Source: Scleroderma bovista
Lineage: Eukaryota > Basidiomycota > Agaricomycetes > Boletales > Sclerodermataceae
Assembly (NCBI GenBank): GCA_037178675.1
Contig: JAYMGJ010000324.1
Coordinates: forward strand, 1 to 64,000
Direction of reading: 5' to 3'
Length of the DNA: 64,000 nucleotides
The notes below the pieces were generated by a model that was not told the DNA's origin, made no database searches, and was given only the letters and a program-made list of their open reading frames with translations. How positions within the stretch are numbered: the stretch's first letter is position 1; the number at the start of each line of letters is the position of its first letter. A program made the translations under genes and the position numbers. Below, piece by piece: positions 1 to 64,000 of the stretch.

Positions 1-550
1 TTATTAAACCCCCAATTGAACAAAAGCACTTGTGTAAGTTTTGGTCAATTCTGGTCTATCAATATCAGACTTGCTGTCACTCGTGCATCTCTCACACTTA
101 TAGCAAAGGCCTCTATTCAAGGCTGAGGTTGGGTTCATGCCAAGGACCTTGAACTGGGCTGGAGGGCACAGATCATTGTCGAGAGCTTGAATGAAGGGCA
201 GGCATCATTTTAAAACTCCGCTTGAATCCTGCGCAATGACTTGGAGGCAGAAGTGGCGCTTCGTTAGCAAGTACCATCATGTACACTGCAACTTTCCAGG
301 CACTTTTGCCCGATTCATGGGTTCTTCCTGGTGGTGACCATTCAATGCGTCGGAGTGTGGTGGCTTTCTCGAGACTTGTCGACAAGATGCAAATAGACGT
401 TATGGATTGCAAAGTTTATACCATCATGCTTCCTTTTTCAGTCCATCAACATGAGTTGACAGTAGTGGTAGCAAATGTTGACGGTGGGTGTCACCTTAAC
501 TACTTAATAATGCCTAACGTTTTTTCGTGCCACCCGACACTACACTATAG
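1..550. other. No confident gene; possible upstream exons
   Basis: Short open frames exist on both strands but none resembles a known family. A plus-strand stretch around 279-550 may hold exons of the gene that continues at about 551, because an acceptor-like CTATAG precedes that exon. I cannot choose a start codon. Confidence 0.2.
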
Positions 551-1483
551 GTGAAGAAGTCCAAGTAATTTTCCAACGCATGGGAAACATCAAGGCACAC
601 ATCGAGGAGCCCACAGTCACCGTCTACCAGGGCCTGTGAGTGCAAACTTGCAAACTTTTGGCGCTATCACTAATCGCGCTGCCGACACTGGTAGGATCCA
701 AGACTACTTTGCAGATCGTTTCGGGACGTCATTGCCATCTCTGCCCAAATACACTTGGCATCTCACTTGGCAAAAAGGAGACTATCCGAAACTACATCGT
801 CTTGCCGAGATTGCTGAGAGGATCTCGAACATGATCGAAGCCTCTGTCTCGACGGGCAGCATTAAACCTCATCAATGTTCCCTCTTCTCAAGGTCACTGC
901 TCGGTGTTATGGCGACTTCATTTCCTGGATACGTAAGGGGGCTGCCCGAGTCCGTGGATGGGCCTCATCGTTATTTGTATGGGCTACGTCGTTATTTGTG
1001 TTCGTGGTTTGACCATAAACCAAATCATGAGGTTGTGAGAATCATGGAGACCGTTTTGAAGGAACTGGGTGAGTACCTTATGTTGCAGGTTTCGAGTTGA
1101 CAAGCGACTAACATGGATGGCCAGAGCTTCCTCAAATCCACACATGGGAACGAACGAAAAACCTATTAGCAGAGTTTTAGTACATATAGCCAATCTACTA
1201 ACTCTCCTCTTGTATGCGTATTCGAGTCGTTTATGTAGTTTTCATAGCTGATACATGTGCTTTGGTGGAAAGCCAGCGGCACTTTCAAGTACTGTTTCGG
1301 AAATTCTTGTCCGAGTGGCGCAAATGCGCGCAAAGAAATAAAAAAATCGAAAAAATCAGCAAAGCATTGCAGAGCTCAAATTTCACACTGGGAGATTCGG
1401 ACGAAGTCACTGAGGCACTAGACATATTGAATCACAGCATCAGCTGTTGGGCGGAATCCTGGCAACTACGGACAGTTCGGTGA
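551..1483 (+). CDS. Unrecognised multi-exon gene fragment
   Basis: I do not recognise this product. A coding exon reads from about 551 to 635 and ends at a clean GTGAGT donor at 636. A CTGGTAG acceptor near 695 restores the frame, and the next exon reads to about 1,069 (GELG), where another GTGAGT follows. The translation contains an Asp-Tyr-Phe-Ala-Asp segment and an aromatic, basic stretch (RYLYGLRRYLCSWFDHKPN) typical of a globular fungal protein. A further possible exon lies at 1,214-1,483 with a lysine-rich helix. The 5' end and final stop are not established, and no intact single reading frame is visible. It may be a host gene broken by nearby transposons or a piece of another mobile element. 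Confidence 0.3.
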
Positions 1484-1499
1484 TTGGAAAAGCCATTCT

Positions 1500-2215
1500 G
1501 CAGGTGTGTGATTTGGGTCATCTAGCAAGCAAGTCCTGACAGTGCTGCAAGCATCCCATGGGGGTGCCTATAATATGATGACACAGCTCCCCACCACCAG
1601 TTCTGAACCTCAGCCAACTGTTTTTTTTCCTGTAACACTAGTCCGAAGGTCGTGCTTTGTGTGCAGTCAACACTCCTCTTAATGTGCTCTAGTATCCTAT
1701 GTAGCCTACTATCTGTAAACTAAATCTACAGCCAGCTGGACCGTTATTGTTCCTGTTCCCAATTTGTCATGCTCGAGTGGGCTAACGGACATGTCAAACG
1801 TTGTGAACAAAACGCAAACATCTGGAAGACGGCTGGAAACGATGGCAAGAACATCAGAACATGTCGAGTGAAGGTCAGGACGCAAAGTTCACCTGCAGCA
1901 CACGAAATCAAGCTGCCGAGTGTCCCAGTCGACGGATAAGGGTCGGCGCTGGGGATGGCAACGAATTCGTACCACAGAGTTATGTCGTCGAGGTCCTGGG
2001 TACCGTGAGTCGCGTGTTCGTTTCAGACAAGTTAGGATAAAGTCAGTCAACTCAACGGCGGCGGGAAACGTTGAGGCCGTCACAAATGGCGGCAGTGATG
2101 GCGAATGAACAGATGACAACATCGACTCAACGTGAGTGATAGAATTGTGGTTAGCTAGAGAAAGTCAGTGCGAGCAATAAGATCAACAATCACAAGATAA
2201 TGACTTACCACTGAC
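1500..2215. other. Intergenic, no gene seen
   Basis: No frame in this stretch looks like a known protein. It could hold downstream remains of the Tc1-like transposase fragment on the minus strand, but I could not find its second and third catalytic motifs here. Confidence 0.4.
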
Positions 2216-2542
2216 TTACCTGTGTCGTCCAGACCACCTGAAAAGCTCCGAAAGTGCTCCTACGAAGTCATCGGACCTAGACGTCGATGCGGACGTACCT
2301 ACCTTGAGCCGTAGACCAAGGTCCCATACGTTGTCATGGATAGCGGTGGTTGAGATTGGCTTGTCATGGTATATGGTCAGCCATTCACCAATTTCGTCGA
2401 GGAAGAGAGATGGATTCTCACGGATGAGCTCATGGAGGTCGTCTAGAATAGCCGCATTGAGCAGGCGAGGGCGTCCACAGAGGACAGATGGCTTTTCTAC
2501 TCTATGCTTTGGGATGCTAGGCTGAGGAGGAGAAGGGAGCAA
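2216..2542 (-). pseudogene. Tc1/mariner-like transposase N-terminal fragment
   Basis: The minus-strand translation carries GRPRLLNAAILDDLHELIRE followed by NPSLFLDEIGEWL and an ISTTAIHDNVWDLGLRLK segment. This is the second helix-turn-helix of Tc1/IS630-type transposases, which binds the element's inverted repeats. After LRLK there is a GTAGGT donor at about 2,301, so the remaining frame to 2,216 is intron read-through. No DDE/D catalytic domain follows downstream, and upstream sequence is replaced by the tyrosine-recombinase retrotransposon. I read it as a truncated, dead copy whose 5' side ends near the retrotransposon boundary. The family match rests on motif order and spacing only. Confidence 0.6.
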
Positions 2543-2755
2543 TGGGATTGCTTTGGGGAGCGGACAATGTTCGTCGTGCTACTAAGGGTGCTAGATGCTA
2601 CGTAGAGATTTGGGCGAAGCCCTGAGGGCTTCCGGCCCGAAACGAAACCGCAAGGGAGGCTGAGCTGTACCCAAACAGAAGGAGGGAGCGACGCAAAAGG
2701 TGAAGCCGAATACCCTAGCGGTCGAAGGAGCTCTACTAGTACGAGTGGCGTGGAG

Positions 2756-4570
2756 TTATCTAACTGGGGGTTGCGTGTATCTGACAAAGGGTTCTAATAC
2801 TGGAGAAGCCTGTAAATAAGGTGCTAGAATCATGGCGTGCTGTCGTAGGTAGAGAGTGAAGGCGTTCCCCGCCCAGCGGCCAAGAGACTGGATGACATCG
2901 AAAGGAATACCTCGCAGTAGGTATTCCAGTGTGCCCCCGATACGAAGGCTGTGGCCTTTGAGGTTCGGGAGGTTAAATTGACTTGCGAGCTTGTTGATTT
3001 TTCCGGTGAGTTCTTTTTTACTCAGCGGGCGCCGTTTGCCGCTGGAGTGGGTCCAGGAGAAGAGGTGTTCATGTGGGGCGACGGCGTTGATGCGAAAGTG
3101 ATTTTCGATAGCGGCGAGAGGGTCAGCTGGACCATTTTGTTGAGCACATTGTACTGATTCCCCCTTGCTCGCTGCTTTGGAAGTCTTGGTCCATGGTAGG
3201 TGGAATTTGAGAACCGATAGGCCGTTTCGGTCTGTGATTTGTGTGAGACCCGCTCGGGTGATATGTTTGGTTGGGTCGAAGGTGTTGATACTGGGTACTG
3301 TGAATTCGCCGACTCTGGCGACACCCCAGAAACAGACTGTAATGCAAGCGAAGACGGCCGCATCGAGTGGGTCTTCTAGGTTCAGTTGGGATTTGAACAG
3401 GGCTATTATGTCCGGCGTAAAAGGGTTGCGCTGGGGGCGTTTGGAAGAGGGTGGGGCAAGCCGGGCTGCTCCCTCTATGGTAGCTTTCAAGGTGATGGGG
3501 TCTAGGATCCACGGTCTGCCGTGCAACATGTGCCAGGCACGGATTCCCGCAATGTAGTTAGCAAGGGTGTTACCAGAGTATGTTCCCGCGCAGGTTGATA
3601 TAAACGAGAGTAAGAGCGGCTGGGAGACAGGGCATCTGTCTATTTCTGGTACGTTACGTGAGTCGCAAAATACATGAAAGACTAGTAGACCTGCCCCGTA
3701 GGCGGCTTTGGTGTTGCTACCCCATGAGGCGTCGATGACACTCAGTATGCGATTGAAATCTGCTTCGGATAGGATGGGGTGTGCCAGCCGTGGGTCCTCA
3801 CTAGCTGAGAAGGGTTTCCAAAGAAGGAGGCGTTCTTTGGCTAGGCAATGAGGACGGAGGGGGGATGGGGAAGGGGAAAGGTCTGAACGGTAAGGGAGAG
3901 GGTTCGAAGCGGATGGGGCTGGGGGTAATGGGGGGGCAGAGATGAAACGAGGTGATGGAGTCACCCTAGTGTTTGACTGCGTGGGAGAGGCTTTATTGTT
4001 ACCGTGGGGATTGATGCTCAGGGCAGTCGGGATAGGGATTATCGGAGTGACTGTGCTAAGGGGGGGTTCTGTGTGGGATGGCATCTTCAACGAGATGGCG
4101 GATGGGTTCTGGGATAGGGATGTCAGGGAGGAGGGCATTGGGATGCCCGAGAATGCCCCGGGAAGGGCCATCTGCGAGGTTGGATTCACTGGGCACATAC
4201 TTGGTGCAGATATGAAAGACTCGGGGGAGCGAGTGCATGAATTGATGGATCCGCTTGAAAACTTCATTGGCAGGAGGATTTCTGTGGCGGTGATTGAGCC
4301 ATCCTTCGACGATGCCCATGTTGTCTCCGAAAGCGACGAAAGCTGAGTGGGGAGATTTGATAGTGGCAATGGTATAAATGAGGAATTCGAAGCCCACGGC
4401 TTCAGCCCAGCTGATGTCTCGTTTGCCCCCAAGGGATTGCCAGTGCGGGTGGAGGCGCCAGGCTCGCCATCTGGTGCCAATGACAATACCGATTCCGAAT
4501 GAGGAGCTAGCGTCGGAAAAGGCAGAAATGTTGACATAGTTTGGGGGACTGCTGATGGGACGAGTTGCAA
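2756..4570 (-). CDS. Tyrosine recombinase of YR retrotransposon
   Basis: The 604-residue frame has a low-complexity Pro/Ser-rich first 220 residues that overlap the end of the RT-RNase H frame, then a phage-integrase-type domain. The conserved tetrad is visible: first Arg in VARVGEF, the His-x-x-Arg box in HSLRIGGT, a GRW following it, and a candidate nucleophile Tyr in AFTLYLRQH near the C-terminus. A SAM-like N-terminal core domain starts at SWGSNTKAAYGAGLLVFHVF. In YR elements this enzyme integrates a circular cDNA without target duplication. The real start may lie within the overlap; the methionine given is the first in frame. No frameshift or stop interrupts the catalytic domain. Confidence 0.85.
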   Translation of the reverse strand: MQLVPSAVPQTMSTFLPFPTLAPHSESVLSLAPDGEPGASTRTGNPLGANETSAGLKPWASNSSFIPLPLSNLPTQLSSLSETTWASSKDGSITATEILLPMKFSSGSINSCTRSPESFISAPSMCPVNPTSQMALPGAFSGIPMPSSLTSLSQNPSAISLKMPSHTEPPLSTVTPIIPIPTALSINPHGNNKASPTQSNTRVTPSPRFISAPPLPPAPSASNPLPYRSDLSPSPSPLRPHCLAKERLLLWKPFSASEDPRLAHPILSEADFNRILSVIDASWGSNTKAAYGAGLLVFHVFCDSRNVPEIDRCPVSQPLLLSFISTCAGTYSGNTLANYIAGIRAWHMLHGRPWILDPITLKATIEGAARLAPPSSKRPQRNPFTPDIIALFKSQLNLEDPLDAAVFACITVCFWGVARVGEFTVPSINTFDPTKHITRAGLTQITDRNGLSVLKFHLPWTKTSKAASKGESVQCAQQNGPADPLAAIENHFRINAVAPHEHLFSWTHSSGKRRPLSKKELTGKINKLASQFNLPNLKGHSLRIGGTLEYLLRGIPFDVIQSLGRWAGNAFTLYLRQHAMILAPYLQASPVLEPFVRYTQPPVR

Positions 4571-6014
4571 GGTTGGATGATAGGACGTGATGCCACCAGT
4601 TTAAATCGTTGGCAATTGTTTTTTCTGGGCGGTGGGGGAGGAACGGCTTAGGTGTGCACACTTTAATCATACGCTCGAGGCCCGTTAGATAAGCTCGGCC
4701 TCGAGGTATGACTGCGCACGTGTGGAGAAGTTTCCCGTATAGGCTCTGTACGTCCTGGAGGACGTGACTACTGCGCTGATGCCAACATGCGATGGCATTG
4801 AGGTACTTAGTAACTTTGGAAGAGCTCAATGATACTGTCATTGCTTGTAGGTTCCACTCGAAACCTATGTATATGGTGGATGGGCCAAATGGCTGGTCTT
4901 TGGAGGGTTCCCAGGGTATGCCCAGGGGCCTCGAAATGGCGTCGATGTCACACAGGCTGTAGGAGAAAAAGGAATCAAACTGTGGTCGCGGGGAGTGGTT
5001 GGAGAAATCTTTTAAAGGGTGGCTGCAGTTTTCATTGAACTCGTCTGATGAGGAGTCAGAGCGGCGCCGCCCTTGGTGCCACAACCGGCCGCCGGAAAGT
5101 AGGGGTCTGGGGGTGTGTGCTAGGATGTCCTGATGCCAGGAGCGACGACTGTTGTTGTAGTCGTTGAGGTATTGCGTGCGTACTCGGAAGAAAATATGGT
5201 CATCTACCCATTTGTCGACCGGGCCAATGCCATGGGAACGGAAGATTTCACAGCAGGCATCTGCCATATGGCCATAAGCTCCAGCCGCTGGAGTGGATCC
5301 GAAGGCTAGATTAGTATCAATGCAGCCCATTGTTTCTGAAATTTTTACGACACCGGCTGGCCACTGGGACGGGTGGAGGGGAATGGTGCGGTATGCTTCT
5401 GCTACATCTCGGGTGGCTGCCTCCGAGCCTGGGGGGAGGCGGGCAACAAGGTCATATATTAATGAGAATTTTCCCCAGGTGGTGGGGAAATCCTCTGCCA
5501 TTATGTTATGGTTGATTGATGCGTTAGGAGATTCTGCGGAGGGGTTAATGGGGAACGAGAAATTTTGCACAAGCCGAAATTTCCCGGGTCGACCTAGTTT
5601 GGGTATTATGGAAAGAGGGGACGACTGGTAGGGGCCAAGAGTACGTTCTATTAAAGGGAGAGGGAAAGGGCCTAGATATCTGCCTTTGTCAAGTTCTTTA
5701 CAGATGATCGTATTAAACTCAGCCGTGTATGAAAGGATGGAACTATGGTTAGGGGGAGACTGTGTACGAACAATGGGAGGGAAGTTAACAATGAAACCTT
5801 GCATTAGACCCGGGAGGATTTTGGGAAACGACGATAACAGGCCTGCGTTGGCCAGTTCTCGCTTCCAAACGCTGGGCTTATACGGAGTTAATGGGAGGCG
5901 CTTTCTGCGCTCGAGGGCAGCTGCTAGCCCCATGAGTGGCAGCGCCACATCCTGAGCACATATGGAGGAAGGTATGCTTATCTTTGCAGCCGGCTTCTCG
6001 TTGCCATTTAGCAC
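4056..6014 (-). CDS. Reverse transcriptase-RNase H of YR retrotransposon
   Basis: The 652-residue frame contains an RT domain with PLSIIPKLGRPGKFRLVQNF fingers, a DVAEAYRTIPLHPSQW motif, and the catalytic VDD box in DKWVDDHIFF. An RNase H domain follows, with FSDASSSFGIG, an EAVGFE glutamate, a GDNMGIVEGW aspartate, and a closing NLADGPSRG. These are the signatures of DIRS-group RT-RH, distinct from LTR-retrotransposon Pol because no integrase follows. A segment between the VDD box and the RNase H domain (SRRSWHQDILAHTPRPLL and on) may contain an unspliced intron or read-through. It overlaps the Gag-like frame upstream and the recombinase downstream, as is usual in the group. Confidence 0.85.
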   Translation of the reverse strand: MLNGNEKPAAKISIPSSICAQDVALPLMGLAAALERRKRLPLTPYKPSVWKRELANAGLLSSFPKILPGLMQGFIVNFPPIVRTQSPPNHSSILSYTAEFNTIICKELDKGRYLGPFPLPLIERTLGPYQSSPLSIIPKLGRPGKFRLVQNFSFPINPSAESPNASINHNIMAEDFPTTWGKFSLIYDLVARLPPGSEAATRDVAEAYRTIPLHPSQWPAGVVKISETMGCIDTNLAFGSTPAAGAYGHMADACCEIFRSHGIGPVDKWVDDHIFFRVRTQYLNDYNNSRRSWHQDILAHTPRPLLSGGRLWHQGRRRSDSSSDEFNENCSHPLKDFSNHSPRPQFDSFFSYSLCDIDAISRPLGIPWEPSKDQPFGPSTIYIGFEWNLQAMTVSLSSSKVTKYLNAIACWHQRSSHVLQDVQSLYGKLLHTCAVIPRGRAYLTGLERMIKVCTPKPFLPHRPEKTIANDLNWWHHVLSSNLATRPISSPPNYVNISAFSDASSSFGIGIVIGTRWRAWRLHPHWQSLGGKRDISWAEAVGFEFLIYTIATIKSPHSAFVAFGDNMGIVEGWLNHRHRNPPANEVFKRIHQFMHSLPRVFHICTKYVPSESNLADGPSRGILGHPNALLPDIPIPEPIRHLVEDAIPHRTPP

Positions 6015-7371
6015 AGACGGATTGGTTGTTGGCGCGGGTGACCAAGCCTCGGTTGATTCGGGTGCATAGGGTTTCGAACTGCTTGTCCCATGTGACGGCG
6101 GCGGTGCATTCCGAGGTTGTGTGCCGTTCTCGGCCGAGGCAGACTGCGCAGACAGAGAGAACCGGGGGGGTGGATGCAGAGGTTGCGGTGGTGTAATGGG
6201 TTGAGGAGCGGTCGTTAAGGGGGGGGGAGGGTCGAAAGCAATGTCTCTTGTTCTGCGGGTCTGGGGGGTCAGCGGCTGTGGGGGGAGGTGCTGGGCGTTT
6301 GAGGGAGTGAGAGGTGTTGGGTGCTGTGGAATAGCGTGGCGAGGGGGCCAGCAGCTGTGCGTTATTGATCTGCGACGAGCGGAGGCCGCGTGGTCGAGAA
6401 AATAAAAATAAAATAAAAATAGAGGGGGTGCGGCTCATAGTGAGCGGGCCCGTACGAAGTGAGGATAGACTGTGACTTACCGATTGCAACTTGGTATATT
6501 CAGCATTGAAGGACGATTGCATCAGCTCGTCTCTCATATTCTTGAGGATCTCTTCCTCGATCTCTGCTAGGGAGAAGCCAACAGGGGAACCGATGGTGTG
6601 GTGCCACAAGCGTCGTTGTTTGGCTTGGTAGACAAGGAGCGCCTTTTTGCAGAACGGGTGTACGGAGGTCCGCCAAGGGTGGCTCTGGATGCCTAAGAAA
6701 AAACTACAGAACATGTCGATGCGATCTTGGGGCCACTGGTAGCTCGTCATGAATTTAATTAGACGCGGGGTGGCCTCGAAAAACTGTTCCCAGGACAGTT
6801 TCTCGTCTGGGAGCGGGTCTGTCTTAAGACCTTTCTTGGCTACGGATGTTTCGACGAAAGAGCGTGTACCATCGTCCTGCCGTTTCCAAACATACGTGTC
6901 ATCATCCGGGGTGGTTGCTACCTCTTCTGCGTCGGAGATTCCTTGGTTCGTGAAGTAGAAGAGTTCAACATAACCTCCACTTTCCATCTGTTTGAGCGCA
7001 TATTTAGCAGGGAGGCAGATCAGGTCGACTGGGGCTTTGGCCTTTGGGACTGGTATGAACTTAGTCTTGTGCTTCTTGCGCTCTTCGGCGAGGGCAGCTT
7101 CTTTCTCAGCTTGGTCTTGTTGGAGAAGAATCTCTTCGGCAGCTGCGGCGAGATGCCTGGCTTCTTCTTCTTCGCGCGCCTCTTGGGCAGCGATCCTGTC
7201 CCACTCGGTTTTTTCTCTCTCGTTGTCGATGGTCCACAGACGCAGGAGGGCGGCAGCGGCTAGATTCTCCGGCACGCCCGTGTCAGAGAGCGTGCGGCGG
7301 GCATCGGCGTGCTGGTCTGAAGTGAAATCGGGCCGGACAGCCTCGTGAGGATTGGGGCGATTGGGCGGCAT
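5878..7371 (-). CDS. Gag-like protein of YR retrotransposon
   Basis: The 497-residue frame begins with MPPNRPNPHEAVRPD, then a charged coiled-coil segment rich in Ala/Glu/Lys, a central helical region (LSWEQFFEATPRLIKFM), and a C-terminal Cys/His region (CAVCLGRERHTTSEC, then VCAKWQREAGC and CSGCGAATHGASSC) resembling the zinc-knuckle tail of basidiomycete DIRS-type Gag proteins. A 111-bp interval, 6,370-6,480, has a GTAAGT donor and a CGCAG acceptor and is divisible by three, so it may be an in-frame intron; the peptide it would encode is hydrophobic and unlike its surroundings. The protein presumably packages the element RNA. Confidence 0.7.
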   Translation of the reverse strand: MPPNRPNPHEAVRPDFTSDQHADARRTLSDTGVPENLAAAALLRLWTIDNEREKTEWDRIAAQEAREEEEARHLAAAAEEILLQQDQAEKEAALAEERKKHKTKFIPVPKAKAPVDLICLPAKYALKQMESGGYVELFYFTNQGISDAEEVATTPDDDTYVWKRQDDGTRSFVETSVAKKGLKTDPLPDEKLSWEQFFEATPRLIKFMTSYQWPQDRIDMFCSFFLGIQSHPWRTSVHPFCKKALLVYQAKQRRLWHHTIGSPVGFSLAEIEEEILKNMRDELMQSSFNAEYTKLQSVSHSLSSLRTGPLTMSRTPSIFILFLFSRPRGLRSSQINNAQLLAPSPRYSTAPNTSHSLKRPAPPPTAADPPDPQNKRHCFRPSPPLNDRSSTHYTTATSASTPPVLSVCAVCLGRERHTTSECTAAVTWDKQFETLCTRINRGLVTRANNQSVCAKWQREAGCKDKHTFLHMCSGCGAATHGASSCPRAQKAPPINSV

Positions 7372-7600
7372 GATGTTGAGTGGAGAGAAAACGAAACTAA
7401 AGAGTGAGGAGGGGAGTGAGAGTAAGAGAACGAGACGAGTGATGATGAGGAAACGAATGCGAAAGAAAGGGCGAGCTCGTCGCGCGCTGAGGGGGGGGAC
7501 CGCAGGTTCAATGCGAGACGAGCGGAAGGAAGAGGTGAGGCGCCTTGCTTACCCAATGCGTAGACTATATTCTACGAGACGCCTCGTACCTCGGCTATCT

Positions 7601-9300
7601 TAGAAAGCCAACATTTCCAGTGGTAGTGACCTTGTAAACAAGGTGACAGTCCAGAAATGAAGGCGTCGGAGCTTCCATCTCCACGTGTACTCTGTTATCT
7701 GGGGAGCCTTTCGACTCCTACTCGGCACAACCTAAACCAGTTGTGTCTTTGCAACTAAGTTCGTACCAAGTATTTTCAGCCTCATTCCTAGTATGTACTA
7801 CGATGTACAGCTATACCCTGTTCCCTGCTGCTAAGCATTTACAGTGATGTCCAGCAGGGCGTAGGACAGTCCTTTTATAACTCATAGAGTAGGACAAAGA
7901 TAGCGAAAAATACCAACGTATGGTAAATAAAATCAACCGGTCTGGCAGTTTTGGTGGGTTCTGTCCTGCCGTTGCGTCGTCGTTCTAAATTTTAAGTAAC
8001 AGGGCGTAGAATATAGCTTTACGTCGTGGTGATGCCATGCGTAGCTATGGAACGCCGCCGGACAACCGCATCACAAAGAAGCACTGTGCTTCGAGGACTA
8101 CGAACACCTTTTACAGGTTTTGGTGTGCTCTGTCCTGCTGTTGCGTATTTTGACAGGGCGTAGGGTAACTTTACATCGTGGTGATGCCCGGCACGCGTAG
8201 CTATGGAATGCCGGACAACCGCGCCCAAAGTTTCCTCTTTATGTGAACTAGGAATCTTGATGGAATGCTGGACAACCGTTTACGCGCCGACAATATTGTA
8301 CTTCGGCCGAGCGGCGGAAGTAGCTCAGACCCTCCAACATGTCCGAGGCTCTTGAAGATTACTTATCACGAAGTATGTCGAGGGTATGGATGATCCATTG
8401 GCACGAATGCTCAGATTGGCAAGCAGCAGCGGATGTTGCCGTGAAAAAAAGGTGCGAACGGGATACTTGGGCAAAAACACCGAACGAGGTCGATGATCGA
8501 CGTCAATGAAATGGTCGGACTTAATGGGCAGCGAGGTCGACCGTCGAAAGGCCAAGCGGTGGCAGAAAACACAACTTATATGCTGTAAATTATAGGATTG
8601 CTAGCACAATGAAAACGTAAGAAGCGATGCACCCCACTCGAGGGGGAACTAGCAAGTGGCGAGGCAAGAGAGGTAATAACGAGAACGCATTGAAGACGCC
8701 AGTTGGGCATGCGGATGGTTCAACAGTTGGTTTTTCGACGCAGACTGTTTCAGTGTCCTAGTCGGGGTGCCGCGGCAGTGGGCCGTGGCAGTGGTGCAGT
8801 GTGCACATGAATTGAAGGTGCGAGAGGGCAAATGGATGGAATCAGCGGTGCAGACGATAAATTTCTAAATCCCCTTCCAAGGCGGTTAAGTTGAGACTTT
8901 CTTTCCCCATTGTAACTTTGTAACTCAATTGCTGGCAACTGGGCAGTAATTTGCTGTAAGAGCACTATATTTTTTACCGTCGTTCCCTAAACGTTCCCGA
9001 GGCATGCATCACCACCATGTAAAAAGGATGCCCTACGCCCGCTACATCTAGAACAACGGCATCATGGCAGGACAAGAACATGCCAAAACTCTAAGACCAA
9101 TTACCATGTACGTTGTATGTGGGATGTTTTTCACTCCACTCTATGGCAAATCAGAAACGAAGTTTAACAAATTGTCTTCACGAGCTGTAAGAACACTATA
9201 TATTTAGCGTCGTTCCCTGAACGTTCCCGGGGCATGCATCACCACGATGTAAAAGTATACCCTATGCCCTGCTAAGCATTTAACTGGCTTTCCAAAAAAT
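7601..9300. repeat. Intergenic with two pairs of imperfect direct repeats
   Basis: No gene is visible. About 7,940-8,070 and 8,110-8,222 are diverged copies sharing GTCCTGC, ACAGGGCGTAG, CGTGGTGATGCC, GCGTAGCTATGGAA and CCGGACAACCGC. A second pair, about 8,960-9,035 and 9,186-9,270, shares CGTCGTTCCCT, AACGTTCCCG and GGCATGCATCACCAC. The phrase GCTAAGCATTTA occurs near 7,832 and 9,270. The copies look like remnants of a short non-coding repeat family rather than a coding element. Confidence 0.5.
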
Positions 9301-9365
9301 CTTTCGCTGCTTCTGATATTTCTCGTGCACTCCCAGCGCTCCTCTGCACCATATCTTACAATCTA

Positions 9366-10289
9366 ATGGCCAGTACTACTGTCGAATCCGCCGAATGGTT
9401 CCACAAGTTACTTCCTGACTACGGGCCCAAATTCCTCGACGCCACACACACCAGATCTATCGGTGACCTCGTCAAGGTTATCAAGTTATTGCCGGAGCAG
9501 GCGGCCCCAACTGTAATCCTGATGGAATATTGGATTGGGTATAAACGCTGGAATGTTACCCCTCACCATTTTGTATGCGCAACGCTACACTTTCCAGGTG
9601 AGTTCCAATTGTATATGTGCGGATGGCAGATACTACGACAAAGAGGCCTCAGATGACCAATTAAAGTTAATTATCGAGCGTGATTCCAATGATGGGGCCT
9701 CCAAAAAGCAGCTTGCCTGGTCTGGGCACTGTGGAGCAAAGGACGAAGTCACTATATTTCATCGGTGTGCATGCACATGCCTCGCTCGGTGATTAGTGAA
9801 ACTTAGTTTGTTTATAGGGATCATCCTCACATATATCATACTAGTGAGAAGCCCCCGAGACTAGAGAAATCTCAACGTTGGAAACCTGGCGACGGATTCA
9901 CTCTCCTTGAATTAGTTGCAGTGGCCCAAACACTTTCCACACTATCACCCGAGTACTGCATTTACGGGCCTCAATGTTTCTGGTATGCGTCGATGATCTA
10001 CACATTGGTACCTAAGGTCGGGGAAGAAACGAAAGTTGCTAGGTACAAGCTGTTCCGCTGGTTGGAGGACTTTGTGATTCTGCTAGTGGTGGATGGGAAG
10101 CCTAGTCGATTTAAGGAAATGTTGGACGCAACCCGCCCACAACTGAGCGACTGCGCTGTTCCAGCATTGGCCCCAACCCTCCTCTCTTCCGCTTCTGTAG
10201 CGGCAGTCGGTGTCCACTCCTCCACCGACTCGTCTTCTGGAGTGGAATCGACTATCACCATTCCAACTCCTACTGAAACTGCTACTTGA
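9366..10289 (+). CDS. Small multi-exon hypothetical fungal protein
   Basis: I do not recognise a named domain. The first exon begins MASTTVESAEWFHKLLPDYG. A GTGAGTTCC donor follows a TTTCCAG near 9,597, and later exons include QLKLIIERDSNDGASKKQ and a C-terminal exon starting near 9,825 that reads EKSQRWKPGDGFTLLELVAVAQTLSTL and CFWYASMIYTLVPK. The end is Thr/Ser-rich and stops at 10,289. The exon join near 9,500-9,600 needs a frame change that I could not settle. The overall pattern, an N-terminal helical part plus a CFWYA segment before a Ser/Thr tail, matches many short uncharacterised basidiomycete proteins. No catalytic motif is evident. Confidence 0.5.
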
Positions 10290-10742
10290 ACCGGGTCGTG
10301 CCGAGTAGTTGAGGAAGGTTATGAAGGAATCGAAGCGCTCTCCGAGGCATTGCTTGGTCAAGCGGTCGTCCATGTCCTTACCTATGTACTATATTTCAGA
10401 ACAGAACCGTTTACCTCTATCTAAACTAGGAATTTTGATGCACCCACAGCAGTTTTTTTGTGTTCCCACAGTCTTTAGATATAATTTTTGTGTACCTAAC
10501 AATATATCTAATAGATGATATCCTCAGCTGAGGTTCCTGCTAGTCTGCATGCATTGGCAGGCTGTTGAAAGGAGTGCAGCATTTCGGCTAAATTGGGCCC
10601 AGCGACAAGGCACAATTGTGATGCCGGGGACGGCTTCGCAGTCGCGGAGTAGGGTAAAGAATAAATAGTGATAAATAACACGACAGCGCGGCAGGTATAG
10701 CGATATTGACGTGTTGGCGATAATGCATCTACCAATGTTACT
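10290..10742. other. Intergenic, nothing recognised
   Basis: AT-rich stretch with T-runs near 10,450. It presumably holds the 3' end of the preceding gene and the former promoter of the RecQ-like pseudogene. Confidence 0.4.
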
Positions 10743-12318
10743 ATGTCCAACCGTCTGATTTTTGCATCTGAAGAAGGTCAAAAAGTATGCCGACACCTCC
10801 TACTGGATCTCATGCCCTCGGACACCCATGACTTCCAGCTGGAATCGATCGGACACCTGCTTGATGGTGAAGATCTCTTGTTGGTGGTCGCGACAGGAAG
10901 TGGTAACACGGATATGTTTATCCGGCTCATGCATGTCGTTCAATGGATCGCGACCCATCCACACACGTTTGGGGCGGTCAGCTTTCCACGTGACCCAGCT
11001 ATGGTAGTAGTTTGTCCGACGAAGGCGCTGGAAGACGAGATGGTGAGCGCAATGCTTCGCAAGCAGACCACAAACTGAAACATGGGGACCAGCAAGTTAA
11101 GATGCAGAGTGCAGGGCTGACCACAGTTGCAATACACGCCGACACAATCTCTGCCGCACGGAAGCAAAACAGTGACCTGTTCCAGGTCGTGAAGCGTGAC
11201 GTCTCAATGATACTCGTGTCTCCGGAGCAGCTTCGCTCAAAAGGATTCGAGAAGCTGACCCAAAGTTCAGTCTTTGTGGACAGGCTGTGTATGATGGCTG
11301 TGGATTGGGGCCAGAGTTTTCGCAAGGACTTTCAACAGATTGGTTGGGCACGAGCCAGACTCGCCTCCCGGGTTCCAATGGCTGCTGTCACAGCAACATT
11401 GCAGGTTGGCAACCCAACTGATCGGGTCTGCAAATTCCTTGGCTTCGAGAGTGGTCGTTTCCACACCATACGAAGGTCTAACTATCGGCCTGACATACAG
11501 CTCATCTTCCAGACAATGACACGAGGCCTTGAAAATGCAAACTTGTCGGATTTGGACTGGGTCATTGACGACGGAGTACGGCGGCGCACACTGATATTCA
11601 TCAGGACTATTGCAGGAGGGTTTCGTGCCAACGCGTACTTCTGGAACAAGCTTGCGGACGATCCAAATCGTGCCAAACATCTGCATTTGTTCAATTCAGT
11701 AAACCACAAGTCCTACAATGATGAAACACTTAAACTGTGGTCGAGCCATGATGCTGCTATTCAAATTATTATTGCGACCAGCATCCTTTCTGTTGGCATT
11801 GATGCGCCGACATTTGATGATGTCATTGTATACGGTGAACCACCTGACACGGATGAGCTTCTCCAGGACTATGGCTGACTCCGATACTTGAAATCAATGT
11901 CTCCACGAGCGTTCTTATACATAACCAAATCGGCACATACCAAAGCGGCACAGCTCCTTGGGGAAGTCGACAAGTTGCCGACACTGCACAATGCACGCTC
12001 CACCACTGACATGGACACGCTGCAATTGTCAATGGCAAGCCTCATTATGGCCCCTTGCAAAGTGGCACAACTTGACGAGCTGTATGGAAACATCCTCAAC
12101 GAACCACCATGCAGCTGTCTGGGTTGTCAGGCACATCCGCGCCCACAACGAAAAGAAAAATGTACCTGCAGTGGGTGCATACCCGAGTCAACAAAGGCAA
12201 TTGAGGAGACGAACGGTGGGCGGCTGCGTGGCCATACAGGAAACCGGTGTGAGTCAAAGTGTGGATTTGGGTCAGAACAACAACCCAAACACAACACCAA
12301 CAAAGGACTACGAAATTG
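10743..12318 (+). pseudogene. RecQ-like helicase, front part, decayed
   Basis: Exon 1 is 10,743-11,042. A 50-bp GTGAGC...CCAG intron (11,043-11,092) restores the frame to exon 2. The order of RecQ motifs is visible: a Walker A region reading ATGSGNT (Lys replaced by Asn), VVVCPTKAL, VSPEQL, a motif II region reading MMAVDWGQSF in which the expected DExH box and about six residues are absent, VTATLQVG, LIFIRTI, IIIATSILSVGID and DELLQDYG. A TGA at 11,876-11,878 stands where the family has the Arg of the QxxGR box. After the stop a Cys cluster (CSCLGC, CTCSGC) continues to about 12,190. Loss of both ATPase motifs makes activity very unlikely. The probable C-terminal piece lies at 30,898. Confidence 0.8.
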
Positions 12319-13292
12319 TGTGAGTGGTGGTTTACCTCCGCGGTGTCCAGAGAGGATGTGCTGAGGAGGAGGGAAGGGGATCTACACCAACAGGGTGATG
12401 CAGACGGTGATGCAGGATACTCCTGGGGTACAGGAGCAATAGAAGACGAAGGGGATAGGTGTCTGGACTCTTCCTAAAGCCTAGGAAGTGTCAAAGCGGG
12501 GATTGAGTTGACTGGGACTGAAGTAGCGATACTACACCTAGAGATTGGTGCAGCAAGGGGACAAGGGGGCTCCTGACGTCCAGAAGCAATAGGGGATGAA
12601 GGATTGACAGGCTAGACTCCGCTTGAGCCTAGAGAAAGACTTGGACTTGAATAGATTGGATAAAACTTGAATATCAGAGCCTTTAGACCTTCACTGAAGC
12701 CTACAAGACTCAAAGAGCTGAAAGGATACTGACTGAGAGAGTCTGAGAGAGGGATAATTTCGTGCAATTGGGTCCTCTTTCACTGGGCTGAGCCCAGGGG
12801 TTTAAATACATGGGGGGGCACAGCATTAAAGTACAAAAAGAGAAGGGAGTAAGCAGAATTTGTCAAGGATTGGTAAGGGATTGGTAAGAGCTTTGTAAGG
12901 GGTTTGTAAGCGATCAGTAAGCAAGGGATAAGCAGGAATGAGTAAGCATAGGAAGCATGAATAAGCTGCTGAGTAAAGGAATGAGTAAGCTGCATGACAA
13001 GATTGATTGGTAAGGGAGTGAGTCATCAGCTGAGTAATATACCAAAAATGCGAAAGGGATAGAGTAATACTGATGACAAGAGAGCATCAGTAAGCAAGGG
13101 ATGAGTCACTGCACAGCAGAAGGAGTCATTGATGCACAGCCTAAGAAGTTTGATGGGGGGCTGTGTACCATCAGGAATTTGATGGGACAACAATGGGGAA
13201 GATCTGGGATTAATAGGGGGATTGATCCGAGACAAAACAGCCACAAGAAGGGTACCAGGGGTCCAGAGGTCTTTTTGGGGGGTCAGCATACA
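12319..13292 (-). repeat. Probable solo LTR-like sequence
   Basis: On the minus strand the stretch could begin TGTATGCTGACC and end CACTCACA (TG...CA). It carries a TATTTAAA box at about 12,803-12,810 followed by a pyrimidine-rich leader, as in basidiomycete Ty3-type LTRs. No matching target duplication or second copy is in the window, so the ends are uncertain. It directly follows the last recognisable RecQ-like codons. Confidence 0.4.
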
Positions 13293-13861
13293 CTAAAGTA
13301 TAGTGCATGTGTTCTAGCGCCGCTGAAGCGCAACCATGGGCTCCCTTGACGAGCTCTCTTCTGGGAAAGAACGAGAGAGGGTTCTTCTTCCTAATAGCAC
13401 TATAAAGTGGGGGGAATAACTGTCATGGTGCTGGGGGACGTCGTCTGAAAGTAGGGAAGCGGATAGAGTATTGAATTCGGCGCATCCAGGGAAGTGAGAC
13501 GAACGACAGAGGAAGATGGACATGGCAAGTATCTGGGAGGAAGGGACCATAGGCTGAGGGCTCAGGGGACACAGAGATGACCAGAGAAGACTTCTCAAGC
13601 TTGACAATAGACCTAAGATGACCAAAGTACGTCCTTGACGCAGGACTGACGAGGAGAACGCGCTGACCGAGAACGAGAGGGACTGAGGGAGCAGGCTGGG
13701 AAGATATGTGCCAGGCAATGCACGGGAACTCTGGGAGAGGCTGTCCTAAAAGCAGGACATAGTGGAGATCTGCAGCAATAGTGGAGAAATGATCCAGAGA
13801 AAATACGGACTCCATAGTGAGCGATGAAGTGAATGTCTGGATTGCGGGGGGAATCACATAG
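13293..13861. other. Unassigned flank of element A
   Basis: Minus-strand frames are open here (for example 13,423-13,857) but match nothing I know. With the 30,562-30,897 flank it should form one continuous pre-insertion sequence if element A is excised. Confidence 0.3.
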
Positions 13862-13931
13862 TTCAGTCACAAACCCCTGCAAAAGTGGGTCATCGGACGT
13901 GTACAAATGCCTGCAAAGGTGGGTCTAGCCG
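13862..13931 (+). repeat. Element A left terminal inverted repeat
   Basis: Begins TTCAGTCAC and contains the 51-base block at 13,881-13,931 that recurs exactly in reverse complement at 30,492-30,542. Confidence 0.9.
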
Positions 13932-15475
13932 ACGCCGGCCGACATCCGCACAACTGGGACAACCGATAATGGTAAGGTAGGGTTGGGCCGGGATGTGTAA
14001 CAATGCACATCTCAGACAGGCCGGGGCAACGGTTATAGGGGAAGACAATGTAGGCATGGGTCAGGCCGCGGGTTGCAGGAAGGCAAAGCTGGAACAGGCC
14101 GACGCAGGTATTGTATGGCGGAGTGTGCCATAAGCATGGGTCAGGCCGGGGTGGTTGGACATGTATAGATGGGACAGGCCGGTGTGAGGTTGTATAGTCA
14201 AACAATGTAAAGCTGGGTAAGGCCGCGCTGTGGACAACTGCACGAAGGGGACCGGCCGCCGCAAGTGTTGAACGATTGAGCAATGTAGAGGGCAGTCAGG
14301 CCGAACTATGAAGAAATGCAGAAGTAGGTCAAGCCGGCACAAGAGAAATGTAGGGATTGGTCAGGCCGGCGCATGTGTTGAATGATCAAACAATGTAAGG
14401 CAAGATCAGGCCGTCATATGCAGAAATGTACACATGGGACCGGCCGGTGCGAGGGCTGTATAGTCAAACAACGTACAGCGGGGTCAGGCCGGCAGAAATG
14501 TTGTATGGTAGGAAAACGTAAAGATGGGTTGGGCCGTATTGTGAAGAACTGCAACGATGGGACAGGCCGGTGTAGTTGGCATATGGTTGACCGCAGTGGT
14601 GGTGGGTCAGGCCGCGATGCAGAGACATGCAGAGGTTGGTCAGGCCGGCAGAAATGTTGTCTGGTAGGAAAACGTAAAGATGGGTTAGGCCGTATTGTGA
14701 AGAACTGCAAGGATGGGTCAGGCCGGCACAAGTCTTGTTTGGTCGAAAAATGTAAATGTGGGTCAGGCCGGAGGAAGTGTTGTATGGTTGAACAACGTAG
14801 GGATTGGTCAGGCCGGCGGATGGGTTTCATGGTCAAATAACGTAAGGCTGGATCAGGCCGGCATATGCAGAAATGCGGGACAGGCCGGTGCCAGCATTGT
14901 ATAGTGGACCAATGTAAGGCTGGGTCAGGCCGGCGAAATGTTGTATGATCGAACAATGGAAATGTAGGTTGGGCCGTGATGTGAAGAACTGAAAGGATAG
15001 CAGCGGCCGGCACAAGTACTGTCAGGCCGGCAAAAGGGTTGTATGGTCGAACAACGTAGGGATTGGTCAGGCCGGCGGATGGGTTGCGTGGTCAAGCGAC
15101 GTAAGGCAGGGTCCGGCCGCCATTTGCAGAAATGCAAAGGTGGGACAGGCCGGCGCCAGTGTTGCATGGCGGAACAACATAGAACTGTGTCAGGCCGACA
15201 GAAATGTTGGATGGTCGAAAGATGTAAAGGTGGGTTAGGCCGTAATATACATAACTGCACTGATGGGACAGGCCGGTGTAATTGGCATATGGTTGACCAC
15301 AGTAGCAGGGGGTCAGGCCGCGATGCAGAGACATGCAGAGGTGGGACAGGCCGGCCAAACTGCTGAATTTTAGAACAACGTAGGGATGGGACGGGCCGGG
15401 ACTTGATGACATGCACAGGTGGGACAGGCCGTGCGATGAAGAAGTGCAGAGGTGGGTCAGGCCGGTGCAGTGACA
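13932..15475 (+). repeat. Element A left satellite, GGCCG boxes
   Basis: Tandem units each carry a GGGTCAGGCCGGC-like box. Spacing between boxes is mostly 33 or 45 bp; for example boxes at 14,532, 14,565, 14,610, 14,643, 14,688, 14,721 and 14,766 alternate exactly, giving a 78-bp dimer, while from 14,766 onward 45-bp steps repeat. Spacers drift but the GGCCG core persists. Open frames across it are by-products of spacings divisible by three. Confidence 0.9.
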
Positions 15476-15623
15476 GGCTCCATTTGGGCAGAAGGCAGAA
15501 CTATGTTCGGCCAGGGACAGCATTGTATGGTCCAATGACTGTAAGACAGGAAACTATCTTGCAAAGGTTCATTGTATTTCCACAAATGACACCACATTTA
15601 TTACAATTGTACAGACCAGTCAC

Positions 15624-16260
15624 CTATGCTCTGTCCCTTTGGCTGCGCCCAATACCTAGATGACATTCCCTAATATGCCTTGCAATGTTATTCCATACAA
15701 TAGACTTGCCACAGCCAAGCCAGGGACAGGCAGCTTTCTCACTCATCTTGTACAGCATACCATGAACCTTAAGATGGTTCCGGATGTCTGCAGAGTCTGC
15801 TTGAAGGGGTATGGGACATCCAGGGGTGATGTTGCATTGGTAGGATGCAGGGGGGATAGGGTTGGCTTGCAGAAAGCAAAGGTTAGTATGTATCCACTAC
15901 TGAAACTGAGTAACACATACAGGCCTCTGCCTCTGGAATGGTCACAAGTACAGGGTACTCAGGGGCAGGTGTGGGAGGATGGGGGTTTGTAAAAGGTGGG
16001 TCATTGACCAAGATAGCTGACAGTGCATTAGCATTCATTACATATCTGACTGCAGCAACACATACCAGGGTCATACACAGGCTCAGTGGCAACCATATCA
16101 TCAGGGAAGACAAACTGGGAAAGTTGCCCATGCAAACCAGATGATTCATGAAAATAATCATCTAAGAATGTGAAAAGGATATCAATGAATGAATGAAACA
16201 ATACCAACCTAGGTTAAAGTCAATGGAGTCAGGCAAGGATCCATATTCAAAGCTGGCCAT
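15624..16260 (-). CDS. C2H2 zinc-finger protein of element A
   Basis: A minus-strand gene with small introns starts at ATG 16,258-16,260 (MASFEYGSLPDSIDFN). It continues through DYFHESSGLHGQLSQFVFPD and a proline-rich linker (PPFTNPHPPTPAPEYP), then two fingers: one reading YQCN-x-GC...HLKVH and one reading CPWLGC...ARHIRECH. A TAG at 15,624-15,626 ends the frame; just beyond it a further finger-like stretch (YNCNKCG) can be read. The pattern resembles short Agaricomycete zinc-finger proteins with CxWxxC-type fingers. It sits between the KDZ transposase, on the same strand, and the left satellite, so a role in binding the satellite is an attractive but untested guess. Exon joins were inferred from GT-AG sites by eye. 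Confidence 0.5.
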
Positions 16261-16287
16261 GGTGAATGGAGTGAAGAAAGGGAGAAT

Positions 16288-18791
16288 TCACGTGCCAGTA
16301 GCCAGCTGAAGGTATTTATATTGCTTCCCCTCTACCAACCAAGCCACTGATCCATCCCTGCCATTGACAGATAGGCCCGACTCCGTCAACTGCAGTCTCA
16401 TTTCAGCCAAGGTAGGTGCTGAAAGGATGGACAGATAAGTCAACTTTTCCCATGGTCGAGACAAGAACTGGCGGCTAACCTTTTTCCATTTTGAGTTTGT
16501 AAATATCCAGGGCATCACCCCTTTGGGATGCTGCATCATCAGCTGCTCTCTGCCACTCTTCCACTTTGTTTGGATCCAAGGAAGCTGTAAGCTCTTCAAA
16601 AGGGCCTCTGGTCAAATTTACACCGTCACAAGCTGCTTGATATTTCTTGCATAGAGATTTGACTGCAGAATCAAGGAATTAGTTCCTGCAAATTAAAAGA
16701 CAGAGAAAAATAAACCTATCCCAACCAGTTTTTTCCAGTTTGAGTCTCTCATATGATCATCATATACCTCCTGTCTATGGGCCAGGCTCATGGATCGGGC
16801 CATAGGAGAGACCTTGTTAAATGGGGCCCAGAGGGTCTCCAAAATTTCACCATCAATATGACCAGCTCCCTGCATGAACATGAGACTGAACCGTGCAAAA
16901 CAATCCAACTTATGGGCACTGAGATGGAATTTGCCAACTGCTGGGACAATGTCCATGTCATCGGGGATCTGAAGGGCTGGACATGCTTCTACCCTCCGAG
17001 CAAACTTCACATACCACTGGCAAGCCACGTCATAAATAATGAGAGCTTTAGTGATTCCTGCGGAGTTATATGAAAGTGCTTGACAGATGGAGTAATCAAT
17101 ATTTTTTTGCCTAAGTTCCGGTACATCAGTATAGTTGTCTTCTGATATATAAAGGATTTTGACGCACTGCTCTCCTTTATAAAAATCCACTACAGAATGG
17201 GGCACAAAACAGCCATGCCTCGCACAGGCAGTGGCCCCTATGCCAGTGGCGCGGAGATTAGACCGATTTACATTTGCTTGATTTACAGCACGGTGGTTTT
17301 GACAAGATGATTTCTGTTTGACCCATCAAGATGAAATGGTGTTGTCCAGGTATCCAAAATACGCACTTCTTTGGTCTCATGGGCTGATGATACATGGTTC
17401 TGATAAGGGCCATCTTCAACCATATACCCTAGTCCATCTGCCAAGGCAATGTCGCATTCTGGCCTCCTCATCTTCATGTGCTGAGCTGTAAAGTTTCCAT
17501 CTACCACATATCGCACAGCCACAGTATCCCTTGAATAATAATCAATGCGTCAAGCCTTTTCCAAAATATAACAAAGAACCAACTCAGTATAGACATCCTT
17601 CCAGTCACCTGGCAAGTTAATTCCTGATTGGGGGCAGGCAGGGCAAAATACAGCCAACTCCCCATGTTTAGGATCCCTTTCTGTATCGTGACCAAAGCCA
17701 GCCCTTTTCCTGTTGGAGAGATCTCTCCACATCCGAGAGACCCTCAGCAATTCCCGATAACGATCCTAAATAAAACCATGTAGCATAGAAGGAAAGTTTG
17801 TAGTTGAAAGACTTACTGGAAGGGAGTCTGGAAAGGCGTTATTTGAGAAACGGCAGATCTTTTGATAGAAACTCCAGGCGGAAGTTTTGCATTCCAGAGC
17901 ATCAATGAGGAAATGATCCAGGACGTCGAAGGTGAATCCAGTCTGGGGCCTAATGACAGTAGATGGGAATATACGAGACCGAAGCAGCTGGAGGTGCCGG
18001 TCTTCCAGACTTGCATCATTGCACCTACACCACCTCAGACGGTGTACAAATATTCCAGTAGAGTGAACAACAGTGAATTTATCACAGAACCAGTCCCCCC
18101 CATACTCCGACATATTGTTGGAGCACGGAGCTCCATTATGACCTAGATTAAAGACATAGCCAAGATCACGGAGGGTGATATTATCATAAAATCGTCCGGT
18201 CCATTGTTGAATGCGGTGAAAGGGATTACGGATGTGAGACGTGACAGCACAGGGCCCACACCACATATAACCGGTTTGACAAGAAAGGCATCGGATATTA
18301 GCAGTAACCTGGTGGCAAACTTGACATTCCTCGGTCAAAGCAGGATGTTCGCACTCCAAGATTATCGAAAGATACCGAGCTCGCCAGGGAATCCATTCCG
18401 ACAAAAAGTCATTCTGGGTCTTTTACTAGATAAGAAAATCAATGGGACTGAATTAAAAGATAGTCTTGACCTTGGTTTTCCGCCTCGCAGATGCAAGGAA
18501 ATCAGCAGGGTCTTGCTCATCTATCAGTTGAGAAACCTCGTTGAGAAGGTGGCTACCCTCAGCAGCCCCTCTTGGTGATTTTATCCTTTTTCTTGCAGGA
18601 GTCTCATCTTCTTCAGTAGAAGAAGCTCGATAGTACTGCCAGGCGGGAACCTCTTCATAGGTTATTTTTCCCCTTCTAGTTCGGACTGGGGTATGGGTTA
18701 CAATGCCCGCATGCCCAGACCTGCGACTGGAGCCACCAGATCCATGGATTCTGGCTCTGTTTCTTTTTTCCTTACGAGGTACTGGAGACAT
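16288..18791 (-). CDS. KDZ-family transposase, CxC2 type, shortened C-terminus
   Basis: Multi-exon. The N-terminal exon (MSPVPRKEKRNRARIHG) is basic. The next, from about 18,410, carries the CxC2-type cluster CQVC...CLSC...CGPC...H with NPFHRIQQWTGRFYDNITLR, typical of KDZ transposases. A second Cys pair reads FCPACPQSGINLP. Catalytic acidic residues are visible: Asp in VVDGNFTAQHMKMRRPE near 17,510, Asp in IIYDVACQWY near 17,030, and Glu in GHIDGEILETLWAPFN near 16,860. The frame ends at 16,288 soon after NGRDGSVAWLVEGKQYKYLQ. The element B homologue continues for over 200 residues beyond the equivalent point, so this copy lacks most of the C-terminal helical region, by truncation or by an exon I could not find. 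A neighbouring TET/JBP gene on the same strand is a known KDZ association. Confidence 0.85.
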
Positions 18792-18884
18792 GATTGTCTG
18801 GATTGACAATCTACCAGAGCGAACTAAGTTTCTTTGCCCTAGATCCCGTCATCATACCGAGTAAAATTTCAACACAGCAATAAG

Positions 18885-19076
18885 TAACGGCTATCACTAC
18901 CCTATCTGGCCTAACTGAAATAAGTAGCTGCCATCACCTTTATGCAATCACACCGATCAATAAGTAACACCCCTGCTACCCTATCTGGCCTAACTGAAAT
19001 AAGTAGCTGTCATCACCTTTACGCAATCGGATCAATAAGTAACGGCTATCACTACCCACCATTAAGTAACAACTGA
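18885..19076. repeat. Short tandem repeat between KDZ and TET/JBP genes
   Basis: Two and a half copies of a roughly 78-bp unit with CCTATCTGGCCTAACTGAAA, ATAAGTAGCTG, CATCACCTTTA and ATAAGTAAC. It separates the 5' end of the transposase gene from the 3' end of the TET/JBP gene, so it may be the transposase promoter region. Confidence 0.7.
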
Positions 19077-19078
19077 AC

Positions 19079-20313
19079 TTACTTCCCAGAACCGAAGTTT
19101 GCCCACCAGCCCATCTGAGAAGGCAATGAGGGACATGGCACATCCATCCTGTCATGCAGAAGGTCCTTCATGTAGTGAGCAATTATGGCCCTCTCCCCCC
19201 CTCCCCAAGCTGGCACTGCATGTTCCAATACCTTCCCAGTCAGGAAAATTAGTGTTCCCGGTTGGTACGTAAAACATGCGCCCAGGTCTGTCACTTGGAA
19301 ATTGGCTTGATGCCCCTCGCCTAAACTAACCAGGAGATCATAAAAGGAAAGGGCGCCGCCAGCATCCCTGTGGGGAGGTGTGATCCGGTTGACAATAAGA
19401 TCCATACCAGAATAAGCCGAAGTCCAATTGTAAGGCTTGTCAGACGAATTGTCATTAAGGATCGCATTTGCCTCTAAGCCAGCCTGGAGGAGATCCGGAT
19501 GGACAATGCCCAAGATAGCATTTGCGAACCGCTCAAAGAGTTCTACCTTCTGCAACCATCGTCGAACCTTTTGCGACTTGAGTGAAATGGTTGGCAAAAT
19601 CGGATCCACCAGACGCTAACGCAGCAAGTTAACATTTTCTCAATGGAAGTCCATATTGATTCATCAAACTTACTTTATGCCCCACCATAAATGTCCCAGG
19701 GGCTATAGATAGCACGCCTGAACCGAAATTCTTCTGATTAGGAAGGAAGTTACGGAATCGCCAAGAGCGAGTTTTGAATGAATCTGCAGATTTGTTGACT
19801 AAATTTGACTTCAAGTCTTTCACGGCGTTGTTGAGTTTCGCCTGCAGACAGTCCGCAATCAAGATATTCAACATAAGTAGTAAATTAGGCGCAACTCACC
19901 ACAAAGTCATCCCGAAGTATGTTGGGGAGATACCATAGTAGAATCTTCCCATGTTTGTCCACTACGGTAGCTGGTTTATCGATGACGCCAAGCTTGGCCC
20001 TCTCAAAAAAATTTTCCAGTTGAGGATGGCGGGTAGACTTTGAAGCTCCACCCTTGACAGTCTGCGCAAATCTATCGGAGTCCCAGTTCACCACCACTAG
20101 ACCTCTAATAAATTTTTTTTCCATGGAAACGGGAAATTCCTCACAAGGGTTAAGAAAGGCGGCCGCAATTGTTGCGGCACTGAGGCCCAACTGTTGCTCC
20201 GGAAGAGTCTCCGACCACTTTCCCGAATTTGGGATGTCATATAGGCTTGACAAGTCGTTTTGGGCCCTCATTCTAGCGATGTCAGCAAGGCCGAAAACGC
20301 TGCCTGAAGACAT
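19079..20313 (-). CDS. TET/JBP-family 2OG-Fe(II) dioxygenase (element A)
   Basis: Exons run from MSSGSVFGLADIARMRAQ through WYLPNILRDDF, a middle exon (SWRFRNFLPNQKNFGSG), and the catalytic exon starting RLVDPILPTISL. Iron ligands are seen in NRITPPHRDAGG (His-x-Asp near 19,370) and VLEHAVP (distal His near 19,215); the 2-oxoglutarate Arg fits GGERAIIAHYMKD. The order NRxTPxHRD, YDLLVSLG, TDLGACFTYQPGTLIFLTGK is that of fungal TET/JBP proteins, which oxidise 5-methylcytosine. All ligands are intact. An ATG upstream at 20,443 opens another frame (MSSEEEIRSSIFSYLTKILD) that ends close to a GTATGT donor and could be a 5' exon. Same strand as the KDZ transposase, 290 bp upstream of it. Confidence 0.85.
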
Positions 20314-20443
20314 ACCTGGGTTTCTGTAATTTTGGGGCGGATATATGGGTCCCTTGAACCAGGCAGGTGTCCTTTACTGCATCATCCAGGATTTTAGTGA
20401 GGTAAGAAAAGATAGAGCTGCGGATTTCCTCTTCAGAGGACAT

Positions 20444-22931
20444 GGTGGAATGGAGAAAATTTTCCTTGGCAACCAGGTTGCATTTCCGTCTCGTGAGAAC
20501 GGCCTCAAAATCAAACCATCCTAAATGCAGTAAGCCTTTATTCGCATCAAAGTCTAAATCCGATTTGGATTTGGATTTGCTTCTGATGAGAAAGCATCAA
20601 ACTCTAACTCTGATTTGGTTACGCGGTCAATCAGGCACAAAGCTTGAAGCCCGCACAAGCCGCTACGGTATTACATACGCAGATACGACCGCGCAGTGCG
20701 ATAGCAATATAGACTACATCCTAAGACCATTGTACGACGAAACTATTCGCGATGCTAGCGGGGGGACTTCGCAGAGAAAGTATTGGCTATTGGAGATATA
20801 TATATACCGCTACAAGCAAACGCTTGCGCTAAGATGCGTTTCCCTGGGGCCGTAGGAATGTAATGTATTGGGCTAACCACTGTACTATATAGCGAATATT
20901 TGCGGGACAACTACGTAAGGTATCTTGTTGGAGTATCTTGTTGGGTATCCGCATTGGGGTGCTTCGATGATTTGCGATAGACTGGTGGGTTCAATGGTGA
21001 CGGACGTATCTCAGCGTAAGTCCTATAAATGAGGCGTTGTTGAATAGGAGGTACTTCGGGCGCGCAGGGTTGTTTCTTTTTGAGCCGTTGTTGGTGTTGA
21101 GGCGAGGAGATTAGTTGATATTCGTCCGTACTTACGGAACTCGGAGCAAGTGATACAGCCATCAAATATTGATGATAGCGCAGGCTGCAAAAGGTATCGC
21201 TACCTCTCCGATAATCCAGGCGACAGACCGTGACAACCCTCATTGGGTACTGTTGCTCACCGGGACTCTCCCCTATCTTCTAACTCAGCGCAAGCTCTTA
21301 GTCAAATCACACGATCACGTGACCTGGAATGGCCTGACAAATTGATATTGCGACACCCAAGTCTAGAGCTCAAATTTCCGAGTGAAGTACTACTAAATAG
21401 GTAGTCTAAACACAATGCTCTACCAAAATAAAGTGGGAGTCAGGTTGTCAAGAGGGGGCCCTCCACTTGGCAAACTGGCTCCCAAGGAGAAATCTACTAG
21501 TATCGAAAGCAGCCGAATACGCTAATTGGCAAATGTACGTGGCGGTATATCAATCAGCAGACGTATATTAGCATAGAACAAACCCTAACCTTGATACTAG
21601 GCCCGGAACTCCTAGGCAAAGGGTCCGTGCGGCAGTGTGAATGCTGAGGGATTGGTGAGTCGAATGCAAAGTTTCATACGGGTGATTTACTTACTCAGGG
21701 TACGCGCAGGAAATACTTGTAAGGTAGAGACGGGGGCAAATGGCTAGCGACCTGCAGGATGCGGAGACAGAGTGTGATTAGTATTTGCAAACAAAAAGAG
21801 AGCGCCTTACCCGCCGTCCTTGGGATACGCTGACAGACAATCGTCAGTATTTGTAAATAAAGAAAGAAAAGGTTCCTTACCTGCAAAAGCAGGATGGCGA
21901 GGAATGCGAGCGCACTCGCAGATCACTGCTGCTAATAAGAAGCCCCCCAGAACCAAACGTGGAAAGCGACGGGAGTGCAAGCGCACTCACAGGTCGCTAC
22001 CGCTAACGCGAATCCCCCTGAACCAACCGCAGACGGCGACAGGAGTGCAAACGCACCCACAGATCACTGCCGCTAACGTGAAGCCCCCTGAACCAATCGC
22101 GGACAGCGACAGGAGTGCAAACGCACCCACAGATCGCTACCGCTAACGTGAAATCCCCCTGAACCAATCGCGGACGGCGACAGGAGTGCAAACGCACCCA
22201 CAGATCACTGCCGCTAACGTGAAGCCCCCTGAACCAATCGCGGACAGCGACAGGAGTGCAAACGCACCCACAGATCGCTACCGCTAACGTGAAATCCCCC
22301 TGAACCAATCGCGGACGGCGACAGGAGTGCAAACGCACCCACAGATCGCTGCCGCGAACATGAAGCCCCCTGAACCAAACGTGGACAATGACGGGAGTGC
22401 AAGCGCACTCACAGATCACTGTCACTCGCGTGAAGCCCCAAAACAAAAAATATCTGGAGTTGAAAACGTCAGCTCAAGGTAAAGTTAGCGCATACATACG
22501 ACTGTAAGATCAGAGACGTCCACCGATGGCAAATCCAACTGGTTGTATCTTAAGGAGGTGGCTGATAGGGCGTGTTCGGGAGATATAGCCCGTAAGCCCT
22601 ACATGAAACGTCAGCACAAATACGCGTTGGATAAAGCTGACCTTCGTACCACCCGCGATCTTTTTCATTAGACAGCCTGCAGTGCTGTCTAATAAAAAAG
22701 AAACAGCGGGAGCTGGCGTGAATCGTCCGTTAGCTAGCTAAACGATCCGTTGTTGAAATGAACGCGCGTTGTCATTGAGCTGTGAGTAGATTAGTCGTAC
22801 GAACTGTTCTGAAAACGGTCGAACGTATCGATAAATGATGAGACTAGCGGCTGAATGCGAAAGGTTGAGGTGGGCGAGAAATCGAGAAGATGGCGGTTAA
22901 AAGAAAAGTCGGAGCGTGGAAAAGGAACGCT
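20444..22931. promoter_or_regulatory. Long divergent intergenic region of element A
   Basis: About 2.5 kb separates the TET/JBP gene (leftward) from the H3-tail gene (rightward). It holds the 70/71-bp repeat array at 21,900-22,440 and otherwise no gene I can support; a plus frame at 20,442-20,855 has no recognisable content. CpG density rises sharply relative to the KDZ/TET half. Confidence 0.4.
21900..22440 (+). repeat. 70/71-bp alternating tandem array
   Basis: Seven to eight units share GACAGGAGTGCAAACGCACC, with unit starts near 21,971, 22,041, 22,111, 22,182, 22,252, 22,323 and 22,393. Successive units alternate ATCACTGCCGC with ATCGCTACCGC and AAGCCCCCTG with AAATCCCCCTG, so the true period is a 141-bp dimer. 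The unit contains a short dyad (GTGCAAACGCAC). It stands between divergent genes. Confidence 0.9.
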
Positions 22932-22937
22932 TATAAA
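22932..22937 (+). promoter_or_regulatory. Candidate TATA box for the H3-tail gene
   Basis: TATAAA lies 160 bp upstream of the ATG at 23,098; an inverted CCAAT (ATTGG) follows at about 22,975. Position is plausible for a fungal promoter but untested. Confidence 0.35.
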
Positions 22938-23097
22938 CGCGGAATATTTGGTCATGTTTATGTGATTGGTCGTTGGGGAGCTTGCGAAAATCAACAAGGT
23001 CGAATTTGCGCCTGTTTGGTTTTCACGTGATCGATTTCGGGTCTGTTCTACTTTTGCGACCCGCAGTCCTGTCGTACTTACTTGTTATCTCCTCCCC

Positions 23098-24731
23098 ATG
23101 GCTCGCACGAAGCAAACAGCCAAGAAGAGCTCAGGTGGCAAGGCCCCGCGTGCTGAGATCACATCGCCTCGCCGCCAAATATGTGCGCAGCAAGCAAAGG
23201 CTCAGCAAATCAAGGAGTCGATTAAGAACTCGGCCCGTGGCAAAGCCCCAACCATCGTTATCCCTCCAATGAAACGGGCTCCCGCTACAACCCTACAACT
23301 TTCAGGACCAATGGTAATAGATTATGCTACATTTGACGCGCGTCTAACGTATATTAGTTTTGTTTCCTATGCCAGGACGGCGGATTCCTGTACAAGTGCA
23401 ACGACTGCCCTCGCGCTATGTGTACAAGATGTATACGGGTCCCAGAAACACACCGGCAGGTGGTAAACGAAGATTCTGTCCACTTCCGGTGCGTATCGTG
23501 TCATTTGCTGGTCGGTCAACGTGCCAAGCAATACGGACCATATATTGTGAGTATGAGTTTTCCCCCAACCTTCGAGGACATTGACCGGTATCAAACTCCG
23601 CAGGGATTTACGAGGAGCGGACATCAGATCCTGCCGGACTTTCTACAGGTATCGGGAAGGTTCGAATTAGCGACCTGCGGACGCATTCTCGCTCCCCGGA
23701 CGCTCTTCATCCACTTCTACTTGGCGTCGATCGTATCTACGTTCCATGCAGGAATAATCCATCAAAGCATGGCGGACTACTTTCCCAACGGCGGTCTGGA
23801 CGTCATCGACATACCGTTCGAGTTTGGTACAGCGGAAGCGACGGCGGAGTACGCTCTCCGTGCCGAAAGGTTGATGCAGGAACTCAAAACGGAGTATAAT
23901 CGCGTTGTCTTGATTCTCACTGACCATAGTGACGAGGACACCGGGGATTTATTCATCGGTCCGGATGAATCAGGCGTTGTAACTGCTGCTCCTGTTGATA
24001 GCGTGAGTGATTAAACGTATATATTTTTCCTTCGTTGACGCTGACTTACGTACAGTTCCTTCGTGAACTCCTTACACCATTCCAGCAGGTCGTCCGCGGA
24101 AGTATGATGTATATCGCTGCCTGCGGTTCCGTTGTGAACAACGAGGAGAGCTTTAATAGGATGCGCAGCACCCTAACCGAGTAAGTATTTTCGGTCGTCC
24201 GATATCCTCCTAGCCTACCCTATTTATTCCAGATTTCACGTATCTAACGCTCTGGCATTTGATGCCCCCCGTCTACAAACCGTCAATATCGCGGAAGCGT
24301 TGATGCGAGTCACCAAGTCGGTCGTGATTCATGGCTTCGACTTTACCCATGCTCTGGAGCATGTTCTGAAGGAGTCCGCGCACCTTGGAATGCACACTGG
24401 CGTTGTGCATTTCTCTTTAGGTGATCAGGGAGACGCGAACGTTTTGGAAGTCGTCAAATATGTTTGGGCGCATCGCGACTACCAGCCTTGGGGCGTGGAG
24501 CTGCCAATGCAGTGTCCCCAGTGTGGAGCAGTTCAGAAATGGGCATCTGTGCAAACCCGGGATGGTGGGTATATGTACGAGTGTGTGTATCCGAGATGTG
24601 GGTATGACGGCAACGCCAGGCGGGCCTGGCCGCATACGATGACTGTGGAACGTCCCAAGGGGGCTACTTTGCTCAAATCGAACGGTGGCCAAGGTGGATG
24701 GATGAGGGCTAGCGTGTGCGAACTTCCTTAG
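23098..24731 (+). CDS. Histone H3-tail-like protein with PHD-like finger
   Basis: Five exons (23,098-23,313; 23,376-23,546; 23,604-24,002; 24,056-24,180; 24,233-24,731) join in frame through GT-AG introns of 52-62 bp into a 469-residue product with no stops. After the initiator Met, residues 1-17 match the canonical H3 tail at 15 of 17 positions (Arg8 to Lys, Thr11 to Ser), keeping the Lys4, Lys9, Ser10 and Lys14 equivalents. A second partial echo (KNSARGKAP) follows. No histone fold exists. Residues about 73-115 form a PHD-like zinc finger: GGFLYKCNDC, CTRC, FRCVSC. The C-terminal 340 residues contain DHSDEDTGD (His237) and MMYIAACGS (Cys285), then a CPQC...CVYPRC zinc pair. The His/Cys arrangement recalls clan CD (caspase-like) peptidases; that is a weak inference. 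Codon and CpG use differ from the KDZ/TET half. Context: cargo of element A. Confidence 0.8.
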
Positions 24732-25127
24732 TTACTCAAGCTTGGTTACTTAGTTTTCACTTAATCTACAAACGTGGTGCCAGGTGTGATTATCGAATGA
24801 CGAGTTTACGGTTCCCGAACAGATTAGACCGTACGTAACTTTGATACTGGCCGGTCTCGGAGCCATCCGATGCTGTCGCGCGATAGCTGAAACTTGGCTG
24901 GATTTAGTTGCTTTATCTGTATACGTTGTGCGAGCGAGCTTGATAACTAGATCGATTCTATGATTCCCTAACGGATTTGACCATATGTAACTTCGATACT
25001 GGCAGACAGTTGTAAATACTAGGTGAGCCAATCGCAAAATCGGAGCTACTTGATGCTATCACGTGATGGTTCAAATTTGATTCAGGGTTTGTCTCTCGTC
25101 GTTGATTTTCGATCATACTCTTCTCAA
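24732..25127. promoter_or_regulatory. Intergenic with a duplicated block
   Basis: Between the H3-tail gene and the next gene, two diverged copies of a roughly 150-bp block (starting near 24,810 and 24,960) share GTAACTT, GATACTGGC, GGAGC and a GATGCT phrase. This is probably the promoter of the following gene. Confidence 0.4.
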
Positions 25128-28027
25128 ATGGCCTGCTGGACTGTCGTGTTTGCAAAGATCCTCGCGGATCATCGAGCTCAGTATATCGCCCAACGGGGCG
25201 ACGCCAAGGCTCGGTCGCAGATCCTGCGCGATTGTCGGGATCAAATCTTGAAAACTCCCCAGGCCAATCACCTTATGCTGCCAGACAGCATTCGCGCAGT
25301 GAGTAACTAAAAATATTAAATCCACTGGCTAGTTTATTACTTACTCGGCTTCCAGGGGATCAGGAAGGAATTCATCAAACGTCTTTCTGATTCGGATCGC
25401 GAAGATGAAGAGGCCGCCATGGAAGCTTTGGAGACGAGGAACAATCGCACCAGGATTTCTGCCGAGGAGCGTGAGGCAGCCGCTCGGCCCCAGAAAGCTG
25501 GCGAATACAAGAGAGAATGGGATGCCTTCAGAGCGGCTGGTCGACTTTTCAAGGACGAACTGGACGCTCTCGACAAGTCTTCCAGGGACCAGAAGGATAA
25601 GTCCACTTTCGGGAAGAGGACCAAAACTGCCCATGAATGGTTTGATGGGCTGTCGAAGGAGAAGAAGAGGGAAGCTGAGAAAGTTGCCGTCAAGTGGAAT
25701 CAGGAGGGGGCACCAAAGCAGCAACAGGTGGTGTGAGCGTTTTTTCATTCATCCAGTCTTCATTTTCACGCATCTATATTCTAGCTATCGCAAAAAGAAC
25801 CTCAAAAAAGTGACAAACGAATTCTTGGGAGTGCTTAGACGTACGATGGGGGTCCACGCCGTCATGTTGGCGGGTTACGAGAAACATGCGGGCATGGCGA
25901 CCTCTATGTACGTTGATTTCGGTTTACTTACAAGATAACCTTCGCACTCATCGCCTGTAGCTTCGAAACGGATCCCCCCGAATCTCAGTCAAAGGCGTTC
26001 TCGACCCATTCGAGCGAGGCCAAGAAATGGGCGACGGAAGGCGCCGATCTTATTGCAGAATATCTGTTGCATCGTGGTACGTCATATTAGGTCCAAATGC
26101 TTCTCTACTCATACAACTTAAACAGAATCTGATGAGAGCGGGGGGTCGTCCGAGGAGGACGACGATGAAACAATTCCTGAAGTCCTGGTGGATCGATCGG
26201 GTAATCCGAGGCTTCCAAGTCGACTCGGCTTGAAGCTGAAATCGCAGCAGCTTTTGGTGAGGGAGATATTCAAGAAGGCATATGGTAAGGTCTCCCTGAT
26301 TAACGCGTGCTCGCTCCGATTGATTGATACCAATTACCCAGCGAAATTCACCAGATCTTCCAGGGCCTTGGTGCCTTGGTTGCTACTAACCAAGAATCCA
26401 GAAGAGTACATCGACGACTCCTGCTACCCCGACGGCTTTCTTATCCGCGACCCTTCCAAACTCACAAAATCGAACGTCGACAAACTCTGGCGCCACTGGG
26501 AACAGAGAGAAAAGGATAACGAGGTGGTGCTGCGTTTCATTGGTGCTAAACCCGATGATATGCCGGCCCCGTCCAACGAAAAGCCCAAGCGCCGAGTACG
26601 CAAGAGAGCATATGTCGAGATTGATCGCGATTCCTCGGACTATGGTGATGACGACGATGACTACGGCGGAAACAAGAGCGAAGATGAAGATGAAGATGAC
26701 GAGGGCAGTGACGACGGCGACAACGGAACTCGTCGTAGTCCTAGGCGTCCTGGCGGTAGTTCGACTGCTACGAAACGCAACGCTGGTCCTCCGAGCGGAT
26801 CCACCGCTCAAAAGTCCTCGCATGCGAAAGGTACAGTTGGGTCTTCGAGCGGCAGTAAGGCTCAACCTCTGCCAAGGCTTGTCAAGAAGCCTTCCGCCGT
26901 TGAACCTTCGAGCCCAGCCGCTCATAAAGACGATCGCGGCACGTTCCTTCGCGGTCTCTCGACTGATCCCCGATATGTTGCAATGTTGGAGAAGATGTAT
27001 CTCCTTCCACCTTTTGTATGAATTATTGGCATTGGTCTGTTGTGTTCTTTACTAACACCAACCGCAGGAACCGTCTGAGGAGCCACGACCATCGCTTCCG
27101 CGATGGGCCAGCTGGTCCTGGCAGCAAACATATCTGCCCGAGGACATTCACAAGTCGGAAGATTCTTTCCAGGCGGCGCTTACAGAGCTGAAAAGCTATC
27201 CGTGGAAATCACGCAACTACGGCACCGCGGTAGTCTTGGGACTGGGCCTTCTGATTCGCGACTGCTGGAGTGCCCAGGAGATGGAGCAACCCGAAGATGG
27301 GGAGCAAAGAGCGGCCCCCGAGTTTTTATATTCGTCATTGCTTGGAGTCCGGCAGGTGGAAAGAGTGTTTGCGGAGGTGGATGGCATTTGTTCACGGCTA
27401 GATCAGGTGATACTGGCTGAACCAGCTGTAGGTGGAGAAAGTGTGGATGAGGAGGCAAGAAAGAGGAAGGAAGAGGAGGAAATGAGACATGCCCAGGTGG
27501 AAAAGAGGAGACAAGAGGAGGAGCAAACACGACAGGATGAGGAGAGACAAAGACGTGAGGAAGAACAGAGGCAGGAGGAGGAAAAGAGACAGGAGGAAGA
27601 GCGACAGGAGGAAGAGCGACGGAGGCAGGAGGAAGAGGAAGAGCGACGGAGGCAGGAGGAAGAGGAAGAGCGACGGAGGCAGGAGGAAGAGGAAGAGCGA
27701 CGGAGGCAGGAGGAAGAACGAGAGAGGCAGGAGGAACAGGAGAAGAAACGAAAGGACGAAGAGGAAAAACGGGAAGCTACGAAGACGGTGGATGAAGGCT
27801 CCAAGCAAGGGGAGGCCGAAACGGCGAAGGAGAAAAAAAAGGGGAAAAAAAGAAAGGCGCGTGAACTGTCTTCCGTCCCATCCACCTCCAACAGTAGCGA
27901 GCGCGATGAACTGGAATCAGAGGGCCGGCCTGGACCGTCAAAGCGAAAGAAGACAGCTGTGTCAAAGAAGACCAGGTCCTCCAACCGCGTCCGTAAGGTT
28001 GCGAGGAAACTCCGCGGCTCGTTGTAG
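25128..28027 (+). CDS. KDZ-element accessory protein 1 (element A)
   Basis: Function unknown. Exons start MACWTVVFAKILADHRAQYI; the second (25,356 on) reads KTAHEWFDGLSKEKKREAEK, then KKNLKKVTNEFLGVLRRTMG, an acidic Ser/Asp segment, a domain reading RALVPWLLLTKNPEEYIDD, an acidic-basic linker, the exon reading PRWASWSWQQTYLPEDIHKS, a long Glu/Arg/Gln coiled coil built on about 27-bp repeats near 27,610-27,720, and a basic tail ending VRKVARKLRGSL. The blocks WFDGL...AEKVAVKWN, then VTNEFLGVLRRTMGVHAVML, then VPW-x-x-YI recur in the same order in the element B gene at 44,249, which supports a conserved element-borne family. The basic tail suggests nuclear or DNA-associated work. Intron joins were placed by eye. 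Confidence 0.65.
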
Positions 28028-28299
28028 GTCATCTTTCCATTCTCGCCAGCCTTGTTTTGTGTTCGACTTCACTGGACTATTTACGCACATCGCCATCTTT
28101 ACTTGTAGTTGTACATTGTCAACTACCAATATACTGTATACGGACTACGATCATTACTTGTATGTTACATTTCAACATTGGACGGATTAGTGTGTAGGAT
28201 TCCTGATGACATTTGTCCAAAGGTATGGCCCACACTTCATTCATACAAAAGGTCCCAGCACTGGTCCCATAGCTTGCTTGTTGCGGGATGGGCTGTACT

Positions 28300-30491
28300 A
28301 CATAGCCCGGCTGATCTACAGGTACCATTGTTGCACAGCAAAGCCAGTCCTATGTGTTGGGATAGAACAGGCTGTACTCCATTTGCAATGAGTCACACCT
28401 GCGGCCGATCCAATAAGAGGATGGGGCGGCCAGGACCACATCCGCAATGAATCCCAGTCACGCACACCCCGGCCGGTCCCCAACCTACTAATCACTGATG
28501 TGGATTCGCCCGGCCGATACTATGTACCTGGAGTATGTTACATCCGGGCGGCCTGCGGCATATTTACAATACGCCTTCCACCGGCCGGTCCATGAGCTAC
28601 GATACTCTCAGAATTGTAAAGCCAGGCGGCCCATAGCATATCTGCAATCATTCGTCATGCCGGCCGGTCCTACATTTACATAGACAAAAACTTTTGAAGA
28701 TTTTTTGCCCAAGCGGCCTACATTATATATGCAATAGCGCGTGGGCCGGCCGATAGCATACCTACAGGACTGTCAAATATATGAAGTCAGGCGGCCTGTA
28801 ACATCTTTACCATGTTCCTCATGCCGGCCGCTCCAGCCTCTGCATGACCAACAATCAATTCACTCCTGCCGGCCCTTGCCATGATTGCTGCACCTTCCAC
28901 TGCCGGCCGGGCCAACATCCAGATTGGTTGGAAGATCTTTTGCCCAAGCGGCCTACATTAGGTATGCAATATCACTTGCGCCCGGCCGATACCATACCTA
29001 CATGACTCTCAAACATGTGAAGTAAGGCGGCCTGTAACATCTTTACAATGTCCCTCAGGCCGGCCGCCCCTCTACCCCTACATGACCATCAGTCAATTCA
29101 CCCTTCCCGGCCCTTACCATGATTGCAGCACTTTCTACCTCCGGCCGGGCCCCCATCCACGTCGGTTGGAAGATCTTGGGCTGAAGCGGCCTACATTATA
29201 TATGCGATAGCACCTGGGCCCGGCCGACACCCTACCTACATGACTCTCAAAATTGTGAAGTCAGGCGGCCTGTACCGTCGTTACAATGTCCCTCAAGCCG
29301 GCCGGCCATACATCTACATGACCAACATTCAATTCACCCTCCCCGGCCCTTACCATGGGTGCGGCATATTCCACTACCGGCCGGGCCACCATTCACGTTG
29401 GTTGGAAGATTGTGCGCCGAAGCGGCGTACATCATATATGCAATAGCACCTGGGCCCGGCCGATACCATACCTACATGGCTCTCAAAATTGTGAATTCAG
29501 GCGGCCGGTAACGTCTTTACAATATTCCTCCTACTGGCCGGCCCTACACTTACATGGCCCAAAATCAATTCATTCTCACCGGCCTTTACGAGGATTACAG
29601 CAGTTTCCTCCTCCGGCCGGTCCCATAACCACATTTGTTGTAAAGATTTCTGCCTATGCGGCCTACGTATGCAATAGCACGTGGGCCGGCCGATACCATA
29701 TCTCCATTACTCTCAACATTGGGAAGCCAGGCCTGTACCATATTTACACTTCTCCATATCCGCGGCCGGTACCTTAACTATGTTACCTGGTAGATTTTCA
29801 CACTGGCGGCCCCTACCATGTTTACAATATCTACCTCCTCCGGCCGATTCATCATCTCATATGTTGCAACATTCTTGCCTGAGGCGGCCTGTACCATATT
29901 GACCATGTGACTATCATTCGGCCGGACCAATAATCATATTCCCGTCAAGATTACACATAGACGGCCCTCCCAAGTTTACAATATCTACTTCCCCCGGCCC
30001 ATACCATACCCGCACGTGATGTCGTATCCGGCCGATCCAATAGCTACAATACCTATTGTACTTACCCCTCTCACGGCCTGTACCATCTCTACGTCCTTCC
30101 ACTTCCTCGGCCGGTGCGATGGCTACATCCGTCAGAGGTTTTGATTATGAGGCGGCCCTTCCCTTATTTACCATATTGATTCACTCGGCCGAACCCATAA
30201 TCACATTTCTCTCACATCCGACATTCAACCGGCCTGTACTACATATACAATGCATCAATATGTAGGCCGGTACCATACCTACGTCAGGTGTGATATCGCC
30301 AATCCAACCGGCCCTTACTCCATGTGCAGCTTTCTTAGGTCCACGGCCGACCCTCTATCTACAATCATCCATGCATTCAGTCTGTACCATATTTACAATA
30401 TCTTGCTCCATATTTTGATATGCAGGCCGCACCTGTATTTGCATAGTCTGATCTCGCCGGCCGTTGCTATGCTGCGTACGCCGGCCGGCAC
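28300..30491 (-). repeat. Element A right satellite, GGCCGG boxes
   Basis: Tandem CCGGCCGG- and GCGGCC-containing units. A higher-order repeat of about 236 bp is marked by AAGCGGCCTACATTA at 28,711, 28,946, 29,184 and a diverged copy at 29,420. Spacers are degenerate, boxes are kept. With the left satellite it forms inverted subterminal arrays. Confidence 0.9.
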
Positions 30492-30561
30492 CGGCTAGAC
30501 CCACCTTTGCAGGCATTTGTACACGTCCGATGACCCACTTTTACGAGGGTCCGTGACTGAA
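30492..30561 (-). repeat. Element A right terminal inverted repeat
   Basis: Reverse complement of the left end. It closes with GTGACTGAA, after which similarity to the left end stops. Confidence 0.9.
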
Positions 30562-30897
30562 TCACCTGGAAAAATCATTTCTTCTCTTTCTCCTTCGTTT
30601 CTCCATCAATTCTTCGGCTTCTTTGATCGTTCTGGTATGGGAGTTGGACTGCAGACGTGTGCATTCCTTTCTCATACCACAATTGACGTTATTCCTTCAG
30701 TTTCTTCTGCTTCTTGGTGGTTCTCGTGCGATAGATGACTGTCTGCATTGGCATTCATCTCTCGCATCAGGATAGTCGTCTTGTGCGATAGATGGCTACG
30801 ATGAGGGTCCGTCGTGCTTATCCTTCGCATAAGGATCATTCGATATAGGCGTTATCTTCCATGTTCACTGTACCAAACCTGTTTGGTGCGTGACACC
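30562..30897. other. Right flank of element A, unassigned
   Basis: No recognisable gene. It includes two copies of GTGCGATAGATG (near 30,728 and 30,785). It separates the element from the probable RecQ-like tail. Confidence 0.3.
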
Positions 30898-31392
30898 GGT
30901 TGACAAAGCGAATGCGGGAGTTTGGTACCAGCGAGCTTGTCCATTGGCGGGATAGCCTATGGGAATCCAGAACTACCGGGTCATCCATCTGGCTCTATGC
31001 AGAGTCAATTCTACCTGACAACATTATCAAATCCATTCTTGACATCATTTTCTCACTCACATCGGAAGAGGACATTGCAAGCATTGTAGAAGATACAATG
31101 CTTGAGGCTAGTCATATTGAAAGCCTCTATGCAGCGGTGCAGAAAATTTCTGATGCCATGAAGGACATCCGTTCTGAGGATTTGTCAACCAATGCACAGA
31201 AGCGGTGAGAGGAGCTGGGTAGACGTCGTGAGGCAGCAGTTAGCAGTGCACAACCTGCCAAGGAGGAAGGCATTCGCTGGATTGTGAACTTATGGTGCAT
31301 CCTCGGACCTTTCACAAGCATCCTGCTCATTTGGCGGGTTCCTAATAGTGGAAATAGTAGTATTAGATTAGCTCATGGACAGGGTACATGAC
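30898..31392 (+). pseudogene. Probable C-terminal piece of the RecQ-like helicase
   Basis: The plus frame reads LTKRMREFGTSELVHWRDSL and then ILPDNIIKSILDIIFSLTSE. In Agaricomycete RecQ-like proteins a similar segment follows the Cys cluster, so this fits as the missing tail of the pseudogene at 10,743-12,318, in the same orientation. A TGA at 31,206-31,208 (AQKR-stop-EELGRRREAA) interrupts it, and reading can be followed to a stop at 31,390. The match is from memory of family architecture and needs alignment. Confidence 0.45.
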
Positions 31393-31416
31393 CGAAGAGG
31401 CTACAACACAATGCCT

Positions 31417-34400
31417 TTAGTATTCCACTGAGTCGAAGCTAAGTTCATCCCGGTCGATGTCAATGCCATCTTCATCCAATTGAAAGTTTTCAATGTTTGA
31501 GTCAATCACAAGCTCGCTGTCGACAATGCACATATACCCAAGTGTTGGGATGGCTGTCTGGTCATCAACCTCCGAATCTGCACTATCCATTTCCTCAGAT
31601 GTGATGTGGTCGGGAGATTGGGTGTCTGTCGACAGTTCATTCATAGCCTGGACTTTGGACCCAATATTCATGCCACGAGTACTTGTAGTATCCTTCACCC
31701 ACGCCGCGAGCTTTGTCTTTTGAAGATGTTCGGCTCCTCTTCTGAACCCATCTATGGTATCACCTTTGTCATTATCACATAGTCAGCGACCAACGCAGCG
31801 AGAATGCAGTTGCTGTTGATGGTAGACATTCAGGAGGATGCGAACTTCTGTACGAGTGTGAGGAGCCTTGTGTCGACTGCTGCAAGCCTGCAGCCCGAAT
31901 CCGTCACGAAAGTTGTGCTTGATTTGGCCGAGACAATGCAAATTGCATGCAATAACCGACCGTATGTAGTCAGCCCCATAGTCGAGTCCTTTGCGCTGCA
32001 CAATAGCCTGGAGCATGCAATTAAAGTACTCCTGCATGAAATCAAGGGGACAGAATGCCCCAGCATTGCCTGACATGTTGACCAGTAGACTGTGAAGTAT
32101 TGCATCATGAAGTTCTGGGGTGGCCTCGAGCTCAAGTGTGGTAATGGTCTCCAACAGATAGGCAACATATTTTGAATGGGATGATCCTGCAAATGTGAAC
32201 ATCATGACCTGAGCATTGGCAATGTCAGACATATGTCCACTTGAGGAATGAAAATTTTCATTACCTTCAATGTCTCGTAAAGCCGTCCGACATCACCATC
32301 TGCAGCTGCATAAGCCGCTTCTCATGACAGTAGTGCATCACGCATGAATGTGATTGAACAAGCCAATACTAGGTCCCCTTTGAACTCCTTCGTCTTGGTT
32401 CCAGCATCCAACAAATGCTCGTCTACAGCAGTGGGATGCCATTCAGTGCCTAGAGGCACTGTTTGGCTCCAGTTGGAGGTCTTTTCAACATCACGTATCG
32501 CATGGTATATACCGTGGGCACTTGAGTATGCGTGATGGAGTCGTTGTGCTGTAAGCTCGAGCTCAGCCATTGTGGGGAGCTTTTTGGCAGTGGCGAGATT
32601 CTCAAAATATTCGAACAGGTCAACTTGATCAAAGTGGAGGCTATTTCATTGGAGGCTTAGAAGTCAAACTTCATGTACAATGGATACACATACCGCCAGC
32701 AATCCAGCACATGTATCTCCAAAACTAGGTAAGCGAGCTCGGAGTAAGGATAGAAGTCGACTTTTTTGAGATTGGGTGGCGCTGAATGTCCAATCTTAGC
32801 AGCACTATGAGCGAGGCATGATGGATCTGTCGAGAGGGTTTCCCCCCAATGTGACTCGAAAATTCAGCTGATATCAGTCCAGAGAGTGTGCCAGACTGCC
32901 AGTGTGGGCTCCAGAGTGCGGAGACTCTGTAGATCGTCCTCATGGAACTGTAAGTACTTCTTCAATTGGATTATCTTCTCGTATGTGAGGCCATCGCCAG
33001 AAAAAAGGGTAAGACGTTTCTGGTAGTCATCTTCAGTTTGACCAATTTGCTCGAGGAAGTCAAATAGCGCATCCTTCAGCTCTGTGGTCACCGTTTCATT
33101 CCTCCCACTTGTTGCCAGTGGGTGGATAAGAGAGGCTTTGACTGGGAGGCGAAATTTTGCAGCGGTAGTCTGGAAGCCTGTCAGGATGTCCTTCTTGATG
33201 TGAGCAAGGGCTGGGACGTAGTTTGCCAAGATCAGTAGCCAATGAAGTGACATGGCTTTGTCAAGGTGTGCTTGGTCGATATAACGAAGGAGATGTGACA
33301 CCGTCAATTGGTGACGCTGGGAACCCTCCAGGGACTGCATCTTCGCAGAGAAGTTGAATGCGTTGGGGGAGATCCCTTCTAGTTCGATGAATGTGGCCGC
33401 AATACCCACATTCATTGTGTTTATGCGCCCTATTCGTGCATCTCGCTGAATGAGGTAATTTTGCACATTGTCCATAACCACCACACCGTTCACCGTTCTT
33501 CCCTTCTTCATGACCAGCTTGGCCTCCTGGGATGACAAGCCTTCAAGACAGCGACGAACTGCTTGATACGACACTGTATTTGCTACATGGCAGTTGTATG
33601 TGAAGACATCATGTGGCACACCAAATGCAAAGTCGAATAAGCCCTTCATCAGGCCAAGGATATTCGCCCGACTATTTCGTGCAAAGTTCATTTGTGATAT
33701 TACATTTGTTGCCACCTGACAGTGCAATTTAGTGAGTACCACATTTTATCAGAAAAGAGACTCAATAACTAACACCTGTTACCGGGCGATACTTCCGTAG
33801 TGCAGTGACACCGTTCCGTTTGCGGGGTGGCCGCCCACATATAGTAGTCACATATTGCCAGGTCAGTGGTTGGTGCTTCTGTATGATATCAGTGACAGAG
33901 GCTACAGTTGTCGAGCTGAGATCTGCCCAACAGAGTTGCGAGCCATGGCTGGTATGTAAACCACTATTTGGATGAACGACATCCTCTGCCTCACGCACAA
34001 GCTTATTCATGACAACTTGTGCCGCAAATGAGGTAAGTGCAGGTCGTGCAGGTCGGATTTGTCGATAATGCTCTGCCATATTGTACAGCAGCTCGCCGCC
34101 TTCAGAACCTGGGCCTGCAACACCATCGGTATTCCGCATCCAAGTATCCAAGATATACCCAACTCCCGAGCCGGAGGTTCCATTAAGAAGCTGATGGATA
34201 TAAGATCCGTGCTTCTGTGAGCGGCGGATGGGTTGGCCATCTTGGTCTTCGAGTTGGAAAAGGTAGTAAAAGAGATCCCCTAATGTCCAGTTGACTGACT
34301 TCAATGCATCAAAAATGATACATAGCTTGTCATTGGGATCTCGCCTCGGTGTGTAAGCCTTGTTCCCGCCGCCGGGGTGATGATTCTTTTCTGTAGCTGA

Positions 34401-34655
34401 CCTTTTCGGAACAGGGTCCACGTTCTCATCACCAGCAGTGGGCTGCTTCCGTTTCAATGGACTGCTGGGGCTGGGTTGGGTTGGGGTTTTGGATTGGGTA
34501 GTATGGGTATGATGTAGATTATACATGGTAGCCAGGCATCGAAACTCAAGGGACAGAATTTGTCTTTGACACTTCAACAGGAGTATTGCTTCATATAGGT
34601 AAAAAGCCAGCTGATATGCCAGCGAGCCCCAATACCATTCGGCATCCCTCGGCAC
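31417..34655 (-). pseudogene. DUF6589-family gene, decayed
   Basis: Starting MPRDAEWYWGSLAYQLAF, the gene carries the landmarks of fungal DUF6589 proteins: SVNWTLGDLFYYLFQ, an intron near 33,718-33,780, FARNSRANILGLMKGLF, VVVMDNVQNYLIQRDARIGR, SLHWLLILANYVPALAH, SGDGLTYEKIIQLKKYLQ, AVWHTLWTDIS, AQRLHHAYSSAHGI, ITFMRDALLS, FTFAGSSHSKYVAYLLETI and KDTTSTRG near the end. TGA codons at 32,864-32,866 (after WTDIS) and 32,322-32,324 (after MRDALLS) stand where relatives have Arg, and at least one more stop follows CVGR near 31,783. The family is abundant in Agaricomycetes, its function is unknown, and the copy looks dead. Confidence 0.8.
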
Positions 34656-35540
34656 GTCTCGCTTGAGCTCTAAAACGTCTGAAATGCTGCACTCTCATAA
34701 ACCCTTGACCAATGTAAGCAGACTCTAATTTTAGTGGAACGACTATCTTCCTCTAACTTAGAGTCAGGCTTTGGGAGACTAGGTTCCTGCCAATTCCAGT
34801 AATGGTTTTGCTCTGATGGTGGCCTATTATTAGGCTGAATCAATGTTGTGGGAAAGGTGCACTGAGGGTATTACATCCCTCCTGCCAGTCTATTAGGTCT
34901 GTTGATTGAGATTGGCAACATTGCAGGGAGGTTTGTCAGAGGTTCCTCAGAGGGTGTTAGCCTACAAATGTTTGTTGTATCATTTCTTATTGTCACACTG
35001 ATCTGCAATGCTATTTGGAACAGATAGTTCTATTAGGGTATAGTCAACAACTAATACATGATATGTAGCTATAGCAGCCCTCACTGTGCCACTGGGTGGT
35101 CATCATCACTGCTGTTTTGTGTCATCACGCCGCTGGCTGCCCCAATGGTCATTGTCATCAGGTGGTCGTCATTGCTCACCTTAGGCAGCACTTTTCGGCA
35201 TCAATATTATAGGGTCTTTCAGATATATATTTTGTGACATAAACAATGTGCCTAAAGGATACTCCATCCGCGCCGGCTTTTCCTGACTGGTACTAAGAAT
35301 AGATTGGCGACATCTTACATAGGAACCCTTACTATCACTTGACTGGTCTTGCAAAATGAAAACACCATGTCTCATAGCTACACAACCACATAAGTAAGTA
35401 TTGTACAAATTACATAGGCAGGTAGGGGACCATGTATGAAGGAACTTGAGATAGAAATTAAAGCAATATGTGAGGTGTAGAAGCTGCCAGAATGATGCCG
35501 GTTTATCGCACAAAATGACGCAGAGTTGCAAGTGCACATA
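34656..35540. other. Intergenic, no gene seen
   Basis: AT-rich, with short minus-strand frames at 35,181-35,560 that match nothing known. Contains the left flank of element B. Confidence 0.4.
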
Positions 35541-35680
35541 ATGTACCTAGATTGTACCATACAATATGGACAGCGGAGGTTGACAATTGGCCGTGTTACA
35601 TGGCCAGTGGAACATGGGCTGACCTCTAGAGGGTCATCCTGTTATATGGGTGGGCCCAGGTATGGCCTGGTGTTACCATG
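35541..35680 (+). repeat. Element B left inverted end
   Basis: Matches 52,536-52,675 in reverse complement and 55,983-56,120 in direct orientation (TGACAAT-GGCCGTG, CTACATGGCCAG-like blocks). Confidence 0.8.
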
Positions 35681-35739
35681 TGGTATAGACAGGCCCCATG
35701 GGTACTATTGGTAGGAGTGTTTATCACTGGCAGGTCCAG

Positions 35740-36510
35740 GCTGGAATGGCATATGCCAGATGCCAGGTTGGCATGGGACGGCATATGCCTGGTTGGAATC
35801 GGACGGCATATACCTGGTCGGAATGGAGTGGCATATGGGGGGTCAGCATAGGACGGCATGGGCCGGGTTGGAATGGGTCACCATGTGCTAGGTCTACATG
35901 GGACGGCATATGCCGGGTTTGAATTGGATGGCATATGCCATGTGGGGATGGGTAGGCATGGGAGGGCATCCGTCAGTACAAACCAGGTGGCAGGGGACAG
36001 CATATACCAGGTTGGAATGGGTCCGGATGTGTCAGGTCTATATGGGACAGTATATGCCAGGTTGGCACGGGACAGCATGGGTCAGTACATGCCAGGCCGG
36101 AATGGGTTGGTTCATGCCAGGCGGGCATGGGACAGCATATACCAGGTTGGAATGGGTCTGGAAGTGTTAGGTCTAAATGGAACAGCATATGCCAGGTTGG
36201 CACGGGTCAGTACATGCGGGGCCGGCATGGGTCAGCTCATGTCAGGACGGCATGGATCGGTTCATGCCAGGCCGGCAGGGGACAGTATATGCCAGGTTGG
36301 AATGGGTCTGGAAGTGTTAGGTCTAAATGGGACAGCATATGCCAGGTTGGCACGGGTCAGTACATGCGGGGCCGGCATGGATCGGTTCATGCCAGGCCGG
36401 CAGGGGTCAGTACATGCGGGGCCGGCATGGGATGGCACATGCCAGGTTGGAATGAGTCCGGATGTGCTATGTCTAGATGGGACAGCATATGCCAGGTTGG
36501 AGTGGAAGGA
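35740..36510 (+). repeat. 25-bp satellite of element B
   Basis: Units such as ACGGCATATGCCTGGTTGG repeat about every 25 bp (ACGGCATAT, GGTTGGAATGGG phrases). Many units carry the palindrome CATATG and a terminal CGG. Larger duplications occur around 36,125-36,480. Confidence 0.9.
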
Positions 36511-36639
36511 CAGGACATAGGTGTCCCATATAGTATAACACATCGTAACATAGGCGGACCAATGGGGTGTGGGCTCCATGGTGTTCCATACCCACACAGG
36601 TTGGCCCATTAGGATGAGTACCATACCCTATGGACCACC

Positions 36640-37860
36640 AACAATAGCCCAGATAGCAGTGTGCCATATGGTATGGGACACTGCACTATGGGCCAACCGG
36701 TGGGGTATGGAACACCATGGAATGGGCTTGCATGGTGTTCCATACCCCACCGGTTGGCCTATGGCATAGTGTCCCGTGCCCTATCGGTTAGCCTGTAGCA
36801 CAGGATCCCATAGTATATGGCACACCACTATGTAGGCTGGCCGGCATGGCACGGCGCACTCCGGTCTGGGCCGCCCTACTATGTAGGAACACTATGGAAT
36901 GGGCTTCCATGGTGTCCCATGCCATGTCGGTCAGCCCATACCAGTGTCCAGTGCCCTATCGGGTAGCCGTGGGACAGGATCCCATAGTATATGGCACACC
37001 ACTCTGTAGGCTGGCCGGCATGGCACGGCACACTCCGGTCTGGGCCACCCCACTATGTAGGAACACTATGGAATGGGCTTCCATGGTGTCCCATGCCATG
37101 TTGGTCAGCCCATACCACAGTGTCCCGTGCCCTATCGGTTAGCCCGTAGCACAGGATCCCATAGTGTATATGGAACACCACTATGTAGGCTGGCCGGCAT
37201 GGCACGGCACGCTCCAGCCTGGGCCGTCCGACTATGTAGGAACACTATGGAATGGGCTTCCAGGGTGTTCCATGCCATGTCGGTCAGCCCATACCACAGT
37301 GTCCCATGCCCTATCGGGTAGCCCGTAACACAGGATCCCATACTATATGGCACACCACCATGTAGGCTGACCGGCATGGCACGGCACACTCCAGTCTGGG
37401 CTGCCCTACTATGTAGGAACACTATGGAATGGGCTTCCAAGGTGTCCCATGCCATGTCGGTCAGCCCATACCACAGTGTCCCATGCCCTATCAGGTAGCC
37501 CGTAACACAGGATCCCATAGTATATGGCACACCACCATGTAGGCTGACCGGCATGGCACAGCACACTCCGGTCTGGGCTGCCCGGTGATGTAGGAACACT
37601 ATGGAATGGGCTTCCAGGGTGTTCCATGCTATGCCGGTCAGCCCATGCCATAGTGTCCCGTGCCCTACCGGCGAGCCAGTGCCACGGGATTCCATACTAT
37701 ATGGCACACCACCATGTAGGCCGACCGGCATGGCACGGTCAACCCATGTGCTAGTGTGCCACACTAACTATCCAATAATAGCTATGGTGGGCAGCCTATA
37801 AGGTACAGTAGACAAAGGGTAGGCTGACCGGTATGGCCCGGGACACTCCGGGCTGGGCCA
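36640..37860 (+). repeat. About 177-bp satellite of element B
   Basis: Six copies with GTAGGCTGGCCGGCATGGCA (or GACCGG variants) near 36,837, 37,011, 37,190, 37,368, 37,544 and 37,721, a spacing of 174-179 bp. A degenerate seventh lies near 37,825. Confidence 0.9.
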
Positions 37861-38019
37861 CCTGGTCTACTGGAAACACTATAGATTGCGCTTCCATGGT
37901 GTTTTGTCTGATGCCGGTCGCCTATTTGTCTTATTTTATCAAACAATACGGATGCATCACTTCATGTCCGTCTAATAGTATGCAGTTGACTTCAAAGACA
38001 CAAACTAGTTAATTCAGTT

Positions 38020-39335
38020 TCACATCAACGTATTCCGGACCATATCGACTGTCATCCACTCCGTTGTTGGAACCCCCAGCCAGTTATGAATGTTATCTCG
38101 CATGTAATAGGCAAAACAACACCTATTACCATCAACCTTGTTAACTCCATGTCGAAGGAGGCGGCCCGAAAAGGCCACAACGGTCCCGGGGCTATATTCC
38201 AATTGGACACCAAGAGTGGGAATATCTAAATAACAGTCCTGGTAATCCCCAACACTAACCAAAAGATCATACCAGTTCGCCCTGGAGTGTGGGTCCCGGT
38301 GAAATGGTGTCGCTCGGTTTGCAATGACCGACACGTTGGTGTAGACTGTGGCCCAGTCCTCAAGAGCATCATCCATGTCTTCATCATTCTCCACTGCCCA
38401 TGCACTGAGCTTCTCCATTCCATCCAGGCCAGCATTATACAATGCCGGGTGCATGATGGAAAGAGCAGCGGACAGGATGCCAGATGGGTAGGACATTTGT
38501 GATGCCCAAGTTGAACCGGACTGTGTTTTAAGGGCTGCTGAGACAGAGGGGGTGTCGTTCCGTGTCTACATGCTGATGAGATAAGGGGATAATAATCGCA
38601 GACAACTCACGGAATGACCAAGTTGGTGCATGGCAGGGGCAAACTCCAAACATCCGGCAAGAGACTCTGCTTTGAAATAGTCCGGCTTTGTCCGCCAGGT
38701 TCGTCCAACAATGCTTCTTGGTAAAAGGTCTGGAATCACATCAAGTGAATCCAACATATGTTTCTATCAACTTGGATAAATGCCATTCCATTACAACCGG
38801 ACAGAAAATTACCTGGACATTGTCGGCCAAGGCTCCTGGGAGGTACCACAAGGCAATTGTATTGCCCTCACCAAGTATAATAGTAGGTCTATCAATTACT
38901 GGGGGGCAGCCTTCATGCGGGGTAAGGGCGGTCGGGTGCCTGGCCAGAAAGCTTGCCTCCCGATCTACTGCCGCTCCGGTTTCCTTCTGGCCGAGATCAT
39001 CGGCAAGTCTCCTGAACTCAATTCCAGAGGGGACTGGAATGATATACCTTCACCTGGAATGTACAAGATGAAGGCAAAAACTCACTCTGATGCTGATATG
39101 CTTGTGCCAGTATAGCAACCATTTGATGCATTGCAACAGTGTGATTGACCGGCATGTCAAGGGAAGGTACCGGCTGAGGTGAATCGGGGCCAGGAAAGAC
39201 CAAGAAGCAGAACCGTTGGCGCATGTATTCAGCGAATCTTCTGGAAAGCCGGTAGTTGGTGGGTATATCGGACTGAACATCCATTCCTTGGACTGGACTG
39301 GTGGGTGCAGAATTGGACAAACAGGAATTGGACAT
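38020..39335 (-). CDS. TET/JBP-family 2OG-Fe(II) dioxygenase (element B)
   Basis: The gene probably starts at ATG 39,333-39,335 (MSNSCLSNSAPTSPVQGMDV) and runs through exons containing PTIILGEGNTIALWYLPGAL (homologous to KHGKILLWYLPNIL of element A), KPDYFKAESLAGCLEF, and a catalytic exon to 38,020. Iron ligands are His-x-Asp in NRATPFHRDPHS and His in LLRHGVNK; the 2-oxoglutarate Arg fits DGNRCCFAYYMRD. Between them are YDLLVSVGD, TLGVQLEYSPGTVVAFSG. The order equals the element A copy, but sequence identity is only moderate, so the two elements are old relatives rather than recent duplicates. Predicted role: oxidation of 5-methylcytosine. It lies next to the left satellites, a natural target if it acts in cis. 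Confidence 0.8.
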
Positions 39336-39502
39336 TCAAATGAAAATATACTTTGGTTATTGCACAGTGAATCTGCATAAGATAGGAAGCCACATATTTT
39401 TACACAATGGATCATTTGTGCCCAGCATCGATTTCAAACTCCACAATGCCATTGACGGACAATGCCACCGGGCACACCGTGAGAATGTGGGTCTGGCTGA
39501 TG

Positions 39503-39509
39503 TATATAA
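39503..39509 (+). promoter_or_regulatory. Candidate TATA box
   Basis: TATATAA lies 42 bp upstream of the ATG at 39,545. Confidence 0.4.
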
Positions 39510-39544
39510 GCCTCACCAGCAGGGTCCGGTGGCAATTAATCACC

Positions 39545-40327
39545 ATGGCTACTGATATAACTCCATATCAAATCTCCCTAGCCTTGCAATACATCGGCAT
39601 GCGATTTCGGCAGTTTTCCCATGCCATCCAGCAATCGGCCAGACAGTCTATGCAACCACCGGCAAATTGGTTTCGGCATGTGCAGCTGGAAGTGGTATGT
39701 GGCTAATTTGTCTTGGAACCTTCCGGTTAAACAAGGTGTAGAGGGTGCTGGAACGCCTACTTGCATCCTCAAGTTCCCTGGGGTCCGTCATGCATGTTCC
39801 GCATGCCGCAAACATTATCCTTCATGCAGTAACCCCCGGAAATGTGTCAGAAGATGGATTATTGCAGCATATAAGGGACCTCAACATATTCCAGGTAAAA
39901 TCAGCTGAAGCTCAAATTCGGACAACCGGTGTGATGCCAAACACCTGGTGGGTGGATGGCCGAAGCTTACCGGAAGGGTATGACTGCCGGTCAATTGGGG
40001 AGATGGTGCAAGAGGCCGAGCTTTTCTTCCCCACAGTTCAGGTAACACAATCAAATCTTTACTTCGTTTTTGTTCACCAGATCCCAGGATGGCACGGATG
40101 GCCTCCCACTGTTATTCAACATGGAGAAAATGCCACCTGAATCACTCCAGCAAATGATCCGCTGGTGTGATGTGACTTTGCGGGAGATAAGGTCCGACAT
40201 CGACAAATCTCATGCGGTGATGCAATTTTGTCAAGACCGGCTGGCACTGTTTGATGAGGTTCCCGAGATGAAGGAAGAGTTGATGGATGCATGGGTCGGA
40301 TCGGTGGCCCGGCCAAAAAAGCAATAA
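39545..40327 (+). CDS. Small hypothetical protein of element B
   Basis: Three exons (39,545-39,694; 39,742-40,041; 40,088-40,327) join in frame through 46-47 bp introns to a 229-residue product. ATG is in a good context (CACCATGG). It begins MATDITPYQISLALQYIG, contains a helical middle (GLLQHIRDLNIFQVKSAEAQ), a VDGRSLPEGYDCRSIGEMVQ segment, and ends with a helical charged tail finishing VARPKKQ. I recognise no family. It sits between the TET/JBP and KDZ genes on the opposite strand to both. CpGs in it are almost all in CCG or CGG context. It could be a small adaptor or DNA-binding protein; nothing in the sequence decides. Confidence 0.6.
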
Positions 40328-40650
40328 CCTGGGATAGTGGCCGGTACATATATTTATTTCAATGTAACTTTGTATGGGAATATGGTGAAGCTGTGGTGCC
40401 ATTTCATTCAGCAGAGTGAATGCAATCGCTCATACATTTGACACTGTCTGGCTGCATAACAAGCTAATCCGGCATTGCCTGCTGCTGCACCTGCTGATCT
40501 CCGGCCGGACCAAAATTCAACCCGTGCAGAGAAAAACCCCTGTGTCCAATCGGCCTCACAGGTGAGTAATTGGACCTCCTCTTGCCACCTGTCCCGGAGT
40601 GCCTTTGTTCTTAACCAATGAACACGGTAAACTAGATAAAGTAGTGAGTG

Positions 40651-43600
40651 TCAGAGGCATGGCAGCATTATAATAGAGCACAGACATTCGGACATCCAAT
40701 TATTCATTGCAGTATCCCGGGGTACATCCATGGTCCAGAACCATGCCAATGTATCATCCCGATGACCTCTTGCATTTGGGTCGGCAATTGCAGTACTCAC
40801 CCTCAAGTCTTTGTCACATAGCTCCTGGTACCGGCTTAAGATCTCCTGACTGGCTCCCAATACAATCATTTGTGTCCGGCACCTGCGATATATGGTGGCA
40901 TGCCGTTGCACAACAGCTTCTGTGCTCGCAACCCTGCCCCAGGCCCTGGTATTTCGACTGTAGTTTGAGGCATGCCTAACATCCGTCCGGAAGATGACAG
41001 CCTTGTCTGCAAGTGCCAGCCGGAGTTCATGCAATGCATCATTGGCCTGCCCCTGCCGGAGGTGCAGCTCCTGGTCCACTACCCCACCGACCCCGAACCT
41101 TTGAAAGTGGTCCTTGCCCACATAGGATGGCAGTGGTAGCACTACTAAGTCTGCATTTTCCACTGTTGGTGTCAAAAAAGGATCATTACCATCATACCCA
41201 TTGTCTGTATCCTCTGGAGTTTGACCGGCGAGCTGAAGAAGATCATCGGAGTTGTCCCCAAAGAATCTTGCTGCGCACTCCATGATCCCGGTAATCTGGG
41301 ACTGCAACCGGTCACGGCGGCGGACCATTGAAAGTCTTTGAGTTTCTGTCATGCCGGAACGGCTCCGGCGAGAGTCTATGGCAAGCACAATTTGTGCTTC
41401 TTCCACCTTCAATGCCTTTGCTATCCATGTGGCTGATCCACGTGGACAACAGTCCTCCCCCTGCCGGGCTATCAGGTTGATCTCAATAGATTTTGTTGTC
41501 GGTGCTTTGAACATTAAGGTCAACCAAATCCATAAGGTCTGTAGGTGCTCACCTTTCTCTAGTTGAACCTCAAAAATATCCATTGCCTTTGGATCCACAA
41601 TTCTATTGGCCAAAGCAACTGTCTCCTGATGTTCCCATTTCTGACGGACCTCTGGTGGAACCCCATTGTCCAACGCAGCAAAGGACTCCGCAACTAATTC
41701 CAATGACCGTCTGGCGGTTAGTAGCTTTTTCTTGAGAACCAAAGCTGTGGAAATGTAAGCCCCGTCCGGCATTTCACCATGGCATTGTCACCACTTACGC
41801 ATGCGGACCATCTTCAAGAAATTGCTGTCATTCATTTGGAAATCTAGCAACTCCTGTCTATGGGGTGTTGCCATTCCCCGAGCAGAAGGGGAGACCACAT
41901 TAAGGGAGGACCACAAGGTTTCCATTATCTCTCCATCCACACGGCCCGCTGCGGGAATAAAATTAGGAGCATACCGGGCAAAGCATTCTGTCTGGTGACC
42001 ATGGACATGCCAGAGCCCAATGCCTGGCCTAATCTGTAGACCCTCCGGTAAAGAAATAAAATTGTTTGCTTGCAGCCGCCGCGCCAGGTTTTTGCTGTAT
42101 TGACAATTGATATCATAAAATGTTATCACATGTTGTTGTGGATCCATGGCATGCCGGACCGCATGCACCAAGGCATAATCCATGTTCACCTGTCTAAATG
42201 CCAGTAAGGTTTCGAGTAGATCTGATACCATATAACATACTGTTCCCCCTTTTGAAAGTCCACCATGGCATGGGGAATAAAACATCCATGTCTTGCACAT
42301 GCACATCCCCCAATGCCGGTTGCTGCCAACTGGTTTCTCTGTGCATTTGCCTGGTTCACTGCCCGGTGGTTGTTGCAATCGGACCGCTGGCCCGGCCATC
42401 AGCAGTGCACCACCCCACATTTCCAAACTTTCACATACCTCCACTGGATTCGGTGTGGTGATAAGATATTGCTTATACCTGTCCGATGTGACCATATAAC
42501 CCCTTCCATCCATCAGCCATAACTCTTGATCGGAATTCTTGGGTTTCATGTGTTCGGCCTTGAAATTACCATCCATCACAATAGTTCTTGTAAATATCCA
42601 ACTTCCGGAACTGTAAGCCGATGGATAATATATGAACCACAAAATGCCTTACTTGGTGAGATTGACCTCTTGATCAGATGGGATATTGACACCAGGTTGC
42701 GGGCATGCTGGGCAGAAAAGAACCAGCTCGCCCGGCCCCGGATCAGGGGAGCCTTCATGGAACCCTTGCCATTTCAACAGCTTCAAGACCCTCCATATCC
42801 GGGATACTCTAAGCAGTTCCCGATACCGGTCCTTCCAATTGGCTTATATGAGCATTCGAAAGAAGGGAATAGTGATACTGGCTCACAGGGACCAGATGAG
42901 GGAACGCATTGGATGTGTTTCTCCGGAGCTTGCTGTAGTAATTCATTGCGGAGGTCCCACATTCCACATTGTCTCTGATAAAGTCATCTAGTACTTGAAA
43001 GGAGAATGCTGTCCTGGGCTGCCTGGTGGTGGCTGGAAAGAGATCGGCCTGGGCCAATTGAAGATGTGGGTCCTCACATCCTGGGCAGCTACAATACCTG
43101 ACATCACAGAAATGAACTCCGGACGTATGTACCACAGTCAGGCAACTTCGGTCCGATGGTGCACTCAGATGGGGGGGTCCCCCATGCTCCTCAAGATCTT
43201 CCCAATCTTCTTCAATGTCATTTGGCTGACCCCTGTCCATGTATCCACCTGTTGGACATGGTTCTCCACCATGCCCAAGATGCACCACCAAACCAGCCTT
43301 CGGCACCATTAACCACCAACCATAACTAGAGAAAGGTATGACACACCAGCCTCAGGGATGATTCCTGGAAAAATGTTCCATTCCATTGCTCAATCCGGTG
43401 GAATGGTATCAATCTATGTTGGGTCCTGCAGCAGGATGTACAAAACACCGGTCTGTGAGCACATTCAGTGCACCTGTAGGTCCCATCTCCTGCACACAAA
43501 ATACAGAGCCTTGGTATGGGGGGGGCCTCTCTGTCGAGGAGCACAGTGAGATATTTCAGCTTATGGGGTAACCAATCCCGAAGATAACTGTTCTATAACA

Positions 43601-43918
43601 CTATTGGGATGAAATGGCCTGCACAGTACCACATTAAAATCACACCTGATTTTTTGGCATTTGGAATCTTCTTGTAGATGGCTCATCATCCATATATGGA
43701 TATCCATCATCATCTGGAAAGAGACCGGATTGCTCCATGGATGCAGAGCCAGCCCTAGTAGGAGTGACATTATTTTTTGGGTTCGCATATCGAGCTTTCT
43801 TTCTTGGGGTGACCTTCACCATCTTCTCTTTAGTTCCCCTAGTAGTTTGCACCGACTTCCAAGTCACAAGGGTCACAGGGGTTGAAGGGCCCACTGGTAT
43901 TATTGTTGACTTGACCAT
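40651..43918 (-). CDS. KDZ-family transposase, CxC2 type, full length (element B)
   Basis: Multi-exon. The N-terminal exon (MVKSTIIPVGPSTPVTLVTW; an earlier in-frame Met lies at 43,996) is basic. Next come NSYLRDWLPHKLKYLTVLLD and the CxC2-type cluster CILC...CTEC...CTSCC...H with PFHRIEQWNG, then CSCPGC and FCPACPQPGVNIP. Catalytic acids: Asp in IVMDGNFKAEHMKP near 42,573, Asp in ITFYDINCQY near 42,113, Glu in GRVDGEIMETLW near 41,925. The C-terminal exon (about 370 residues) is helical and ends after DVRHASNYSRNTRAWGRV, ILSRYQELCDKDLR and a final DDTLAWFW motif. This is the complete family architecture without visible stops, so it is the best candidate for an active transposase in the window. 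Confidence 0.9.
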
Positions 43919-44248
43919 GACTGAGTGCTCAATACGATTGCAGCAGGATTTTTGCAGGCAATGGGTAGAAATTGTGATAGATAATCGTGATTGCATGTGG
44001 ATCTGAGAACCGAAGAGCGATCAGGAACCTGTCATCACATTGCCATATATAGGAAGCAATCTGTAGATAGGCGAAAGATCTGGCCCAATATGGTTAGTTG
44101 ACCAACCAACCGGGACCACATTTAACCAAAAGCAGTATGGCTGGAACTTTAAGTGATGATCGAGGGAATTCCAATCAACAAAGTAGCGAAGAGGCCATCG
44201 GTGCAAAGTTCTTCAATTCAAAATATACCCTACTCTACAACGTTCACC

Positions 44249-46736
44249 ATGTCCTTGAATGTCGATGATGCCTATGACTCGGAATATTTCCACGATATGG
44301 ATGGATCAGATGAGCCAGAGGAAGATGAGGTGGACGGGCCTGGAATTCCAGAGGAAGAAAATGCACCCAGACTCACGACCGAAGAGGTCAACATCCTGAA
44401 AGAATATCTGGAGGAGTGGGCCACTTTGAAGGGTGATAGACGGAGGCCAGTCACACAGCGGGCACGACAGCGGATAAAGGACCTCCCAGACAATGAATAC
44501 ATCGATGTGGTGGAATGGAATACTAAAAAGGAGGTGAGCAATATACAATTCAACTTGCACGGCCAGCATGTGCTTACAAGAGTTGTAGGCCATCAAAGAC
44601 TGGTTGCAGAACCACAGCCGTAGCCGGGCCCGCAAGGGCTCTGTAAAGTGGGGGAAGAAGTGGACGGTCCGTGAGGTGGTCAAGTATCAAAGGAAGGAAG
44701 AGATCCAACAGGAGCTTGAGAAGCAAGGGATCAACATGGGGAGCCATGCTATGATTGCGGCCTATCAGCAGGGTGTGACCAGGGTGTTAAAAAACTTGAC
44801 CAAAACGGAATTGGAAGAGGCCGCCCACCTTGCAGAAGAGTGGAACAATACCAAGGCTCCGCCAGAGGTACAGGCCGAGTGAGTATTTCTTGTCAGGTTA
44901 TCAGATTGTTTGTTTAATGGCATTTAGGATTGCGGAGAAAAAGGGCCGTGAGTACTCCCGGGCATTTGCCAAGCAGATGTGGCAGAAGTGTGGTGCCCGA
45001 GTGGTAGTGATGATGGCATGGAAGGATTGCAATGGAGAGGCGATGGCTACCATGTAAGTGACCATTCTGTAGCTGCCACTACTGGACTCACAATATGCAG
45101 ACATGATTTTAACGACACCCTCGATGGTGGAAAGGCATTTCCAGATGGGAAAATTATTGAAAAGCATTGGTTAGGCTATGCCCGGGATGCATTCGGTGTT
45201 GAAAGCGAGGATCAAGGTGACGAATCTGAAGCCGAAGACCGGCCTTCAAGGAAGAAGGCACAAAAGGGTCAGAAACGGCCAGCAATCACTCTTCCTATGC
45301 TGGACGATGATACCGCTCAACTTCCAAACATACTTGACATGCGTGCCCAAGAAAAAAAGGATTTAATCCGGACATTCCTCACTCACCACTATTGTAAATA
45401 AATTACAATCTGCAATTTGCCACTAATGCGTCCACAGGTAAGGCATCTGGCCGCAACAAGGCCACTGTGCCTTGGTCAAGTATCACTGAAAGTCCGGGGG
45501 TCTACATCTCCCGCCGGTACTTCCCGGCAGAGATTCCCTTCAAGGAACCTACCAGGCTGACATATGCCCAGGTTACTGCCATATTGCAGTTTTGGCGCCG
45601 TCGGCAGCAGGCTACTCCGCATGATATTTTTAGGTTCAAAAAGTGGAAAGACATTGATGGGACCATGTGCAATCCGGTGACCGACGAACCGGCGAGCGAC
45701 CAAAATACGGAGTCGATGCCGGTGCGGCGTCAATCCGCCAAAAGTCTTGGGAAGCGCCCGGAAAAGGCAATACCAGGTAGGATTATATTGGGATAGAGCA
45801 TCTATAACTGATATACAATGCAGAAACCAGTGAGGACGAGAGTCCTGGTATTGACAATGATTCCGGTGTACTTGCCAGACCAAACAATAGGAATAATTTG
45901 GCCCAGGGTGGACAAGCGCAACGCAAACAAACACCGTTCGCAGAGGCAACCCATGAGAGTGATGAGGAGGTACTCGAAGGGCAGCAGGCAATAGGTGGTC
46001 ATGGAACTACACCCACGGCCGGTATGTGGATGGATTCAAATAGATTTGACACTCATTCCTTCCCACAGCAAATACCGTTCATCAAGCACAAATTCTCCCG
46101 GCAATGTCGGGACCTTACACCATTAACAAGCCACACAGTAAGTTGATATATTTTTTTGTGTACCAATGGTTCTCAATATTAGCCGGAACCAATCAGCAGA
46201 AGGATCTGGTGCCGGAGGACATCCATCAACAACACAGTCAATCCCACAGATGCGTCCACCGAATAGAACCAATGATGTTTCACATGGCCCACCGAAACCA
46301 AAGCCCCGACTCAAATCAATATGTATGATATATTTAGTAACAAATATGGTCGACTGATATACTTGCATAGTAAAAAAAAATACCATGTCTGATGGGTCGG
46401 CACTGCAGACCAGTTCCGGAGTTGCAAATGCAACTGTCCCACTTAATTCCAATGGTGGGTAAATGTTGCTGGTACAGTCTGGGCACTCACACTAACAAAT
46501 GTAGCCATGTCTGAAGGTTCCGGTATTGTGAAAGGCAGCTCATCCAGTGGGTCACATCCCTTGAACAAGGATAGCCGGTGCCAATCCACTGTGCCGCAAA
46601 AGCGTGTGCAGGACAATGGCACCACCTCATCAGAGGTAACTAATGAGGCACTCCGGCATTCCAAACGTTCCCGCAGAACACCCCTTCCTCCCGACCATAA
46701 TGTGCTAACACCGCCGCAAGGAAAGAGGAAAAAATA
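44249..46736 (+). CDS. KDZ-element accessory protein 1 (element B)
   Basis: Start ATG 44,249 (MSLNVDDAYDSEYFHDMDGS), with an acidic N-terminus. Exons 44,249-44,533, 44,589-44,878, 44,928-45,053 and one from about 45,101 join cleanly. Order: AIKDWLQNHSRSRARKGSVK, VLKNLTKTELEEAAHLAEEW, GREYSRAFAKQMWQKCGARV, then GRNKATVPWSSITESPGVYI and LTYAQVTAILQFWRRRQQ. The same order of blocks occurs in the element A gene at 25,128. The 3' part (45,830-46,736) is split into several short, low-complexity exons ending with a basic stretch (HSKRSRRTPLPPD, GKRKK), and its exact joins are uncertain. The basic segments suggest DNA or nuclear association. No known domain recognised. Confidence 0.65.
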
Positions 46737-46904
46737 GGGGTCGCTTAGATTTATTTGTATTCTGTTCACAATTCCGTGGGTTGTAAAATAGCATCATATT
46801 TCTACAATCTTTCATGAATGCCGACCCCCAAGGACAAGTCTGTCCGGTTGAGAACTTACACTACAGTTGCGGAAGCGGCAGAATATTTATAAATAATGTC
46901 TTTA

Positions 46905-48268
46905 CTACAGTAGATCAGGATCTAAGTTTACTAACTCTTCCGGGTCCGGCACGGCATTTGTAGCCAAACGGTCCAACGCCATCCTAAACCGTGACCATGC
47001 CCTGTACTTCTCCACCAGGTCCATCCATCTGTCTGTGGCATCCACCATGGTGTTGGCATATGAAGAATGGGCGGCAATCAAAATGCCGTCGTGGCAGGGA
47101 TGGAGTGGTGGCCGGCTCGGAGCCATCACGCTTGCCGTGATCCCACATGCCCTTTGCACTGCTGGCATGAATAAGATGATCAACCATAGATAACGGAGTA
47201 CTTACATGCGGACCGTGGGTCCCGTGCACTTTGTTCCCTGAGTGCTCGCCGGGAAAGATTTGATAGCTCCCTATACCACTTATCTGCAAGCACATTAGCA
47301 CTTCAAATGGAAGAAGATCACGGTCCGTACCATCCCCCACTTCGACCGGTGATCCTTCTGCTATGACTGACGGACATGGTTGCACCGCCGTCTCGGACAT
47401 ATCAACACTGTGTGCTGGGCTGTCAGCTAGTTGCCTAGGTGACCCACATCTGGTGTTGAGAATGGGATCCGGAGTGTCCATGCGGCAATGAACAGAACTT
47501 GGTGACGGTGACTCAACCCAGTTAAATCCACTGGACATACGTGTAGGCGATTTGCATGGTGGCGGTACCGGAGTGAAGAATCGATGTTCTTGATCCGGTG
47601 AGCCAAGGTTCGGGTATCGCTTTGGACTAGATGTAGGTGAGCGCTTTAGTGGTGGCGGTGGCCAAATGGTCTGGAAGGGTGAGTGGGAAGAGGTGGAGGG
47701 CAGTGGTACTGGCGGAAACATGGCCCGGATGGGTGAGCCGGAAGGGGTAGACGGCATTGTCGGTGGTGATGCACAAATGGGTGGGGCTAGATCCAACTGG
47801 CTCCAGGGTGTTCGAGTTGACGGTGTAGACGGTGGTGAACTGACCGCAGGTCCTGGTCCACTGGAAAATGCTAACAAATCGGGTGGTGGAGAGCCGACAT
47901 CCGGTTGAGGCCCTGTAGTGAATTGAAACGTTGCTGGTGATCGGGAATGGCAGGGAGGCTCTGGTGTGGTGCAGGACGGTGCTGCTGGCGGGAAATCGGT
48001 ACTTGGCATATTCAAAGGTGCCGAGCATGGTGAACCCAATGGGGGTGGGGGTCCAAGTGTCCATGGAGAAGCTGTTACGGGCGAATGGTCCACTTCCATT
48101 GCACTGTCTCCCTCTGTTTCCGTTACAACGGAGGCGCTCTCAGATAGCGCGGGCGAAATAACTGTTCCATGTAAGTTTACATTTACATTCAATGGAGAAA
48201 TACTTACTGCGTTTCATTGGGCTCTTGTCGGTGAACCGAACGGTCTTCTTTCCTTTGGCAGGGTACAT
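46905..48268 (-). CDS. KDZ-element accessory protein 3, proline-rich (element B)
   Basis: Exon 1 (48,208-48,268) encodes MYPAKGKKTVRFTDKSPMKR. A GTAAGT donor at 48,207 joins to 48,161, where a long Pro/Ser/Thr-rich exon begins (IISPALSESASVVTETEGD) with many SP and TP dipeptides. Later exons read DKWYRELSNLSRRALREQSA and end with HDGILIAAHSSYANTMVDAT to a stop at 46,905. The N-terminal K-T/S-VRF motif, the Pro-rich middle and the AA-x-x-YANT C-terminal block recur in the element C gene at 62,752, so the family is real despite low complexity. SP/TP richness suggests phosphorylation. Function unknown. Confidence 0.6.
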
Positions 48269-48753
48269 GACCGATATGGATGGGATTGCGGCAGGGTTTA
48301 AAGAATCGGGGAGGGATGGGGTACGGTGTGGCCAGTTAGGTTTACCGTTATATAATCGACGTCCCCGGCTTAATGGTGATAATTAGTTAGGTAGAAACGG
48401 GTGAGACAATGCGGACATAGCTTAGAGTTCCACACGGCAGATCAAGCAACCAAATATGATGCCGGAGTGGTTTGTGAACAGCCAGGCAGGCCGGAATATT
48501 TGATTCGATCAATATTGCAAATACACTTTCAATGCACGGTCCTCATTGTTACACAGGATCTATGTCCTGTTGGCATTGTATTTCCGTCCACATGCGGTAG
48601 CTGTATTTCCATCAAACTCTATTGTACTCGATCAGGGTTTGTGTCATACACGGGAAGTGTTTATGTAAGCATCCCGAGTGTCATATTATCTGCACCGTTT
48701 CCGAACCACTCACCCATTACTCCGCATCGTTCCCGTTCACATAGTTCATCTCA

Positions 48754-50571
48754 ATGTCTAATCCCACCAACTCCTCCAACGTCTCCATTCTCGACGGGGC
48801 AGACCAAACCTCCATCGCCTCTCTGAATGCGGAACGTGTTGTCCAGAACGCCGCGCAACAGATCACTACCTACACGGACGGACTCAAGACAACAAATGAC
48901 ACGGTGTATTGGTGGAAAGTGGTGGATATTGTATGGAATCAGGTGGTAAGTGGTGTAAGATACATGTCAGCCAAATGCTAACTATATTCTAGAAACTAGT
49001 GGAAGCCGTGGTTGAAGACCTCCCTGCTGGCTTCGTCATGCCAACGCATGTTATGGCAGCGGAACGATTCATGCCCAACCCGGCGATTGTTCGGCAGACA
49101 AAGAAGTGGCCTTTATGGGAGCCCATGCGCAACGTGACGGATGCCGAGTTCCAGAACCATCGGTGGTACAAGCTCCGTGAACGATCGGCCAATGGTGAGC
49201 AGTTTGAGAAGGGGAAGGGGAAGGCATTGCCAGTGGTGAAAGAGAAGGAGGTAAGCATGGAAGAGGAAGTTGAACCAGATTTGCCAGGTCCAATGCCAGG
49301 CCCCAGTGAAGATGGGAACGATACAGGCGGCCGGGGCCATACACAATCCCGGACGGTCGACGGCACTAGTACCCGTGGATGGAGAAAATCACGGAGACGG
49401 TCGAAGTCGGTGAAGTCGGCGGCATCGGTCAACAGCGATGCTGAGACATCGACTCCTGCCTCAATGGCCATGGATGGCCCAATGGCCCCACCGACTGGAT
49501 TTGTACATGCTCCCGACGAGGACCGGTGCGAACGGTGCAAGAGAGCAGGTAGGGCTTGCCCAGTGAAACCTGGGCGGGCATGCTGGTATTGCAACCGTGG
49601 AAAGGCCAAATGTAGCCTGGTGTCTGAACTCCGTGGACGGTCTCGGGCACGGTCACGGGCACGGTCACATGCTCGGTCTCCCGGACATCGTCGCTCTGCA
49701 TCGCCGGAGTCGTCTAAGGCTCCCGAAACTACAGCCCCCCGTGTTTCCAAGCGACGGCGAGCACCGAGTACAACTGCCACCCCTGGTCCATCCACACCTG
49801 CAACCCAAAAAACCCCCCGAGCATCGAAAAAAAGTGAGTCTCTTTCTTTTTTTTTTTTTGTTCAAATTCAGGATTTCACTAGACTACGCTGAAGTATACA
49901 TAGATCCACCAACATGGCTCCCCAAGCGGGCCCAGGGTACCCCGAGTGTTTCATCGCCCGACCCACTCACCACCACCGATGGTGACAGCCCTGCCATGAC
50001 GTACGTGGAGCGTTTGCAGCACGTTGAAGAAGAGCTGTTTCTGGTTAGGAGGGAGCATGCTGGCACACTGAAGGAGCTTGCCAATGTCCGTGAGCATGTG
50101 GGCTCACTCACCGTCATCGTTGAGGAGTTGAGGAGGCTTGTCGCCACCAATCTGGGTGTGTCGCAGGAGATGCAGGACACTCCGTCCAATTCGCCTGGCA
50201 CTCCATCCCATTCGCTAGGCACTCCGTCCCATCCACCGAGCACTCCGTCCCAGTCGCCGGGCACTCCGTCGGACCACCATTTGTTGGACCACGCTCCGTC
50301 CCTGAGTGCCCCTCCATGTCCACATGGTAACCGGTCACTCAGCCCACTGGATCTGGCACAGACTACTATGGTCAGAGAGCTTACAGCTTCTCCTGGCCCT
50401 ACACACCTGCCTTCTCCAGCACCTCCGTCTGCACCATCGGACTCCTCTCCCGGATCTGCCACCTGCTGGGACCTGGTCCTGGCGTCTCGCATGCCGGCGA
50501 TCACCATCACTCCACCTGATGTTGCCATCACGGAGTCTCAAGTGGAGGGGGACAATATGATAGTTGACTAG
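48754..50571 (+). CDS. KDZ-element accessory protein 2, Cys-cluster and coiled coil (element B)
   Basis: Exon 1 is 48,754-48,945 (MSNPTNSSNVSILDGADQTS); a 47-bp intron leads to exon 2 at 48,993 (KLVEAVVEDLPAGFVMPTHV). A Cys cluster near 49,528-49,615 reads CERCKRAGRACPVKPGRACW then YCNRGKAKC, six cysteines in a Zn2Cys6-like spacing that could bind DNA or zinc, with Arg/Ser repeats after it. Exon 3 (from about 49,904) encodes a coiled coil (VERLQHVEEELFLVRREHAG), then a Pro/Ser/Thr repeat region (SPGTPSHSLGTPSH) and an acidic end (VEGDNMIVD). The element C gene at 58,159 has the same plan. Lying next to the right satellite, it is a candidate for the protein that recognises the element's motifs; this is inference. 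Confidence 0.7.
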
Positions 50572-50689
50572 TAGATCATGCGCACTTTTGACATTTCAAC
50601 TAATGGGTATTACAATTACTTGGACACTACGTATTGTTGCAATGTATGTTGTCTAATGGATGGCATTTGGTCCACTCCCGTTACCGTAG

Positions 50690-52430
50690 ACATACCATAT
50701 CCTACGGCACACAGTGGCCGTGTGAACGTGGCAGACAGGCACCGTGTGGACATGGTACATATGGTCACAGTGTGGTCACAGCATGTACACAGCACACAGG
50801 GCCGGTAACCTTGTGGACATGGCACCAGGTAGATGGGCACGGCACGGCACACAGTACAGGGTTGATGGGCACAGAACATGCCCACCGTGTCAGATGCACA
50901 CGGTTACCATGCGGACATTGTGTCAACACTGCCCACACAGTCGCTGTGTGGCCACGGTATACGGACACCGTGCCCACACGTATGATTGCCGTGTGGCCAC
51001 GGTATACTGACACCGTGCCAACACCGTGCCTACGGTTGCCGTGCGGCCACGGTACACGGACACCTTGCCCACTTGGTATAGATACCGTGGCCACACGGCG
51101 ACCGTACACCACGTGGTGGCACGGTGGCCGTGTACCGTGTCCACACGGCAATTGTACATACCGTGTGGCCACGGCGTGCGTGTACCGTGGCCACACGGCA
51201 ATTGTACATACTGTATGGCCACGGCGTGCGTGTACCGTGGCCACACGGCAACCGTACATATTGTTGGGGCACGGACACCGTGCCAACACCGTGCCTACGG
51301 TTGCCATGCGGCCACGGTACACGGACACCGTGCCCACTTGGCATAGATACCGTGGCCACACGGCGACCGTACCCCACATGTTGGCACGGTGGCCGTGTAC
51401 CGTGTCCACACGGCAATTGTACATACCGTGTGGCCATGGCGTGCGTGTACCGTGGCCACACGGCGACCATACATATTGTCTTGGCACGGACACCGTGCCA
51501 ACACCGTGCCTACGGTTGCTGTGTGGCCACGGTACATGGACACCGTGCCCACTTGGCATAGATACCGTGGCCACATGGCGACCGTACACCACATGTTGGC
51601 ACGGTGGCCGTGTACCGTGTCCACACGGCAATTGTACATACCGTGTGGCCACGGCGTGCGTGTACCGTGGCCACACGGCGACCGTACATATTGTCAGGGC
51701 ATGGACACCGTGCCAACACCGTGCCTACGGACACCGTGCCCACTTAGTATAGATACCATGGCCACACGGCGACCGTACACACCGTGTGGGTACGGTATCT
51801 GTGTACCGTAGCCACACGGACAGTCACCGTGCGGCCACGGTACACGGATACCGTGCCCACTTGGTATAGATACCGTGGCCACACGGGAGCAGAGATTAGT
51901 TGTTTTGCACTTAAATCATTGGCACCCGGGATATCCCCCACCTGCCCTAGCTCTGCTGCGCCAGCCGTGATGACCAAACATCGCCGGCAGTCCGTTTCTT
52001 TGTCAGTGGTATCCGACCGTACACAATGTGGTGGCATGGTGGCCGTGTACCGTGTCCACACGGCAAATGTACATACCGTGTGGCCACGGTGTGCGTGTAC
52101 CGTGGCCCCACGGCAACCGTACATATTGTCTGGGCACGATATCTGTGTACCATAGCCACACGGTGACAGTACACACCGTGTGGGTACGGTATCTGTGTAC
52201 CGTGGCCACGGCAACCGTAGGCACCGTGTTGGCACGGTGTCCGTGTACCGTCGCCACACGGCGACCGTACACACCGTGTTCACGCGGTGTCTGTATACCG
52301 TGGCAACACGGCGATCATACATATTGTGTGTGTACAGTATGTGTGTACCGTAGCCGCACGGCGACCGTACACACCCATTGTTGCCACACGGTATTTACAA
52401 TTGCCGTACAGAAGCCATGCCAACATTGAG
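50690..52430. repeat. CCGTG/CACGG satellite of element B
   Basis: Dense array of ACCGTGTGGCCACGG-like palindromic boxes (CCGTGGCCACACGG in the other phase), separated by ATTGTACAT or GACCGTACA spacers. Longer units are marked by CACTTGGCATAGATACCGTG at about 51,071, 51,336, 51,551 and 51,859. Nearly every CpG is CCGT or ACGG. A 110-bp non-repeat insert lies at 51,895-52,010. Confidence 0.9.
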
Positions 52431-52535
52431 TGTACCTGCCGTGGGGCCATATTACACTGGCACTATGGCAACACGGTATGTAGAGACATGGGCCCACCCA
52501 TGAAGCAACGTGCCACTCTATACTCAGCCCATGCA

Positions 52536-52675
52536 AACCGCATGGCGACACCTACTATAGGGCCCAGTCGTCCATCATGGTCACACTCCCTAGTTCAGCC
52601 CATCCTCCGCTGGCCGTACGCCACGGCCAATTGTCAACCTCCGTTGGCCATGTATCACGGCCTACCAAGGTACAT
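52536..52675 (-). repeat. Element B right inverted end
   Basis: Inverted partner of the left end. It contains CACGGCCAATTGTCAACC and closes with AGGTACAT. Confidence 0.8.
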
Positions 52676-55643
52676 GGGCTCGCAAGTGTTCCCATCCACC
52701 AAATGGAGAGCTGTCACCCAGTGTCACACCTAACTTTACAGCTCCGACACTTTGATAACCAAATGCCGTGCAACGACCACTGAAGGGTAGCAACTTATGT
52801 AAGGCACTTTTACGCACTGTGGTGGCTGCTGAGTCACTCCGCCTGTACTCCGCTTGACATTGTCACACTCTTGCATCACTTCATTGCAATGTCAATCGCA
52901 ATTGAAATGTCCTCTTGACTGTGTCCAAAAATTTTGTAGGAAGTAGGGAAGTATATGAAGAATCTCATTTCAGCTTTGTATGTTTATCTGGTGTGATTTG
53001 ATTTCAGCCCTGACGAGTTGTTCTGAAAATAGCCCCTTTAGAGCAGTAAATGGTGTCCTGCTCGTGTACAGACGTATTTTATTGGAAAAAAAGGATATAA
53101 CCCTCTTGATATATAGTATAACATGCTCTATGTACGACTACTTGGCTTGGATTGAAGTGTTGCATGTTGTAGTTAGTGTTTTGCATCTCCGTGTCATTTT
53201 GCAACACCGGTCAAGTGATAGTACCATACGTAGTGTGCTTCCTTCCCGTCCTTACCCGCGCTTCACCTTCCCCTCACCTCCCCCCAACCCTCATCCTGCC
53301 GTCTCGAGACGTCGCATTTGCTCCTAACCCTCTCACCTCCATCTCCACACCTTGACGTTTCTCCTCGTAACCATCCTTTTAGGGGTCTGTATGTCCTTGC
53401 AACCGCCACCACTCCTTCACGATGACCACCACAACCACTTCACTTTATTTCCATCACCTCGACGAACAGCGACAACGATGACCGCTACTGGTAACCAACT
53501 CGAAATTTGACCTTGACCATGACCATCTTGACATGACGACGACTACGACAGTTACTATGGCCAGTTCAACGTTGACGATTGCCGCTACCTCAATCTCAAC
53601 CATACTACTTCTAGTACTGCCTCGACCTCGACCTCGACCACCTCGATGTCGATGATCGCCACGACCGTGAGCCACGATGATGACAGCACTACTAAATATA
53701 GTCTCACCTCGACTACTATGGCCACCACCCTCGTCAAGTTGGCGCTGACTCTGGTGTCGGTGAGTCCTAATCACAGCCTTGTTCAAAAAGGCTCCCAATA
53801 GTAAAACACCACCCCAAGTCATTTGTTCAGAGATCAATCAGAGCCGCACCGCTTTCATGGCGACTCCCACTCAACCTCAACAGCCACGACCAAGACCAAG
53901 ACCAAGACCACCTCAACCATAACTGCAAGCGACGACAACAGCTACTGCACGACCGCAACCTCGACCGTCTCGACACCGATACATCGTCAACCCTGACCGT
54001 TACCACCCTGACAACCCACCATCACGATGGCACCACGTCCCCACTTCGACCACCCACTCCAATGACCACGGTTGCCCAACCACCATGACTGTAATCACCA
54101 CTGCACGACCTCACCGTCAACCACTACGACCTCAATTATGACCGCGACGGCCACCCGGCCACCGCCTTGACCTCAAAATCAAGGTCAACCACCATCTCGA
54201 GTGTGACCATGATGGCCACCGACGGCCACCACTGCCACGTCAACGTCAACCTCGACCACCACCACCTCTATTACGATCACGACGGCTATCCAACGACGGT
54301 ACCACGATCACACGACGACGACGACCATTACACGTAGTGCAGGCTATCAACACGCAATATATTTCGTGCGTCGATTAATCTGCATACTATGCCAATACCA
54401 TGGAATGATGGAGGCTTTCAGTATTACTGCACATGTTATTGGTGTATTATAGTATTATAGTTTACTGTAATGTCCTAGAATCGAGTATCAGTGTATTATA
54501 CCCATGGGCAGTGGTAGAAGCTCTGCATTTTACCTACAAACGTGAATGTAAATCGGATATCTTTTGTGTAATGAAATTCTGTGCTGCTCAAGTCCGAGAA
54601 AGTAGAAGTGTCTGAGTGAACTACTTCTCTGGACTTCCTGACAGCTCACCAAGGGTGTCAAACCAAAACCACCCGCAAAAAGCCTGAATTCCCCTCTCAT
54701 ATGACCTTCTAGAGAACCTGTGGTCTTTTGTGGAGAGTGGGCTCTTTAAGTTTGCAGCCCAAGTGGATTGCAGTACCGTACATATGGAAAGCCAGAGCAT
54801 CACGTGACGCCTCATTTGCCAAGTGACTTCGTCCGACGTCATACTCGATTTGGAAAACGTCTTCGGCGAGATTCCAGACACCTTTTGTCCAACTCATTTT
54901 GTCAACTTTGTAAGTCGAAATGCTCAAGTCAAATTATCAAACGTGAAACATGCAAGTCGGAATTCGCAAGTAAAAACATGAAGTGTACAAGTAAAAATTC
55001 GCAAGTAAAAATGTCCAAGTCAAAACACCAAATGTGAAATGTATGAGTGAAAATGTAAAACATTGTAGTAGAATATGGATGGCGACTTGGACAGAGTACA
55101 AGTTACTATGTAGTTTCCCCTGTACTATCATGATTAATGAGTACTAGTAAAAACGTAGCTTCATTGACAGCCATGCCCCTCCTTGCCAGGGATGTGACGA
55201 GTTGTTCACCAGAATGTGCACGTCCACGTGCCTCAATAATGAGGTTGACGACTTCCGCACCATACCCATGAGACGCTAGATAGCGAGCAGCAAGATCCCC
55301 GAGTGGGCGAGCTAAGTTTTGTACAGGTGCCGTGGACGTTGGATAGTAATGACTGGAAATTATTCCTCATAGATTGCGGACGTGGCTGTAAATGATGGGG
55401 GACAGCTCTGTCTGACTCGTCAGCATTTCTGTCCTAGTAGATGGAGATATCAAGGGGGGGATGGTGGATACAGGGGAAAATGAGGAACAAGATGTAGGAG
55501 TACTAGACAATGATATACACGAGGCTGACACTGATGCAGAACAAGGAGAACTTGATGAGGAGGTCCAGGAGATAGAAGTAAAGCTTGTTTGGGAAGTTGG
55601 AGGTGAAATGTTCAGTGAATTGTGCAGTTGCTCACCCAAAGAG
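52676..55643. other. Region between elements B and C; low-complexity core
   Basis: No supported gene. About 53,400-54,320 is a degenerate ACC/GAC-type trinucleotide-rich tract. About 54,930-55,060 contains short AAGTAAAAA/CAAGTC repeats. Minus-strand frames near 54,709-54,927 (YDVGRSHLANEASRDALAFH) and 55,150-55,330 (LARPLGDLAARYLASHGYGA) have protein-like composition but match nothing I know. Confidence 0.4.
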
Positions 55644-55925
55644 TGTTGGAGATAAACAGACTGTTATGGTTTGTTTATATACTTACATAAGCTTTCATCG
55701 CACTATACAGTAGAGTCTATTACCATAGTTCCCTCAGTAGCTTGCCAGACTACTGAGGGTGAGTACCATCTACTAACCACCACATACTTACTGATACCTT
55801 GTAGTTACCTACAGGTATATACTAATATAACAGTAGCTTGCCAGCATACTGAGGTTACCTACAGGTCTCCTCCTTTTCCCTTCCTTAGGCTAGACCTTCC
55901 CTGTGCAGACCACCACCTTTCTATA
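55644..55925 (+). repeat. Solo LTR-like repeat, copy 1
   Basis: Begins TGTTGGAGATAAACAG, a typical Ty1/copia LTR start, and is the reverse complement of 59,236-59,523 with only a few differences. The last bases of the other copy (ATGAACA) are missing here, so it is truncated just outside element C. Confidence 0.7.
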
Positions 55926-56239
55926 AAGAGTTCACCACACTCTGCATGCTGCTTACAATGGTCTCAGCGGATGTAACACATAATGCACCTGCATTGTCCC
56001 ATACAACACGGACAGACGAAGCTGACAATCGGCCGTGCTACATGGCCAGCTGAGATAGGGCCCAGCCATGGTGCATCCCCATGTCATATGAGTGGGCTAA
56101 TGGTAAGGTGTTTCACCATGCCATATTGGTGGCTCATGGAGAGGTTGTCACCAAGTAATATTGGTGGGCTGACACACTAGTACACTAGATCAGGATATGG
56201 CCTGTGGCAATAGGACCTAATGCGGCAAGGGAGCCATGG

Positions 56240-56985
56240 CATGCGGCCAGAGGACTATATGCCACAGGGTAGCCGCTACATTCAGGCCGAGGATTGCAGG
56301 GGGGCTGCCGCAGCATTTCGGCAAAAGGACGGTAGTAAGTGCCGCAATGCGGCTAACCTGCGGACGGGAGTCAATAGAAAGGCCTCTGTACCAGTGTCCC
56401 ATGCTTTGAATTTGGCTGTGGTATTGGTGTCCTGTTTCTGTCAGTGGGCCAGAGGGATAGTGTGTCCTGTGCTTTGCATTGGGCTGTACCTTTGGTGTCC
56501 CTTTCTTGTTGCAGGGCCAGCCATAGAAACAGCATCCCGTGCTTTCCAATGGGCTGCATGCATGGTGTACCTTTAAGAATACCTAGCCATGGGATTGATG
56601 TCCCATGACTATGAGTAGGCCCTGGAGCCAGTTTCATCTATATAGTCAGGGCACACGGCAACAATAGGTACAATGTCCCATAGCATTAGGTGGGCCCTCA
56701 GAAAGGTGTTATCTACCTATATGGGAGGGCCTTGCAGTACACTTCAAAGTGACAGGCTATGAATGCGGTGTCCCAGAGCATTAAGCAAGCCCTCCGTCTG
56801 GGGACACCTAGCTAGATGGGAAGGCCAGCTGATATGCTTCCCCTTCAGTATGATCGGCCATAATGTTTGGCCTCCCAATATACACAGCAGGCCCTTAGAA
56901 CTATATCCCTTGTATAAATGTAGGGCCGGGCATCTGGTCTTCTCTAAAGTAGCGGTAAGCCAGGTGTGGCACGACACAATCGGCA
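56240..56985. other. Element C non-coding, no gene seen
   Basis: Repetitive in flavour (repeated GTGTCC-x-GTGCTTT-x-ATTGGGCTGTA phrases near 56,400-56,570) but no protein is supported. Confidence 0.4.
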
Positions 56986-56989
56986 CTAC

Positions 56990-57365
56990 ATGGCATTGGC
57001 AGAACACACTGTCGGCAGAACAATGCTGTCAGCAGAACACACTGTCGGCAGAACAAGGCAGTCGGCAGAACACGTTTTCGGCAGAACAAGGCTGTCGGCA
57101 GAACAAGGCTGTTGGCAGAACACACTGTTGGCAGAACACACTGTTGGCAGAACACACTGTTGGCAGAACAACACTGTTGGCAGAACACGTTGTCGGCAGA
57201 ACAAGGCTGTTGGCAGAACAAGGCTGTTGGCAGAACACGTTGTCGGCAGAACAACACTGTCGGCAGAACAACGCTGTCGGCAGAACACACTGTCGGCAGA
57301 ACAAGGTTGTCGGCAGAACAAGGCTGTCGGCAGAACACGACTGTCAGCAGAATTGTTTTTCAGGC
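56990..57365 (+). repeat. CGGCAGAACA satellite of element C
   Basis: About 20 units of GGCAGAACA followed by CACTGTC/CACTGTT or AGGCTGTC/AGGCTGTT, unit length 17-19 bp. CpG occurs in TCGGCAG; units with TTGGCAG look like the C-to-T deaminated form. Confidence 0.9.
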
Positions 57366-58058
57366 AATGTTGGATTTGAACCGACGACAGCAGCGGCACA
57401 ACATGTCATCAGCAATCTACCATCGGCATAATAGAATTGCGGCATTACAAGAACGGCACAACATAAATACTGGTAATGGCTCTGCAGCCATCGCACAGGT
57501 GCCGCAATACCTTGCCGAGAATCACAAACGTGCTGGAGTAATAGCCATGCGGCCATCATGCTTGCATGTGCGGCAATATGGGAATGACCATGCCATGTGG
57601 CAGTGTCAGCACGGTTGTGGACACCGGCATTTGCCACTGACATACTGGCCGGTGGCAGCCAGGCTGGTGGCTGTGCGAATAAGTACCGCAATGATAACAT
57701 TAAATTAATGATGGCCGTACCGCAATGACTGACATGCGGCATTGATCCCTTTCTCAAGCTGCGGCTGTGTTAATACATGCCGCATTGATTGTTCCCCGAG
57801 AGACACACTCCAAAATAAGGCAAATCATAATGCTGATCCGAGATCCCTTATTATTGTGATGGGACAATGCACTGTGATAGCCAATCACAAGCAATAGAAA
57901 CGCGGCCATCATGCAATATGAAATGCGGCAGTGTGGTTCATTAGCTGAATTGTCAGGACAATGATTGGTTGGACTTGTGGCTGAATTATTAACCTATATT
58001 TGATTTAGTCCACTTTGGTGTGCGACCACAATGCAAACATGTTGTGGTGTGAAATGCT
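57366..58058. promoter_or_regulatory. Element C non-coding with scattered GCGGCA/GCCGCA
   Basis: No gene is supported. The motif CGGCA (or TGCCG) recurs singly every 20-40 bases to about 57,790, as if the satellite motif had been seeded along the upstream region of the next gene. Confidence 0.5.
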
Positions 58059-58065
58059 TATATAA
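58059..58065 (+). promoter_or_regulatory. Candidate TATA box
   Basis: TATATAA lies 94 bp upstream of the ATG at 58,159. Confidence 0.4.
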
Positions 58066-59235
58066 TACATTGAACATCCTCCAGGCCGCACGGCAATCGG
58101 ACCCAGTTCTTCCTCTCCTCAACCACTGCTTTACCATTTCCACATCCTTACAGTCTATATGGCAACTTCAGAAGGTTCTCAGTTCGTCTCTGCCTCATCC
58201 GTTCAAGAGGACGTGTCAACGGCTACGTCCCTCACTGCAGAAGAAGTCGTCGCCCAGGCCGCTGAAATAATTCAAGGCTGGATTGATGGCTTGAGAAGCA
58301 CACGGGAGAAGGGTGTATGGTCGGAAGCAGTGTCAACTATCTGGGCCCAGGTGGTGCGTGGCAAATTTATCTGCAATCAATCAACTCACTGATTAGGATA
58401 TGATAGCACCGGGTCGAGAATGTCCTGCAGGAGTTACCTGCAGGATTCATTATACCGACTATCATCGTTGCTGCCGACCAGTTTATGGAGGCGCCAGAGG
58501 TGATCCTGTCAACAGGGAAGTGGCCTCACTTCCCGGACATCGTTAACGCCACGGACCACGATATCCGGGACCATCCCTGGTTCCAACTAGGCAAGCCGCA
58601 GAAGAAGGTGGACAAGGGAAAGAGGAGAGCGGTAGAGCCGTCGGGGAACAATGCAGTGGCAGGACCATCGGGGGTAAAGGAGACAGAGGTGCAAGGCAGT
58701 CGTGGCCAAGTAGGTGAGCCCAGCGAAACTGAGGACTCACAAGCAGTGCCAGAAGGAAGCCGTGCCATCGAGGATGATGAGGTGCCTAGGGGCCACAGTT
58801 GCAGTCGCAAGCCGAGGAAGCATGCCCAATCCATCGCAACGATCAACAGCGACGGTGACGATGAAGAAGGCTCATCGCAACCACGGCCAAAGCGACCAAG
58901 GCCAAACGTTCGCGACATGCAGACACCAGACGCAGGCTATGAGTGGGTGGATGACAAGGATTGCTGCATCAAGTGCATACAGCGAGATCAACGGTGTGCA
59001 GCGAACCCAGGCCGTGCTTGCTGGCAATGTTGCTGCAGCAAGATTGCATGCAGTATGATGACGGCAGTCAGAGTGAGGTCAAGGTTGCGTTCACAAGCAC
59101 CGAGGAAACCTGCACCGCGTCGGCGTTCACCATCTGTGCCCTCAACGCTCAACTGAGGAAGGTCACAGCATGCAAAAAGCCAACGTCAGACCCCAGCACC
59201 AGCAGCGGCCAATCCGCCCAGGAAACCAAGTAAGT

Positions 59236-59523
59236 TGTTCATATAGAAAGGTGGTGGTCTGCACAGGGAAGGTCTAGCCTGAAGAGAAGGGAGAAGGAGC
59301 TGTAGGGTAACCTCAGTATGCTGGCAAGCTACTGTTATATTAGTATATACCTGTAGGTAACTACAAGGTATCAGTAAGTATGTGTGGTGGTTAGTAGATG
59401 GTACTCACCCTCAGTATGCTGGCAAGCTACTGAGGGAACTATAGTAATAGTAACTCTACTCTAGTGCGATGAAAGCTTATGTAAGTATATAAACAAACCA
59501 TAACAGTCTGTTTATCTCCAACA
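59236..59523 (-). repeat. Solo LTR-like repeat, copy 2
   Basis: Reads TGTTGGAGATAAACAG...ATATGAACA on the minus strand, so TG...CA ends are complete. It lies inside an intron of the accessory 2 gene, five bases after the donor. Confidence 0.7.
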
Positions 59524-59946
59524 GTTCATTATTCGAACAATTTAATATTATTTCTATCGATATTCCATCCAGTTTTTGATGGGGTACTGATCAATACTCC
59601 AGCATGGCTAGGGAAGACATCGAGGACGGCAAGTCAATCGTCAACGGCCGCCGGCAGTGGCACGAACCCTCCCACAACACTGGGAGACAGTACGAATATG
59701 TCGAATATACAAGATCTTGAGGAGGAGGTTGTCCGTTTGAGGGAAAAGCAGGCCGAAACAGAACGAAAGGTGGACGAAGCGAATGCAAGATTGGCCGTCG
59801 TGCTCGGAGAAGTTGCCAGCTTACGGCAGGTGGTTGAAGCGATGTGGGAACAGCTGTTCCCAACACCATCCCATCTTCAATCTCCAGCATCGTGGCAGGC
59901 ATTCGCACCAACTGTCAAGACCGGTTCTCCTCAACGATCTTACTAG

Positions 59947-61140
59947 GAGGTCCAGGGGTGCAGGGAACTAATGAGGAGGTAAGTCCTGACACTAGTATGT
60001 GCTACTTAGTGCAGAGAGTCAAGTCCGGGTCATACGGACGAAGTCCGGGCGCTGGAGGAGCACTGGAAGTAAGTCCGGGTTTTGCGGAGTTAGTCCGGAC
60101 CGCGGGAAAGTGGACCGGAGTAAAGCGCAGTTTGTCCGGACGAAGGACATCCCAGAGGTGGGATAAGTCCTGAGAGGTCTAGCGTCGAGTCTGGGACAGA
60201 GGTGGCTTTTGCCCTCGTGCAAGTAGGAGACTTGCTAGGATCGGACATAGGACCAAGGGGACGAGATAGGACGGAGGCCGGAGTTGGCCGGAGTTCAGGA
60301 GTTCAGATGAACAGATGGATTAGGAGAGCATAATGGGTAGTACAGAGTGGGGAGTATCTTAGTCGAGATTTGATCTAAGGAAACTACTAGGCCGGAGTAT
60401 AGTAGTTTATATAGTAAATGAGAACTAGGGTGAGTATATACGGTGACAAGTAAACACCTTAGTTGGGACAAGGGACAGAGCAGAAACGGACAGGAAAATA
60501 AAGCAGGTACAGGAAAATAAACCGGAGCGGGAGCAGACACGGGGAACTAGAGATACAGGGACGACGGAGGAAAAGCAGGGACAAGGGAACTAGGTCGGAA
60601 GAGGACAGGTAAGGGTCAGAGGTGGACTTAACTAATGTTAAGTCCGGACCGATGTCCAGGACCGGAGGAAGTGCAAGAGCGGAGGGAGTGCACAAGCGGA
60701 GGGAGTGCACGAGCGGAGGGAGTGCACAGGTGGAGGAAGGGCGGAGTAGCCGGAGGAAGGTCCGGAGTTGGACATGGAAATGTCCTAAGCCTTTGGTGGA
60801 CCTGACAGAGGAAGTGGAGCAGGAGCAGGAGCAGAACTGAGCCGGAGTTGGATGTACCAGCCGGAGTTGGGCTACGTCGCAGACAAGGCTAAGGGAGTAG
60901 CCGGACTGAAACCGGAGTAGCGACTAGTGGTAGGTACAGGTCCGACACGGAGGAGTTAGACCGCGGATCTGTCTGTAGGGAGACAGGGGTTAGTCCTGAG
61001 GCGGAGATGGACGTAGTGACCGGAGTTGAGCTGGAGTGCAGCTATGGGGCTGGAGATGGCCAGACTAGATCCGGAGTTGCATCTATGCCTAAGGAGAGGT
61101 CAGGCGGGCCATGGTTAGACCGGAGTTGCGACTGGAAAAG
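59947..61140. mobile_element. CCGGA-rich insertion in accessory 2 of element C
   Basis: Relative to the B gene, about 1.2 kb interrupts coding resemblance. It is rich in GTCCGGA/CCGGAGT motifs, has a minus-strand TATATAAAC box at about 60,400-60,408, and a 21-bp tandem repeat at about 60,665-60,735 (GAGGGAGTGCAC). It could be a solo LTR or a non-autonomous element; ends were not found. Confidence 0.4.
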
Positions 61141-61667
61141 TATGGATATGACACCAACACAGCCGGCATCTGACTCAACATGTCCCGAGGTCTCGCAGTG
61201 CGCTCACCCCAGTCCGCCAAGCCCGTTGGCACTAGTGCCTACCACAATGCTGGAAGAAATGGCATCGTCCAACAATCCGTCCCGACATGGCTCGAGCGAG
61301 CCGACCGGCACCCATGGTATGCATGGTATGCAGGTTGCGCTGCGCAACAATGCCTCAAGTCTGGAGGTGGCAACTCCAGGCTTGGTCGATGAAAGGGGTG
61401 CCAGCAAGCCAACTGGTGATAGCTATGACTGGGCCCCACCACAAGGTAAGTCTGTCAATTACCAAGCCATGTGCTACTGATCACAAGATTGTGTTGTTGA
61501 CAGCGATTTGTGATGAAGTGGCCACAACCATAGAGACCGGCAATATTCCAGCAATCGAGGTCAGCCCGCCGGAAGATGGAGATGTTGGGCCGGCATCCGA
61601 TATGGAGATTGGGAGTTCCGATGCCGATGCCGGGCATGATGCCGGTGTGCAAATGGAAACGGACTAA

Positions 61668-62751
61668 TTTTCTTTTATCATACCTACGTCTTTTGTACAA
61701 TTTCCGCTTCCTATTCCATGTATACCATATACATCACATTGTAAAGTATATTTATGCATGTAGAGTTGTCCTTGTGAATCATTGACACAGCCTGAGAACT
61801 CTGTCAGAGACATGCCAGTAATGGTCTCAACCACAGCCATGAATGCATTGCCAATATGTCGCCGGCACATCCCAAATTTACCTGTGGAGTAACTTTTCAA
61901 TGTTACTGATATACATGAATACCAAGAGCAGGCTAGATATGTCCTACAGATGTAACTATAATTGCCATGTATGGCGGCATCAAGTATTGGAAGGAGCAAC
62001 ATACTTTTAATCCACTGGCACAACACAATCAGCAGAACATACAAGGGAGAACATACACTCGGCACTGCATCGGCACATACAATTGGCATACAATCGGCAC
62101 AACCATCGGTGGCATTACATCCATGCCGCTGCAACAGTGATCAGCACTTGCATAACATTGGCACTTGCAAACCATTCGCACAAGACACTATCGGCACAGC
62201 AACATCGGCACAACATACCATCGGCACAACATACCATCGGCACAACATACCATCGGCACAACATACCATCGGCACATCATACTATCAGCACATCATACTA
62301 TCGGCACATCACACTTGTGACACAGCACACTATTGGCACTATGTACATGATACTATCCCAATCTTTCACCGGCAAATGCAAGATTTACCTTTGCAGTAAT
62401 TCTTCGATGTTACCGATATACATAAATAGCAAGAGTATCTATAATTGCCGTGGATGGCGGCATTAGGTATTGATTGAGGTAACATACTGTAATCAGCACA
62501 GCATTCCATTGGAACATGCATACGGTAGACAATCGGCACACACCCCAGAGGCAGGACATACATTTGTAATACCATCAGCACTTGTATAACATTGGCACTT
62601 GCCAATACCTTTGGCACAACACACTATCAGCAAATCTTTCCAGTGGTGAGATAAATGAACTATATATGGAAACCATTATTATATAATCATTCAATTGTGA
62701 TTTCCATTCCACGTCAATTCCATCTTGTCAACTTGCATCTTTGCTACCGCT
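61668..62751. repeat. Element C non-coding with CGGCACAACA repeats
   Basis: No gene is supported. Around 62,190-62,330, units of CATCGGCACAACATAC repeat about every 18 bp; looser CGGCA/TCAGCA units extend from about 62,020 to 62,630. Two related blocks near 61,850-61,980 and 62,370-62,480 share TTTACCT, CAGTAA/AGTAAC, GATATACAT and ATGGCGGCAT phrases. Confidence 0.7.
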
Positions 62752-64000
62752 ATGCCACCTAAGTCTGTCAGATTTGATAGCGCAAGTCCACGGAAATTGA
62801 GTGAGTAATTTCTCTCCTCTGAGCTGATCTGCATGACATCGTTATCAGCCATTCCTGCACTGCCAGTGTGGCACCCGCCTCCATCGATTGTCGATGAACG
62901 CCTGCCATCAAGCATGGACTAGATGCCACCCTCTCCCCCACGCCACGGGATGCGCACAGGTGAAACAAATGTGTCTGTGAGGAACAACGATGCAATGTCT
63001 GGGGACAGCAACAGACAAGCAACAGCGGCAAACAATCAGTTACCGGCCCCCTTGCAATCAGCTCCGATCAACCTCCCTGGCCCCTCAGCACATGAGATGC
63101 GCGCAGCAACCCCCACGACTAGATCCCAGGCTTGGATGCCACCGTCGCCTCCAATCGCTGCCAGTTCATCCAATGTGCTGTCTACCCTCACCATTCGGTC
63201 GCAGGCATCAATGCCACCCCCGGCAGCAATGCCAGCTACCCCATCGGTTCGGCCATCATCCCAAGGCACCCAACCGCAAGCATGGATGCCACCGTCGCCA
63301 TCCCCCATGATGGCTGCATGGATCCCGCCCTCTCCAGTGCACGTGCCACATATTGGGACGTCATCCCCATCAATGCTGGCATCCTCAGTCCCGGCATCAC
63401 TGTCCAGCCCGGCATCACCATCCAGCCCAGCATCGGCATCGCTCCTGGCATCGCCATTGAGCCCAGCATCGCTATCTAGCCCGGCATCAAGCCAGCGGAT
63501 TCCCACCTCCCCAATGGAGGCAGAATCATCTCCTGAGGCTGTATCTGGATCGCATGCACGATTTCGGGAACACGTGCATGCAGAGGATGGTAAATCAGTA
63601 TTACTGCAGGAATTATGTGTATTTAACAATCATCCAGTGGAATATTTTGAGATGGTGGACAGGATTAATGCATTGCATGAGCATTTGGATCCATTCCAGA
63701 GTGATGCGCTTTCATGTAAGTCTCTCTTGGGCTTGATCCATAGTATCAGTTGATCAGTTGTCATCTAGTGGCCTCTGCAAGGCAAGTTGCTACATCCGTC
63801 CCTCCTAGGAACTTGCCCGACCTACTCCCACTCGATGCCGGCCTTGATCACCCTATGATCGCGGCCTACATTCATTACGCAAACACGTTGCTCGACACCG
63901 CCAGGTTGTGGAGATCGGAAATGTGCTGGAGAGTGATGTTGGCAAATGTGCGGGATATGTTGGCTAGGTCAGCCCGACTTGGCGAGAATGGTGATAATTG
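62752..64000 (+). CDS. KDZ-element accessory protein 3 (element C), partial
   Basis: Exon 1 begins MPPKSVRFDSASPRKL, the counterpart of KKTVRFTDKSPMKR in element B. A GTGAGT donor follows at about 62,800. The next exon (about 62,850-63,717) is Pro/Ser-rich with repeated AWMPPSP units and ends with FNNHPVEYFEMVDRINALHE. After a further intron, a block reading MIAAYIHYANTLLDTARLWR runs to the window edge and matches AAHSSYANTMVDATDRWMDL of element B. The 3' end lies beyond the window. Same plan as B but on the opposite relative strand to accessory 2, so gene order has been rearranged between elements. Confidence 0.6.

What the first reader, a model, noticed from the sequence alone, without database searches (positions are those of the whole stretch)
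23098..23313. Transposon-borne protein starting with a near copy of the histone H3 tail
Right after the initiator Met the protein reads ARTKQTAKKSSGGKAPR, matching canonical H3 residues 1-17 at 15 positions and keeping the Lys4, Lys9, Ser10 and Lys14 equivalents at the true N-terminus. No histone fold follows; a PHD-like finger does. The five exons join cleanly, so the gene looks functional. It sits inside a KDZ-TET/JBP transposon. Inference: it may decoy or recruit H3-tail readers and writers (Lys4 or Lys9 machinery) to protect the element from silencing, or its own finger may bind its own tail.
Basis: partly seen in the sequence, partly recalled or inferred. Interest (0 to 1): 0.93.

Follow-up and report, generated by a model that had tools for sequence, protein, structure and literature searches.

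The report
Transposon protease wearing histone H3 tail
A jumping gene in a fungus, likely a bolete relative, encodes a predicted caspase-like protease whose front end is a conserved near-copy of the histone H3 tail, which it likely uses to bait or disarm the host's gene-silencing machinery.

Summary
After Met, the gene at 23098-24731 (+) matches H3 residues 1-17 at 15 positions. The tail is not a chance fusion: of 38 database relatives, 25 reach this region and all 25 carry an H3-like tail (6 to 15 of 17 matches), in Boletales, Amanita and Mycena. Across 20 sequences the tail is the best-kept part: mean pairwise identity 0.59, against 0.14 for the linker and 0.30 for the core. H3 T3, T6, A7 and K9 are kept best; K4 is looser, position 8 is mostly K, K14 is not kept. 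I corrected exon 2, which completes a PHD-type finger. The core is predicted to be a CHAT/caspase-fold cysteine protease with a conserved His-Cys pair. The gene sits in a 16.7-kb KDZ transposon with a TET/JBP gene and is identical in three other copies. Most likely mechanism (inferred): an H3K9-type bait that brings host silencing proteins to a protease, alongside the TET enzyme. Protease activity, partners and methylation are untested.

The parts
13855..30568 (.). KDZ (Kyakuja-like) transposon, 16.7 kb, termini CACATAG...TCACCTG (5'-CA..TG-3')
   Evidence: TIR pair; the same termini in other copies at different sites
13862..13950 (+). left terminal inverted repeat
   Evidence: 89 nt, 89% complementary to 30473-30561
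30473..30561 (-). right terminal inverted repeat
16696..17325 (-). KDZ transposase exon (PF18758, E 2.1e-37)
17769..18422 (-). CxC2 cysteine cluster associated with KDZ transposases (PF18803, E 9.9e-28)
19082..19615 (-). TET/JBP dioxygenase domain (PF12851, E 1.3e-13)
23098..24731 (+). H3-tailed predicted protease gene; exons 23098-23313, 23358-23546, 23604-24002, 24056-24180, 24233-24731; 475 aa
   Evidence: the whole stretch, introns included, is identical in the C74, C127 and C252 copies
23098..23151 (+). H3 tail mimic, MARTKQTAKKSSGGKAPR
23358..23504 (+). PHD-type zinc finger (8 Cys), by sequence nearest to AIRE and CHD4 PHD fingers
   Evidence: 1xwh E 0.0019
23694..24428 (+). predicted CHAT/caspase-fold core (residues 166-375, introns 3 and 4 inside)
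23925..23927 (+). His243, putative catalytic His
   Evidence: H in 19 of 22 ungapped rows, Y in 3
24122..24124 (+). Cys291, putative catalytic Cys
   Evidence: 21 of 21 ungapped rows
24510..24590 (+). C-terminal zinc-ribbon-like CPxC...C stretch
25128..28187 (+). neighbouring gene of unknown function, kept next to the H3-tailed gene in several copies (approximate limits)
   Evidence: joined to it in predicted proteins P0004, P0011, P0012, P0026

Best explanation
A KDZ DNA transposon carries, beside its transposase and TET/JBP genes, a gene for a predicted caspase-fold protease that begins with a conserved near-copy of the histone H3 tail, and this tail likely serves as bait that brings the host's H3K9-silencing proteins to the protease, which would cleave them or tie them up. 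Shown: the tail, its conservation, the finger sequence, the element and its copies. Predicted: the CHAT/caspase fold and the role of the His243-Cys291 pair. Inferred: after removal of Met (usual before Ala) the free ARTKQTAKK end is offered to an H3K9 methyltransferase or to readers of methylated K9; the linker and finger would hold the catch near the protease or near chromatin. The TET/JBP enzyme of the same element would act on methylcytosine, so that both marks that silence transposons are attacked by one element.
Against: No activity, transcript, binding or methylation has been measured. H3 position 8 is Arg in only 1 of 29 tails (Lys in 20), and by recall some H3K9 methyltransferases need R8, so methylation of the mimic is uncertain. 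K9 is Arg in 4 and Asn in 1 of 29 tails. Three of 22 rows have Tyr for His243, so some members may be inactive. The fold rests on a predicted model; Foldseek gives only one match at E 0.001 or better and mixes unrelated alpha/beta proteins among the caspases, and I did not superpose the His-Cys pair on known ones. Only 6 of the 34 family loci listed in this genome have a TET hit within 5 kb, so the TET partnership is not general. In a divergent group of this genome the tail is decayed (6 loci) and in 2 loci none was seen. A search for the HP1 chromo-shadow domain found nothing, but it rang in no control either. G13, A15 and R17 are also kept and residues 11-20 are modelled with pLDDT about 82, so part of the conservation may be structural.
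Confidence: 0.4

Rival explanations
1. Built-in pseudosubstrate: the protease acts on histone H3 tails themselves, and its own H3-like N-terminus occupies the active site or is its self-processing site, so that the enzyme switches on only at chromatin.
For: A predicted clan CD protease carrying a copy of a possible substrate follows the logic of propeptides. Basic residues are common at H3 positions 8 and 9 (K8 in 20 of 29, K9 in 24 of 29), and several clan CD peptidases cut after Arg or Lys (recalled). Loops of Clr4 and PRC2 are described as pseudosubstrates (passages of PMC10135481).
Against: The model does not place residues 1-10 with confidence, in the active site or elsewhere (pLDDT under 50). 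T3, Q5 and T6 are kept as well as the basic pair, which is more than a cleavage site usually needs.
Confidence: 0.25
2. Passive sponge: the tail alone titrates or recruits H3K9 (or K4) readers and writers to the element, and the protease-like body is only a scaffold.
For: The tail is the best-kept part; His243 is Tyr in 3 of 22 ungapped rows.
Against: Cys291 is kept in 21 of 21 ungapped rows and His243 in 19 of 22, which a scaffold would not need.
Confidence: 0.13
3. Self-ligand: the PHD-type finger binds the protein's own H3-like tail, within one chain or between chains, to lock or assemble it, and real H3 tails release it.
For: The corrected finger is closest by sequence to AIRE PHD1, CHD4 and NSD3 fingers, which by recall read the unmodified H3 N-terminus. 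The second Cys pair of the finger (C86, C89) is present in 14 of the 20 tailed rows of the alignment.
Against: K4 is not kept (K 19, R 6, A 3, L 1 of 29). By recall of the AIRE structure, acidic residues that hold R2 and K4 are replaced in the window's finger. Tail residues 1-10 are not confidently placed in the model. Six of the 20 tailed rows, for example P0010 and P0011, lack that part of the finger, though these may be faulty gene models.
Confidence: 0.12
4. Chance fusion with a fragment of a host H3 gene, with no function.
For: Host H3 genes are present, and H3 likeness ends after residue 17.
Against: Tails persist in 25 of 25 database relatives that reach the region, down to 25% identity to the window's protein (P0039). 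Codons 2-14 differ from host H3 at pS 0.5-0.9, so it is not a recent copy. pN is far below pS among copies.
Confidence: 0.02

Closest known systems
TET+ Kyakuja transposons of Agaricomycetes (Kojima 2025, PMC12730594)
   Same: KDZ-type transposase, TET/JBP gene, 5'-CA..TG-3' ends; reported from Boletales
   Different: That paper reports no TIRs and 7-bp target duplications; here 89-nt inverted repeats lie 7 nt inside the ends and no exact duplication was found in 3 copies. Its main text holds 'PHD' and 'mimic' 0 times and 'histone' 4 times, none about an H3-tailed gene
Histone mimics, e.g. the G9a/GLP automethylation sites that bind HP1 (passage of PMC9768651)
   Same: Short H3K9-like stretch in a non-histone protein
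   Different: Here 17 residues at or near the N-terminus, conserved in a transposon-associated family, on a predicted protease; R8 is mostly replaced by K
CHAT/caspase-fold (clan CD) cysteine proteases, e.g. SAVED-CHAT 8tl0
   Different: No Pfam family reaches its cut-off in 5 members; H3-like tail, PHD-type finger and zinc-ribbon-like part are attached
PHD fingers of AIRE, CHD4 and NSD3
   Same: Cys pattern and C-x2-C-x-DGG-x-L...C-x2-C-PRA core
   Different: Cys in place of the zinc-binding His (AFH -> AMC), as in ADD fingers (recalled); best E only 0.0019
Transposon anti-silencing factors (Vandal protein regulating its own silencing, SET methyltransferases in HarbingerS/MuDR, named in passages of PMC12730594)
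   Same: Element-borne gene thought to act on host silencing
   Different: Mimic plus predicted protease rather than a modifying enzyme or sequence-specific regulator

Membership tests
KDZ (Kyakuja-Dileera-Zisupton) transposon | KDZ transposase domain inside an element with matching ends | tested here: met
   PF18758 E 2.1e-37, 129.4 bits against a cut-off of 26.6; inverted ends
Kyakuja as described by Kojima 2025 | 5'-CA..TG-3' termini | tested here: met
   left end CACATAG in 4 of 4 element copies seen, right end (read inwards) CAGGTGA in 3 of 3
Kyakuja as described by Kojima 2025 | 7-bp target site duplication | tested here: not met
   no exact duplication in the 3 copies with both ends
Kyakuja as described by Kojima 2025 | no terminal inverted repeats | tested here: not met
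   89-nt pair, 89%; so 'Kyakuja-like' only, not filed as Kyakuja
TET/JBP dioxygenase | PF12851 domain above cut-off | tested here: met
   50.9 bits against 34.9
Histone H3 | N-terminal tail sequence | tested here: met
   15 of 17
Histone H3 | histone fold after the tail | tested here: not met
   finger and caspase-type core instead; so not a histone
CHAT/caspase-fold cysteine protease (clan CD) | caspase-haemoglobinase fold | tested here: met
CHAT/caspase-fold cysteine protease (clan CD) | conserved His and Cys | tested here: met
   H243 19 of 22, C291 21 of 21 ungapped rows; superposition on known catalytic residues not examined
CHAT/caspase-fold cysteine protease (clan CD) | proteolytic activity | not testable with these tools
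   needs an assay
CHAT/caspase-fold cysteine protease (clan CD) | match to a Pfam family of the clan | tested here: inconclusive
   none listed at E up to 1 in 5 members
PHD finger | sequence match above the Pfam cut-off | tested here: inconclusive
   PF00628 below cut-off, E 0.077 and 0.14 in two of 5 members; AIRE PHD1 E 0.0019
Histone mimic | bound or modified by an H3 reader or writer | not testable with these tools
   needs peptide pull-down or mass spectrometry

The most novel reading that the evidence does not exclude
Mushroom transposons have evolved a histone-baited protease: an H3K9 tail decoy lures the host's heterochromatin writers and readers to a caspase-type enzyme that destroys them, while a TET enzyme on the same element acts on DNA methylation. 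It would be the first mobile element known to fight both arms of silencing, and the first histone mimic that is a trap.
Probability: 0.3. Interest if true: 0.96.

Novelty: new variant of a known kind. Interest (0 to 1): 0.9.

Why it matters
Histone mimicry is known from pathogens and from host enzymes. Here a multi-species family of mobile-element-associated proteins begins with an H3 tail that is better conserved than its own predicted catalytic core. If the bait model holds, transposons counter histone-based silencing by mimicry plus proteolysis. The family also gives a natural set of tail variants (K at position 8 in 20 of 29, R at position 9 in 4 of 29) to test which H3 residues host writers and readers really need, and a handle on how TET-bearing fungal transposons stay active.

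Tried and rejected
Chance or recent fusion with a host H3 gene: rejected by conservation and codon divergence. Histone fold after the tail: not in the model. Reading through intron 2 (57 nt, no stop): relatives align across the splice, so spliced. K4-type mimic as the conserved function: disfavoured. Pfam names for the whole protein: none above cut-off. Chromo-shadow search: uninformative. Neighbouring gene: no Pfam family above cut-off (weak DUF6174, E 0.0068, below cut-off; none at 0.01 in P0011 and P0012) and no PDB sequence relative of P0011 at E 0.1. Distance to TET and KDZ: 6 of 34 listed loci have TET within 5 kb (places copied); the TET search scored 150 of 159 candidates and the KDZ search 150 of 317 and cut its list, so these are lower bounds. 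Literature, open-licence library only: 'histone h3 tail mimic' with transposon, 0; 'histone mimic' with ARTKQTA, 2, listing only, on ADNP/HP1 and DNMT3A; four terms on transposon-encoded H3 mimics, 2, listing only; 'histone mimicry' with transposable element, 1, listing only, on a viral infection study; CHAT with caspase-like, transposon and Agaricomycetes, 0; ARTKQTAKK anywhere, 0. Iyer et al. 2014, which by recall first described KDZ and TET expansions, is not held, so it was not checked.

Full report
WHAT IS THERE. The frame at 23098-23313 (+) reads MARTKQTAKKSSGGKAPRAEITSP.... Against H3 residues 1-17, 15 of 17 agree; R8 is K and T11 is S. Five exons join without a stop. I changed one boundary: the first AG after the branch-like CTAAC ends at 23357, so exon 2 starts at 23358 and adds FCFLCQ. 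Relatives carry the same stretch (for example FCSLCQDGG in P0005), and it completes the first CxxC of the finger. The corrected protein has 475 residues. By residue: tail 1-18, variable linker 19-72, PHD-type finger 73-121, core 166-375, C-terminal zinc-ribbon-like part from about 403.

CONTROL FOR CHANCE. An exact pattern for MARTKQTA over the 51.8-Mb genome gives 12 sites. Three are host H3 genes (C119, C385, C477) and nine belong to this family. The same pattern read backwards gives none. Three of the nine (C1, C12, C193) lie in stretches identical over at least 5.2 kb and may be one duplicated place.

THE ELEMENT. A pair of 89-nt inverted repeats, 89% complementary, lies at 13862-13950 and 30473-30561. 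Just outside, the left end reads CACATAG in 4 of 4 element copies seen (window, C127, C252, C491) and the right end, read inwards, CAGGTGA in 3 of 3 (window, C127, C252); four other repeat sites read CAGGTAG; further out the flanks differ. So the ends are CACATAG...TCACCTG, 13855-30568, of the form CA..TG. Two other copies with both ends (C127, C252) are about 20.2 kb long. Inside, on the minus strand, are a KDZ transposase (PF18758, E 2.1e-37), a CxC2 cluster and a TET/JBP domain. On the plus strand are the H3-tailed gene and a second gene of unknown function. The H3-tailed gene is identical, introns included, in C74, C127, C252 and the window, so this element moved or was copied recently; C491 has a diverged copy with a stop. 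Kojima 2025 (PMC12730594; abstract, section 3.2, part 1 of 2 of the discussion and found passages seen) reports TET-bearing Kyakuja elements from Boletales, with CA..TG ends, 7-bp duplications and no TIRs. Here TIRs are present and no exact duplication was found, so I call the element KDZ and only Kyakuja-like.

THE FAMILY. Three protein searches found 38 relatives (P0002-P0039). Of these, 25 reach the N-terminal region and all 25 have an H3-like tail. In 16 it starts at the annotated first residue; in 8 (P0026, P0027, P0029-31, P0033, P0034, P0036) at an inner Met after a predicted extension; in P0002 the Met is missing. Matches to H3 1-17 run from 6 (P0028) to 15 (P0027) in the 20 scored; the other five (P0029-31, P0033, P0034) read the same tail as P0027. 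The remaining 13 relatives (P0003, P0013-15, P0017-25) start further down, as fragments or shortened models. Named hosts are Boletales (Scleroderma, Pisolithus, Suillus, Boletus, Chiua, Tylopilus, Imleria, Melanogaster) and Agaricales (Amanita, Mycena); the orders of Mycena and Scleroderma were looked up, the rest are recalled. The queries contained the tail, so its words helped the search, but each hit was scored over the whole protein, and tail-less fragments were found too; two of the three searches scored only the 7993 candidates sharing most words, so the family may be larger. In the own genome I listed 34 family loci, mainly. Fifteen have a tail with Met; 8 have a tail without Met or with a lost start (C443, C457, C193 left, C1 twice, C12 left, C144, C15); 6 of a divergent group have a decayed tail such as MARTTCTMKK or MARTKCTARK, two of them with a stop (C30, C59, C439, C681, C568, C294); in 2 none was seen in the stretch fetched (C7, C139); 3 were not examined (C112, C815, C196).

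CONSERVATION. In 20 sequences (of 23 in alignment A3; P0003, P0015 and P0017, which lack the N-terminus, dropped), mean pairwise identity is 0.59 for residues 2-18, 0.14 for the linker (112 of 190 pairs comparable), 0.38 for the finger (136 of 190 pairs), 0.30 for the core and 0.35 for the C-terminal part; in the 168 pairs with core identity under 40%, the tail stays at 0.58. Nine tails of this genome, some closely related, differ as codons at pooled pS 0.76 and pN 0.22. I counted 29 tails: the window, 20 database proteins and 8 further ones of this genome; C491 repeats the window's tail, the five repeats of P0027 were left out, and so were the 8 Met-less and 6 decayed loci of this genome. H3 T3 is kept in 27, T6 28, Q5 25, G13 25, A7 24, K9 24 (R in 4, N in 1), A15 24, R2 23, G12 22, R17 22, A1 21, K4 19, T11 19, P16 16, S10 9, K14 4, R8 1 (K in 20). 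The window's own Ser10 and Lys14 are therefore not family features. The host H3 genes read TARKTTGG, and several tails read TAKKTTGG.

HOW IT MAY WORK. The residues kept include K9 and its left neighbours, which by recall are what HP1-type chromodomains and H3K9 writers touch. The first ten residues are not tied to the body in the model, and the body looks like a protease. I therefore favour a bait: H3K9 silencing proteins come to the tail and are cut or held. The element's TET/JBP gene fits as the arm against DNA methylation. The host has a pre-SET protein and matches to C5 methylases. The chief rival is a pseudosubstrate tail on an H3-cutting enzyme. Lys at position 8, the K9R tails, the Tyr-for-His members and the decayed tails of one group are the main facts against a simple story. 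In print, histone mimics such as the G9a site that binds HP1 are known (passage of PMC9768651), and a screen for H3K9-like motifs exists (passages of PMC10611923); my searches found no transposon-borne one.

NEIGHBOUR. The second plus-strand gene (about 25.1-28.2 kb) has close matches beside the H3-tailed gene in C74, C127, C252, C491, C383, C457 and C15 besides the window; matches in C32 and C206 have no listed family locus beside them. It is joined to the H3-tailed gene in the predicted proteins P0004, P0011, P0012 and P0026, by reading their sequences. CHAT proteases often sit next to their targets (recalled), so it could be a partner or substrate; this is untested.

Noticed in passing
window 38023-42648 (-): A second KDZ plus TET/JBP pair (Tet_JBP 38098-38484; KDZ 41821-42591); the family search found no second H3-tailed gene on this contig.
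   Followed up: partly
window 25128-28187 (+): Conserved neighbour gene of unknown function; weak relatives (about 25%) lie about 3 kb from other KDZ transposases (e.g. C145, C270, C783), so it may be general KDZ cargo.
   Followed up: partly
L058, L049, L060, L057 (upstream of the finger): A divergent group of the family may have a split tail: MARTTCTMKK..., then about 25 residues later RRSTGGHARR-like, resembling H3 RKSTGGKAPR.
   Followed up: no
L044:6057-7457 (-): A Plavaka transposase (PF18759, E 3e-94) lies about 1 kb downstream of the C271 family copy, so some copies may ride on another transposon type.
   Followed up: no
G000 C127:108970-129197 and C252:14461-34664: These copies of the element are about 3.5 kb longer than the window's, between left end and transposase.
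   Followed up: no
G000, 34 of the 40 sites listed: These further sites match the left repeat at 87-88%; likely non-autonomous or related elements (40 of 112 candidates were scored).
   Followed up: no
window 13973-15468, 21900-22440, 28563-29732, 35740-37827, 51006-52374: Arrays of tandem or dispersed short repeats; the first and third lie just inside the element ends.
   Followed up: no
window 55644-59523: Inverted repeat arms (141, 79 and 44 nt, 92-100%) about 3.3-3.6 kb apart, probably another DNA transposon.
   Followed up: no
L040 (G000 C270, from about 227958): A divergent H3 gene with tail KHTARKSTGGRPPR and an H3-like stretch 64% identical, possibly the centromeric H3.
   Followed up: no
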